In this document: positions 1-44,189 of the stretch, piece by piece
Layout of the letters: each line of letters opens with the position of its first letter
How positions within the stretch are numbered: position 1 is the stretch's first letter
From: a virus
DNA: 44,189 bases
IMG/VR virus record: IMGVR_UViG_3300033145_000280
Coordinates: 1 to 44,189 of that record
Strand: one strand, 5' to 3'
Made by a program: the position numbers and the translations under genes
Notes under the pieces: generated by a model
The model's database searches: none
What the model was told of the DNA's origin: nothing
Seen by the model: only the letters and a program-made list of their open reading frames with translations

Positions 1-2
1 TC

Positions 3-1709
3 CAACAGAACATGCTTAATCAATATGGAAAACTACCTTTCTCAGTAGTGTCTTCTAACTGGATCACTGAAGAGCTTACTGGAAAGACTGCCGCGCTTCC
101 AGTAGTACTACCTGGAGTAGATAAAGATATTTTTCATAGAGGAGACAGGCAACAGGGAGATGATAGGTTTACTATTCTAATGCCTCTAATAGGTACCTAC
201 TGGTTTAAAGGAACAGACAGAGGTATACAATTAGCAGATTATTTGTTTAAATTATTTGATCAAGCAGAAGAAGAACTACGTATCCTTGCTTACGGTGCTT
301 CACATGTACCTACTGTGCCTAGAATTACTTGTTTAGGGGACTTAAGTCAAGCGAGAATTGCATACATACTTCAACGAGAGATAGATCTTTTTATAGATCC
401 TAGCTATATTCACTCATATGGAATGCCATCAGCAGAGGCACTAGCTTCTAATGTAAGAGTAATTAGCTGGGACAATAAAGGTATTCATGACGTAGCTACT
501 GCAGGATACACAGTGTATGATAATGAGATGTCTCCTAAAGACCTAGCTCAGAAAATATTTGATGATAGAGATACATCATGGCATCCTTTTGATCCTGAAG
601 TACTAGATAGAAAGGATGCAGTTCAACAATTCATCAGTGTCTTAGAAAAACGATATTTACTTAGAGCAAAACGACATAAGATTAATGTCATTACTCCTCA
701 TGCACGTAAGCATGGTGGACCGACAACCATTATTAACTTAGCTAATATTCTCCAGCATCTAGGACATACTGTAAATCTAGTAGTTAATTATGCAGATTTC
801 AAAGGTGAGATCTTAGATATGTGTAATGTTGAAATCTATACAGACTGGCAACACGCTCCTAAATGTGACCTTATGATTATTAACTCAGACAATCCTTTTG
901 CTGAAGAGATGATGGCAAATGAACCTCATGCAAAGAAAGTTATGTTTAAGTTAAGTCATAACGCTAGGTTTAAAGTAATAGAAGAAGGCAACCTAAGACT
1001 ACCTGTGTGGGATAACATCATGTGTTCAACAACTCCTATGGTAGAAGCAACAAAGAAACCTATTGATGACTCATGGAAACACATCTCTTGGCCGAATGAT
1101 AAGGTAGATAGAGTAGGATGGTATCACTATACGCATCCTTTGTTTAACTGTCTTCCACAGAATAGAACATACGGTACTTTAGGAGGAGAAAATCAAGTTG
1201 TCATAGGAACTTTAATCCATCCGCATCCTCTTAAAGGAACTAAGATGGCACTAGCAGTTATGGAAGCACTAATAAAAAAGTATGGTGCTAAAATACACTG
1301 TCTTGGATTTGGTGAATGTAAATTTGGCGATCAACCATCATGGATGGAGTATATCTATAATGCTACTAGAGTAGAATTAGCCCAGTGTTTTAGACACGTA
1401 GACATCTGGATCAATGCTTCTCACACTGAAGGACTAGGAAGAATTCCTCTAGAACTAATGTCATCTGGAGCCTGTGTTGTTGCATCTGATACAGGAGCAG
1501 AGTTCTTAGAAGACAGGAAGAACTGTCTATTGTACCCTATTGATGATGCTCAAGCATGTGCTGTACGAGTAAATAAACTACTTACTGATCCTAATTTATT
1601 TACTACCTTAGCACTGGCTGGACATAAGACAGCACAAGAGGCAGGAGATCCCTTGACATATACTAATAATATTGCTAGAATTATTGACAAGATTATGGAG
1701 GAGAAATGA
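3..1709 (+). CDS. Tandem GT4-type glycosyltransferase, 5' partial
   Basis: The reading frame is open to the left edge, so the gene starts outside the window; the first in-window Met is at 12. Numbered from that Met, residues 1-215 look like the C-terminal half of one GT-B/GT4 transferase (nucleotide-sugar side, with PSAEAL near 139-144). A second, complete GT4 unit follows from about residue 224 (N-terminal GGPTTIINLA). The second unit keeps the E-x7-E signature of retaining GT4 enzymes (E473 and E481). In the first unit the leading Glu is replaced by His134, so that half may be inactive or altered. It probably transfers two sugars in sequence to a glycan in the cytoplasm. The next gene overlaps its stop by four bases. 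Family is confident; donor and acceptor are unknown. Confidence 0.88.
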   Translation, partial: QQNMLNQYGKLPFSVVSSNWITEELTGKTAALPVVLPGVDKDIFHRGDRQQGDDRFTILMPLIGTYWFKGTDRGIQLADYLFKLFDQAEEELRILAYGASHVPTVPRITCLGDLSQARIAYILQREIDLFIDPSYIHSYGMPSAEALASNVRVISWDNKGIHDVATAGYTVYDNEMSPKDLAQKIFDDRDTSWHPFDPEVLDRKDAVQQFISVLEKRYLLRAKRHKINVITPHARKHGGPTTIINLANILQHLGHTVNLVVNYADFKGEILDMCNVEIYTDWQHAPKCDLMIINSDNPFAEEMMANEPHAKKVMFKLSHNARFKVIEEGNLRLPVWDNIMCSTTPMVEATKKPIDDSWKHISWPNDKVDRVGWYHYTHPLFNCLPQNRTYGTLGGENQVVIGTLIHPHPLKGTKMALAVMEALIKKYGAKIHCLGFGECKFGDQPSWMEYIYNATRVELAQCFRHVDIWINASHTEGLGRIPLELMSSGACVVASDTGAEFLEDRKNCLLYPIDDAQACAVRVNKLLTDPNLFTTLALAGHKTAQEAGDPLTYTNNIARIIDKIMEEK

Positions 1710-2470
1710 ACATTACTAGAGGTGTAGCCATCTGTCACTACAATAGGTTAGTACACCTAGGTAAAATTATTCAAGCAGTTAAAGATACTGTACCTGAAGA
1801 TACTCAGATAGTTGTGTGTGATGATGGGTCTAATAACTCTGAAGGAGAGGTAGCAGTCAATGTTGGTGACATCTGCAGAGAGCATGAAGTTCTCTTAATT
1901 CAAGGACCTAACCTAGGTGTAGCTGCTAATAAAAATAGAGGATTATGGGCACTAAAGAATAAGCATTTCATTTGTATTCTAGAAGATGACCTAATCCCGA
2001 TAGAGAAAGGATGGTTTGAAGCGTATGAAAAAGCAACAACCTTCTCAAACATCAACCACTTCTGTAGAATCCAAGACAAAGAGATTCCAGAAATTGTTCC
2101 AGCCTTTAAAGAATACATGGAAACACATGGACTATCACCTATCTACGCTTCATCACCCAGAGGCGACCTCACTTTTATTACTCATAATGTAGTTAAAAAA
2201 GTAGGAGGATTTAATAATAGTTTCCGTGGCGCAGGATATGCCCACGGTGAATGGAGCGGTAGAGTATACAAAGCTGAACTCATTGGACACCCTCGTAAAT
2301 GGGTTGATATTAAAGAAGCTAGAGATAAGTTTGAACAAATTGGAGACACCACAGGAGGGCGATGGAACGACAACGAACAAACAATACGCAATCAATTAAA
2401 GAAGAATGACAAGCTATTAAAAAAACTAAAGAATAACCCATATGTATTTCATCCTATCGTATTAGAATAA
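1706..2470 (+). CDS. GT2-family (GT-A fold) glycosyltransferase
   Basis: A 254-aa protein with the GT-A inverting fold signature: an N-terminal strand followed by DDGS (residues 39-42), the GPNLGVAANKNRGL loop (67-80) that orients the nucleotide sugar, and a metal-binding LEDD (92-95, the DxD equivalent). There is no membrane segment, so it is soluble and acts in the cytoplasm. It starts inside the stop of the preceding transferase with GGAGG upstream, which implies translational coupling and a shared pathway. The C-terminus is Lys-rich and helical. The sugar donor cannot be read from sequence. Confidence 0.9.
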   Translation: MNITRGVAICHYNRLVHLGKIIQAVKDTVPEDTQIVVCDDGSNNSEGEVAVNVGDICREHEVLLIQGPNLGVAANKNRGLWALKNKHFICILEDDLIPIEKGWFEAYEKATTFSNINHFCRIQDKEIPEIVPAFKEYMETHGLSPIYASSPRGDLTFITHNVVKKVGGFNNSFRGAGYAHGEWSGRVYKAELIGHPRKWVDIKEARDKFEQIGDTTGGRWNDNEQTIRNQLKKNDKLLKKLKNNPYVFHPIVLE

Positions 2471-2480
2471 GGAGAATATT

Positions 2481-2663
2481 ATGCTATCTGAAGATACTAT
2501 TGAAGAAGCAATCAGACTTATTGAACATTGCCTTGATAAACTAGGAGATCTAGACTCATCTATTGAAGGATGGATTGAACTATTAGATGTTGCTTCAGAT
2601 GAAATTACTGTAGCACGAAACGCTGCTAAGTGTGATTTAGAGGATGACTTTGACAGGGAGTAA
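2481..2663 (+). CDS. Small acidic helical protein, unknown function
   Basis: This 60-aa protein has a strong AAGGAG ribosome-binding site at good spacing, so it is probably real. It is acidic and predicted all-helical (many Glu, Asp, Leu, Ile) with one Cys. Its 3' end overlaps the start of the deformylase gene by 20 bases. I recognise no family. It could be a small partner of the flanking enzymes. Confidence 0.7.
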   Translation: MLSEDTIEEAIRLIEHCLDKLGDLDSSIEGWIELLDVASDEITVARNAAKCDLEDDFDRE

Positions 2664-3279
2664 TTTAACATGGAAAACTGCTGAAGGTATCTCTCTTCCA
2701 GCAATAGAACCTAAGACGTTAGACGTAGCTATCTTCCCTCTACATGAGAAGGTTCTACGTACTATCTGTACTGAGGTATCAGAAGAAATTGCTAGAGGAG
2801 ATGACTTTAGGAAGCATGTAGCGTTCATGTTATGTACACTTTATGATACTAAAAAACCAGGCGTTGGGTTAGCTAGTATTCAGGTCGGTTTACCTCTCAG
2901 AGTTATCGTTATTGACACTGAGTGGCCGCACACAATGAAAACTAACCCTAAGGTACTGCTTAATCCTGTGATCGTAGGGGAAGAGGGGACACAAGAGAGC
3001 CGAGAAGGGTGTCTCTCTATCCCCCTCAATTACAAGAACATTATAAACAGACACGCTAAAGTTACAGTAGGAGCAATTACTCTAGACTGGGAGCCAATTA
3101 GCTTTGAGGCAGAGGGAATTGAATCAGCGGTCATACAACATGAGATAGATCACCTTAATGGGAAGCTCTTTATTGATCACCTATCTAGACTAAAGAGACA
3201 AATGTATTTCAAGAAGATTCTTAAGTACGCAAAGAAAGGATACTACGCACATAAAAATGGACATATTAAAAAGCCCTGA
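2644..3279 (+). CDS. def: Peptide deformylase
   Basis: The protein carries all three peptide deformylase motifs: GVGLASIQ (residues 73-80), EGCLS (121-125) and QHEIDH (165-170), so the metal ligands Cys and two His and the catalytic Glu are present. The family removes the formyl group from N-terminal Met of new proteins; phage and cyanophage versions are known. At 211 aa it has about 20 extra N-terminal residues and a basic C-terminal tail. The ATG at 2644 has AGAGG directly against it with no spacing, while a better AGGGAG at about 2656 precedes an ATG (2670) in the wrong frame that stops after four codons, so the start is uncertain. It sits in a glycosyltransferase operon, which is unusual. 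Confidence 0.93.
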   Translation: MTLTGSNLTWKTAEGISLPAIEPKTLDVAIFPLHEKVLRTICTEVSEEIARGDDFRKHVAFMLCTLYDTKKPGVGLASIQVGLPLRVIVIDTEWPHTMKTNPKVLLNPVIVGEEGTQESREGCLSIPLNYKNIINRHAKVTVGAITLDWEPISFEAEGIESAVIQHEIDHLNGKLFIDHLSRLKRQMYFKKILKYAKKGYYAHKNGHIKKP

Positions 3280-4153
3280 GTTTCAAATCATTGTTCAACT
3301 ACTAGGACCTGACTATCTCTGGTCTGCTTCACGTAACTATGGAGACGGCGATGTTATTAAAGGTGCAGCTAAAGCCTATGATGAAACAAGAAAGATCATT
3401 CGTAAATTAGTTAATCAAGCCAGAGAACGAGAACGTAAGCCAGGTGAAAGACTACCTAGAGATTTGGAATTCGCTCTTCTTGTCAAGAGCTTAGGGTGGC
3501 CTTTATTCAGCACTGTACCTGAATTGAAAGAGATAAAAGATGAAGGATGGAGAAGCCTTGCTGCTGCATTCTGGCCTAATGGTACACCTATTCAGGGTGG
3601 AGCATTCGTAGATGTAGGAAATGCCACCTACGATGATGTGTACATAGCTACCATTAGAGCAACTTCGATGATGTTAAAAACATATGACTACACCAATCGA
3701 GCCGTCCTAGATAATAGGGTGTGGCAGCGAGGCGATCCTAACGTACTAGTACACTTTGAGGTACGGAATGATTTAAGGTCAATGATTTTAGATGGTTCTC
3801 AAAGAAATGCTACATGGATTAGACGAAAGCTAGGGAGAGGATTAAGATCAGCAATTAAATTTAGTAAATCAGACATGGGTAAAGTCTCTACTAAGCTCAT
3901 GATAGAGTGGGCCAGAGCAGGATTCATAGGATCACCAGCAGGAGCCATGATCTCAGGCTGTCCAGGTGCTACCTATGGATGGGGGGCTCTTGCTCCTGCT
4001 AATGGTATCCCTCTAGTAGTATGTATTAACAAAGTATTAGACGGTAAATGTTTCCTAGGAGTCACACCAGATCACAGGGCATTCGATGGTAAGGTTGCCA
4101 GTAAACTGTATGATTACCTAGGACCAAAAGTGGAGGAACTAGTAAATGACTAA
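3257..4153 (+). CDS. Stand-alone E2-type (CAT-fold) acyltransferase
   Basis: The C-terminus has the active-site signature of 2-oxoacid dehydrogenase E2 catalytic domains, DHRAFDG (residues 272-278), where His is the general base and Asp-Gly closes the site. It is preceded by a Gly/Pro-rich strand region (about 230-260) like that before the E2 active site. The 298-aa protein has no lipoyl domain and no E1/E3-binding domain, so it cannot be a full E2 subunit. Known members of the fold transfer acyl groups from CoA or lipoamide as trimers. In this operon it may acylate a sugar or lipid; interference with the host pyruvate dehydrogenase core is an alternative. It overlaps the deformylase by 23 bases and the dehydrogenase by 8. 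Confidence 0.75.
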   Translation: MDILKSPEFQIIVQLLGPDYLWSASRNYGDGDVIKGAAKAYDETRKIIRKLVNQARERERKPGERLPRDLEFALLVKSLGWPLFSTVPELKEIKDEGWRSLAAAFWPNGTPIQGGAFVDVGNATYDDVYIATIRATSMMLKTYDYTNRAVLDNRVWQRGDPNVLVHFEVRNDLRSMILDGSQRNATWIRRKLGRGLRSAIKFSKSDMGKVSTKLMIEWARAGFIGSPAGAMISGCPGATYGWGALAPANGIPLVVCINKVLDGKCFLGVTPDHRAFDGKVASKLYDYLGPKVEELVND

Positions 4154-4814
4154 CACATTAATCATCGGTGGAAGTAAAGGACTAGGAGAAGTAATTGCAC
4201 AATATTGTAATGACAGAGCACATGATGTCACATGTCTCAGCCGTAGCACCGATCCTAATCTAGACCTTAATTGGAATGGACCTACTATTATCAGTAGAGT
4301 TAGAGGAGTGATCAGAAACATGGGAGGCATTGATAATTTAATTGTTTCTTCTGGTCACGGTATCTATCTTAACCCTATTGGTAACTCAGAAGACGTAGAA
4401 GAAACTCTTAGAGTCAATCACACCGGACCCATCTTTGTCTTCCGTGCTGCCTTGAAGGGTTTGCTGAAGAGTCAAGGTAAGGCTTGCATGATCACCTCTA
4501 CATGCGCTAGGAAGCCCGGTTCAGGGGGTTTGAGCGTTTATGGCAGTTCTAAGGCCGGACTCAATGGGTACGTACTAAATGAGTCCCGAAGAGTTTCAAG
4601 AAAGGGAATTGCCCTTTTTGCGGTGTCCCCAGGGTGGTTTGAAGGCCCGATGGTAGAAGATTTAAATGTTAAGGCTAGAGAGGCTGCTGAGAAGGCTATA
4701 CCCTTTGGGAGGTTTGGAAACATGGAGGAGATAGCCAGATTTACTGTTAGTCTACTTGAACAATCTAACTGGTGTGTAGGAGGACAAATCTTTGAGTGTA
4801 GCGGAGGACTCTAA
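4146..4814 (+). CDS. Short-chain dehydrogenase/reductase (FabG-like)
   Basis: A 222-aa classical SDR. The Rossmann glycine motif is GGSKGLG (residues 8-14), the NAG-equivalent is SSGHG (68-72), structural Asn91 is present, the catalytic Ser is 118 or 119, and Tyr132/Lys136 form YxxxK. PGWFEGPM follows (162-169). It should be an NAD(P)H-dependent oxidoreductase of a keto or hydroxyl group, such as a nucleotide-sugar or acyl intermediate. GGAGGA precedes the start, and the gene is coupled to neighbours on both sides. One line within 4441-4720 counts about 58% GC against about 43% at the gene start. Confidence 0.9.
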   Translation: MTNTLIIGGSKGLGEVIAQYCNDRAHDVTCLSRSTDPNLDLNWNGPTIISRVRGVIRNMGGIDNLIVSSGHGIYLNPIGNSEDVEETLRVNHTGPIFVFRAALKGLLKSQGKACMITSTCARKPGSGGLSVYGSSKAGLNGYVLNESRRVSRKGIALFAVSPGWFEGPMVEDLNVKAREAAEKAIPFGRFGNMEEIARFTVSLLEQSNWCVGGQIFECSGGL

Positions 4815-5710
4815 TGAAGATAGCATTCGCACATTATAGATTCCACTATGAGGGCAGAGAAGTAGCTACCTATGGTAAGTGTATGGTCAGAGAACTCAGA
4901 GCCCGAGGTCATGAAGTCACTGAAATTCCTAAGACTCGCTTTAAAGATGACAATCAGTATAAACAATTTGACTTACTAATAGACGTAGACTCTGGACGTG
5001 ATATGAATGGAGACTATGGTTGGCATCTTCATGATGCTCCTGTACCTATCCCAAGTGTAGCATTCTTTATTGATACGCACGGTAAAACAGATCTACATGC
5101 TAGAATATCTAGACGTGCGGACCATGTATTCTTTGCTGTCTGGGATAAAAGAAACGTATTCGCTGATCATGACTCTGCTCATTGGTGTCCTAACTTTACA
5201 GACTTAGAGTTCTTTGATAGAGAGCAACATAAGGAAGCAGTTCCTAAGTTTAACTTCGGCTTCTTTGGATCTAAGGGAGGATTGGATAGAGCTGATCCTA
5301 TGATTGCCTTAGCACAAAAGTATAACTGGACCTATGATGTTAGACAGATTAGTATAAAAGGAAAGCATCAATGGCCTAGAACAGCAGAAGCGATGGCTAA
5401 TTGTAAGGTGCTATGGAATCATGGACAGAAGCACGACGATCCAAATTTACGGGTGTTAGAAAGTATGGCTATGGGTAGAGTCTTAATCAATCCTCAAGAT
5501 GATCGTTCAGGGATCGGCTACTTATTCGAGCCGTGGATCGACTACCTACCCTACGTTCCTTATACATGTGAAGAGTTATTTGAACGTATGAAATTTGCAA
5601 TTAACCGACTTGATGCCTGTGCTAAAATAGCTGAGAATGCCTATCAAAAGGTGATTCATAACCATCTCACTAAACATAGAATCAAGCAGATAATGGAGGT
5701 AGTTTCATGA
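4814..5710 (+). CDS. GT-B glycosyltransferase (Glyco_trans_1_2-like)
   Basis: A 298-aa protein whose C-terminal half has the nucleotide-sugar binding helix typical of GT-B group 1 enzymes: DPNLRVLESMAMG (about 209-221) followed by a short strand and NPQDD. The N-terminal half is a Rossmann-like acceptor domain with several His/Asp loops. It is shorter than most GT4 proteins, as in minimal phage transferases. It starts within the TAATG overlap of the dehydrogenase stop, with GGAGGA upstream. It is probably cytoplasmic and in the same glycan pathway as its neighbours. Confidence 0.82.
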   Translation: MKIAFAHYRFHYEGREVATYGKCMVRELRARGHEVTEIPKTRFKDDNQYKQFDLLIDVDSGRDMNGDYGWHLHDAPVPIPSVAFFIDTHGKTDLHARISRRADHVFFAVWDKRNVFADHDSAHWCPNFTDLEFFDREQHKEAVPKFNFGFFGSKGGLDRADPMIALAQKYNWTYDVRQISIKGKHQWPRTAEAMANCKVLWNHGQKHDDPNLRVLESMAMGRVLINPQDDRSGIGYLFEPWIDYLPYVPYTCEELFERMKFAINRLDACAKIAENAYQKVIHNHLTKHRIKQIMEVVS

Positions 5711-6441
5711 TCGTCCCGCTCATCATGGTTTGTAACGAAGCCTATTTTTTACCTTACGTACTCGAATCTATCTCTGATACCTTTGAACGTATAGTTATCT
5801 ATGATATGAATAGTGAAGATGACACTCCTAAAATTATTGATTGGTTCATGGACAAAGAAACAGACACTGAATTCTTTATGAGAAAGCTACCTTATTGTAG
5901 TCCTGGTGTCCAGGGGGCTCTTAGGAACGCGATGATTGCTGAAGCAAGGTCTGACTCTTACATATTAATTGATGGGGATGAGATCTATCATCCTAGACAT
6001 TCAATTTGTTTACCTCAGTTAGGAGTGGATTTACTAGAAGCACACCGTACAAATAGAAAGAAACGATACGGAGTCATTAGACGTATTGAACTTAGTACTG
6101 ACCTAACAGAACGCTATGATATAGAGAGAGATCATCATAGATTCTACACCAGAGATGCTATCTGGATGAGGTCGCACCCCGGAGAAAGAGCTTTCTATAA
6201 GCAGAACCATAAGAGTGAAGTAAACATGAGGAGCAGTGCTAAACTATACCACTTCCACAACGCTCTACGCTCACCCTATGAGGATAGAGTACCAGGACGC
6301 AAGAACAGAAAAGCCCAAGGATCATATCACCCCGGGCACCTGCAACCGTTTGATTTATTAGATGAACTACCTATCTTACGTAACCCTATAGAGGATTGGC
6401 CTGTCTCACCTGCACTAGAAAAGTTGCAGAATGATTATTAA
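5707..6441 (+). CDS. GT2-like (GT-A fold) glycosyltransferase
   Basis: This 244-aa protein begins like inverting GT2 enzymes with V-C-N-E (8-11), has NSEDDT (35-40) after the second strand, and a metal-binding DGDE (89-92, extended DxD). Conserved His residues near the C-terminus (LYHFHNA) resemble the catalytic tail of Glyco_tranf_2_4-type proteins. GGAGGT lies six bases ahead of the start and the gene overlaps its predecessor by four bases. It is the last large gene of the + strand operon. Substrate unknown. Confidence 0.85.
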   Translation: MIVPLIMVCNEAYFLPYVLESISDTFERIVIYDMNSEDDTPKIIDWFMDKETDTEFFMRKLPYCSPGVQGALRNAMIAEARSDSYILIDGDEIYHPRHSICLPQLGVDLLEAHRTNRKKRYGVIRRIELSTDLTERYDIERDHHRFYTRDAIWMRSHPGERAFYKQNHKSEVNMRSSAKLYHFHNALRSPYEDRVPGRKNRKAQGSYHPGHLQPFDLLDELPILRNPIEDWPVSPALEKLQNDY

Positions 6442-6610
6442 ATGTCTTTGTGGTAGGACAACAAACTATGGGATCTCTTGTAGTGTCTGCACTAAAGATG
6501 ATCCTCTGCATTCAAAAGAAATTGAAGAGATAGATATCTTTGATTTAGTAGACGAAGAAGATCATGAGAAATTAAAAGAGATACTTAAAAACTCCAGGCT
6601 ATCACAGTAA
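6431..6610 (+). CDS. Small zinc-ribbon-like protein
   Basis: A 59-aa ORF starts inside the stop region of the preceding glycosyltransferase and runs to the TAA at 6608-6610. It begins MIIKCLCG and has a C-x-C-G ... C-x2-C arrangement (Cys5, 7, 17, 20) like a small zinc ribbon, followed by an acidic helical tail. Overlap with the upstream gene implies translational coupling. Its last nine bases overlap the last codons of the large convergent internal virion gene. There is no strong Shine-Dalgarno, so moderate confidence. Confidence 0.62.
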   Translation: MIIKCLCGRTTNYGISCSVCTKDDPLHSKEIEEIDIFDLVDEEDHEKLKEILKNSRLSQ

Positions 6611-9600
6611 AGGCTTTATATTATCTATATACTTCTTCGACCTGGATTTCTTCTTCTTCTTACTCTTCCTAGCAAACATAGCAGGACCTAATAACTTACT
6701 AGCAAGTTTTGTATTAAAGTTATAACCACCTACGTTCATGCCGCTGTTCTCTTTATTCATTTCTCTAAACAACAGCTCTTTTTTCAAAGCCATAACTAAG
6801 TTATCAGCAGCTTTCCCTCGATGCTCCTTAGCAAATTCAATAGCATCCCAGAGACGAGTCCTTAATTGTTCTATACTCATACCTCCTAAACGAGGGTGCT
6901 TACCAAGATCATCCATATGTCCATCAGCCCACTTACCAAACTTAGTAAGTCCTGTTCTAACATCAGCATGTTGTGTAAAGAATGAACGTTCAATTTTCCC
7001 TAACGCATCATTAAACATCTCTTCATCACCGTTTAAAATAGCATACTTTATGTTCTTTACAAATACATTTCTTGCTTTCGTATACTTTTTATTCTGCATA
7101 CCTTCATGAAATAACTGTTGCTCTGGAGTAGTTCCCCATGATTTTCCTGTACCACCCATAAAGGAATTTAAGAGCAGATCATAAATAATATTACCACGCT
7201 TACCTGTCTTACTATTTTGTACCAGTCCTAAATCTTCTTGTAAACGAATAGTATTTGCACCAGTTAATATTCCAGCTCCAGCACCAATAGCTGCACCGAC
7301 CGGACCTCCACCAGCAGCACCAAGCAACCCACCTACTGCAGCAGCACCAAGCATTCCTCTATTATCTGCTAAGTTAAAGAAACCCACATCAGGATCACCT
7401 ACTTTTAATCCATATTTTTGCATTAGTGAAGGCATTAATAAACCTGTAAGCTGCATAACTGCCTTACTCATAGCATCACTTTTACCTGTTACAGGAATCT
7501 CTTCACCCCAACTACCTTTACCATAGAATAAACGAACCATAGGTGTAATAATAGAGAAAGGTTCTATAGGACTTAAATCTACCATTCTAGCTAGATCATT
7601 AGGCTCTGCTTCAGGAGAACTACTACCAGCCATCAACGAAGACCAAGGAAGAAATTCCATTGACCAAGCACGCATGTTAGCTTCATCTTCATCACCGAAT
7701 GCATAACCAGCAGCAGCTCCAGCAGCGCCTCCTCCTATAGCACCTACCATTGCTCCGATAGTACCCCAATTAGCTCCACCAAAAACAGCACCTAAGAATG
7801 CAGCAGACGAACCCCCTAACATAGCTCCAGTAGTTTGTCCGCTGTTTAACAATACTGAAGTACCTCTTTGTGCCCACAACGGAGCCTGTCGCATACCATC
7901 TTTAACTTCTTGAGGTGAACCAGGAGCAAGCTCAGCTTCAGACATTGCCCACTGCATAGCATTAGGAATTCTTAAAATGGCTGCTGTCCGCAGAGGAAAG
8001 TCCATTATATTATTCTTCATAATTCTAGTCATCTCAACAGGGAAAGTAATCCACGGAAATGCCATCTTCCTCAGTCCTTTGATTGAATTACCTACGTTCT
8101 TATACTGAGGAAGCCTACGTCCTACTTCCATGACTGCACTTTCAATAGAGTGACCGCCCCTTCGTAACTTCATAAAGTACATAGCCTTAGGCACCATATC
8201 CTCTTGAAGATATAGACTAGACATGTGATGAAGAGACTTGCTTACAAGAGATTTCTTCTTACCGGGCTCATCACCAATAAATTTCAACATTGCTTTAGTA
8301 AAGTTCTTAGCAAACAACGGAGATCCTGCTGAAGATGCTGCTGCAGCTTCAATGGCTGTAAAAGTATTTTGAAGATTAGCAAAACCCTCTGTAGTCTCGA
8401 ATGCATTCTTTTCAATCAGTTGCTGCACCAAAGGATGAGAGAAATCGTCAGTCAAATCAATAGTAGTACCTAGCTTAGTAGTCATCATGGTATCAACACC
8501 AGCCTTATCAAACACATCAATCAGACCACTCTTACTAAAGAGAAGATCTGAATCAATCTCAGTGTCAATTCGACCTTTAGCAACCTGTCTAAATACTTTA
8601 GTCATCCTAGACCCATCAGTAATAGCTTGCTTACTGAAAGGATTCATACCTGCCATAGCTAACATGACAAAGTTACCACTAAGGTTAGTCATATGAGTAG
8701 CAGGATTCAATGCTGTTCTTCCAGTCTTAAAAACAGCAGTCAAAAGAGACAGTGCATCAGTAGAATAAGACATTGCTCCAAACATCCCTTCCTCAGGATG
8801 AAAGAAGTCATTAAAAATCTCTACATTCATATGAGGAAGATCATCTAACCCATCAACAATATTACCAGCACTATCAACCTTCTTACCAGACTTAACTGCT
8901 ACCATCCTACGAAGCCGATTTGTTAACGGATTAGCACCACTGATACCATATCTAGCTGCAATCTCACCACCAAGGTCATTCAAATTTACCCATCTACCTT
9001 TTGCAGAAGGAGTAAGAGCCTCAAAAGCATCATTATCAAGGAACCACTTATTCAAACTAGACTGAGGTACTCCTCTGTGTTTAACAATAGAGTCCGCCAT
9101 AAAATCATACGTGTTTAACAGGAGCTTGTCATGTACTAAACTAAACTGATTAACTAATGCAGGATCAGTAATAATTTCACCGGCCTCAATCCCTGCCTCT
9201 AGTGCCGCTGGATCTCCATACTTCATTCTCTTTTGAAGTGAAGGACTAGTAAGTGTAGCAGGAATCTGACTAATATTCTTTCTAAGTCCTAGTCCTGCCT
9301 TGTTTACCTGGATAGCTCCTGGCTTAATCATCTGATTCCAAAGAGTAGAAGTGTACAAACCTCTAGCAACCGCAGCCCCTACTGTCTCTACCTTAACATG
9401 TCTACTAGGATCAGGGAGACTAGCAGAAGCAATCTCATCCGCAGCATAAAATCCAGAAGAGACCATCTCAGACTGTACTTGCTTATAAGCATCTAATTGA
9501 GATTGCCACTTCATAATCTCTTTAGGATTTTTCTTTCCAATAGCCTGTACAGCTTCATCCGTTTCATCTATCAAGCCCTGCATATACCTAAACCATGTAG

Positions 9601-10669
9601 GGTGATGTTCTTCTATAATTTGCTCAGAAAAAAGCTTACGAAATTGAGCGTTGTCAAGAAACTCAGTGATATTTTTAGCTGCATTAGGGGTCATCCCTGC
9701 GCCAATCATAAAGTAATCATTGGCAAATCTCTTCTGTAGATTAAACTTCATTGCATCTAACTTCGTTGCTTTTCCAAAATCTATTTTCCAACGAAGCTGT
9801 TCAAACCTACGCCTATGATCAATATTAAGAAGCCTTTGCTTTATGCCCCCAATACCTACGTGAGAGATAGCTTCTGCCCCTCTACCTGTAGCAAGCATCT
9901 CTTTTAACTTAGCAGCATCACCAGTACCAAAATGCTTTAAACCAGTGCCAAGCTCATGTTCAACCTTAAGCAAATCATCAAGAGTGCGTACCCAATCATC
10001 GCCATGCTCTAGTTGACTCGACTCTAGTAATCCTTTTGTAGCCGCTTGCTTATCTATCATTCTCGCTTTTTGAATATGCTCAGGAATAAACTTAGAGGTT
10101 CCTCTTATAGCTAACTGTCCTACCTTAGCTGACTTCCGTACAGCCCCAACAACCGGGAAAGCAATGGAAGCAATCATACCTGCTGCTGCAATACTAGACA
10201 TAATAGGATGCTCAGACCACTGATCAAGAGAGTTTTCAATGGCCCAATTTAACCCATCTTGGTCCCACTTTAACCCAAGAATAGCCAGGTCATCACCGAA
10301 CAAAAAGTTCACACCATCCTTAATATTCCAGCCTTCAGGATTATCTTCAGTAGGAGCCTCAGCACCAGGAATAGCCATTGAATACATCGCAGCAGGATCT
10401 AAGTCTTCTTCTGTCAGGTGTGTTTCGTCTGGGTCTGTCTTTGGTATATTATATAAACTCTGATGCTTAGCTGACAACCCACCTTCAGAGTATTTACGGT
10501 TGGATTCTCTCGCTATATGTGACGGAGCATACTTTTGATTGTAATCCCTTTCAACAGGATCAGGTTCAGAAGCTCTTTCAGCTTCCTCAGCTAACCCACT
10601 GCTCCAGTCAGGAGCAGCAGGCTCTTCAAAACTTCTATAAAGATTGTCATAGTCTGTAGGGGATGCCAT
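6602..10669 (-). CDS. Large internal virion (ejection) protein, T7 gp16-like by position
   Basis: A 1355-aa mostly helical protein, close to T7 gp16 (1318 aa) in size and placed third after gp14-like and gp15-like genes, as in T7. The N-terminal 90 residues are acidic and low in order. Two Gly/Ala-rich hydrophobic stretches (about residues 955-1010 and 1125-1165) could insert in a membrane, and the C-terminus has a run of Lys/Arg. I see no clear lytic transglycosylase motif, unlike T7 gp16. Likely role: DNA-ejection channel across the cell envelope. Four bases separate it from the upstream gene, and the ribosome-binding site is weak (AAAG). Assignment rests on synteny, size and composition. 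Confidence 0.78.
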   Translation of the reverse strand: MASPTDYDNLYRSFEEPAAPDWSSGLAEEAERASEPDPVERDYNQKYAPSHIARESNRKYSEGGLSAKHQSLYNIPKTDPDETHLTEEDLDPAAMYSMAIPGAEAPTEDNPEGWNIKDGVNFLFGDDLAILGLKWDQDGLNWAIENSLDQWSEHPIMSSIAAAGMIASIAFPVVGAVRKSAKVGQLAIRGTSKFIPEHIQKARMIDKQAATKGLLESSQLEHGDDWVRTLDDLLKVEHELGTGLKHFGTGDAAKLKEMLATGRGAEAISHVGIGGIKQRLLNIDHRRRFEQLRWKIDFGKATKLDAMKFNLQKRFANDYFMIGAGMTPNAAKNITEFLDNAQFRKLFSEQIIEEHHPTWFRYMQGLIDETDEAVQAIGKKNPKEIMKWQSQLDAYKQVQSEMVSSGFYAADEIASASLPDPSRHVKVETVGAAVARGLYTSTLWNQMIKPGAIQVNKAGLGLRKNISQIPATLTSPSLQKRMKYGDPAALEAGIEAGEIITDPALVNQFSLVHDKLLLNTYDFMADSIVKHRGVPQSSLNKWFLDNDAFEALTPSAKGRWVNLNDLGGEIAARYGISGANPLTNRLRRMVAVKSGKKVDSAGNIVDGLDDLPHMNVEIFNDFFHPEEGMFGAMSYSTDALSLLTAVFKTGRTALNPATHMTNLSGNFVMLAMAGMNPFSKQAITDGSRMTKVFRQVAKGRIDTEIDSDLLFSKSGLIDVFDKAGVDTMMTTKLGTTIDLTDDFSHPLVQQLIEKNAFETTEGFANLQNTFTAIEAAAASSAGSPLFAKNFTKAMLKFIGDEPGKKKSLVSKSLHHMSSLYLQEDMVPKAMYFMKLRRGGHSIESAVMEVGRRLPQYKNVGNSIKGLRKMAFPWITFPVEMTRIMKNNIMDFPLRTAAILRIPNAMQWAMSEAELAPGSPQEVKDGMRQAPLWAQRGTSVLLNSGQTTGAMLGGSSAAFLGAVFGGANWGTIGAMVGAIGGGAAGAAAGYAFGDEDEANMRAWSMEFLPWSSLMAGSSSPEAEPNDLARMVDLSPIEPFSIITPMVRLFYGKGSWGEEIPVTGKSDAMSKAVMQLTGLLMPSLMQKYGLKVGDPDVGFFNLADNRGMLGAAAVGGLLGAAGGGPVGAAIGAGAGILTGANTIRLQEDLGLVQNSKTGKRGNIIYDLLLNSFMGGTGKSWGTTPEQQLFHEGMQNKKYTKARNVFVKNIKYAILNGDEEMFNDALGKIERSFFTQHADVRTGLTKFGKWADGHMDDLGKHPRLGGMSIEQLRTRLWDAIEFAKEHRGKAADNLVMALKKELLFREMNKENSGMNVGGYNFNTKLASKLLGPAMFARKSKKKKKSRSKKYIDNIKPLL

Positions 10670-10672
10670 TAG

Positions 10673-12949
10673 TTACTTTAATAATCCTCTTCCTCTAACT
10701 TCTCTAGCTCGCGAGAATCGTTCTTCATCTCTCTGATTAGCCTCTTCTATTCTTCGACCTGCAGCGCCTCGACTTTGCCAAAGAGCACCAGCAGCTTCAG
10801 GTATAGTTAGACCAAGTATTCCTCGCTCTTTTCTACTAGCCCCAAGCTTTGATATTTTCTTTAGACTCTTCTCTAATTTCTTAATAGACTCATTAACTAA
10901 TTTAAGAGTAGAATTTAATTCAGCTATTCTACTAGCAGTCATGTCAGCACTTCTTTGTAGGTCTGATTCCGAACCTGCATTTTCAAGCATAACATCAGTA
11001 ACAACAGTATTTTGAGAGTTTGTTATCAGAAGAACTTCTAATGCACTTTTTTCATCTTGTAAAGTTTTAATAGCTGACTCATATAGTGAAGCATCAGGTA
11101 TTAGAAAACTCGAAACAGACTTATTACTTAAAACTAGTGCTGATCTTAGATCCTCTACTGGAGGACGATGATTCTGTGCTGCTTCTGTATTCTGTTCTAT
11201 TTCAATTTGTAACTTCTGCATTACAGGACCCTGAATTGCAGGGTCCTCTCGATCAAGAGCTAAACCAGACACCACATTATTACTCTCACTAACTGGACTT
11301 CGTATATCAAGCGGAACATACTTCGGAAAAATCAATGCAAGGTGTGTACCTTTAAATTCCTCTACACTCATACCTTCAGGAATCCACTTCTCTCGCCACT
11401 CTGGAGACTTTGAAATTAAAGCTGAAAGGATCTCTGCCTGTGCTTGACGCTCGAAAAAAGCATTAGATGGCCTACCAATAGACGCATCTGCGTCTGCCCA
11501 AACTTTAATAAGATCATCAATAAGTGACTTGTCTTCTAGATACCCAGGAATAGTTTGAACAAGCTCAGGATTAAAATCAAAGTCACCGTCAGGAGCAATA
11601 ACTCCTCGTATTCTGCTCATAAGTGTATCCAGCATTGCAGGCGTAACAGGCTTTTGTTTTTTATCTTTATAATAAGGAGAACGTTCAGCTTCGTCACTAC
11701 CAGGCTTAAACTTTTTATACTCACTCAATCTTTGTTTAGCATAACTATGGGCTTGACTAGTAACTAGAGAGTCTCGTTTAGCCTTCGATTGAGTTGCTGC
11801 TGCTTGGACTCTGAATCCTACTTCTTCATGAGTAGACATAATACCAGGAACATCTTCGGGGCGGATATCACGATCTAACATTGTAATGTTATTTCCTCTC
11901 CCGAGTCTGTCTACCTTAGCGTCATATCTAGCTTTCTTAATAGCAGCAAGTGTTAATTCCTTTATATGCGCCGGATTTTCTGGATCATAATTCTCTGCAA
12001 ACCAGGCAGCTCGCTCAGGATCAACTCTTTTTAGGGCTTCCTGACCGGCTTGGGCAGCAGCTTCGTCTTTTGTTTCTTGTTCTGTTAGTTCCATTTGGGC
12101 TGTATCAAATTTTTGTGTTGCTTTCGCAACTCCACCAGCGACCCGCGCTTCTGGATCAGTCATCTCTGGGCCACCAGCAGGAGCAAGTTGACGACCGACC
12201 TCAGCGTCTATTGCTTTTTGCTCTTGTCTATCTTCAGTGGCAGCGGTAGCCTGCCCAATCATCGCACCCTGATATTCTCTTTGACTCCTATCATTTGCTA
12301 AATCACTAGCAGTTTTCATAGCTTCAATTTGACCAGTAACTGCCTGTCGAACTGCCTCACCCTTAGCCAGAATATAAGGATTATCTTGGTATTGCTGAGT
12401 TGCTGTATGATACTCTGACGCTGAAGCCTCCATCCCTGCAAAATACCGTTCAGTAGCAGAGCTATAATGATCTATTGCATCCCGACTATCCGCAGCAATA
12501 TAAGACGCTTCACCAGTAACAGGATCAATAATACGAAATCCCTTTCGTGGAACTACTGGTGCTGCTTCTGGGTCATTTGCTTGACGTTCTTCATCTGAAG
12601 TATAAGGCATTTGGTGCATACGAATTTCTTCATCATATTGGGCTCTAACTTCACCTTGCTGTCGTTTAAGATTTTCACCATACACACCATCAAACATCTT
12701 AGCCTTATGTTGATACCATAAAGTCTTTAATTGAGCATTAATCTGTTCAGCATTTTGCATTGATGCCTGTAACATAGCAGGATTGTCTGTTAACTGAGAC
12801 ATTGCTCCACCATACATTGCAGCGCCTTGCCTAACAAAAGATGCACCTAATTCATGAACTGCGCCACCCCACCTAGGTCCTAATTCTTGAGCACCAGGAG
12901 AAGGGGCCTGCATTTGGGCTCCTTGATTCATAACATCACCATTAGCCAT
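10673..12949 (-). CDS. Internal virion protein, T7 gp15-like by position
   Basis: A 758-aa, Gln/Ala/Glu-rich, mainly helical protein with long heptad-like stretches. Its size is nearly that of T7 gp15 (747 aa) and it sits between the gp14-like and gp16-like genes. No catalytic motif or membrane segment is visible. It probably forms the hexameric middle part of the ejection channel. A 9-bp perfect inverted repeat lies within it at 11225-11247. The function is inferred from order and size, not direct sequence similarity. Confidence 0.72.
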   Translation of the reverse strand: MANGDVMNQGAQMQAPSPGAQELGPRWGGAVHELGASFVRQGAAMYGGAMSQLTDNPAMLQASMQNAEQINAQLKTLWYQHKAKMFDGVYGENLKRQQGEVRAQYDEEIRMHQMPYTSDEERQANDPEAAPVVPRKGFRIIDPVTGEASYIAADSRDAIDHYSSATERYFAGMEASASEYHTATQQYQDNPYILAKGEAVRQAVTGQIEAMKTASDLANDRSQREYQGAMIGQATAATEDRQEQKAIDAEVGRQLAPAGGPEMTDPEARVAGGVAKATQKFDTAQMELTEQETKDEAAAQAGQEALKRVDPERAAWFAENYDPENPAHIKELTLAAIKKARYDAKVDRLGRGNNITMLDRDIRPEDVPGIMSTHEEVGFRVQAAATQSKAKRDSLVTSQAHSYAKQRLSEYKKFKPGSDEAERSPYYKDKKQKPVTPAMLDTLMSRIRGVIAPDGDFDFNPELVQTIPGYLEDKSLIDDLIKVWADADASIGRPSNAFFERQAQAEILSALISKSPEWREKWIPEGMSVEEFKGTHLALIFPKYVPLDIRSPVSESNNVVSGLALDREDPAIQGPVMQKLQIEIEQNTEAAQNHRPPVEDLRSALVLSNKSVSSFLIPDASLYESAIKTLQDEKSALEVLLITNSQNTVVTDVMLENAGSESDLQRSADMTASRIAELNSTLKLVNESIKKLEKSLKKISKLGASRKERGILGLTIPEAAGALWQSRGAAGRRIEEANQRDEERFSRAREVRGRGLLK
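11225..11247. repeat. Perfect 9-bp inverted repeat inside the gp15-like gene
   Basis: AGGACCCTG (11225-11233) and CAGGGTCCT (11239-11247) with a five-base loop inside coding sequence. No T-run follows on either strand, so it is not a standard terminator. It may be chance or an RNA hairpin. Confidence 0.4.
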
Positions 12950-12968
12950 TATTTAATCTCCATAAACA

Positions 12969-14186
12969 TTAAATACTTGAGATACCGCCAACATTAGATC
13001 GATACCCTCCAGCATTAGCACTAATTCCTTGAGGCATTCCAGTGTACATACCTCCACCACTAATAGCACCAGTAGAGCCTCCACCAGCAGCACCAGCAGT
13101 AGCCGGGCTGGCAGCAGCACCACCACCCATTCCACTCATCCCATATTGCATCATCGCGCCGCCAATTTGTTGTACTGCACCAGCAATTGCTAACTTATAT
13201 TGTGTATCTCCAGCAATCTTAGTAAGTTTAGCTTGAGTAGTTAAAGAATCAGCCGCGCCCATATTATCCATAAGATCACTTTCAATAGCCATAGCAGTAG
13301 GCATAATATTATTTAGATATAATTGAGTCAACGCATTCATCTGTGCATCAAAACTCTCAACTACATTCTGGTCAACCACAGCCATACCAAAAGCAATGGA
13401 TTGCCGACGTTGCTCTGTAGCCATTTGAATCATAGCAGCATTAGATTGCCACAATGCATTTTGTTTATCTCTATTGATTGATTGCTGCGCCTGCATTTTT
13501 CCATTAAACTTAGCAAGCCTGTTTCGTGCAGTACCAACAGAAAAAGCCCTATCAACTGCCTCCATAACTTCTTGATTTCTTATACCAGCCCCCTCAATAA
13601 TAGGCCCTTGAATAGATTCTTTAAGCTGCAGGTATAACTCACCTTCTTGACGAGCGGCTTGATCCCATTGAGCAATATCATGACTTACAGCCCTACCAAT
13701 CCGACTATCAAAAAAGCTTTCACGCCACTCATCAGGACGCTTAGCAAAGTCCCTCATTGTAGTGCTCATAGTAGATCCTGGAATACCTAAACCCTCATCA
13801 CCAGGAATTCTAGTAGTTACTTTCTTCTTTAATGGTTTAAATAATTCTGATTGCGTAGCAGGTAAAATGCCTCCAGATCCTTTTGATATTACATAATCCT
13901 CATAGGAACCTTCAAATGTTCCAGGCATCCCTAACCAATCATACATGCTCTTCTTAGTAGCAGCACTAGCAACTTCTGCTTTACGACGTAATTCAATAGC
14001 TGCCCTGCCAGTATCTAAATGGTGTGATTGGCGAGCGTATCCTTGTTGAGCGCGAGCATAAGCTAATTGAGCAGCTTTCTTTATTGCTTTAGCTTCTTTC
14101 TCTTTGCCTTTTTTAGCTTGCATACCTCCCCAAATACTTCCACCCGCAGCTAAAAGTCCACCACCAACAACCGCTACAACTGCCAT
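12969..14186 (-). CDS. Internal virion protein, T7 gp14-like
   Basis: A 405-aa protein whose N-terminus (residues 1-25) is a short hydrophobic Gly/Ala segment, followed by a Lys/Ala helix and long Gln/Ala-rich helices. This pattern is typical of T7 gp14-type proteins that insert into the outer membrane during ejection. The C-terminus (about 340-400) is Gly/Met/Ala-rich and flexible. It is twice the length of T7 gp14 (196 aa). AAGGAG precedes the start, and that site lies in the end of the GNAT gene, so the two genes are coupled. Confidence 0.72.
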   Translation of the reverse strand: MAVVAVVGGGLLAAGGSIWGGMQAKKGKEKEAKAIKKAAQLAYARAQQGYARQSHHLDTGRAAIELRRKAEVASAATKKSMYDWLGMPGTFEGSYEDYVISKGSGGILPATQSELFKPLKKKVTTRIPGDEGLGIPGSTMSTTMRDFAKRPDEWRESFFDSRIGRAVSHDIAQWDQAARQEGELYLQLKESIQGPIIEGAGIRNQEVMEAVDRAFSVGTARNRLAKFNGKMQAQQSINRDKQNALWQSNAAMIQMATEQRRQSIAFGMAVVDQNVVESFDAQMNALTQLYLNNIMPTAMAIESDLMDNMGAADSLTTQAKLTKIAGDTQYKLAIAGAVQQIGGAMMQYGMSGMGGGAAASPATAGAAGGGSTGAISGGGMYTGMPQGISANAGGYRSNVGGISSI

Positions 14187-14684
14187 TTAAGTATTCTCCT
14201 TCATTATATAATGTACTACTCTCATTCCAGGCTTAAACCCAAATCTAATAGTAGCGGCATACTTTTCTTCATTAGCAGGGTCAGTAACTGACCAAAGAGA
14301 ATCAAAGCCCATAGTTCTTAAAATATTAACTGCTTTAGTTCGTAAAGCTGTAGATACTCCTTTACCTCTAGCAGATTCTTTAACATAAAGTCCCCAGCCG
14401 TTTGCTTGTCGTCCATTCACATTTTCAAATAACAATTCACCAGGATCTCCATACATTAATACTCCATCTTCCGCGTGGAAAAGTACAGTTCCATCCAAGT
14501 CACCCGAAACATATACGTTAAACATCCTTTCAAAAACTTCCATATTGTGCTCTGTAGCCGCAACACCTCCTGCCGCCAAGAGCTGCTCATCTGATAAATA
14601 CTCTTCCCAAAGCTTTCGAAATAGCCCAAGATCGCCAAGTTTTGCTCTCCTAATTTTAATCTTATTTTTTCGTTCCTTCCCCAT
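14187..14684 (-). CDS. GNAT-family acetyltransferase in the T7 gp13 position
   Basis: A 165-aa GNAT fold protein. Motif A is RGKGVS (residues 106-111) in the acetyl-CoA pyrophosphate loop, preceded by the strand GWGLYVKE, and a later GFKPG fits motif B. It lies between the nozzle and the gp14-like gene, exactly where T7 has gene 13, whose product is needed for internal core assembly; as I recall, the T7 gp13 family is grouped with acetyltransferase folds. It may acetylate a virion or host protein or serve as an assembly factor. A promoter motif lies about 30 bases upstream. Confidence 0.85.
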   Translation of the reverse strand: MGKERKNKIKIRRAKLGDLGLFRKLWEEYLSDEQLLAAGGVAATEHNMEVFERMFNVYVSGDLDGTVLFHAEDGVLMYGDPGELLFENVNGRQANGWGLYVKESARGKGVSTALRTKAVNILRTMGFDSLWSVTDPANEEKYAATIRFGFKPGMRVVHYIMKENT

Positions 14685-14713
14685 AGTATACCCTCTCTAT
14701 TTTTAAATGATAC

Positions 14714-14737
14714 TCCTATTAAATAATTCCTTTTTTT
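14714..14737 (-). promoter_or_regulatory. Late promoter motif copy 1
   Basis: Reverse-strand copy of the shared motif: A-run, GGAATTATTTAATAGGA. It lies between the nozzle and GNAT genes, with the AGGA end about 30 bases before the GNAT start. An A/T-rich block resembling those at 23288 and 28514 lies further upstream (14738-14768). Confidence 0.7.
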
Positions 14738-14769
14738 ACTAAGGTAATTAAACTTAGAAAACAATAATG

Positions 14770-17700
14770 TTAGGAACGACCAGCAGGAACACTCTTTGAA
14801 ATCACCCCAGCGTGCGGTCTAGTCTCAATAAAGATTCTAGCTCCTTGAAAATAGACATCTTTGTTTAAATCATTACATTGAATATTAATTCTCCCATATT
14901 CAGCCGAAGTCATATCTTTAATTCGATAACGTTGAATGTTTACACCAGCAGGAAATGTAAATGTTAATGTCTTTGACTCTCTTACCGTCTGATCAGTAGC
15001 AGAACCATCAGCAGTATCAAATCTTACAGTATAACTATGTTCCGCACCTCCGGCTGCTCTTGATCTAATTTCAATAAAGGAAGGCTTCCATCGTCCAGTC
15101 ACCCCAGAAATCTCAGCCGCAAGAGGAGCTGCTCTCATGTAAATAGACTGTAACTCCATAGTAATCGCTGTCTCAGTACCATCAGCATCAACCCAAGACT
15201 GATTTCCACCTGTCAAGAACTCATAAAGCATCCCATCAGCACCACCCACATATAGCCTTCTGTCACCATCAGGATCTTCAATCTCTTCACCACAAAGGAA
15301 CTCTAACCCAACAGGAAAATCTATCTTAGTCCACCATCCAGTCCTAATATCATCTTGTCCATGCTGATAGCTATACATAGTGTCATAAACACCACTACTA
15401 TTTTGATAAGAAACCAACATTCTATTGATAGATTTACTATAAATAGTCCAAGCGTGCTCTATATTTTCTTTATTTACTGCAGCAATCAAGTCTCCAATAG
15501 GCTCACTAAATCTATTTGTATCCTGTAAATCATATAAACGAATGCTCTCTCTATCATGCGCCCAGCCATACAGCTTAGACTCTCCACACGCCCGGAACCC
15601 AACATTACCCATATTCCTCATTACTTTATCAACATAGTAATCAGGGTTATCACCAATAACTCTCCAATAATCTAGATCAGTGGTAATAATAAGACCATTA
15701 CGAGTCTCAAAGATACCAGTAATTGGACTGTCTAATTCAAAAGCATTAATCAAAGGAAACGCTTCAGGATTATCATCAGCAGAGAAGTAAAGTACGTTTG
15801 GATCTTTAGGATCGCCAGCCATAAAGACTGTGCGCTTCCAGGTCTTTATAATACCTGCGTTAGGAGGAACAGAGCTATCAAAAAATTGAGCAGGTTGAGG
15901 GGGCTGGCTGGTCCCCAACGCGCCATCAGACACCGTATCCGTAAACGTAGTCGTTGTATTGTCATTAATAGTTCCTACATAGAAATGAGTAGTACCATTT
16001 GCTATAGTTCTATAGATATTCCTTTTCACTATTGCCGGATCGTCCGACACTGGAATCTCTGTTAACTCCATTGAGGCGTAATCAGAATAAGAATCAATCC
16101 TTAAGTTATCTACTTTAAGGGCACCAGTACCAGTTGACTGATCATCGTCAATAAACCAAAAAATAATTTTAACATTGTCTACAACAGATAAATCTACTAC
16201 CCCTTCTGTACTATCAGGATTTTCTAATGGCATACTTAAAGTAGTAAAAGCACCTTCTTCAATACTAGAACGATCAAACCTCCACTCATAGTAATTATCT
16301 AAATCAGCGTCTCCAATCTGTACTCGTACTCCGTCAGTAGCTAACTTCTCTCGGTCGCCAATAGCAATCCACACATCAACATATAAATAGCCATCCTCTG
16401 CATCTGAAAAATCAAACTCTTGAAGTGGAATAGCAATAGAACACTCTTCATCACCGACGGCATTATCAAGACCAAACTGGATAGAATTATACCCTTGAGT
16501 TTTATTATCGGGGTCAAGAGTTTGATTGTCATTAGTACCAACATATGTTAATGCAGGATGTGTCTCATCTTCAAACGTCCAAGCCACATTAGCATCAGCC
16601 TCAGAAGCGTCTCCATAAATTTCAGACTCCTGGCTGACACCCCTGTTAGACTCATATCCATCTTCATTAACATAAGTAACTACATGTGACCAAACTTGAG
16701 TGCTGCCTCCAGAAAATACAGATCCAGTAGCATCAGTCATAGTAGATTTAGGAGCACCTTGATCTAGAGATACAAGATTATCCAGATAAACAATAATTTC
16801 ATCTGCAGTATTATCAGTGTTAAAGAACCACTCATACTTCATTGCTGTTAAATTATCGTTATCAAGATTCTCTGAGTCAACAGACGATTCACCAAGGTCG
16901 CCCGCAGGATACAACGTAAAATCAAATGAAAGAGTATTCCATCCCTTTAATAGCTGACCAATACGAAAGTCATATCGTACCCACTGCTCTGCTGCACCTC
17001 CACCAAAGCTATCTGTAGAACTAAAGTAAACAGAGAAGCACCTTCCAGTAACAGCCAACTTACGATGCATGTCTTCAGGAATATACACATACATTCTAGC
17101 ACGATCTTCAACATTGATATTAATACTAAAAGGTGCCATCCCAATCTTTTGAATATGACAAGAATTTTCACCGGAATTCTTAGTTAACTTTAATGAATTA
17201 CCAGAGTATGCAATACTAGACTCAGTAGCAACTGTACACCTACTAGTAGTAAACCCACCACCAGCAAAAGACTCAATTATAGTCTCTACATTACCAGGAG
17301 CTTCAACACCCCAAGTAGATAGTTTAAACCCGTCAAACTTATATCTATCACCAAGAGTACCTGTAATAAAAGGATCTTGAGCACCAATAAGAAGGAACCT
17401 ACCGAACTGAGTATGAGAACGAAACAATCCACTAGGTTGTCCTGTAGCTAATTGTGTAACTGAGGTACCATTTAATTGAAATAACTTACTACCTGCCTGA
17501 ATCAGAGTCTCTCTAACTAATTGACCAGCAAAATTTTGTGATCTATAAAACCCGATCCAAGAAATAGGCGCACCACTGCCCCCTTCTTCAATCTTAGAGC
17601 TAAGCACACGACTATTACCTAAAGCTCTACGAGTAGATCCATACTCAGTAAAAAAATCCGCATTCTTACATTCAGTTAAATTAGAAGTCTTAAGAAAATC

Positions 17701-17775
17701 TGGATTAGTCTTAGTATTCAATCCTTCCAGATTGGCAAAATCAACAAAAGCCTGTGAGGAACGCTCAACGCTCAT
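14770..17775 (-). CDS. Tail nozzle protein (T7 gp12-like) with inserted jelly-roll modules
   Basis: A 1001-aa protein. The N-terminal 150 residues have the GLNTK...NPDFL...RRALGN pattern of phage nozzle proteins. A beta-propeller-like region resumes at about residues 630-870 with WxxI, YVGGADG and YFSADDNPEAF motifs, which fits T7 gp12. Two beta-sandwich modules rich in aromatic residues interrupt it (about 155-340 and 390-570; each ends in D-N-L), plus a short FN3-like segment (about 575-640). T7 gp12 is 794 aa, so the inserts account for the extra length and resemble carbohydrate-binding jelly rolls. It follows the adaptor gene as in T7. Confidence 0.82.
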   Translation of the reverse strand: MSVERSSQAFVDFANLEGLNTKTNPDFLKTSNLTECKNADFFTEYGSTRRALGNSRVLSSKIEEGGSGAPISWIGFYRSQNFAGQLVRETLIQAGSKLFQLNGTSVTQLATGQPSGLFRSHTQFGRFLLIGAQDPFITGTLGDRYKFDGFKLSTWGVEAPGNVETIIESFAGGGFTTSRCTVATESSIAYSGNSLKLTKNSGENSCHIQKIGMAPFSININVEDRARMYVYIPEDMHRKLAVTGRCFSVYFSSTDSFGGGAAEQWVRYDFRIGQLLKGWNTLSFDFTLYPAGDLGESSVDSENLDNDNLTAMKYEWFFNTDNTADEIIVYLDNLVSLDQGAPKSTMTDATGSVFSGGSTQVWSHVVTYVNEDGYESNRGVSQESEIYGDASEADANVAWTFEDETHPALTYVGTNDNQTLDPDNKTQGYNSIQFGLDNAVGDEECSIAIPLQEFDFSDAEDGYLYVDVWIAIGDREKLATDGVRVQIGDADLDNYYEWRFDRSSIEEGAFTTLSMPLENPDSTEGVVDLSVVDNVKIIFWFIDDDQSTGTGALKVDNLRIDSYSDYASMELTEIPVSDDPAIVKRNIYRTIANGTTHFYVGTINDNTTTTFTDTVSDGALGTSQPPQPAQFFDSSVPPNAGIIKTWKRTVFMAGDPKDPNVLYFSADDNPEAFPLINAFELDSPITGIFETRNGLIITTDLDYWRVIGDNPDYYVDKVMRNMGNVGFRACGESKLYGWAHDRESIRLYDLQDTNRFSEPIGDLIAAVNKENIEHAWTIYSKSINRMLVSYQNSSGVYDTMYSYQHGQDDIRTGWWTKIDFPVGLEFLCGEEIEDPDGDRRLYVGGADGMLYEFLTGGNQSWVDADGTETAITMELQSIYMRAAPLAAEISGVTGRWKPSFIEIRSRAAGGAEHSYTVRFDTADGSATDQTVRESKTLTFTFPAGVNIQRYRIKDMTSAEYGRINIQCNDLNKDVYFQGARIFIETRPHAGVISKSVPAGRS

Positions 17776-17787
17776 ATTTTACTCCGG

Positions 17788-18477
17788 TCACGAATCACTG
17801 AAATGACCTACAAAAGGTGTCACACTGTTCAAAGAAATCATACGAGAATCTATATACCTAGAAAACATAACATCAAATTCATTTCGTAATCTAACAATAG
17901 TAGTTGGCTGTCCATTCTCCATCAAATGCTCTGAGTCTAAAGCAGCCACCGCCGTATCATAAATAACTAATGAAACATATGTCTTAGGAAAATCTGGGTG
18001 GATCACATCATCATCTGCAACCAGCTCAGCAGGAAGACCACAATACTCTAATCTAATGCCATTAGTTACTGCTGTAGTTGGAGTAGGCTCAAATACAAAC
18101 CCACTACCAATAGGACGATATGTAGGAAGATAAGAATCTGCATCTCCACTAGACCCAGCAGCAGGATTCATACCAATGTGTCGCTCATACCTATGAACAG
18201 GAACAGTCGCACCACCAGTTCGAACAAGCTCTACTTTAATTGCCCTTTCAAACCCAGCAGGCCAAGCATACCTAGCCTGATCAGCTACAATACTTCTAGT
18301 TGCTACTTCAGTAAAATAGCCTTCAAATGCCATGATTAATTGAGTACAACGTAGTCGGTAGCTATCATTAAAAATTTGCTTCAAAAACGTTGGGGACCAC
18401 ATCGAGGCGTCCTCGTCCGTCTCATGAAGAAACTGTCTTACTCTAATAATGTAATTTCCAAAGGTTTCCGCAGCCAT
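17788..18477 (-). CDS. Head-tail adaptor (T7 gp11-like tail tube protein)
   Basis: A 229-aa protein with an N-terminal helical segment (IIRVRQFLHE, then WSPTFLKQIFNDSYR) and a long helix near the C-terminus, as in podovirus adaptor/gatekeeper proteins that bind under the portal. It is slightly longer than T7 gp11 (196 aa). It directly precedes the nozzle gene in transcription order. The start uses GGAGG and overlaps the preceding stop as TAATG. Family assignment is from pattern and synteny. Confidence 0.78.
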   Translation of the reverse strand: MAAETFGNYIIRVRQFLHETDEDASMWSPTFLKQIFNDSYRLRCTQLIMAFEGYFTEVATRSIVADQARYAWPAGFERAIKVELVRTGGATVPVHRYERHIGMNPAAGSSGDADSYLPTYRPIGSGFVFEPTPTTAVTNGIRLEYCGLPAELVADDDVIHPDFPKTYVSLVIYDTAVAALDSEHLMENGQPTTIVRLRNEFDVMFSRYIDSRMISLNSVTPFVGHFSDS

Positions 18478-19421
18478 TATATACCTCCTGCTCCCAAGTA
18501 ATTTTTATAATCCCCTTGTTTAAGATAGTCCCTCATCTCTCTCTTGGTAGCTGTTCTTCCAGTATCTTCCCTGGTTAACCCCAAGAAATATTCCTGTCCT
18601 GCTTGTTGTCTTGTTTTGTCTGGACTAAGCAAATCTCCAACAGCTAGTGGGGCACCAAAAGGCTCAGTCAACCAACTAAACGGACCTAAAGCTTTCTTGC
18701 CTAGCCTTCCCATTCTTCTTGCCTTATTAGCTAACACACTTAAACGTCCAGGATCTTTACCCCCAGGATGAGGCATGTTAGACAGTAAAGTTTGTTTTCT
18801 TCCCCTAAGAGTCTCTCGTCTCGCAACTATTCTTTCACGCTCGAAAGAATCTTTTGGTAATCCTTTTTCAGCTTTCCGTAACTCTTTTAATTTTAGATTA
18901 ATATCATGTACATACTTATTAATCACTCCTCTTTGCTTCTTAATAAGATCAGCTCCAGTACCCTCACCTCTTCTTGAATCCGAAATCCTTTCTGCACCAG
19001 ATAACCTTATATTTCTTTCTGTTGACAAATCTCCTGTATGTATTTCACCCTGAGTAAATAGATTAGTTTTACTACGTGTATCTTTTAGCTCTTTAAATGC
19101 ATCTTCTCTTGTAATAAACCTCTCTCTAGGTTTAGTAAACCCCATCTGAGTATCAAAAGCACGAGATTTTCCTGTTGTCTCATAATCCTTATAAAGCTTA
19201 TCAACAAAATCATCCAATTGTTTAATAGAATAATCTGGACCATACATCTGAGTCATCAAACCCTCAACCGCAGCATCATGAAACGGGCTTTTCCGACTTG
19301 CTCTACCAATCAAACCCCTCGGACCTAGTACAGCAGAACGCTCACCTGATAATTCAAAAGCACGTTTAGCTAGTTTATTAGTCTTATTAGAACGAATTCC
19401 ATCAGGAATGATACTAGCCAT
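18477..19421 (-). CDS. Basic virion-cluster protein, unknown
   Basis: A 314-aa strongly basic protein (many Lys/Arg) with helical stretches around residues 60-90 and 150-225 and a Gly-rich end. It contains no motif I recognise. It overlaps the downstream adaptor gene (TAATG) and the upstream small coiled-coil gene (by 8 bases), so it belongs to the same unit. It could be a minor internal or DNA-contacting virion protein; this is inference from charge and place only. Confidence 0.75.
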   Translation of the reverse strand: MASIIPDGIRSNKTNKLAKRAFELSGERSAVLGPRGLIGRASRKSPFHDAAVEGLMTQMYGPDYSIKQLDDFVDKLYKDYETTGKSRAFDTQMGFTKPRERFITREDAFKELKDTRSKTNLFTQGEIHTGDLSTERNIRLSGAERISDSRRGEGTGADLIKKQRGVINKYVHDINLKLKELRKAEKGLPKDSFERERIVARRETLRGRKQTLLSNMPHPGGKDPGRLSVLANKARRMGRLGKKALGPFSWLTEPFGAPLAVGDLLSPDKTRQQAGQEYFLGLTREDTGRTATKREMRDYLKQGDYKNYLGAGGI

Positions 19422-19710
19422 TCTTCTTCTCCAACACTTTAATTAACTCATCAGTTTTAGTGATCCCCAACTTAGTATTTTCATTCATAACCTTAGCAAC
19501 CACCTGTAACTCCTTAACAATGGCTGGAAGCTCTGCCTCTAATGTACTAGTCATCTTCTTCACATTAATAGTCATCCCATTCATCTGTCCTGCCAAAGAC
19601 TTGATTGACTTCTCTGTAATACAAATCAAATCCCTTAGAGTCTGTTCAGGTACCGACATCTCAAAATCTACAGGCGTAGTATCTTCTTCTTTAAAATGAA
19701 TATGCTTCAT
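19414..19710 (-). CDS. Small coiled-coil protein
   Basis: A 98-aa protein with a predicted coiled coil over about residues 24-95 (regular Leu/Ile/Val/Met heptads with Lys/Glu). GGAGGTGA sits at good spacing before the ATG, and it overlaps genes on both sides. Unknown role, possibly an assembly chaperone or fibre connector. Confidence 0.72.
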   Translation of the reverse strand: MKHIHFKEEDTTPVDFEMSVPEQTLRDLICITEKSIKSLAGQMNGMTINVKKMTSTLEAELPAIVKELQVVAKVMNENTKLGITKTDELIKVLEKKNG

Positions 19711-20210
19711 TACTCAATCACCTCCACTGGTTCAACTACAATCGGTACCTCAGTAGCTTGAACAAACAATACTTTAGGCTTAACAACCACACTAGGATCA
19801 ATCACCTTAATACCAATTCTCTGAGCAACATCACTAGTAATTACTATATCTTCACCTACTTCAACCTGCGTTACTTCACCATTAACCTGAACTTCTACTG
19901 ATTCTTTATACTTGCCACGAAGAGAACACACTGCTTGCTCTACTCCATTAGCTAAAATCACTGAAGGTCTAACTCTCATTCTTAAGATTGGCTTCCGCTC
20001 TACCTTTTCTGCAATAACAGTCCCATTAGCCATACGAATTTTAGGACGTAACTTTAACTTAGGCTGTGCTTCTGCCTCTGTCATCTCATGTGCATTAGGA
20101 ATATGGGACACATCTTTCCAGCCTTCATCAGGTGTAAAGATAATACCGTCACCCCTAATAGCTTCCGTGACATTCCCATACTTATCAGTTTTACAGTATA
20201 CTTTATTCAT
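19710..20210 (-). CDS. Beta-rich protein, unknown (virion cluster)
   Basis: The best start is the ATG at 20210, which overlaps the previous stop (TAATG) with AGG upstream; this gives 166 aa. An in-frame ATG six codons upstream (20228) is less well placed. The protein is rich in Val, Pro and Lys, with two similar segments (KLKLRPKIRMANGTVI near 50 and ILRMRVRPSVILANGV near 75) that look like an internal duplication. No known family. Confidence 0.75.
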   Translation of the reverse strand: MNKVYCKTDKYGNVTEAIRGDGIIFTPDEGWKDVSHIPNAHEMTEAEAQPKLKLRPKIRMANGTVIAEKVERKPILRMRVRPSVILANGVEQAVCSLRGKYKESVEVQVNGEVTQVEVGEDIVITSDVAQRIGIKVIDPSVVVKPKVLFVQATEVPIVVEPVEVIE

Positions 20211-21064
20211 TATTTCCTCACCTGCCAAATAGCTAAACTTACTAAAGAAGGAGTAAAATAAGCTGAACCACCGTCGTCAATTTCTACATCAATAGAAAAT
20301 GAATGAGAACCACTACTCAATAAAACAGGTACAATTAATCCAGGCACAGTAAAAGTACCTGTTGATGCTGATGCTAAAACAGAAAAATTAGTCTCAAATT
20401 CAATCTTAGTTTGTCCATCTATTTTCATTCTCACATACATAGGTTCATCTACAATAATAAGCGTTACACCTTTTGTCACACCAATTAATAACGTCTCTGC
20501 TGCTACAGGAAAACTCAATCTAGTATTCAAATAAGAACCTAACGTTGACCCAGCAGCCCCGACCGTAGCAGGAACAAACCCAGCAGTCTTAGTACGCACC
20601 ACGATATTACTAGCGGACCCATCAGCTAAATTACTTACTGAAGCCTGTCCAGACTGAGCGTTCAGAGTCGAAGACCAAGGACCTTCGTCACCTCTACTAT
20701 TAAACGCACGTACTCTAACATGATACGTAGTCTCAGCACTAAGATTAGGGAGAGTATAGTTAGTAGCCTGCATATTTAAAGTAGTAGCATTAAGAAAGGA
20801 TGCATCTGTATCGTATTGTAACTGATACTTAGCTAGGTCTGGAATGTCTGTAGAATTCCAAGTTACACCCACACCACCAACAATATTATTATCTAACCTT
20901 ACTCCAGAAAGCTGAGGGACAGTAGATTTACCACGTCGATATCCAGACGCACCTGTCTGTACATTAGCTAACGCTCTAGCATCAAGTTCTTCTTCGATAC
21001 GCCGAAAGCGTAGCTCTTGTTCAGGATCGTCAGTGATTCCACGTCTTTTTGCAGAAACAGTCAC
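20210..21064 (-). CDS. Fibronectin type III domain virion protein
   Basis: A 284-aa protein. The N-terminal 45 residues are charged and helical. Residues about 48-137 form an FN3 domain: GVGVTWNS, YQLQYDTD, the TNYTLPNLSAETTYHVRVRAF strand pair with conserved Tyr-x-Val-x-Val-x-Ala, then G-P-W-S. The C-terminal 110 residues are beta-rich. FN3 modules are common on phage surface proteins and bind glycans weakly. It probably sits on the tail or capsid surface. Start preceded by AGGAG. Confidence 0.8.
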   Translation of the reverse strand: MTVSAKRRGITDDPEQELRFRRIEEELDARALANVQTGASGYRRGKSTVPQLSGVRLDNNIVGGVGVTWNSTDIPDLAKYQLQYDTDASFLNATTLNMQATNYTLPNLSAETTYHVRVRAFNSRGDEGPWSSTLNAQSGQASVSNLADGSASNIVVRTKTAGFVPATVGAAGSTLGSYLNTRLSFPVAAETLLIGVTKGVTLIIVDEPMYVRMKIDGQTKIEFETNFSVLASASTGTFTVPGLIVPVLLSSGSHSFSIDVEIDDGGSAYFTPSLVSLAIWQVRK

Positions 21065-21073
21065 TAAAACTCC

Positions 21074-21751
21074 TTACGGAACAATAAGACCTCCCTCTTC
21101 ATCATCAAGAGGTCGCACTATTCTAGACCTATTTACCTGTCCTGGATAGCTTACAATTGAATCTTTAGTTGGATTCGTTGGTGCTGTATCGCCTCTAGCA
21201 AAGTTATCCATTGCTTTATTCATCAGCCAACTATTCTCATCCTGGGTTGCTTCAAATAACTCTTGCCGATCATCTTGTAATTTCTTACGATGCTCTACAT
21301 CTACACTATCTAACAACCTATTATAAGACAAAAATCCATAACGGTTAGTCCAACAAGCTTGAAGATACAATCTATCCACAACTAATCTAAGATACTCTGG
21401 CTCACGACTTTCTAATTTAATCACATGAGCCCAACCATAAGGATCACATAATCGCCAAACATGCCACGAACCATCTTCAATAGGTCTACCATCACTATCA
21501 GTTAAAACAAATCCAAAGTTCAGCTCACTATAGTTATAATTAATCTGATACCTAGGATCTTCAAGTTCACCTGCATCACTGTTAATTATACTATCCCAAA
21601 GAACCCTATAAGGATGATGAACAGGATAAAGATCTTTATCAATCCTTCTTAACTCATCATAGAATTCTGAAGGCAAATCTATCCCTAACGCACACTTTCG
21701 ATACGGAAAGTCTGGTCGGTACTTCTGAGGTAAGCGCAATTCACTTTGCAT
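21074..21751 (-). CDS. Conserved-looking virion protein, unknown
   Basis: A 225-aa, Tyr/Asp/Arg-rich soluble protein with no membrane segment. Features: a compact N-terminal part with PDFPYRKCALG, several Trp in the centre, and a charged C-terminus. GGAGGAGG gives a strong ribosome-binding site, and the gene lies ten bases from the FN3 gene. I do not recognise the family. Placement between capsid and tail genes suggests a head-tail or neck component. Confidence 0.75.
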   Translation of the reverse strand: MQSELRLPQKYRPDFPYRKCALGIDLPSEFYDELRRIDKDLYPVHHPYRVLWDSIINSDAGELEDPRYQINYNYSELNFGFVLTDSDGRPIEDGSWHVWRLCDPYGWAHVIKLESREPEYLRLVVDRLYLQACWTNRYGFLSYNRLLDSVDVEHRKKLQDDRQELFEATQDENSWLMNKAMDNFARGDTAPTNPTKDSIVSYPGQVNRSRIVRPLDDEEGGLIVP

Positions 21752-21785
21752 TTACTACCTCCTCCCCTGTTAAGAAATTATCTAA

Positions 21786-22139
21786 TTAGTATCCTTGAAT
21801 CGTAATTATGATGCCACCCATAGTACCTGCTTCACAATCATGAATAGTAATAGTCTTAAACGTTGCCGAACTCTCATCATTATCTAACGTTACAGAACCA
21901 GGAAACGCAGTTCCAGTAAGATCAGTATTTACAGGTGCAATTTCTGCAGCATATGGATGAGCTAACCGCGAAGTTGTAGTATCTCCATCAGTAAATACAT
22001 CATCAGTATCAATCTGATAAAACAAATACTCTGTCTTCATCGGACCATTGACAGTAATCCATCTCTTAAATGTACTTGCCTCATCACTCAATTCTCTAAG
22101 TCCGAGCAGTTCGATGTTGGCTAAAGTTAAACTAGACAT
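21786..22139 (-). CDS. Small beta-rich protein, paralogue of the 25060-25350 product
   Basis: A 117-aa protein rich in Thr, Ser and Asp, predicted beta. Its C-terminal segment SVTLDNDESSATFKTITI aligns with SVSLGSEGSSSTFLKTVTI of the 96-aa product at 25060-25350, so the two look related. It has a good ribosome-binding site (AAGGAG). Likely a capsid decoration or surface protein, inferred from proximity to the capsid gene. Confidence 0.75.
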   Translation of the reverse strand: MSSLTLANIELLGLRELSDEASTFKRWITVNGPMKTEYLFYQIDTDDVFTDGDTTTSRLAHPYAAEIAPVNTDLTGTAFPGSVTLDNDESSATFKTITIHDCEAGTMGGIIITIQGY

Positions 22140-22152
22140 TATTTATTTCTCC

Positions 22153-22341
22153 TTAAGTTAACGGTTTCAAAGGCTCAATTTTATGTCCTTCAGTACGAGC
22201 CTTTCTTATTTTAGAAATTTGCTTTCTCCATTGATCCTGCATAGCATTCCGACAAGGACCACAGTATTTAGGAGTCTTTGTCTTCTGTTTCATTTGAACC
22301 AATGAACTACACCTTGCACATCTAATTGTATATCCTTCCAT
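22153..22341 (-). CDS. Small zinc-finger-like protein
   Basis: The start is taken as the ATG at 22341, which has GAGGG upstream, rather than the TTG at 22353, giving 62 aa. Two C-x2-C pairs (RCARC near residue 8 and YCGPC near 27) suggest a zinc-binding fold, followed by a basic helix. It could bind nucleic acid. It lies just downstream of a terminator on the same strand, so it may rely on read-through. Confidence 0.75.
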   Translation of the reverse strand: MEGYTIRCARCSSLVQMKQKTKTPKYCGPCRNAMQDQWRKQISKIRKARTEGHKIEPLKPLT

Positions 22342-22350
22342 ACATACCCT

Positions 22351-22382
22351 CAATAAAGAGGGCTCCCGAGCAGGGAGCCCTC
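22351..22382 (-). terminator. Rho-independent terminator
   Basis: A perfect 10-bp stem (22358-22367 with 22373-22382, five-base loop) is followed on the reverse strand by TTTATTG. It lies after the gene at 22411-22800 and should limit transcription from the promoter at 23288. Confidence 0.8.
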
Positions 22383-22410
22383 GTGATTATTTAAAACTGT
22401 AAATTAGCCT

Positions 22411-22800
22411 TTAAGTCAATTCAACATCGAATGAGGAATCTCCTTCTGCTATGTATTCAACTACTTCAGTATCATTATCTGCGCCACCGACAATATCACC
22501 TTCTTCATCAATAGTCATCAGATAAAAATGCGCTGTGCTTTTCGTATAAGTTACCATACGAATAGGAGCAGTAGTCCCAGTTAAAGCACCACTATTTTCA
22601 TCACCAACGCGCAAAGTAATACTATCAATAGCAGTTAAACCAAGATCAGTAGCTGTAAGAACTTCACCTTCACCACCAGCATAGGCAGTAACATTAATAC
22701 TACCGACCACCTTAGTCTTCCCTTGCTTGGGATTACCTAATACATCACGCCCAGAGCCAGGAAGGAATTGTCGAAATGTTTCTCGAATTGTTCTAGCCAT
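22411..22800 (-). CDS. Small virion protein, tandem paralogue A
   Basis: A 129-aa protein. Its first 35 residues (MARTIRETFRQFLPGSGRD and on to NPKQGKT) are almost identical to those of the next gene upstream (22813-23184), and both end in a SxYDVEL/SSFDVEL motif. The N-terminus is helical and basic; the rest is beta-rich and acidic. It lies under its own late promoter with a terminator behind it, which suggests high expression, as for a capsid decoration protein. Function not shown. Confidence 0.82.
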   Translation of the reverse strand: MARTIRETFRQFLPGSGRDVLGNPKQGKTKVVGSINVTAYAGGEGEVLTATDLGLTAIDSITLRVGDENSGALTGTTAPIRMVTYTKSTAHFYLMTIDEEGDIVGGADNDTEVVEYIAEGDSSFDVELT

Positions 22801-22812
22801 TATCTATTCTCC

Positions 22813-23184
22813 TTAACCTAACTCTACATCATAAGCAGAGTCGCCTGTGGCCTGATACTCAAGAGTCTCAGTATCAGCATCATCGTATTCATCAGGAATG
22901 CCTGATTCCCCTACCTTATACAGATAAAATACATCATTCACCTGACTATAAGGAGCAATACGGTATGAACTGGGGCCAGCAACTGCATTAGTTGGTCGCA
23001 AATTAATCCAATCAATTCTAGATAAACCAAGCTCAGTAGGTGCCAATGCTTCTCCACCACTAACATAACTAGTGACAGCAATCTGACCTTCTACCCGAGT
23101 CTTCCCTTGCTTGGGATTACCTAGAGTATCACGTCCAGAGCCAGGGAGAAATTGGCGAAATGTTTCTCTAATTGTTCTAGCCAT
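22813..23184 (-). CDS. Small virion protein, tandem paralogue B
   Basis: A 123-aa protein, first gene after the promoter at 23288. It shares the N-terminal 35 residues and the C-terminal DSAYDVELG end with its neighbour (22411-22800), while the middle differs. This pattern suggests a tandem duplication with divergence of an exposed beta region. Probably a structural or decoration protein; no catalytic motif. Confidence 0.82.
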   Translation of the reverse strand: MARTIRETFRQFLPGSGRDTLGNPKQGKTRVEGQIAVTSYVSGGEALAPTELGLSRIDWINLRPTNAVAGPSSYRIAPYSQVNDVFYLYKVGESGIPDEYDDADTETLEYQATGDSAYDVELG

Positions 23185-23287
23185 TTTAATTCCCTTAATT
23201 TATTCTTCGAAGCACCCTCTCCACAACCAAGGGAATGAGCCTAGCCTTCGAATTATTTAGTAAAATAAAGATTTTATCAATCCTATA

Positions 23288-23309
23288 CCTATTAAATAAT
23301 TCCTTTTTT
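23288..23309 (-). promoter_or_regulatory. Late promoter motif copy 2
   Basis: AAAAAAGGAATTATTTAATAGG on the reverse strand, about 104 bases before the 23184 start. The upstream block TGACATTAG (to about 23320) and the A/T-rich part to 23342 resemble the regions upstream of copies 3 and 5. It directly follows a strong terminator. Confidence 0.75.
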
Positions 23310-23342
23310 AACTAATGTCATGAACATTCAAAAACCATAAAC

Positions 23343-23395
23343 AAAAAAAAGCCCAAGAGCCGAAGCTCATGGGCAGCATACAGACGAACTGTATG
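23343..23395 (-). terminator. Double-hairpin terminator
   Basis: The terminal hairpin (23351-23360 with 23365-23374, a TTCG loop and one mismatch) is followed by eight T on the reverse strand (23343-23350). A second hairpin (23377-23383 with 23389-23395) precedes it, just after the stop of the 23402-23749 gene. The TTCG loop and long T-run make this the clearest terminator in the window. Confidence 0.9.
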
Positions 23396-23401
23396 GGATG
23401 A

Positions 23402-23749
23402 CTATGTACTATACTCTTTATTTTTAATTTTCTGATGCTCTTCCCATCGGTCCCATGTCATCTTTAATGCCCTCTTCTCATACTCAGACTTCGGAGCAGG
23501 AATCACAGTCCCAGTACCAGACTTCGCACCCTTGGCTGCACTCTTCTTCTTAGGAGTAGGCTTCTTTGTCTTTTCCGTCATTGAACCTGCTTTCTTAAAC
23601 GTTTTCTGGAGACTCTCAGGAATCTCCATTAAAGATAAATAACTAGGATTAGTCTCAGACTGTGACTTTACCTTACCAATACGTCCAGCAGCACCTGCCG
23701 CTCTCGCATCTCGATTAGCCTTTTCATAGTCTGCAAACTGATTATCCAT
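23402..23749 (-). CDS. Lys/Ala-rich basic protein
   Basis: A 115-aa protein with a central Lys/Pro/Ala-rich run (TKKPTPKKKSAAKG, about residues 61-76) like histone-H1-type tails, and helical ends. The start overlaps the previous stop (TAATGG). It could contact packaged DNA or be an internal head protein. It is the last gene before the double terminator. Confidence 0.75.
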   Translation of the reverse strand: MDNQFADYEKANRDARAAGAAGRIGKVKSQSETNPSYLSLMEIPESLQKTFKKAGSMTEKTKKPTPKKKSAAKGAKSGTGTVIPAPKSEYEKRALKMTWDRWEEHQKIKNKEYST

Positions 23750-24066
23750 TACGCCTCAGGAAGATAGTTACCCTTACGAATCCTATGATTAGTTACAATA
23801 ATAACCTCCTGATTAACTAATAAAGCCCTTTCAGCAGCAGTAGTAGTAATAGTCACAACATACGCAGAACCAGCTTGCGGTGCAGTACCCATAAGAACTT
23901 GACCATAACCAGAAAGCTGCTTTACTGAATCGCCTGCTGTCCCTAAATTATACCTAGCCATTTCAGGAACTGTAAGTGTATGAGTATTAGCTGTTGGTTC
24001 ATAGACATGATAGCCAATCATTTTACCATCAGGAAAATCTATATATTTTTGATATTTAAGTGCCAT
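23749..24066 (-). CDS. Small beta-rich protein, paralogue of the 24760-25047 product
   Basis: A 105-aa protein. Its N-terminal half (YQKYIDFPDGKMIGYHVYEP, then TLTVP and SVKQLSG) aligns with the 95-aa product at 24760-25047 (FQRYVQLPTGEVIGIHRVTP, TISVP, SVSQLRR), so they look like paralogues. GGAGTAG upstream. Likely a small surface or decoration protein near the capsid; function unknown. Confidence 0.78.
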   Translation of the reverse strand: MALKYQKYIDFPDGKMIGYHVYEPTANTHTLTVPEMARYNLGTAGDSVKQLSGYGQVLMGTAPQAGSAYVVTITTTAAERALLVNQEVIIVTNHRIRKGNYLPEA

Positions 24067-24082
24067 TTCTACTCCTTATTGT

Positions 24083-24751
24083 TTAACTCCAACGATACCT
24101 GTTTTCCAAAGCATAATTTAATCCACGCTGGTAAGCATCATCTGTCGCCTCACCTTTTTGATAACCATAAGCTCCTAAGATTCCACTGCTATTATCATTA
24201 GCATCTGTTGCAGCTCGTGTAGCCATTTCACCAGCAGATAAAATATTAGGACTAGCAAAATCACGCCCACCAAAGAACGTATTATACTGTGAAGCCTTGT
24301 TAGCTAAAGTGTTTGACAAGCCTGCCTGCTCAGCACCATACCGATCAATTAAACCTCTTTGTGCTGCTATCTTACTAGTTTCAAGCCCCTGCAGTCTCTT
24401 ATATTTCTTTACCTGTTTAGGAACACGTCGGCGGCTACTTTTTTCACTTCGCCACTTTTTTAAAAAAACCTTTCTATCAAGAGCAGCCTGTAATCTTACT
24501 TCATGTTGCGCTTTAGCATACCCTGTAGATCCAAGGGCTCTTTCAGCCGACTCCACATCTGTAGTATGAGTTGGCATGTACCGTTCCATATAAGACGTGC
24601 GAGTACCCTTATCAGCTAACGCACCCTGGTACATTTGTCTACCAGCAGCAAGAGATTCCTGGGCACCTTGAAAGCCTTGATTGGCCCTCTTAAGCATTTG
24701 TGTGCCCTGGAAAGGATTCTTTAGTAGATACTCGCCCTTATATGCAGCCAT
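24083..24751 (-). CDS. Helical basic protein, unknown (virion cluster)
   Basis: A 222-aa protein with Gln/Ala/Gly-rich helical stretches and a basic patch (KSSRRRVPKQVKKYKRLQG, about residues 104-122). The composition recalls internal virion proteins such as the 12969-14186 product, but no motif is diagnostic. It lies between two paralogous small proteins. AAGG precedes the ATG. Confidence 0.75.
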   Translation of the reverse strand: MAAYKGEYLLKNPFQGTQMLKRANQGFQGAQESLAAGRQMYQGALADKGTRTSYMERYMPTHTTDVESAERALGSTGYAKAQHEVRLQAALDRKVFLKKWRSEKSSRRRVPKQVKKYKRLQGLETSKIAAQRGLIDRYGAEQAGLSNTLANKASQYNTFFGGRDFASPNILSAGEMATRAATDANDNSSGILGAYGYQKGEATDDAYQRGLNYALENRYRWS

Positions 24752-24759
24752 TGCTTACC

Positions 24760-25047
24760 TTAAGTAATATTAGAAGTATACCTTGAATGCAGCGATACAA
24801 TAGTTACCTGAACACCAGGAGTCCCAACAATACTAATCGTAGTAGCGCCAGACGTACTAATAGTAGCTGACGAATCACCTAACCTACGAAGCTGCGAAAC
24901 AGAACGTGCAGCATTTGACGGATCAGCTAAGGGGGGCACTGAAATAGTGTCACTAATAGTTAAAGGAGTTACCCTGTGAATACCAATAACCTCACCAGTA
25001 GGCAGTTGAACATAGCGTTGAAAATCAATATTTTCTAATGCAGCCAT
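24760..25047 (-). CDS. Small beta-rich protein, paralogue of the 23749-24066 product
   Basis: A 95-aa Ser/Thr/Val-rich protein. Its first 50 residues align with those of the product at 23749-24066. AGGAGGT lies before the ATG. It is probably a surface-exposed head protein, inferred from position and composition. Confidence 0.78.
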   Translation of the reverse strand: MAALENIDFQRYVQLPTGEVIGIHRVTPLTISDTISVPPLADPSNAARSVSQLRRLGDSSATISTSGATTISIVGTPGVQVTIVSLHSRYTSNIT

Positions 25048-25059
25048 CAGTGAACCTCC

Positions 25060-25350
25060 TTAAGCCTTGACCGAACTAATTGCGCCTTGATGCCTAGTAA
25101 GTACGTCACAAAGACCAGTAAGCCCATTAATAGTTACAGTCTTCAGAAATGTTGAAGAACTACCTTCCGAGCCAAGAGATACCGAGGGAACAGTCTGCCC
25201 ATCAAGCGGAACAATGCCAACCGCTTGTGCAGATTGATCAATAGTATAAGTACCTGCAGTAGTACCATCATGCCGTACCTGAGTAACTACATAACTAGCA
25301 TTATCCAGACCAAGCATTACCTTTTGTTTAAGAATTGCTAACGCAGCCAT
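25060..25350 (-). CDS. Small beta-rich protein, paralogue of the 21786-22139 product
   Basis: A 96-aa protein and the first gene after the promoter copy at 25389. The segment GQTVPSVSLGSEGSSSTF, followed by KTVTI, is similar to the C-terminal part of the 21786-22139 product. GGAGGT lies upstream. Likely a decoration or minor head protein. Confidence 0.78.
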   Translation of the reverse strand: MAALAILKQKVMLGLDNASYVVTQVRHDGTTAGTYTIDQSAQAVGIVPLDGQTVPSVSLGSEGSSSTFLKTVTINGLTGLCDVLTRHQGAISSVKA

Positions 25351-25388
25351 TAAAGACCTCCAAACATGTTAAAAAAAACAACAAATCA

Positions 25389-25412
25389 TCCTATTAAATA
25401 ATTCCTTTTTTT
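25389..25412 (-). promoter_or_regulatory. Late promoter motif copy 3
   Basis: A-run plus GGAATTATTTAATAGGA on the reverse strand, about 40 bases before the 25350 start, preceded by TGACATTAG as in copy 2. It lies just after the stop of the HNH gene, so expression of the small-protein cluster does not depend on that gene. Confidence 0.75.
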
Positions 25413-25434
25413 GTCTAATGTCAGTCAGAAGGGG

Positions 25435-26055
25435 TTATGCCGCTCTAGTTATTAAACCATGATCGTAGAGTGCTTGTTGGTATCCTTTGTCATATTCTGA
25501 TTGTTCATTTAATCCTACGTGGCTCCATGTTCTTCCCTTGTAAATAGCTTGAATTGTAGCTCTATGCACTCCAAATTGTTCTGAGATAGTCTGATATGAC
25601 ATAGTTTCATCTTTTAATAATTGTTTAATCTTAATTACATCTCCTTTACTAAGACGTGTATTACCAGCCACATATTCGCCTTTCTTAACACCAAGTTCAC
25701 CGTGTGCTCTACGAGATAAACATTGAAGATTGTCTAAACAATTATTCTCTTTATTACTATCAGTATGATCTATCTGATACGTCTTAGGGATTGGCTCATT
25801 AAAAGCCTCCCAAACTACCCGATGCACAAGAAAAGCTTTTACCTTGCTATTCTTACTTAAAAAACACCTAAGATACCCACCTTTATCATAGTGTAACTTT
25901 AACACACGACCAGTCTGATTATGAATTCTCTTCCTTCCTGTCTTTTTATATTCTACTTGTTGTTCAAACTTTCTTGAAAGCGAACGCACAACTCCTTGAT
26001 TACTTACTTCATAACAATCTTCATATCCAATAACCGATTTCCAAAGTATAGACAT
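25435..26055 (-). CDS. HNH homing endonuclease (NUMOD4-HNH-HTH)
   Basis: A 206-aa protein. Residues 4-26 match NUMOD4 (WKSVIGYEDCYEVSNQG), residues 76-118 an HNH_3 nuclease core with His78, IDHTDSNKENN (95-105) and NL (109-110), and about 140-175 a helix-turn-helix DNA-binding end. It is free-standing, with its own promoter, between the capsid gene terminator and the promoter of the next cluster. Such genes nick or cut related phage DNA near the insertion point and spread by recombination. It is a selfish insert and not a virion part. Confidence 0.92.
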   Translation of the reverse strand: MSILWKSVIGYEDCYEVSNQGVVRSLSRKFEQQVEYKKTGRKRIHNQTGRVLKLHYDKGGYLRCFLSKNSKVKAFLVHRVVWEAFNEPIPKTYQIDHTDSNKENNCLDNLQCLSRRAHGELGVKKGEYVAGNTRLSKGDVIKIKQLLKDETMSYQTISEQFGVHRATIQAIYKGRTWSHVGLNEQSEYDKGYQQALYDHGLITRAA

Positions 26056-26080
26056 TTTCTCTTCTCCTATAAAAAATTCA

Positions 26081-26106
26081 TCCTATACTTAATTATTCCT
26101 TTTTTT
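26081..26106 (-). promoter_or_regulatory. Late promoter motif copy 4 (variant)
   Basis: Variant GGAATAATTAAGTATAGGA after an A-run on the reverse strand, two bases longer than the other copies, about 29 bases before the HNH gene. The TATAGGA end resembles the T7 promoter start region. Confidence 0.55.
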
Positions 26107-26121
26107 GAGAAAAAAAGGTTG

Positions 26122-26154
26122 AACAAAGGAAAAGCCCCCGGTAAGGAGGGCTTT
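26122..26154 (-). terminator. Terminator after the major capsid gene
   Basis: A stem of about nine pairs (26131-26139 with 26146-26154, one G-T pair), short loop, followed on the reverse strand by a short T-run (TTTTCC). It starts about 40 bases after the capsid stop. Phages often place a terminator here to set capsid level. Confidence 0.65.
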
Positions 26155-26193
26155 AACTTAATCAATTACCTAATAAGGCAAACTCATACCATA

Positions 26194-27408
26194 TTAGTAA
26201 GTCGGTAAACTCAATCCTGTAATTTTTCCACATTGATTCAGATAACGACCTATTGTTTCCGTATAAGTCTTCATGAGAACAGTAAACGAATCGGCTCCGG
26301 GGATCCACGCCATGTTAACTCTTTCGTCTATGCTGAATGGCCTTACAACGCCACGCTCAATCCCACCAAGATTGATGAAGAATACCTGATCAGGTAGTGC
26401 GGCCCAAGTTACCAGCCACGGACGACCTTCAAAGGTGGTTACTTCTTGCTTTGCACCTAGCTCTAATGTCATATCATTAAAGCGTCGGAACGGAAGCGCA
26501 ATCTCAGTATACCGATCATACTGATCATGGTTTGAAAGCATAACAAAGCCTTCAAGATTCTCTACTGCTGTCTCAATCATCAGTCGCTTGCGGAGCCTAC
26601 GTAACATCGACTCGTCCAGAGCGGTTGATCCTGCAGCAATTACCTGCGATTGTAGAACGGGAAACGAAGTACGAGAAATATTGTAAATCGCCCCAGTTGC
26701 ACTTACGAGAGCAGGAAGACCAAGAGCGGTAACTTCTACCGGAGGAGCAGAACCAGACTGCTCACCAGCAATATACACTCCATCATTATCAGCTACAGTT
26801 ACACTTGCCGCCAAAGTCATTGTAGAATCAGCAACACTTCGACTAGTAACTCGTACCGGGCCAGAAGTAATAACGCCTGTAGTATTACTCATAGTGACAA
26901 TTACCTGCCCATTACGAATAGTACGTGCGTCATCTACTGTGATAGTAGAAGCAGTCGTTCCACCAGCTTCATTAACATTAGTGATCCGACCAGTACCGTC
27001 ACCCCGTAGGAATGTAGTTTCGAAATTAGCTCCAGCTCGTTTAACAGCTTGACTAATAGCATCAGTAATTCCAGCAGCAAAGGCATCTTCGCCTCCGCGC
27101 TTAGATACTGCTTCGGCCAAACCTGAGAAAGTAACTGTATGATAGTACTTTTTCACTTCGACCTTGGCTGACTTGATTTGTTCATTACCTGCGGCGGGAA
27201 GGGTATTATCATCCTTCGAACGCCAACCTCCACCCGACTCATTACCAGCGATGCGGACAGCGAAAAATGCGCCCTCACCGGAAGGTTGGAACCGAGTGTT
27301 CTCCTTTAGCCTACTATGCACAGGTGAAGATAATTGCTGCATTTGCCCAATAAAATCAACCACATAGCGCCGTAGGAGCATGTCACCTAAAGTAGCAAAG
27401 GTTTCCAT
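26194..27408 (-). CDS. Major capsid protein, HK97-fold
   Basis: A 404-aa protein. It follows the scaffold gene and precedes a terminator, as in T7 gene 10. The sequence fits an HK97-fold coat: a helical N-terminal arm (1-45), a long beta strand region with GNESGGGWRS near 54-63, a spine-helix segment (about 100-130, EDAFAAGITDAISQAVK), a beta-rich insertion (about 150-230), and a C-terminal A-domain ending in a strand pair. No signal or membrane segment. AAGGAG precedes the ATG. Confidence 0.88.
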   Translation of the reverse strand: METFATLGDMLLRRYVVDFIGQMQQLSSPVHSRLKENTRFQPSGEGAFFAVRIAGNESGGGWRSKDDNTLPAAGNEQIKSAKVEVKKYYHTVTFSGLAEAVSKRGGEDAFAAGITDAISQAVKRAGANFETTFLRGDGTGRITNVNEAGGTTASTITVDDARTIRNGQVIVTMSNTTGVITSGPVRVTSRSVADSTMTLAASVTVADNDGVYIAGEQSGSAPPVEVTALGLPALVSATGAIYNISRTSFPVLQSQVIAAGSTALDESMLRRLRKRLMIETAVENLEGFVMLSNHDQYDRYTEIALPFRRFNDMTLELGAKQEVTTFEGRPWLVTWAALPDQVFFINLGGIERGVVRPFSIDERVNMAWIPGADSFTVLMKTYTETIGRYLNQCGKITGLSLPTY

Positions 27409-27447
27409 TTCCTTTTATCTCCTTAGTTAACCAGAGCTACCAATTAA

Positions 27448-28401
27448 TTACGCAGTTCGCCTCATGATTTCAACCATCTTAGCTTCGACTTCAGCATCAG
27501 ACATTTCAGGTCCTAGAACCTTGCCATCTGCATCCGTTCGCATCTGTCCAAGTTTATCATCATCAAGAATCCCTTTAATATACTCCTCATCTGAAGGAGC
27601 CGTATCAACTGATTTCTCTGGTGTAGTTTCAAATGCGTCCAATTTTGCTTTTAGCGCACCTCTAGGCTCACCGTACTTCGTTAAAGCTCTTTTATAGCCC
27701 TCTGTAATATGATGTTTCATAGTAGAAGGATCTTTGTCGATCTTCTCCCATTCCACACTCTGTGACAAAAGACCACCGACCATGGCTTTATCACCATCGT
27801 CATACTCTTCTGGAAGTGATTCAAGTATGCTATCTGAAATCATCCGCGTCTGCTCCATTAACATGTCAGCTCGCTGATCAGCAAAAGCAGTGTCTAATTG
27901 CTTTTGGTGCTTCTCAAAAAGTTTAGTAACATCTTGAGTTGCTTCTTCTTCAGTCTTTGCACCAGTTTCAACATCTTCAACACCTTCTTTCAGAGCCTTG
28001 TCTAGAGTTTCAACTAGCGGTTTATACTTTGGGTGTTCTGCTAGTTGACGGAGACGGTCAAGTACATCCGCATCCTCTTCAAGTCCCTGAACCTTCTGCC
28101 GAAGATCGTTCTCTCTGGCCGTGGAGGTTTCCTGATCACCCAGGATTTTTTCTAACTTCCCAGTAAGATCATTAACCTGATCCACCTTTTGCTTGAATCG
28201 GTCATAAGGAATTTCTTGAGTGGGCTTTTCTTTACCCTTCTCTGGTTCCTCAGTGCCTGTAGTGCTAGAACTCTCTACGGGTGGAGTTTGAGGAGCTTCC
28301 GCTGTCTCAGTTTTCTCCGTCGCTTCCTGTTCTTCGTCAGTTGGCGATTCTGACTCATGTGCTTCATTTAGTTGAGCTACAATCTCTGCGCCTGTCGGCA
28401 T
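27448..28401 (-). CDS. Capsid scaffold protein
   Basis: The start is the ATG at 28401 with GGAGGT seven bases upstream, not the upstream in-frame TTG; this gives 317 aa. The protein is very acidic (Glu-rich N-terminal 70 residues), predicted mostly helical and coiled-coil (about 75-200), with no cysteine, as in T7 gp9 (307 aa) and other scaffolds. It sits directly before the capsid gene. It should guide procapsid assembly and leave the head. A direct repeat lies in its leader. Confidence 0.88.
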   Translation of the reverse strand: MPTGAEIVAQLNEAHESESPTDEEQEATEKTETAEAPQTPPVESSSTTGTEEPEKGKEKPTQEIPYDRFKQKVDQVNDLTGKLEKILGDQETSTARENDLRQKVQGLEEDADVLDRLRQLAEHPKYKPLVETLDKALKEGVEDVETGAKTEEEATQDVTKLFEKHQKQLDTAFADQRADMLMEQTRMISDSILESLPEEYDDGDKAMVGGLLSQSVEWEKIDKDPSTMKHHITEGYKRALTKYGEPRGALKAKLDAFETTPEKSVDTAPSDEEYIKGILDDDKLGQMRTDADGKVLGPEMSDAEVEAKMVEIMRRTA

Positions 28402-28420
28402 AGTGCCTACCTCCAATTTA

Positions 28421-28472
28421 TTACGCCCGGGAGTGGTTGGACGATAATTAAACTATTTTTTACGCCTGGGAG
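28421..28472 (-). repeat. Direct repeat in the scaffold leader
   Basis: A 13-base element (CTCCC-R-GGCGTAA on the reverse strand) occurs at 28421-28433 and 28460-28472 with one mismatch, between the promoter and the scaffold ribosome-binding site. It could be a protein-binding or translational control site; function unknown. Confidence 0.5.
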
Positions 28473-28510
28473 AGACAACCTTACGGAAAAATAGAAACAC
28501 CCCTATTGTT

Positions 28511-28533
28511 ATATATTAAATAATTCCTTTTCC
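28511..28533 (-). promoter_or_regulatory. Late promoter motif copy 5
   Basis: AAAAGGAATTATTTAATA on the reverse strand (core 28514-28531), followed by TATAA instead of GGA, about 94-110 bases ahead of the scaffold start. An upstream A/T block with TGTCATAAACATA (to 28567) parallels copy 2. It would drive scaffold and capsid genes. Confidence 0.7.
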
Positions 28534-28588
28534 TTATATGTTTATGACATTTAGAAAACGATAAACAAAGCTAAAGGATATTAATCTC

Positions 28589-30715
28589 TTATCTCGTCTG
28601 CACCGGGAACAGCGTCAGCGTGACGGTTCCCATGAAGTTTCCACCATCACTACAGTCACTAGCGTCAGCAGCATGTAGAGCCAACGCTTCATTAGCAGTA
28701 AGCAGCTCCATCAGAGGTACAGTAGTTGCTTCTCCTGCTGTATTAAGCGTCTCGCCGTTGCCCCATGTGATCGTCCCTTGACTACCAGCTACGTCAGTAT
28801 ATCCAGCAGGAGCGGTTGTATCTCCTCCGCTTCGCAGACTAAAACTGCAGCCGGTTGTTGATGCCGCGTCGTCATTCGTCCACATGCTCAGGTAGGCGGG
28901 ATAGTAACTATTTGACATCGACGAACCTGCGGGTCCGATCATGTTCACGGTGTTCTCGTAGGAGGTATTCCCCCACAAGCCAGTGGTGAAACTTAGGGCC
29001 TCATCCGTCCCTGCAGTGACTGGCTCATCGTTCACGTTCACATGAAGCACCACCGCTCCCTGATGTCGCACGTAGGCGTATTCCGGTGGCGGGACCGTCC
29101 CGCCGTCCACCCAGGCGTGAGTGATGTCCACGATGCCGGTCGCATCAGAATGGTGGTTGAACATCCGGTAATCGTCTCCTTCGCCCGGATCGACATCGCT
29201 GCCCGCGAGAAACGCCCAGAGCTGGAGGGAGTCGCCCGACGTATCACCGAAGGTCTTGCCTACGATGATGTCGTCGAATTCCTCGCTGTCCTTCTGTGCC
29301 GCGATAGCCCCGGTGACCTTGATGTCGCGAAATTGCGTATCCCCTGACGGGTAGTTGCACACCGCGCCGCCGTGGTCCGTATCGAACACGCAGGGGCGGA
29401 AGTTCCCATCGAAGTCAGACGTTCCCGCCCCGACGATGAAGCTATGCCCGTCCGATGTCGCGCCGCCGCCCTCGCTACGGAATCGGATGAAGTCCTGTCC
29501 GGTGCCGTTGAAGATAACCACCCCCCCGAAGTCGTTGCCGTTGTGCATCGTGATGTCGGTCCACGACTGCCGCCGTGCGCCCTCGAAAGCGCCGCGCGCA
29601 TCACAGGACGTGCCGCCCTTGGCACAATCTGCCGAGACTGACAAGACCGACCCGGTGTAGGGCTCGCCGATCACGACGTTCACGTTGTTGTCTTCGATCT
29701 GGCCGCTGCTCCATCCGCCGCCGATGTGGTTGCCAGTCGAGTAGACCCCTACCCCGAACCGGGTGATGTTCATCCTGCCACGATGTGAGTTGATAAAGCC
29801 GACCCCGGTCAGCATGTAGCCGATGTTGTCGTTGTCTCTAAATACTGTATGGTCAACGCCATTGCCCTGTAAGCTTGGTGCCCACTCACTGAGGTCCGAG
29901 TAGTAGACACTATCCTCCCAGACGGCGATGGAAGAAGTGACCGACCCATGCAGGACATCGGTCGAGTCTATGACCGGGATATGCCCTGCTGCCCATCCGA
30001 CGGAGGAGCAAGTTCCTCCGGTACAGTCCCCGTTGATGAGGCATGTCTCTCCATCATCTCCTCCACCACCGGAGCATCGCAGAGTTGCATCCGAGTCGCT
30101 GAGGAACGTGATCCGAGGAGATCCGGAGAGCTTGATCTTCTCGACGGCGACGCCGGGATTCATGGCACCGCTGTCGTATTTGTATCCCACCTCATGGGCG
30201 CACCCGATCTTGACTACAACCACCCCAGGGTCTTCAGCCCCGAGGGTTACGTCCACGTTGAGCCGACTCAGGTCAAGCTCGAACTGGCCGTTGAAGTTCA
30301 TAATGAAGGAGTCCCCACCCGAAGTGCCTCCTCCGTACGGGACCGGGTAGTTCCCATTTTTCTCGTTGCTCGGGCAGATGTATATGCCGACATGTCGCTC
30401 ATTGTCCACCGTCGGGATCTCGTAGAAGTCGTCAATAGTAACGTCGATATCGCCGACGACTATTGCCTTCTGGATGGTCCTGTCGTCTGCCGTTCCCCAG
30501 CAGGTTTGTACCCCGTCGCAGGTATTGTCGGTATCGACAATCCTGTCGATGATGGCACCCATGATGTAGTCGAACGGGTCCGCCATCCCATCGACGTTGA
30601 TGAGGATCTCCGTCTCGGTGGCCCAGCCACCGATACCGACCCCACCTATAGTAATACTACTATTTACTGGTGTAGCTATAAAAAGTGCTATGACTATAGC
30701 TATAAGATACTTCAT
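28589..30715 (-). CDS. Secreted Cys-rich beta protein, high-GC insert
   Basis: A 708-aa protein with a signal peptide (MKYLIAIVIALFIATPVNSS, residues 1-20), no other membrane segment, and about 20 Cys, several in short pairs (for example C-L-I-N-G-D-C-T-G-G-T-C). Gly/Ser/Asp-rich repeats of strands in the middle suggest a beta-helix or beta-solenoid, with a beta-sandwich C-terminus. The signal-peptide DNA is AT-rich like the phage, but the rest is GC-rich (one 60-base line at 29581 is 65% GC), so the passenger part looks imported. It could be a surface adhesin, tailspike-like protein, or secreted effector. Confidence 0.72.
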   Translation of the reverse strand: MKYLIAIVIALFIATPVNSSITIGGVGIGGWATETEILINVDGMADPFDYIMGAIIDRIVDTDNTCDGVQTCWGTADDRTIQKAIVVGDIDVTIDDFYEIPTVDNERHVGIYICPSNEKNGNYPVPYGGGTSGGDSFIMNFNGQFELDLSRLNVDVTLGAEDPGVVVVKIGCAHEVGYKYDSGAMNPGVAVEKIKLSGSPRITFLSDSDATLRCSGGGGDDGETCLINGDCTGGTCSSVGWAAGHIPVIDSTDVLHGSVTSSIAVWEDSVYYSDLSEWAPSLQGNGVDHTVFRDNDNIGYMLTGVGFINSHRGRMNITRFGVGVYSTGNHIGGGWSSGQIEDNNVNVVIGEPYTGSVLSVSADCAKGGTSCDARGAFEGARRQSWTDITMHNGNDFGGVVIFNGTGQDFIRFRSEGGGATSDGHSFIVGAGTSDFDGNFRPCVFDTDHGGAVCNYPSGDTQFRDIKVTGAIAAQKDSEEFDDIIVGKTFGDTSGDSLQLWAFLAGSDVDPGEGDDYRMFNHHSDATGIVDITHAWVDGGTVPPPEYAYVRHQGAVVLHVNVNDEPVTAGTDEALSFTTGLWGNTSYENTVNMIGPAGSSMSNSYYPAYLSMWTNDDAASTTGCSFSLRSGGDTTAPAGYTDVAGSQGTITWGNGETLNTAGEATTVPLMELLTANEALALHAADASDCSDGGNFMGTVTLTLFPVQTR

Positions 30716-30740
30716 TTGATTACTCCACTATTTGATGTTA

Positions 30741-31481
30741 TCATTCAGCGTTGAACGAAACCGCGAACGCCCGGTAACCATCTTCGGGCTCTAGCGTCCA
30801 CTCTTGGTCGCCTGTGGGATTGTCAGGTATTTCCCACGCGACACCTACGGCCACATTGCCCGAGCTGGAACCTACCAAGATCCAGCAGTCATCATCTTCT
30901 ACGAACCCGCTGGGACAGGTAAGAACGTCGGTGGTGTAGCCATCAGCGAGGTCGATGTACATCGCCAGCGCGCCGGTATCCACAGCAATGCTGAGAGATG
31001 TTTGTGCCGTACCGCTGCCGCTATTCGCCGAGTGGTTATCTAGGATGTCCCCGCTGTCGTGCCCTGTGATCTTACATATTCCACCCGTGGATTTTTGGCT
31101 TCCGGTCCAACTGACGGTATATGTCGGGTCTTCGCCTTCGCTGTCTGCCTCTCTGTACCACAGTCCACCGCATGGTTGACCCTGAAAGTCATCGAAAGCT
31201 ACGACCTCCACCCACGTTCCCGCAATCCCAATATCGGTACATGAGGGGTCACCTCCCACAAACGCGACCATCAGGTCGCCATCCGAAATGTCGAGCGTGC
31301 CTGTCGTATAATCGTGAGAAGTCCCTCCGGATTCGTCGTCTACCAGTTCGCACCCGGTGAGGGTAATGCCGCCGCCCTCCTCAACAACGGGAGGAGGTCC
31401 CCACACAGTAGGCGTACCACTCCCATAATCCAGCCCCATTAACACAAATGACAATAATAGTAAGCCTAACCTCTGATTCAT
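30741..31481 (-). CDS. Secreted beta-sandwich protein, high-GC passenger
   Basis: The best start is the ATG at 31481, overlapping the preceding stop as ATGA, with AGGA upstream; the TTG 15 bases further up is less likely. This gives 246 aa. Residues 1-20 are a signal peptide (MNQRLGLLLLSFVLMGLDYG). The mature part is acidic, Gly/Ser/Thr-rich and has about six Cys, with a strand pattern like concanavalin-type domains (GDLMVAFVGGD, TYTVSWTGSQ). The first ~90 bases are AT-rich and the rest GC-rich, as in the gene that follows. Confidence 0.72.
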   Translation of the reverse strand: MNQRLGLLLLSFVLMGLDYGSGTPTVWGPPPVVEEGGGITLTGCELVDDESGGTSHDYTTGTLDISDGDLMVAFVGGDPSCTDIGIAGTWVEVVAFDDFQGQPCGGLWYREADSEGEDPTYTVSWTGSQKSTGGICKITGHDSGDILDNHSANSGSGTAQTSLSIAVDTGALAMYIDLADGYTTDVLTCPSGFVEDDDCWILVGSSSGNVAVGVAWEIPDNPTGDQEWTLEPEDGYRAFAVSFNAE

Positions 31482-31969
31482 TCTAATCCTGAACAATCAT
31501 CCAAACAACCTTCGCCATCACAAACCTCACCTGTATCTACTACATCGTCACCACAATGAGCAGGGTGACAATAGGTACGACAAGCATCAGGTGTGATGTC
31601 GGAGTTAGAGCCGCCGTCATCACAAATTTCACCAGCTAAAGTATCAATTTCATTATCACCACAAACAGCATCTCGAAGTGGGGAAGGGAAATTATTAAGT
31701 ACCTCAGCAACTCTATCACTGACTTCAAGTCTAGCTGCTTTCTGTGTCACTCTGTCAGTAATCTTCCTAACAATCGTCTCTTCTCCAATACGAATCAACA
31801 TAGAGCCACATTCAGAATTAGTTGGATCTTTAGCACCATAAATGACCGCCAAGTAGTCACAGACAATCTGCAGATCATCTACAGAAGTGGCAGGTACAGT
31901 AACTGAAAACGTAGCCCCCCAAGCCGGTAGAGCTAATGACAAAAATAAAGGTATAATTAAAAGTTTCAT
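31478..31969 (-). CDS. Secreted protein with two Myxococcota-type disulfide repeats
   Basis: A 163-aa protein with a signal peptide (residues 1-19, cut after AWGA) and two copies of the CGD-x-x-x-D-x-GE-x-CDD-type repeat at 103-134 and 139-159, the TIGR02232/DUF4215-like myxo disulfide repeat known mainly from Myxococcota and related bacteria. The middle (30-100) is helical. It lies just after the 943-aa fibre-like gene (three-base gap) and its stop overlaps the start of the next secreted protein. Four Cys per repeat imply oxidative folding outside the cytoplasm. Confidence 0.82.
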   Translation of the reverse strand: MKLLIIPLFLSLALPAWGATFSVTVPATSVDDLQIVCDYLAVIYGAKDPTNSECGSMLIRIGEETIVRKITDRVTQKAARLEVSDRVAEVLNNFPSPLRDAVCGDNEIDTLAGEICDDGGSNSDITPDACRTYCHPAHCGDDVVDTGEVCDGEGCLDDCSGLE

Positions 31970-31972
31970 ATT

Positions 31973-34804
31973 TTATTCTCCACTAAATACATCATCAACA
32001 TCATAACAAAACCGGACTGCTAATAGCTTAGCGTCCTGAGTATAATCATCCTCACTAGCACACCCAGTAGGAGTACCAGCCACGTCTCTAAAAACCTTAA
32101 CAATAGCACGCTGGCTCTTAACCATACTGTGAGTAAAAGTAACCGGGGCGCTGTACATAATATCACCATCAAGGATACAAATATCGTTTGCGCCATTAAC
32201 AGTACCTGCTAAAGTACCAGCCTCCCAAGCACCGTCATCAGCGAAAGAGTCACCATCAATCTGCCAGCAAACGTCATCTGCGTCATTCTCGTCACAGTCA
32301 GTATGGTCAGAATGCCAAACAAAGGTTACGGCTGCTGTAGTACCAATCATATTATCCGGCAACTCAAATGCCCACGTCGCTGCACTATCTGCTCCGGTAG
32401 CAAAGTTCATAGTACGATAATCGTGCGTACCACCGACAATAGTCTCAGTCGTACAACCCCCAGTGCCGAGGCAATTACCGCCAGTAGCATCAAGCATCAC
32501 ACACTCAGTAGGGAAGTTATTGGTAATCTCTATTCCACCTGTGATACCAGTAATCGCAAAATCAATCGCAGAGACAGTACCATCTGAAGTAATATTACCT
32601 ACACCAGTAATAACACCAGCAACGTCAATAGCCCAATCACTAGACTTTAGCTCTAATGTATCTCCACCATCTCCAACAGTTAAAGCAGCAGAAGGGTTGA
32701 TAGTGTTAATAATTTGGGTGGTATTTGCCACCACCGTAAGAACTCCAGCATCTTCAGTAGCCGAAGCTAGGGCTCCTCCTACAGTACAATTAACACTAGC
32801 ATTTGCTGCTCCTGTAAAACAAAGGACATCACCATCTGCTGGGGCTGTTAAAGACACATTAGTAACATCATCAAGATCAGCAGCAGCAGGAATATCAGTA
32901 CAATTAGTACAGTCAATAGCAGGCTCAGCAACCCACGCCGGATCATCTGCACCTGCCATAAAAACATCATTAGCGCCGCCTAATGCTACAGCCTCCCACT
33001 CACCACCAGCATCACCTACAATAATATTACCACGAGTTTCAGCAAGACCGCCTAGAAGAGTTAATTCAGTATCAAGAGGCTGTATCAATAACTCTGCTAA
33101 TGTCTGCCATGAGAAGTCATTGCCAGTATCATCGAATGTGAGGATGTCATTGTTAGTAGCTTCATTATCAGCATCAAGGTCAATTTCTAAAATTGTATCA
33201 TCATCAATATCACCAGTAACAATTGCACCAAATGCTGGGTTACCAGCAGCATTTCCGTGTAGAACAGTAGTAGTAGAACCTTGATTTTCGAAGTGTGAAC
33301 TTGCAAGAACCAGATCAATCTCTGTACAAGTTAGAGTATTGGGGGCATCATCGGCAAATACAATGGTCTCATCAGTGGGACATACGGGGATAGCAGTATA
33401 AATAACATCGTTACTTGTACTGCCAATAGGAATTTCTGTGTCTTCAATATCAGTAGCTACAGTTTCTAGGTTATTAACCTCAGAAGTCAGGAGACCAAGC
33501 TCTGTTGGAGTCTGCCATGAGAAGTCATTGCCAGTATCATCGAATGTGAGGATGTCATTGTTAGTAGCTTCATTATCAGCATCAAGGTCAATCTCTAAAA
33601 TAGTATCATTAGCAATACCGCCAGTGACTATACCTGTAAGATTAGCTCCACCACCAACAAATTCGGGAGCAGTTAAAGTTCCTGCATTAGGATTATATGC
33701 AAGATCACCGTCTACCTCTGCACCAGTTGCTCCACTTCCTGATGCTCCAGCACTAAACCAGACAGGATTTTCCTCCGTCTGTGCTTCATTGTCTGTAATA
33801 GTAACGGTTGTTGCGAGTGTGGCAAGATTAATGGTGATAGTGTTAGGTACTTCTCCATCCGCAATACAGTCAGAACACCCAGAATAAATATCAGCATCTA
33901 AAGTACCATCAGTAATACTTAACCCATCTCCTTCAAGGTCAGTAACCGGAGAAGCATCAGTAACAATACCAAGCTCTGCTAGAGTCTGCCATGAGAAGTT
34001 ATTCCCGGTATCATCAAATGTGAGGATATCTCCATCAGTTGGATCAGCCTCATCTACATCAAGATCAATTTCTAGAATTGTACCGTCAGTAATCTCTCCT
34101 GTAACAATACTACTATCAGCAATAATAGCCAGATCAGCTTCAGTCACTGTCATCGCATCAGTCTGTAAAGTTAACTCAGTAGCACTTGCAGAACCAATCT
34201 CAATCGTACCAGTATGTGCTCCTCCAAGTTTAACTAAAGGCACTCCACCACCAGCACCACCAGTAATATCAGCATCTACACTTAAGTACTCCACCAAAGA
34301 AGACGCAATCTGAGTCTTAAAAGTAACATCAACATCTTCTTGACCATCATCTAGATCAGTCGCCTGAGCATAAATACAAGCATCATCAGTCTCTGAAGCT
34401 GAGTCCTGATCGTCCATACAGAGAGAAGGAGTACTAGTTGCAACAGTAGCAATGTTAGCCCCAAAACTAATTAGACCGTCACTAAAAGTAATAGTAGGAT
34501 CATTAGCCCCAGAGAGAGGGATTGTCCACGTCAGAGTGGCACTTGAACCGTCTTCAACATAGATAGCATCGAGCCTCTTGTTAGTGCCGTCTTCATGAGT
34601 AAACCAAAGAGTCCCAGGATCATCACCACTATTGACCCAAAGCTGTCCATAGCCAACGATATCTCTTTGTGCATCAGACTGTTCAAATAGATAAGCACTA
34701 AGACCTTTCAAAATAGTCGTAGTCCCATAATCTGTACGTGCCAAAGCAATACCTGAAATACAAATTAACGATAGAACAATACCTATGATTACTTTTTTAT
34801 TCAT
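31973..34804 (-). CDS. Secreted tail-fibre-like repeat protein
   Basis: A 943-aa protein with a signal peptide (residues 1-22, ending IALA-R). It carries at least three copies of a module with ILEIDLD and ILTFDDTGNDFSWQTLAEL (one pair encoded by 82 identical bases), as in phage fibre repeats, and a C-terminal beta-sandwich with Trp and Cys resembling fibre tip domains (about 770-940). The signal peptide is unexpected for a tail fibre and suggests export. It is the first gene after promoter copy 6. Confidence 0.75.
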   Translation of the reverse strand: MNKKVIIGIVLSLICISGIALARTDYGTTTILKGLSAYLFEQSDAQRDIVGYGQLWVNSGDDPGTLWFTHEDGTNKRLDAIYVEDGSSATLTWTIPLSGANDPTITFSDGLISFGANIATVATSTPSLCMDDQDSASETDDACIYAQATDLDDGQEDVDVTFKTQIASSLVEYLSVDADITGGAGGGVPLVKLGGAHTGTIEIGSASATELTLQTDAMTVTEADLAIIADSSIVTGEITDGTILEIDLDVDEADPTDGDILTFDDTGNNFSWQTLAELGIVTDASPVTDLEGDGLSITDGTLDADIYSGCSDCIADGEVPNTITINLATLATTVTITDNEAQTEENPVWFSAGASGSGATGAEVDGDLAYNPNAGTLTAPEFVGGGANLTGIVTGGIANDTILEIDLDADNEATNNDILTFDDTGNDFSWQTPTELGLLTSEVNNLETVATDIEDTEIPIGSTSNDVIYTAIPVCPTDETIVFADDAPNTLTCTEIDLVLASSHFENQGSTTTVLHGNAAGNPAFGAIVTGDIDDDTILEIDLDADNEATNNDILTFDDTGNDFSWQTLAELLIQPLDTELTLLGGLAETRGNIIVGDAGGEWEAVALGGANDVFMAGADDPAWVAEPAIDCTNCTDIPAAADLDDVTNVSLTAPADGDVLCFTGAANASVNCTVGGALASATEDAGVLTVVANTTQIINTINPSAALTVGDGGDTLELKSSDWAIDVAGVITGVGNITSDGTVSAIDFAITGITGGIEITNNFPTECVMLDATGGNCLGTGGCTTETIVGGTHDYRTMNFATGADSAATWAFELPDNMIGTTAAVTFVWHSDHTDCDENDADDVCWQIDGDSFADDGAWEAGTLAGTVNGANDICILDGDIMYSAPVTFTHSMVKSQRAIVKVFRDVAGTPTGCASEDDYTQDAKLLAVRFCYDVDDVFSGE
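33103..33184 (-). repeat. 82-base exact repeat, copy A
   Basis: Identical to 33511-33592, offset 408 bases (136 codons), in the same reading frame. A diverged third copy starts at about 33985. It encodes the FDDTGNDFSWQT module. Recent duplication or gene conversion is likely. Confidence 0.9.
33511..33592 (-). repeat. 82-base exact repeat, copy B
   Basis: Second copy of the repeat at 33103-33184, identical over 82 bases; the flanking sequence differs. Confidence 0.9.
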
Positions 34805-34815
34805 GGGCCACCTAA

Positions 34816-34834
34816 CCTAATAATAATCCCTTTT
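34816..34834 (-). promoter_or_regulatory. Late promoter motif copy 6 (weak variant)
   Basis: AAAAGGGATTATTATTAGG on the reverse strand, close to the consensus but with changes, about 12 bases before the 34804 start and just after a terminator. It would start the secreted gene cassette. Confidence 0.5.
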
Positions 34835-34843
34835 AGTTAAGTT

Positions 34844-34911
34844 AAAAAAAAGGAGCCTGGGTGGGGGAGGGACACCACAGGCCCCTGCCGCCATGGAGAG
34901 GAACACGGCGG
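34844..34911 (-). terminator. Double-hairpin terminator before the secreted cassette
   Basis: Hairpin 34852-34859 with 34878-34885 (one G-T pair) followed by eight T on the reverse strand, preceded by a second hairpin (34888-34895 with 34904-34911). It ends transcription from the portal cluster. Confidence 0.75.
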
Positions 34912-34912
34912 A

Positions 34913-35221
34913 CTAACCATTGAATTTAATTTTTTCAGCATCCTCTAATACCTTTCGTAATCTCTCATCTGCATCCTTAGGAAACTCGTCTACAGGTTCA
35001 GGTGCCTTCAGATCAAGAAATGTTAGAGGCTGATTAACATAAGGATTTACTACCTGAGGTGAAATAGTCCAATCAGGTTCACTATTCCAGTGATCACTAA
35101 ATCGAAAATTATTAGTATTATCAATCACATAATTTTGACTACTGCTAATATTATCAGTCCCTGTTCTTTGAAAAAGATAATCACCACCACCAGTAAGTGT
35201 TTGACTCATACTACTACCCAT
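34913..35221 (-). CDS. Small protein, unknown
   Basis: A 102-aa protein rich in Asn, Ser and Asp, with an aromatic-rich centre and a charged helical C-terminus. GGAGGA lies seven bases before the ATG. It overlaps the previous gene by 8 bases and is the last gene before a double-hairpin terminator. No recognised family. Confidence 0.7.
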   Translation of the reverse strand: MGSSMSQTLTGGGDYLFQRTGTDNISSSQNYVIDNTNNFRFSDHWNSEPDWTISPQVVNPYVNQPLTFLDLKAPEPVDEFPKDADERLRKVLEDAEKIKFNG

Positions 35222-35483
35222 CTAACAATCCTCCACCACTACCAAACAATGATTTCTTGGTTCTCCTGGCACGTCTAGCAACACCATCCTTCCTACGCTC
35301 CAAAGAATCATCAACCATGTTGCCCTCGCCAAACTCTTCCTTTCGCTTTAAACGAATCTCCTGAGCGATGGCTGCAATATCAGGAATCAACTGAATCATA
35401 CTTTTCCGTTCAGCAGCCTTTTGTAATGCTCCAGTGCCATGTCCGCCTTGAGGAAGTAATACTCCACCTAATCTATAAGCCAT
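35214..35483 (-). CDS. Small basic protein, unknown
   Basis: An 89-aa protein with a helical centre (AAIAQEIRLKRKEEFGEG) and an Arg/Lys-rich stretch (RRKDGVARRARRTKKS). Strong GGAGGT site, one-base overlap with the gene before it. Possibly nucleic-acid or head associated; no known family. Confidence 0.7.
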   Translation of the reverse strand: MAYRLGGVLLPQGGHGTGALQKAAERKSMIQLIPDIAAIAQEIRLKRKEEFGEGNMVDDSLERRKDGVARRARRTKKSLFGSGGGLLDG

Positions 35484-36010
35484 TAACTCTTACCTCCTTT
35501 ACTGAATCCAGGAGTCATCCCTGCCAATGCTCTACTGTATCCTTTATTCCGTTGCTCTCTTTGTGTAATCTTTCTACCTAATATACCTTGACCAAAATTT
35601 CTATCCATACCATCATCAACTTGATCCATACCTACTTGCCGTGGGCTAGAAGGTCCACTAATAAAATCATTAGTATCCTTTAAATGTTGCTTTGATCCAA
35701 AAGATGCAGTACTTCTAGAAAGATTTCTAATTTTACCAGCTAAATCAAGAGGACCATACGTACTTTTATGAGCACTTAATTTCTTCTGTAAAAGATATGG
35801 TACATAGTTCCTAGGAGGGATAGCTGTACGCTTTGGTCTAGGGAAAGGAAACCTCTGAGAACCTCTAGGTTGAGGAATTTCAAACTGAGGCTGATTAGCT
35901 TGCTCCTTATAAGCATCCATAGAAGCATTCATATATTCTTGGAAATTCTTATTGATTGCTTCGATTCGCTCTTGTCGAGCTATCTCTTCTTTACTTCTTT
36001 GTTTAGCCAT
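35483..36010 (-). CDS. Basic Pro/Arg/Gln-rich protein, unknown
   Basis: A 175-aa protein: N-terminal charged helix (1-45), Pro/Arg-rich middle (48-75) and basic C-terminal part with Gly/Ser loops. No domain is recognised. It lies in the small-gene run after the portal with near-zero gaps. Likely a minor structural or assembly protein. Confidence 0.7.
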   Translation of the reverse strand: MAKQRSKEEIARQERIEAINKNFQEYMNASMDAYKEQANQPQFEIPQPRGSQRFPFPRPKRTAIPPRNYVPYLLQKKLSAHKSTYGPLDLAGKIRNLSRSTASFGSKQHLKDTNDFISGPSSPRQVGMDQVDDGMDRNFGQGILGRKITQREQRNKGYSRALAGMTPGFSKGGKS

Positions 36011-36012
36011 TC

Positions 36013-36390
36013 CTACATTCCAAACGGTAGGTGCTGTACATCATACCCTACCTTAGTTAAACGTTGCATCATCCTATTCCCAGCATAAACATTATGAGTA
36101 TGGATCTGAAACTTGCATCCACGATACTCTTCAGGGTTCTGCTTCTCTAAAAATCGTACTGCCTCCATTCCACTAAGTTCACTAAAAGAATTCATGCTAC
36201 TCTGTCCTTCAAAGTCATGCTCTAAATAAACTTTCCTTAATCTCTTTGAATAATCTTTTAATACTCCAATTGCTTCTTCTATATTTTTACACCACACAGT
36301 CGCGCTTACTTCATCTTCTGGCATTCTCTGATACGCTACTGCTGCTCTATTGTGATCTCCGTCACAAAATAAAGTCAAATCCCTCTCCAT
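36013..36390 (-). CDS. cREC-like protein (cyclic-phosphate processing receiver domain)
   Basis: A 125-aa protein matching the cREC pattern as I remember it: FCDGDHNR (8-15, usual F-x-D-D-x-R), VYLEHDFEG (54-62, usual SLDHDLG) and IHTHN...NRMMQRL (96-111, usual HSxNxxGxxxM). cREC proteins are small receiver-like domains predicted to act on cyclic phosphates or related nucleotide products. Among virion genes it is out of place and could be an RNA-repair or counter-defence enzyme. GGGGAG precedes the ATG. Two motif residues differ from the usual pattern. Confidence 0.65.
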   Translation of the reverse strand: MERDLTLFCDGDHNRAAVAYQRMPEDEVSATVWCKNIEEAIGVLKDYSKRLRKVYLEHDFEGQSSMNSFSELSGMEAVRFLEKQNPEEYRGCKFQIHTHNVYAGNRMMQRLTKVGYDVQHLPFGM

Positions 36391-36399
36391 TTTCTCCCC

Positions 36400-36588
36400 T
36401 TAAAAACTTAAATAACGAGGCTTTCGTGCTTTCTGTACAATAGTCTTTTTCCTTTTACGATTAGGAGCTTGAGCATTCACCTCTGCCATCGCCTTAGGTC
36501 CAGCCTTAAATGATTGACCAGAACTAGGAGCATACCAGCCTTTACCAGCCATCCAATTAGCCCTTACCTTATCTCTTAGACTAGCCAC
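36400..36588 (-). CDS. Small basic protein downstream of the portal
   Basis: The GTG at 36588 has AGGAG six bases upstream and gives 62 aa with an 8-base overlap of the portal end. An ATG at 36624 would extend it by 12 codons and overlap the portal by 44 bases, which is less likely. The protein is Lys/Arg-rich with a compact Trp/Tyr patch. No family recognised. Confidence 0.6.
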   Translation of the reverse strand: MASLRDKVRANWMAGKGWYAPSSGQSFKAGPKAMAEVNAQAPNRKRKKTIVQKARKPRYLSF

Positions 36589-38803
36589 CACCTTCTCCTG
36601 AGTTACCTGTTGCTCCCATTCCAACCTGAGCCATCATCATTTGAAGCTTCATTTGTTGCTCTTCTCTAAACTCAATAGCTTGCTGGTATTCCTGAATCAA
36701 AGTTAACAATACTACCTGTTGCTCTTGACTAAGGTCCCAGAAAGATTCAGCCTGCTTTTCCTTAACTAACAGCTCATGCATGACATAAATATCATCTTCA
36801 GTCATAGGCACTAACCTAGGATCTTGTAGCTTGTTTTGTTTAATAATACTGATCATCTTCTTTACCCTATCAATATGCGGACCTTGAGGAGTAAGTGACT
36901 TCTTAAATCCTAATTCTTCCACAATAGCTTGCCTCAGTGATACGTCAGGGATACTCATTAGAGCCGGAGCATACTGTAAGAACTCAAGAACCTTAGCCTC
37001 TCTAGCTTCCTTAGAAACCAGAGCAAGAGAAGCCGTATCAACACGGACTTGAACGTTATCGCTCAAATCATTTCCACTAAAAGTCTGAATACTAGCTCGA
37101 CTAGTCTTCTCACGGGCCAAGATTCTTAACTGCTCAGCATACGTCGGATCGTCTTTAATATGCCTGATTGTTTCTATTAACAAAGAAGTCCCCTCTTCCT
37201 GCAAAGATTCGTCCCATGCCTGAAGAATAGGACTCCTACTCATTAATGCTTGTTTTCTCAAAATATCAATCATAGCTGCTGAGTTCACACCAACAGGACG
37301 CTGACCTCTAAGCACTTCCTCAGTACCAGCAATTGATTCCATTTCAGCAATCTGTTGTGCTCGTTCCTCTAATGCAGCTTGAGGGAAGGGAGGCGGATAG
37401 ACCGGCTCTGGTCTAGCACCAGCAGTCCGGCGTGCATCATACGTCCAGATTCCACCAGGCCGTCCAGACCACAAGTTCTCTGTAACCTGTGTTCCCTTGG
37501 GCGCAATCCAAGTAGCAATCGGTACTGTCCGCCTCCACATGATAAATGTAGTATCAATCTGATTGATTCTCTTAAGTTTCGGTAGGAGCTTGCCGACCAA
37601 AGAACGTCCCCAGATGGAACCAGGCTGCGCTTCCCAACGGAATCGCGTGTATGGGTGCCATCGCTTAGGCCAACGAGGATCATACGCCCTTCCACCCACG
37701 TTCTTCGGGGAGTCGTATAGCAATTTATTTCCTACCGTAATAATAGTCCTACCTTTAGGCCACCTATGATTAGGCTTCCTATCAAAAATCCTAACTACAG
37801 TGTAATTATCCCAAGTATCAGGCGAACCCACATAAATAGAAGACCCAGGTCCTTCTACCAATTCAGTCACCCTCTCCCACCACCACATAGGTAACCGCAT
37901 AGGATTCTCAGATTTCAACTCATCTAATGCTTTTAAATTCCAACCTTTTGTTTTAGTAAGTCCAGCCTTATTCTTAGGAACAGACATATACTTATCTTTA
38001 ATAGTTTCAATAGGAGCAAAATACTCTCTCATGATCCACCCAATACCCCCATCATGCTCATGCCACCAATGAGAAGAAGGCATATGAATCTCAAATGGCG
38101 AAACAATATTAGCTACAATCTCTCCAAATTTAGTTTGCTCTTCCATAACCGGACGCCCCTCCGCATCCATTACAGGCACCTGAATCGGCAACATCTTAGG
38201 AGTAATACCATCAAGAGTCTCTTCTACTTGCACTTGATTCTCTGTAGTAGTCTTAGGTACTTTCATTCGCCTAGACACTGTAGGATCGTAAGCAATCTCC
38301 ATCCAACAAGCGCCACAATGAAGAATCAAACGAGCAATCTCTCGATGCTTCTCTGGCATCTGAAGAGCTTCCCATAAATACTCTAAAGTTAACTCAGATA
38401 ACTCAGCCGCTGTAATATCTTCATCCGTGTCGCTCTTAGGTGTAACTCTAGGGCGAGGACGATTCTCTGTAAGCAAAGCAATATTAGTCTCAATGTACCT
38501 AGCTAAAATATCATTAGTAGGTCTAGGGATATTCTGAGAAGCCTCTTCAACCACAGAAAGATTATCTGAACTATCTTTAGCTAAACGACTTACTAGAATA
38601 TCATGAGAATAATGTCGTCCCTGAGAGAAAAAGATATTTTCAATCCAGCTAACCGCTCTCTGCCACTGTAAACTTTGCTTCTCTCTACTTACAGTTTCAG
38701 AGTATGTGGACAACGCACTTCCAAGCTTCTCATCCATCGGGCCTAATTCGTCAATGGTATGGAGCCTGCCTTTAAGCCAACTTAATCTATAATCTACTGA
38801 CAT
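36581..38803 (-). CDS. Portal protein (podovirus type)
   Basis: A 740-aa, mostly helical protein that opens with a helical region and the motif NDILARYIETNIALLTENRPRP (about 92-113), shared by T7-like and related portals, with a long wing and a C-terminal Gln/Met-rich helix. It is larger than T7 gp8 (536 aa). It forms the dodecameric ring through which DNA is packed and ejected. It sits upstream of the scaffold and capsid genes on the same strand, with small genes and the secreted cassette between. Confidence 0.88.
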   Translation of the reverse strand: MSVDYRLSWLKGRLHTIDELGPMDEKLGSALSTYSETVSREKQSLQWQRAVSWIENIFFSQGRHYSHDILVSRLAKDSSDNLSVVEEASQNIPRPTNDILARYIETNIALLTENRPRPRVTPKSDTDEDITAAELSELTLEYLWEALQMPEKHREIARLILHCGACWMEIAYDPTVSRRMKVPKTTTENQVQVEETLDGITPKMLPIQVPVMDAEGRPVMEEQTKFGEIVANIVSPFEIHMPSSHWWHEHDGGIGWIMREYFAPIETIKDKYMSVPKNKAGLTKTKGWNLKALDELKSENPMRLPMWWWERVTELVEGPGSSIYVGSPDTWDNYTVVRIFDRKPNHRWPKGRTIITVGNKLLYDSPKNVGGRAYDPRWPKRWHPYTRFRWEAQPGSIWGRSLVGKLLPKLKRINQIDTTFIMWRRTVPIATWIAPKGTQVTENLWSGRPGGIWTYDARRTAGARPEPVYPPPFPQAALEERAQQIAEMESIAGTEEVLRGQRPVGVNSAAMIDILRKQALMSRSPILQAWDESLQEEGTSLLIETIRHIKDDPTYAEQLRILAREKTSRASIQTFSGNDLSDNVQVRVDTASLALVSKEAREAKVLEFLQYAPALMSIPDVSLRQAIVEELGFKKSLTPQGPHIDRVKKMISIIKQNKLQDPRLVPMTEDDIYVMHELLVKEKQAESFWDLSQEQQVVLLTLIQEYQQAIEFREEQQMKLQMMMAQVGMGATGNSGEGGG

Positions 38804-39205
38804 TTAACTTTCATCACTTTCTCGTAAAGCAGAAAACTCAGGAGGACCGCCGCCTCTCAACAGCATCTCGATCATGTCATCTGCGTCAGTGAAAATTGGT
38901 TCTGCCATTCCATCTAGCAAACGGCGATTCATTACAGCTACATCTTTTTGATGTTGAATCCCTTCTTGTTGCTCTTCTGTATATTCTGCTGCATCTTCTA
39001 CATTCTTTCGATCTGCATAAGCATCTGGTGACTCTCTAGCTACCAAAGCATCTTGTAACCTTAGTACCTGCTCCTGGTAATCGGCACACCTTTTTTCATA
39101 ATCAGCCATTCTTTCCTGATTTAACTTTAAAGAAGTCTCTAATCTAACTACTTCCATTTGAAGACTCAGATTCTCCTCCCGCCATTGATTAACTGTTTTA
39201 GCCAT
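38804..39205 (-). CDS. Coiled-coil protein upstream of the portal
   Basis: A 133-aa protein. Residues about 8-60 form a coiled coil with regular Leu/Val/Met heptads; the C-terminal part is acidic. No gap precedes the portal gene, so the two are probably co-translated. Role unknown; possibly a head assembly factor. Confidence 0.75.
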   Translation of the reverse strand: MAKTVNQWREENLSLQMEVVRLETSLKLNQERMADYEKRCADYQEQVLRLQDALVARESPDAYADRKNVEDAAEYTEEQQEGIQHQKDVAVMNRRLLDGMAEPIFTDADDMIEMLLRGGGPPEFSALRESDES

Positions 39206-39567
39206 TAGTAATCCTCATCATCTCCAGAGCCACGAAGCCACGGCATCTTCTTTTCAGCATACCCAGTAGCAGGCCCTTCATTAATAATTACCTGTGTATC
39301 ACTGGTCATAGAATCAACACATCTTTGACCTGCCTCCATAATCGCTCGCTCATTAGCAGACATATTACCAGACTCAGATCTATTAACTGCTACTGCTGCT
39401 TCTCTAGATAAAGTTTTCCTATGCGCCTTAAGTACAGCCGCCAGAGATTTAGTCATATTGGTTTCTAACGCATCTCTTTTTGCTCTGGCTCTTTCTAGGT
39501 TTCTCTCTTCTTTAGCAAGAACAGCAGTATGTTGTCTTTCTTCACCATCAAAACTACGATTTTCCAT
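39205..39567 (-). CDS. Helical charged protein, unknown
   Basis: A 120-aa helical protein with many Arg/Lys and Glu (NLERARAKRDALETN), first gene after promoter copy 7. Its start lies about 35 bases from the motif. It overlaps the next gene by one base. No known family. Confidence 0.72.
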   Translation of the reverse strand: MENRSFDGEERQHTAVLAKEERNLERARAKRDALETNMTKSLAAVLKAHRKTLSREAAVAVNRSESGNMSANERAIMEAGQRCVDSMTSDTQVIINEGPATGYAEKKMPWLRGSGDDEDY

Positions 39568-39602
39568 AAATTTCTACCTTTAAATCAAAAAAAAGTCTAA
39601 AT

Positions 39603-39625
39603 TCCTATTAAATAATTCCTTTTTT
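39603..39625 (-). promoter_or_regulatory. Late promoter motif copy 7
   Basis: AAAAAAGGAATTATTTAATAGGA on the reverse strand, about 35 bases before the 39567 start. It would drive the small gene and portal cluster. Confidence 0.7.
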
Positions 39626-39636
39626 CCCTTTGTTTA

Positions 39637-40137
39637 CTAAGAAATTCTCTGAATAGTCATATAACTATAGTAACTTGCTACAGTACCATTGCCTTGAACT
39701 TCTGCATCCGAGTGAGTACTCGTAGTAACAGAGAGTCCTACTTTCTCATTCAAACCAGGAGTAACAATAATTGGAGACAAAGCTACTGTCATTTGCTGTA
39801 CAGTTTCGCCGTCATTTGTATACCCACCAACAACCACTACTGGAGTCGAATCACTCTTATTACCATTAGATCCGACATACAAATGAACTGCCGTATTACC
39901 AGCCTGATTATTATCGTAAATACCTACACTAGCTGAAACCAGATAAGTCTTCACACCATCAGGAGAATCTGAAAAACTCTTTGCAGTTAACTCAGTAATA
40001 TCCGTCTCTGCTCCAGAAGTAACAGTTTGATTATTCCCTACCTTCTTATAGGTAATAGCAGGCAAATTAGCCATACTACCATCAACCCTAAGATCACCTC
40101 GTACTCTTAAACTTCCAAACACATCATGAAATGCCAT
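39637..40137 (-). CDS. Fibre-tip or adaptor beta protein
   Basis: A 166-aa protein beginning FGSLRVRGDLRVDGS, a typical phage fibre repeat head, then a Ser/Thr/Val-rich beta-sandwich of about 130 residues ending in a strand YYSYMTIQRI. It lies 12 bases after the long fibre gene, so it may cap or bind that fibre. Function inferred from composition and place. Confidence 0.75.
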   Translation of the reverse strand: MAFHDVFGSLRVRGDLRVDGSMANLPAITYKKVGNNQTVTSGAETDITELTAKSFSDSPDGVKTYLVSASVGIYDNNQAGNTAVHLYVGSNGNKSDSTPVVVVGGYTNDGETVQQMTVALSPIIVTPGLNEKVGLSVTTSTHSDAEVQGNGTVASYYSYMTIQRIS

Positions 40138-40149
40138 TATTCATCCTTT

Positions 40150-43100
40150 CTAATAGAACATGTCAGCATCAAGAGCAACCAAGATACGGTCTATTGCAGG
40201 CATATAAGTTAACGACCACCTATCAATCTTACCCGCTCCTTCAGTAGGCATATACTGACCACCACCAGGGAAGATGTATTTCTTTCCCCAAGAGAAGCTA
40301 TAGAACCCATCATTCTGAGTTACTAATTGAACTACTTGTGCATCGGAAGGTAAGTTAGACGGGGTATGAATTGTCATTGGTCTACGGATCGGGAGGAAGA
40401 AAATATCAGATGTACTCCAATCCATAGTAAGATCTTTAGTATTTCCATTTAGTGAAGACGATGACTTTACATGCTGTGTGGTTCTAAAGGTATTGTCAAA
40501 GTTACCGAATCCGCCGTAGAATCCATCTGCTATAACTTGTGAGCCCTTGCCACTTGCCTTAATAGTACCATCAACCTCTAGCTTAGTGGTAGGAGAAATT
40601 GTGCCAATACCTACACCACTTCCTGCAGACAATGAAATAACTCCTGATGAAATAAGAGCAAGAGGATTTGTCCCTACCTGAACATTAGTAATAGCATCTA
40701 AAACCTGCAATATCGTATCAGCAGCAGCAGTAGTTCTATGTTTAAATGTATATATGTTACCTGAAAGCTTAGAGTTAGCATCAAGTACTACACTATTTAA
40801 CAACCCAGTAGCATTAACTTGCTTCTGCTTAAATGTAAAAGTATCTGCGAAAGCTCCATTAGCACCAACAAGATTTGCCCCACTACCACTATCATACAAA
40901 ATATTAGTGGAACCCAATACAGGCTTATCACTTCCATCAGAAGTAAGATAGAAATAATCAGAATCTACAACTAATGTATCATCTCTGAAAACTGCTCCAC
41001 CAGATTCAGATTCTCTAAAGATAACACCATAGAATCCAGGGCCAGGATTTCCTCCATCATTAGCAGCAGTAATAGTAATAGCGTCATCAGTACTAGAAAG
41101 AGTAACATTACTACCTTCAGTTAATGACTTAAATCTAAGCTGCACACCAACCTTAGTAGAGTATATTCCTTCATCGCCATCACGATTGGCAGCAGTATTA
41201 GCTTCTCCTACCCCACCAACAGAGCTAAGGATAGGCTTACTACTTCCATCAGAAGTAAGATAGAAATAATTAGAGTCTACAACAAGAGTGTCATCCCTGA
41301 AGACTGCACCACCTGATTCTGATTCCTTAAAAATAACTCCGTAGAACCCAGGATCAGTATCTTGTAACCTTGCAGCATCTGTAGGAGCAGTAGGAGCACC
41401 CAATCCAGTGATCTTAAACCCACCCATAGCCTGAGCACCAGAGAAGTCTCTAGAACCGTCTTCCAAGATGTACTGGGTATGATCATCATCAGTAAGACCA
41501 GCCAACTCACCATGATCAGAAACAATTCCACCACCAGCAGCAGCACCGATCATTGGTCTTACATCAATCCATTGATCAGAGCTAGATGCCGGGAAAGCTG
41601 CATCATTTCCTCGCAGAATCACTGTCATAAGACTGGGAAAGCCCTGGAGTGCATCAGGTTTAGTAGGATCTGATCCCGCAATCGCTGCGGCCACTGTACC
41701 ATAATTAGTATTTGGATATACCCAATGAAGTACACCTTCAACTAAGAAGAATGTAGAACGATAATACTGATTTGCTGTATTACCAGAAATCCCTGTTCCA
41801 GTATCATAATTATCTTCATCCATCTGAGAATTAGTATCTGAAGTCCAATCACCACCACCATCATGATACCATCGTCTAAGATTAGTAACAGTTGAATCAA
41901 TAGGAACTGCAGCATTAATTTCAAAACCATTATGCAACCAAACACCTGCAGTCATATCAACATCAAATGCACCATCACCAGCATGTGCAGACACTACCAA
42001 TCCAGAAGTTACAAGAGAGGGGAAAGCAATAGTAAGAGCCCCAGCCATATTTGTCTCTCGTTCACTGGCAATAGGGTATGTATGTGCTGCATAAATATCA
42101 CCATCTTGTACATAAATAATTGCTACAAGAACATCATTATCTGCAAAAGAGGGAGAGGTTGTATTTAATGTTAAAGCAGTACCGGCACCTGATCTATCCC
42201 AATAAAGATAATTTACATCATCATCTGTACAGCCAGTAGAACCAGAGGCGTCTGTGTCAATAACTGCTTTTGCAGTAGCGTCATAAAGCTCCCCTGCCGT
42301 CCATGAAATATTAACACCACCTTCATCAGTAACAGTAATTGTATCTAAAACATTAGCATTAATAGTATCTTCAAGGATTTCTACAATAGTCTCATTACCA
42401 CTACTGAAATCTGAAAGAGTAATGTCTTCTAATGTTAAGGGATCTATTAGGTTTACAATAGGCTTTTCATCGTCACCTGCTGAAGCCAAGTAGAAATAAT
42501 CAGAATTAAATACTAAGGTATCATCTCTAAAGACTGCCCCACCTGCTTCAGATTCCTTAAAGATAACTCCGTAGAATCCAGGACCAATATCTTGTAACCG
42601 AGCAGCATCTGTGTCAGCAGTAGGAGCGCCTACGTTAGTAAGACGATTATCTCCCATGCTTTGATTACCAGTGAAAGCATTAGCTCCATCCTCTGTGATA
42701 GCTTCATCAAAGCGTACTGCATCACCAGAAGCAGAACCTGCTGCTAAGCCAGTGAGCTTGTTAGCACCCATGTCTTGAGCACCAGAAAATGCCCTGGTGC
42801 CACCTTCCAAGATATACTGAGTATGATCATCATCAGGATCTAGACCAGTAAGAGCACCATGATCTGTAACTCCACCTCCACCACCACCTGCAGTACCTCT
42901 AAAGTTAATCTGGACTTCATCAGTATTAGGATCGTTCTGGGTAAGATAAAAACTCTCGACTTCAAACGAAAGAGTATTCAGTCCAGTAAATGAAACAGAA
43001 TCATCAGACTGCTTAACATTAATACCATAGAATCCACTCCCATCACTAGTCCCACTAGCAGTAGAGTTAATGGTAATCTCATCAGCATCACTAGTCATAG

Positions 43101-44189
43101 TAATATTAGTACCTTCAACTAGTGACTTAAATCTAAGGTCTGAACTAGACTTACTGGAATAAACCCCCTCACCGCCACCAAGATTACTCGCGGTATTAAT
43201 CTCACCACTCCCACCAGTGGCAGCAGCATTCAAACTAAGTATAGGCTTACTGCTTCCATCTGAAGTAAGGTAGAAATAACTGGAATCTACAACAAGAGTA
43301 TCATCTCTAATAGTAGCTCCACCTGATTCAGACTCCTTGAAGATTACTCCATAGAACCCAGGACCAATCTTATCTAACCAAATAGTATCATCAATATTAA
43401 CAACCGGACCACCATCTGCATCACTATCAAGATAAAATTGCTCTGCTTGGAATTTTAATGTGTCAATATTAGAATAACTATTTGTATCATCAGTAACAGT
43501 TAACCTGGGACGAATTGAAAGCGCACCAGTACCACCTGAAGCAATAAGGACTGACCCGGTAAAATCTTCTGAGAAATAGAAATATGCTGTATTAGGATCA
43601 GAAACATCTGCTACTGAGGGGGTTACAATTCTAAATGCATCATCATAAACAGTAGCCATGACAGGATGAGTATTAAAATTATGATTAATATCCCAAGTAA
43701 CACCAGATCCTGAAAATGTTCTAGCAATCCCTATATCCTTATTAAGAAGATTGACTACAGGTTGGCCGTCTTGAGCACTGCCTACTACTGGAGAAATATA
43801 AAAATGCTCATCATTAAAATACAGATGAGTGACATCTTCAATCTCAGTTGCCTTACTTGGGAACTCTGCAACCTTGTAAAGCTCTTGTGGATGATTTATA
43901 CCATAGAAACCGCCAGACGTAGAGAATCCCTCTGTAGCAAACACCGTACCAGAGAAAGTAAAAGAGTCTCCAGTGTGAGTGCCAGTTCCATCGTCATCAT
44001 CAAATTCCAGAGTATCTACCCAAACAGGAACATCTTGAGTACCAGTATTACGCTGAAGCTTCCACTGGTCAGTATCCTTGTCATAGAAAGTACGCCATCT
44101 ACGCTGGAAGTCTGCCTCTCCTAACTCCCTTCCTTGAACATCCTTCCGGGCGTTCAGTATGTCCCGGTCACTCTGCACATCTAAAACAG
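40150..44189 (-). CDS. Long tail fibre, 5' partial
   Basis: The frame is open to the window edge, so the true start lies outside; the first possible in-window start is a GTG at 44178. The 1342 visible residues hold about seven GFYG units, four of them in the form GFYGVIFKESE followed by GGAxxRDDTLVVDS and YFYLTSDGSSKPIL, two DDHTQYIL ... FSGAQ units common in phage fibres, and a C-terminal domain from about residue 1200 without the repeats (perhaps the receptor end). It is Asp/Gly/Ser/Thr-rich and likely trimeric beta. It reads toward the portal and is the largest repeat protein here. Confidence 0.85.
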   Translation of the reverse strand, partial: VLDVQSDRDILNARKDVQGRELGEADFQRRWRTFYDKDTDQWKLQRNTGTQDVPVWVDTLEFDDDDGTGTHTGDSFTFSGTVFATEGFSTSGGFYGINHPQELYKVAEFPSKATEIEDVTHLYFNDEHFYISPVVGSAQDGQPVVNLLNKDIGIARTFSGSGVTWDINHNFNTHPVMATVYDDAFRIVTPSVADVSDPNTAYFYFSEDFTGSVLIASGGTGALSIRPRLTVTDDTNSYSNIDTLKFQAEQFYLDSDADGGPVVNIDDTIWLDKIGPGFYGVIFKESESGGATIRDDTLVVDSSYFYLTSDGSSKPILSLNAAATGGSGEINTASNLGGGEGVYSSKSSSDLRFKSLVEGTNITMTSDADEITINSTASGTSDGSGFYGINVKQSDDSVSFTGLNTLSFEVESFYLTQNDPNTDEVQINFRGTAGGGGGGVTDHGALTGLDPDDDHTQYILEGGTRAFSGAQDMGANKLTGLAAGSASGDAVRFDEAITEDGANAFTGNQSMGDNRLTNVGAPTADTDAARLQDIGPGFYGVIFKESEAGGAVFRDDTLVFNSDYFYLASAGDDEKPIVNLIDPLTLEDITLSDFSSGNETIVEILEDTINANVLDTITVTDEGGVNISWTAGELYDATAKAVIDTDASGSTGCTDDDVNYLYWDRSGAGTALTLNTTSPSFADNDVLVAIIYVQDGDIYAAHTYPIASERETNMAGALTIAFPSLVTSGLVVSAHAGDGAFDVDMTAGVWLHNGFEINAAVPIDSTVTNLRRWYHDGGGDWTSDTNSQMDEDNYDTGTGISGNTANQYYRSTFFLVEGVLHWVYPNTNYGTVAAAIAGSDPTKPDALQGFPSLMTVILRGNDAAFPASSSDQWIDVRPMIGAAAGGGIVSDHGELAGLTDDDHTQYILEDGSRDFSGAQAMGGFKITGLGAPTAPTDAARLQDTDPGFYGVIFKESESGGAVFRDDTLVVDSNYFYLTSDGSSKPILSSVGGVGEANTAANRDGDEGIYSTKVGVQLRFKSLTEGSNVTLSSTDDAITITAANDGGNPGPGFYGVIFRESESGGAVFRDDTLVVDSDYFYLTSDGSDKPVLGSTNILYDSGSGANLVGANGAFADTFTFKQKQVNATGLLNSVVLDANSKLSGNIYTFKHRTTAAADTILQVLDAITNVQVGTNPLALISSGVISLSAGSGVGIGTISPTTKLEVDGTIKASGKGSQVIADGFYGGFGNFDNTFRTTQHVKSSSSLNGNTKDLTMDWSTSDIFFLPIRRPMTIHTPSNLPSDAQVVQLVTQNDGFYSFSWGKKYIFPGGGQYMPTEGAGKIDRWSLTYMPAIDRILVALDADMFY
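40932..41039 (-). repeat. Fibre module repeat, copy a
   Basis: A roughly 108-base unit coding for GFYGVIFRESE and the following YFYL block. Similar copies lie at 41244-41351, 42481-42581 and 43254-43361, diverged at scattered positions, so this is an older duplication. Confidence 0.8.
41244..41351 (-). repeat. Fibre module repeat, copy b
   Basis: Second unit of the GFYGVIFKESE series. Differences from copy a are mostly synonymous. Confidence 0.8.
42481..42581 (-). repeat. Fibre module repeat, copy c
   Basis: Third unit, with a different end (YFYLASAGDDEKP instead of YFYLTSDGSSKP). Confidence 0.75.
43254..43361 (-). repeat. Fibre module repeat, copy d
   Basis: Fourth unit, with ATIRDD in place of AVFRDD. 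Confidence 0.75.

Follow-up and report, generated by a model that had tools for sequence, protein, structure and literature searches.

Judged by sequence comparison, a protein encoded within a glycosyltransferase operon of a phage is remotely homologous to the E2 catalytic domain (PF00198), with a similarity that is too weak for standard family searches. The window, i.e., the whole stretch of DNA that was analyzed, is a 44,189-base IMG/VR phage record (hereafter, the contig) with portal and major head genes. The protein should be called “E2-core-like” (E2L), and not an E2: it does not pass the curated PF00198 test and lacks the parts that define an E2 subunit. Our favored explanation, which we hold with moderate confidence, is that E2L is a diverged, single-domain acyltransferase of the E2/chloramphenicol acetyltransferase (CAT) fold, which sits in a cargo slot of a glycan operon and acylates a sugar or a small precursor through His273. 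An acyltransferase of this sort is unusual in a virus, yet the principle is known. If this explanation is right, a virus has put the E2 core fold to use in a glycan operon, apart from its complex; such a case would extend the set of enzymes with which phages decorate sugars, and that of metabolic core domains reused as small-molecule acyltransferases.

The E2L gene carries a normal coding signal, with GC contents of 0.53, 0.44, and 0.31 at codon positions 1, 2, and 3, respectively, and a codon usage that fits frame 0 (Table 1). Its start overlaps the upstream peptide deformylase (PDF) gene, and its end overlaps the downstream SDR gene; these overlaps on both sides point to one translated unit.

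Table 1. Features of the glycosyltransferase operon and of E2L (window positions unless a locus is given)
Feature	Position	Strand	Basis or remark
GT4-family glycosyltransferase, cut by contig end	12..1709	+	PF13692; homologue in relatives ~1040 aa
GT2-family glycosyltransferase	1706..2470	+	PF00535; 46-61% identity to relatives
Peptide deformylase (PDF)	2644..3279	+	PF01327, E 1.1e-39; homologues at same junction in 10 relatives
E2-core-like protein E2L, 298 aa	3257..4153	+	ATG start, intact ORF with coding signal; best genome matches are E2 proteins
E2L N-terminal ~115 aa, predicted helical	3257..3601	+	Replaces lipoyl/binding domains and first part of E2 catalytic domain
E2/CAT-like core of E2L, residues ~124-295	3626..4141	+	phmmer alignments and pLDDT
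E2L residues 218-249, expected site of TIS(N) oxyanion strand	3908..4003	+	pLDDT <50; alignments disagree
DHRAFDG, E2 catalytic motif (His273, Asp277), residues 272-278	4070..4090	+	Invariant columns in alignment A6
SDR (FabG-like)	4146..4814	+	PF13561, E 2.4e-22; 8 nt overlap with E2L
Glycosyltransferase “GTc” (Glyco_trans_1_2)	4814..5710	+	PF13524; relatives found
GT2-like glycosyltransferase “GTd”	5707..6441	+	PF00535; relatives found
GTc/GTd cargo in relatives: HpcH/HpaI aldolase-like protein, UDP-sugar dehydrogenase, IMPDH-HAD pair (two contigs)	L157:9576-11279, L168:9043-10684, L169:9059-11475

Sequence resemblance of E2L to E2 cores

Searches of E2L against Pfam, PHROGs, and NCBIfam returned no E2-relevant match at E ≤ 1, and no relative was found among the PDB sequences. 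Specifically, E2L does not reach the curated PF00198 cut-off (23 bits) and gives no match to this family even at E ≤ 1, and PF00198 is absent from the whole contig at E ≤ 0.001. Proteins like E2L therefore go unrecognized by every standard family search used here. The sequence-only reading had described an E2-type protein without its carrier parts, and this absence is borne out: neither the lipoyl domain (PF00364) nor the E1-type domain (PF02779) was found anywhere in the contig, and the E1/E3-binding domain (PF02817) was not found in E2L.

We compared E2L with an E2-core profile made from 59 fetched E2 cores, with the phage protein not among them. The whole of E2L scored z = 5.05, which was reached by none of 2,000 shuffles and exceeded all 279 control phage ORFs, and residues 113-298 scored z = 5.85 (0/2,000 shuffles and 0/406 controls). 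Most of this signal comes from the C-terminal 94 residues (z = 5.28), and the helix-strand-strand-helix part alone gave z = 2.98. Homology of the PF00198 type extends beyond the catalytic motif, as evidenced by alignments over residues ~129-293, in order, with the three E2 proteins described below; it is weaker in the profile comparison, where the score falls to z = 2.35 (43/2,000 shuffles) when the DHR motif region is left out.

A genome search independent of E2 profiles, with E2L as the sole query, covered 395 + 388 + 396 + 350 = 1,529 bacterial genomes and returned 13 matches at a per-genome E ≤ 0.01. Four of these are E2-type proteins (L137, L141, L144, and L149), including the best match (L137, E 3.4e-6). 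The first three each carry lipoyl, E3-binding, and PF00198 domains, and phmmer aligned them in order to E2L residues 133-288, 129-293, and 132-284, respectively, whereas L149 aligned over residues ~240-284, across a DHRAVDG motif. In a control with the reversed E2L query (390 genomes), a single match was obtained, which the E2 profile did not recognize. The chance of four E2 matches among 13 is ~7e-12 by a simple binomial in which each 3.3-Mb genome is given about three E2 cores, placed at random; this figure is to be read as an order of magnitude only. The identity of E2L to any E2 is ~20-26%. Altogether, the genome matches, the negative reversed control, and the profile scores uphold the earlier claim that the E2-type resemblance is real.

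The searches of viruses, plasmids, and 1,529 bacterial genomes yielded no close relative of E2L, and the open-access literature searched yielded no paper describing a phage gene of this kind. The DNA pattern for PDHRAFDG occurred at three IMG/VR loci, whose ORF listings hold no E2-like protein; a degenerate DH[RD]..DG scan matched 65 stretches with no E2L relative among them, and tblastn of E2L in phages and plasmids gave chance matches only. A tblastn match in Rhizobium was rejected as a relative because it lies in an ABC transporter ATPase, and matches in Acinetobacter “phages” with aceF/pdhC look like host contamination. We also discarded an acyltransferase-SDR fusion in phages: the SDR of the window aligns to residues 289-518 of phrog_3142, and E2L has no match to phrog_3142.

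Active site, predicted structure, and likeness to known enzymes

E2L carries the DHRxxDG motif of PF00198 with both His273 and Asp277, and D272, H273, D277, and G278 are invariant across A6, an alignment of E2 cores with 60 rows. That the motif is kept despite an identity of only ~20-26% suggests selection on the active site. The position of the transition-state Ser/Thr on the TIS(N) strand varies with the alignment (Met231, Ser233, or an Ala), and the predicted model has a pLDDT below 50 there; Met231 and Ser233 are among the candidates for the oxyanion position.

AlphaFold on the single E2L sequence was useless (pLDDT 35), and with A6 it produced a model with pLDDT 65 and pTM 0.58, reaching pLDDT 80-91 over residues 121-200 and 79-91 over residues 261-298. 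The order of elements in this model (helix, strands, helix, strand, hairpin, DHRAFDG, helix) is the CAT order. When the model was compared with the PDB using Foldseek, E2 cores ranked first (best E 1.1e-3) and chloramphenicol acetyltransferases next, at query-normalized TM-scores of only 0.3-0.4; a viral library gave nothing convincing. Since E2 rows formed the input alignment, both the model and the Foldseek ranking are partly circular. As such, the kinship with E2 cores and CAT that the sequence-only reading proposed to check by structure is reproduced in rank, but by a model that fails without the E2 rows. The placement of the active-site histidine fared similarly: sequence, alignment, and the partly circular model agree that His273 is probably positioned correctly for a catalytic role, but the oxyanion strand is not placed.

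The N-terminal ~115 residues are unlike E2 and have no family match and no recognizable relative. Within this part, a helix at residues 31-57 is modeled at pLDDT ~77, and MAFFT aligns the “RKIIRKLV” stretch of E2L with the “RKxIAxRM” helix of E2, a correspondence that is only suggestive.

Compared with the E2 catalytic core (PF00198; Escherichia coli AceF/SucB), E2L shares the DHRxxDG motif with its His and Asp, the in-order alignment, and the predicted CAT topology. It differs in that the lipoyl and E3/E1-binding domains are missing, the first part of the core is unrecognizable, the final hairpin is short, the similarity lies below the family cut-off, and the contig holds no E1-type gene. Chloramphenicol acetyltransferase (PF00302) appears to belong to the same fold class, as judged by Foldseek on the partly circular model, but it carries HHxxxDG where E2L has DHRAFDG and ranked below the E2 cores, and E2L gave no PF00302 match.

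Stand-alone E2 proteins, compared through their fetched sequences, resemble E2L in architecture; such loci were seen at L007-L010 and L052. The haloarchaeal/bacterial proteins annotated as “2-oxo acid dehydrogenase subunit E2” (L007, L008, L010, and L055) are, like E2L, single-domain proteins, of ~260-275 aa, with GW..xP and DHxxxDG ordered as in E2L, but they have DHD instead of DHR, and the pairwise E is only 0.02 for L007. Tetronate pathways use an E2-type protein that stands alone (Agg4, QmnD3, and AbmA4) to acetylate a hydroxyl (PMC5819245, PMC7489565). L009 and L052, where KASIII, FkbH-like, ACP, and stand-alone E2 genes lie together in a set similar to that of tetronates, are likely O-acetyltransferases of this type. 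E2L, like these enzymes, is an E2 core without carrier domains encoded beside biosynthetic genes, but pairwise similarity to them is at the motif level only (E 0.001 for L009), and its neighbors are PDF, SDR, and glycosyltransferases rather than FkbH, ACP, KASIII, and a dehydratase, which sets it apart from the Agg4 type.

The glycosyltransferase operon and possible roles of E2L

The neighbors were said to be glycosyltransferases and an SDR, which proved correct: the gene lies in a four-glycosyltransferase operon, and 35 further IMG/VR contigs, including a few near-duplicates, show the same GT4-GT2-GTc-GTd succession (loci L027-L051 and L152-L190; the window counterpart is 12-6441). The GT2/GTc junction is closed in 20/35 relatives (gap of -22 to -1 nt), and in 10/35 it contains a PDF, in several beside an HNH endonuclease, which may explain insertions at this junction. 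In the window, the same junction holds PDF, E2L, and SDR, and the metal/catalytic motifs of the PDF are intact (GVGLASIQ, EGCLS, and QHEIDH). The GTc/GTd junction of some relatives contains nucleotide-sugar dehydrogenases, a methyltransferase, an aldolase-like protein, and IMPDH and HAD proteins. Given these varied genes, we consider both junctions to be cargo slots of the glycan operon, in which sugar-tailoring genes are prominent but not alone; since other cargo (PDF, IMPDH, HAD, and HNH) is not obviously sugar tailoring, position by itself is no proof of a glycan role. The search for the gene in related phages that the sequence-only reading had called for came out negative: protein, PF00198, and E2-profile searches found an E2-like gene in 0/35 related operons, and an SDR homologue was not found in them either.

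According to our favored explanation, E2L would have been carried into the cargo slot together with the deformylase and the SDR. The acyl donor would be acyl-CoA (or host acyl-ACP), and the acceptor a sugar or small precursor on which the operon works, acylated at a hydroxyl or amine; His273 of DHRAFDG would act as general base, as in the stand-alone E2 cores of tetronate biosynthesis. The analysis shows the ORF, its homology to E2 cores, the operon, the cargo position, and the absence of carrier domains; from these we infer catalysis, the donor and acceptor, and a phage-made glycan as the product. The earlier suggestion that E2L may acylate sugars, lipids, or proteins is strengthened by analogy with known E2 cores that work on their own in the O-acetylation of small molecules. 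A more specific version, in which PDF, E2L, and SDR form one pathway, with an amino sugar losing its N-formyl group (or another acyl group) to PDF and gaining a different one from E2L, strikes us as very improbable; if true, the phage would re-dress a sugar by means of an E2-fold enzyme, which would be the first described for glycans.

Alternatively, E2L and the FabG-like SDR could be a small acyl-handling pair, with an acyl chain loaded or moved by E2L (as acyl-ACP/CoA) and reduced at a 3-oxo group by the SDR; instead of acylation of a finished sugar, the outcome would be a hydroxyacyl or lipid-like modification. The overlap and co-occurrence of the two genes, the FabG-type best match of the SDR, and the ACP genes adjoining the E2-like proteins in L009 and L052 agree with this. 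However, any SDR usually gives FabG-like matches, the contig genes examined include no recognizable ACP, ketosynthase, or adenylating enzyme, and E2L and SDR occur together in one contig only; we regard such a pair as doubtful. It is also unlikely that E2L has kept the fold and is no longer an acyltransferase, acting instead in binding, as a scaffold, or as a pseudoenzyme: the unplaced oxyanion residue, the strong divergence, and the unrecognizable N-terminal part would fit, but the whole of DHRxxDG is retained in a protein otherwise so far from E2.

Chance occurrence of DHRxxDG in an unrelated protein is very improbable, since the unbiased genome matches (three of them aligned in order over the core), the rough binomial, and the reversed control argue against it, even though the lack of a database family match, the C-terminal concentration of the profile signal, and the failure of the model without E2 rows speak for it. 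Finally, the earlier proposal that E2L mimics the host E2 core finds no support, and a mimic or dominant-negative that enters or disrupts the host PDH/OGDH complex is very unlikely: the core fold is predicted to be common to E2L and the trimer-forming E2 domain, but identity to every E2 is low, the N-terminal catalytic part is unrecognizable, lipoyl and subunit-binding parts are lacking, and the gene lies among glycan genes with PDF and SDR.

Other features of the contig

Several further genes, all on the minus strand, were noted. A GNAT acetyltransferase (14187-14684; PF00583, E 1.7e-6) lies between virion genes, separate from E2L, and a NUMOD4/HNH homing endonuclease (25435-26055) lies just downstream of the gene for the major head protein (26194-27408). 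Four consecutive proteins with signal-peptide-like starts occupy 28589-34804, and Pfam gave no match for the three of them that were scanned; one of the four (31478-31969) has Cys-rich repeats of the CGD..D.GE.CDDG type, which we take to be reminiscent of myxobacterial/deltaproteobacterial surface proteins. A very long fiber-like protein (40150-44187), cut by the contig end, contains repeated GPGFYGVIFKESESGGAVFRDDTLVVDSxYFYLTSDGS units. In addition, two adjacent paralogous small proteins (22411-22800 and 22813-23184), both starting MARTIRETFRQFLPGSGRD, match one homologue each in G004 and G005, so that they probably arose by tandem duplication in the window.

Follow-up and report, generated by a model that had tools for sequence, protein, structure and literature searches.

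Particles of tailed phages are held to assemble in the cytoplasm from unexported, cysteine-poor parts, and viral particle parts normally neither leave the cell nor fold with disulphide bonds. PblA and PblB of Streptococcus prophages are large adhesins encoded among late genes; they are tail proteins without signal peptides and are freed by lysis. Lambda Lom and Bor are exported morons in the tail region, both small outer-membrane proteins of a prophage. The minor coat protein pIII of filamentous phages carries a signal peptide, forms periplasmic disulphides and binds the receptor, inoviruses being assembled in the membrane. The T5 protein Llp is an exported, disulphide-bonded phage protein that blocks the receptor, and the known exclusion proteins are small lipoproteins that are typically made early (PMC9586334). 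The target binding proteins of phage DGRs were found in a survey to lack signal peptides, unlike the surface-displayed bacterial ones (PMC6199706).

The locus described here is a block of four adjacent minus-strand genes (28589-34804) amid the virion genes of a tailed phage. The window, that is, the whole stretch of DNA that was analysed, comprises 44,189 nucleotides (IMG/VR record IMGVR_UViG_3300033145_000280), in which the four genes follow each other in the order 4-3-2-1 from the portal/cREC side to the scaffold-like gene. Since virion parts are normally unexported and without disulphides, the block may represent a secreted, surface-binding set rather than ordinary particle parts. The block and its flanks, with relatives of the phage denoted by L-numbers, contain the following features:

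36013..36390, minus strand: cREC-domain gene (PF20274, E 1e-9), left border of the site, present in most relatives
34913..35221, minus strand: small flanking gene of 102 aa upstream of the block; L005, L007 and L044 have small 'LKAPxP' proteins in this position
34843..34886, minus strand: intrinsic terminator (hairpin 34851-34886, then T8), upstream of the block, closing the portal-side operon
34816..34834, minus strand: variant AAAAGGGATTATTATTAGG of the putative late-type promoter motif, before gene 4, one substitution and one deletion from AAAAGGAATTATTTAATAGG
31973..34804, minus strand: gene 4, predicted exported fibre-like protein of 943 aa (signal scorer, cysteine count, repeats)
31478..31969, minus strand: gene 3, predicted exported small protein of 163 aa with 10 Cys (signal scorer, cysteine count)
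30741..31496, minus strand: gene 2, predicted exported acidic protein with 6 Cys, GC3 0.58 (signal scorer, composition)
28589..30715, minus strand: gene 1, predicted exported protein of 708 aa with 14 Cys in the mature part (signal scorer, composition)
28512..28531, minus strand: late-type motif with two mismatches, before the scaffold-like and capsid genes after the block (motif scan)
27448..28416, minus strand: scaffold-like gene, right border of the site, beside the capsid gene in relatives, 56% in L002
26194..27408, minus strand: major capsid protein gene, query for relatives (phrog_14242, E 4e-19; 49 IMG/VR loci at 66-87% identity)

With PblA and PblB the block shares the late-gene setting and an adhesin-like type, but these two lack signal peptides. 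Lom and Bor are likewise exported accessory genes among virion genes, although they are neither fibre-like nor arranged as a four-gene operon. pIII is alike in its signal peptide and disulphide type, whereas the present phage is tailed and has a portal, a scaffold-like and a capsid gene. The exclusion lipoproteins T5 Llp and T1-type Cor are phage-encoded, exported and envelope-acting, as the block products would be, and Llp has a disulphide (PMC9586334). Those are, however, single small lipoproteins, whereas the block is made up of four genes whose products are mostly large and have no lipobox, and it follows a late-type promoter motif.

Gene prediction over the whole window yielded 44 genes, all of which were passed to a rule-based signal-peptide scorer, which demands a positive n-region, an uncharged hydrophobic h-region and agreement with the (-3,-1) cleavage rule. 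A Sec signal peptide was predicted for four of them, exactly genes 1-4 of the block, in agreement with the initial annotation, which had seen signal peptides on all four. At the lowest of the four block scores, the background of the scorer amounted to 21 of 20,000 shuffled termini (~0.1%) and 5 of 11,985 internal fragments (0.04%), and the adjacency of four signal-positive genes placed randomly among 44 has p = 3e-4. In contrast to the Llp/Cor type, none of the four proteins has a lipobox (0/4). Exported phage accessory proteins are a known class, to which the block would belong by its predicted signal peptides and its absence from close relatives, though not by a lipobox.

Cysteine accounted for 49 of 2065 residues (2.4%) in the block versus 36 of 10,072 (0.36%) in the other minus-strand genes, a 6.8-fold enrichment (Fisher p = 3e-17), and the mature parts of genes 1 to 4 contained even numbers of it (14, 6, 10 and 18, respectively). 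The earlier description of all four mature parts as Cys-rich thus stands as far as enrichment is concerned, but strictly it fits gene 3 only (6%), genes 1, 2 and 4 having ~2% Cys. The mature proteins are strongly acidic with few basic residues, and cysteines and acidity together suggest secreted, disulphide-stabilised proteins in which the cysteines would pair. All block genes are provided with Shine-Dalgarno-like elements, and coupling is tight among genes 4-3-2. The four genes do not form one family and differ in origin: genes 1 and 2 are compositionally foreign (GC3 0.68 and 0.58, respectively), and gene 3 contains a repeat of bacterial surface type. The codon use of genes 3 and 4 resembles that of the phage (GC3 ~0.25), which suggests long residence.

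Gene 4 encodes a signal peptide at residues 1-22, with cleavage predicted between MNKKVIIGIVLSLICISGIALA and R. Its mature part contains 18 Cys, many of them closely paired (CxxC, or spaced by 9 to 18 residues), only 16 K/R versus 162 D/E, and three copies of the repeat 'TILEIDL..DILTFDDTGN.FSWQT', which would form a stalk. One of the four proteins had been called fibre-like; the three-repeat stalk of gene 4 speaks for this, but neither family nor structure search confirmed a fibre fold. Searches for gene 4 relatives in PHROGs, Pfam, NCBIfam, PDB, phages, plasmids and viral contigs returned weak or low-complexity matches only, the sole PHROG match being phrog_8297 (function unknown, E 0.003), and nothing above chance was found in 40 records of relatives.

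For gene 3, the scorer placed its top cleavage site after residue 27, whereas we chose the site between AWG and A at 18. Residues 98-162 form a two-unit acidic cysteine-rich repeat of a bacterial surface type (myxo_disulf_rpt-like), which was matched at E <= 0.01 in 28 of the 46 genomes searched from one bacterial phylum (best match 55% identity, E 8e-13). The repeat fell below the models TIGR02232 (myxo_disulf_rpt) and PF13948, with no TIGR02232 match at E <= 1, but it was 59-64% identical to stretches of L106 and L108 that pass both models, and through these it is homologous to accepted TIGR02232 members. Relative to the myxo_disulf_rpt/DUF4215 repeats, residues 98-162 are therefore alike at ~55-64% to the repeats of bacterial surface proteins, while the phage copy differs in scoring below both models and in being joined to residues 1-97, for which no credible match was found in the collections searched. 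One match of the N-terminal half in a bacterial genome proved RNase H-like by sequence and was dropped.

The only genome match that holds a related phage is the MAG OFTM19 ('Deltaproteobacteria bacterium'), which belongs to the phylum of the 46-genome set and encodes an exported protein in which a signal peptide is combined with the two-unit Cys repeat seen in gene 3. This sharing is consistent with, but not proof of, a host of that kind; the host is not established by it, because mis-binning of the phage contig is possible and repeats of this type occur widely.

The predicted cleavage of the gene 1 product lies between MKYLIAIVIALFIATPVNS and S. GC3 in gene 1 breaks at codon 24, just past the signal peptide, from 0.12 before to 0.70 after (0 of 2000 permutations as strong), as if a foreign body had been fused to a resident signal peptide; the break is suggestive rather than conclusive, as AT-rich 5' ends can also arise by selection for initiation. 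No comparable break was significant in gene 2 (1245 of 2000 permutations). The start of gene 2 is most likely ATG 31481 (~246 aa), which overlaps the gene 3 stop, rather than TTG 31496 (251 aa), and its signal is clear while its cleavage site is weak. Relatives of genes 1 and 2 were found in no collection searched, and their single-sequence AlphaFold models, built with no alignment, were unusable (pLDDT 33 and 35, respectively).

The block genes were searched in Pfam, PHROGs, NCBIfam, PDB sequences and INPHARED phages (domains of genes 1, 2 and 4 also with E up to 10), in PLSDB plasmids (genes 1, 3 and 4), by IMG/VR pattern scans (genes 1, 2 and 4) and in the 46 bacterial genomes. Apart from gene 3, all homology searches were empty or at chance level, and genes 1-3 had no fibre-family match in PHROG, Pfam or PDB. 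The empty bacterial-genome searches weigh little, because a search that lacks a positive control tells nothing when it comes back empty. A comparable four-gene set was not found described in the open literature, which accords with the remark in the initial annotation that no equivalent had been described, but does not prove absence.

The control elements around the block point to a transcription unit of its own. The hairpin of the terminator in front of it folds as RNA at -21.7 kcal/mol (z -1.67; matched by 5 of 200 shuffled sequences), and a simple consensus scan had missed it on account of its 9 nt loop. The 20-base motif AAAAGGAATTATTTAATAGG has exactly four exact copies in the window, all on the minus strand (14715, 23288, 25390 and 39604), and from its repetition and positions would be a late promoter. 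Near forms precede the scaffold gene in L002 and L044, and across viral contigs the 20-mer was found only in L002 and in contigs without relatives of the window proteins. The T8 hairpin and AAAAGGGATTATTATTAGG upstream of gene 4 bear out the claim that the set has its own promoter variant with a terminator in front, and support a separate late-type unit, after which the motif at 28512..28531 may restart transcription at the scaffold-like and capsid genes. Another candidate promoter before the scaffold gene, CTCCCRGGCGTAA, was rejected: it has two exact copies, and its total count is at chance level.

Searches with the portal and capsid proteins fetched ~50 related IMG/VR contigs. Among these, the stretch between the cREC gene and the scaffold-like gene is a hypervariable cargo site; the putative scaffold role of the latter gene is assigned solely by its position and acidic composition. 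The cREC-domain protein (PF20274) is kept beside the portal gene across the phage family. In the nearest relatives, L002 and L003 (portal 81%, capsid 86-87%), the block is absent and the site holds one small signal-peptide protein, weakly DUF4124-like; nor was the block found in any other relative fetched. Being missing from the nearest relatives, it is dispensable for virion building in the family, and under the rule of the initial annotation, by which absence from relatives would speak against its proposal, this counts against an essential virion role. At the same site, L005, L007, L013 and L015 carry fibre-type proteins without signal peptides that have a common N-terminal LNxWARTQP segment, and a module of the L007 protein recurs in the window's large Cys-poor fibre (40150-44178). 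The segment is absent from the block proteins and from the L044 protein described below. Other relatives have short, basic or charged proteins at the site. The product of the small flanking gene at 34913..35221 is similar by eye to the 'LKAPxP' proteins, for which the profile search gave no significant match.

A predicted exported, fibre-like protein was found at this site in L044 (IMGVR_UViG_3300037245_003009, capsid 72%). Its gene (5259-6755) encodes 498 residues with a predicted signal peptide, a repeat stalk and 10 Cys, features that it shares with the block along with the site itself; the stalk is weakly similar to the long-tail-fibre proximal subunits of GAP32 and CBB. Profile searches detected no similarity to the window proteins, so that L044 is an independent case. 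It differs from the block in being a single gene, with no separate promoter found before it. Some exported protein, mostly small, occupies the site in 7 of the 24 relatives with a complete site (L003 and L010 included, as read from the sequences), while a scan of ~390 kb from seven relatives revealed no further large exported Cys protein. A family-wide enrichment of exported genes at the site was considered and rejected (5/147 at the site versus 17/753 elsewhere, strict score). In view of its absence from L002 and L003 and of the hypervariable site, the block is not a conserved virion module of the family, whereas L044 speaks for a recurrent theme.

The initial annotation had listed an exported appendage, a secreted coat or effector set and periplasm-matured fibres as options; it is partly supported here, by the export signals, the disulphide-type cysteines and the separate late-type transcription unit. 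The interpretation that we favour, plausible but tentative, is that the block is a late operon of secreted, disulphide-folded adhesin or fibre proteins acting on the host envelope or debris. A late-expressed cargo operon would sit in the hypervariable site of a tailed-phage family; the host Sec machinery would export its four proteins, which would fold with disulphide bonds in an oxidising compartment. Being very acidic and repeat-bearing, one with the bacterial surface-type Cys repeat, they may resemble adhesins or fibre bodies rather than enzymes. They would most likely act outside the cytoplasm, on the envelope of the infected cell and, after lysis, on debris and in the medium, and might attach to ligands at surfaces and so, for instance, hide receptors from sister or rival phage, for which T5 Llp offers a precedent as an exported, disulphide-bonded receptor blocker (PMC9586334). 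What the analysis shows is the features of the sequences, their setting in the genome, the putative control elements and the history of the block, whereas export, disulphides, surface binding and receptor masking are inferred. Against this interpretation, genes 1, 2 and 4 lack homologues with a known function, and genes 1 and 2 may be recent arrivals without a fixed role; the proteins, mostly large, lacking a lipobox and following a late-type promoter, are also unlike known exclusion proteins. Moreover, the ordinary fibres at the site in relatives fit a virion role equally.

Such a role would fall to the block if its products were virion fibres maturing in the periplasm, that is, receptor-binding appendages that fold and are oxidised there and join the particles at lysis. 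We regard this as somewhat unlikely. The use of the site for fibres in other members favours it (those of L005, L007, L013 and L015, with the L007 protein tied by its module to the fibre at 40150-44178), as does the position of the block between portal and capsid genes behind a late-type promoter, and the L044 protein is an independent exported fibre-like case at the site. The late tail spikes of some podoviruses (P22) can attach outside the cell, which also counts for it. Nevertheless, the window already has a large Cys-poor fibre, and phage DGR target proteins lack signal peptides (PMC6199706). The block is absent in the two closest relatives and its proteins are without the N-terminal segment of the unexported family fibres, and for these reasons action on envelope or debris is favoured over periplasm-matured virion fibres. 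A rather unlikely elaboration is that receptor-binding fibres would travel through the host Sec pathway, acquire periplasmic disulphides and dress particles at lysis, their bodies being swapped behind the phage's own signal peptides; the codon-usage break after the gene 1 signal peptide hints at such swapping. A dedicated late operon of four exported, disulphide-type proteins amid virion genes would imply either released adhesin sets acting on cells and debris or a secretory route for virion appendages, and either outcome would broaden what a late gene cluster can encode.

It is unlikely that the genes are passive or transient cargo, surface genes of a host or another phage lodged at a tolerant insertion site with no settled benefit. 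The foreign composition of genes 1 and 2, the bacterial repeat of gene 3, the hypervariable site and the lack of relatives in the family are in keeping with this, but all four genes retain intact frames, signal peptides and start signals in a tidy operon under phage-type control, the codon use of genes 3 and 4 (GC3 0.25) suggests long residence, and L044 offers a parallel. That the proteins are not exported at all, their hydrophobic N-termini being anchors or tail-tip segments of ordinary virion proteins and their cysteines metal-binding or reduced, is very unlikely: although the signal calls came from a rule-based scorer rather than SignalP and the gene 2 cleavage site is weak, all four have a positive n-region, an uncharged core and a cleavage motif against a 0.1% background, the cysteine numbers are even, and gene 3 has the surface-type repeat. 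Least probable is an assembly chimera, in which a bacterial surface operon would have been fused into a phage contig. The GC jump in genes 1 and 2 could be read this way, but phage-type promoter motifs lie on both sides, the flanking virion genes are contiguous, genes 3 and 4, like the initial 24 codons of gene 1, show phage-like codon use, and a parallel case exists in the independent contig L044.

Several further observations were made in the window and its relatives. In L057 (9257-9934, from MAG OFTM19) and L043 (1032-1712), the capsid gene is split after about codon 22 by ~0.9 kb with a homing-endonuclease-like ORF, an interruption that is probably an intron. In the window, an HNH endonuclease gene (25435-26055, minus strand) lies immediately downstream of the capsid gene. 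L019, L029, L036, L043, L052 and L055 encode small proteins with signal peptides downstream of the capsid gene; several of these have a lipobox-like GCA motif, and they are candidates for spanin or exclusion proteins. Cargo genes on the plus strand of the window (12-6441) encode glycosyltransferases, a peptide deformylase-like protein and a FabG-like reductase, and L086, L098 and L102 encode glycosyltransferase-like proteins that begin similarly ('GVAICHYNR'). Tandem paralogues with nearly identical N-termini (MARTIRETFRQFLPGSGRD) are encoded at 22411-22800 and 22813-23184 on the minus strand of the window.
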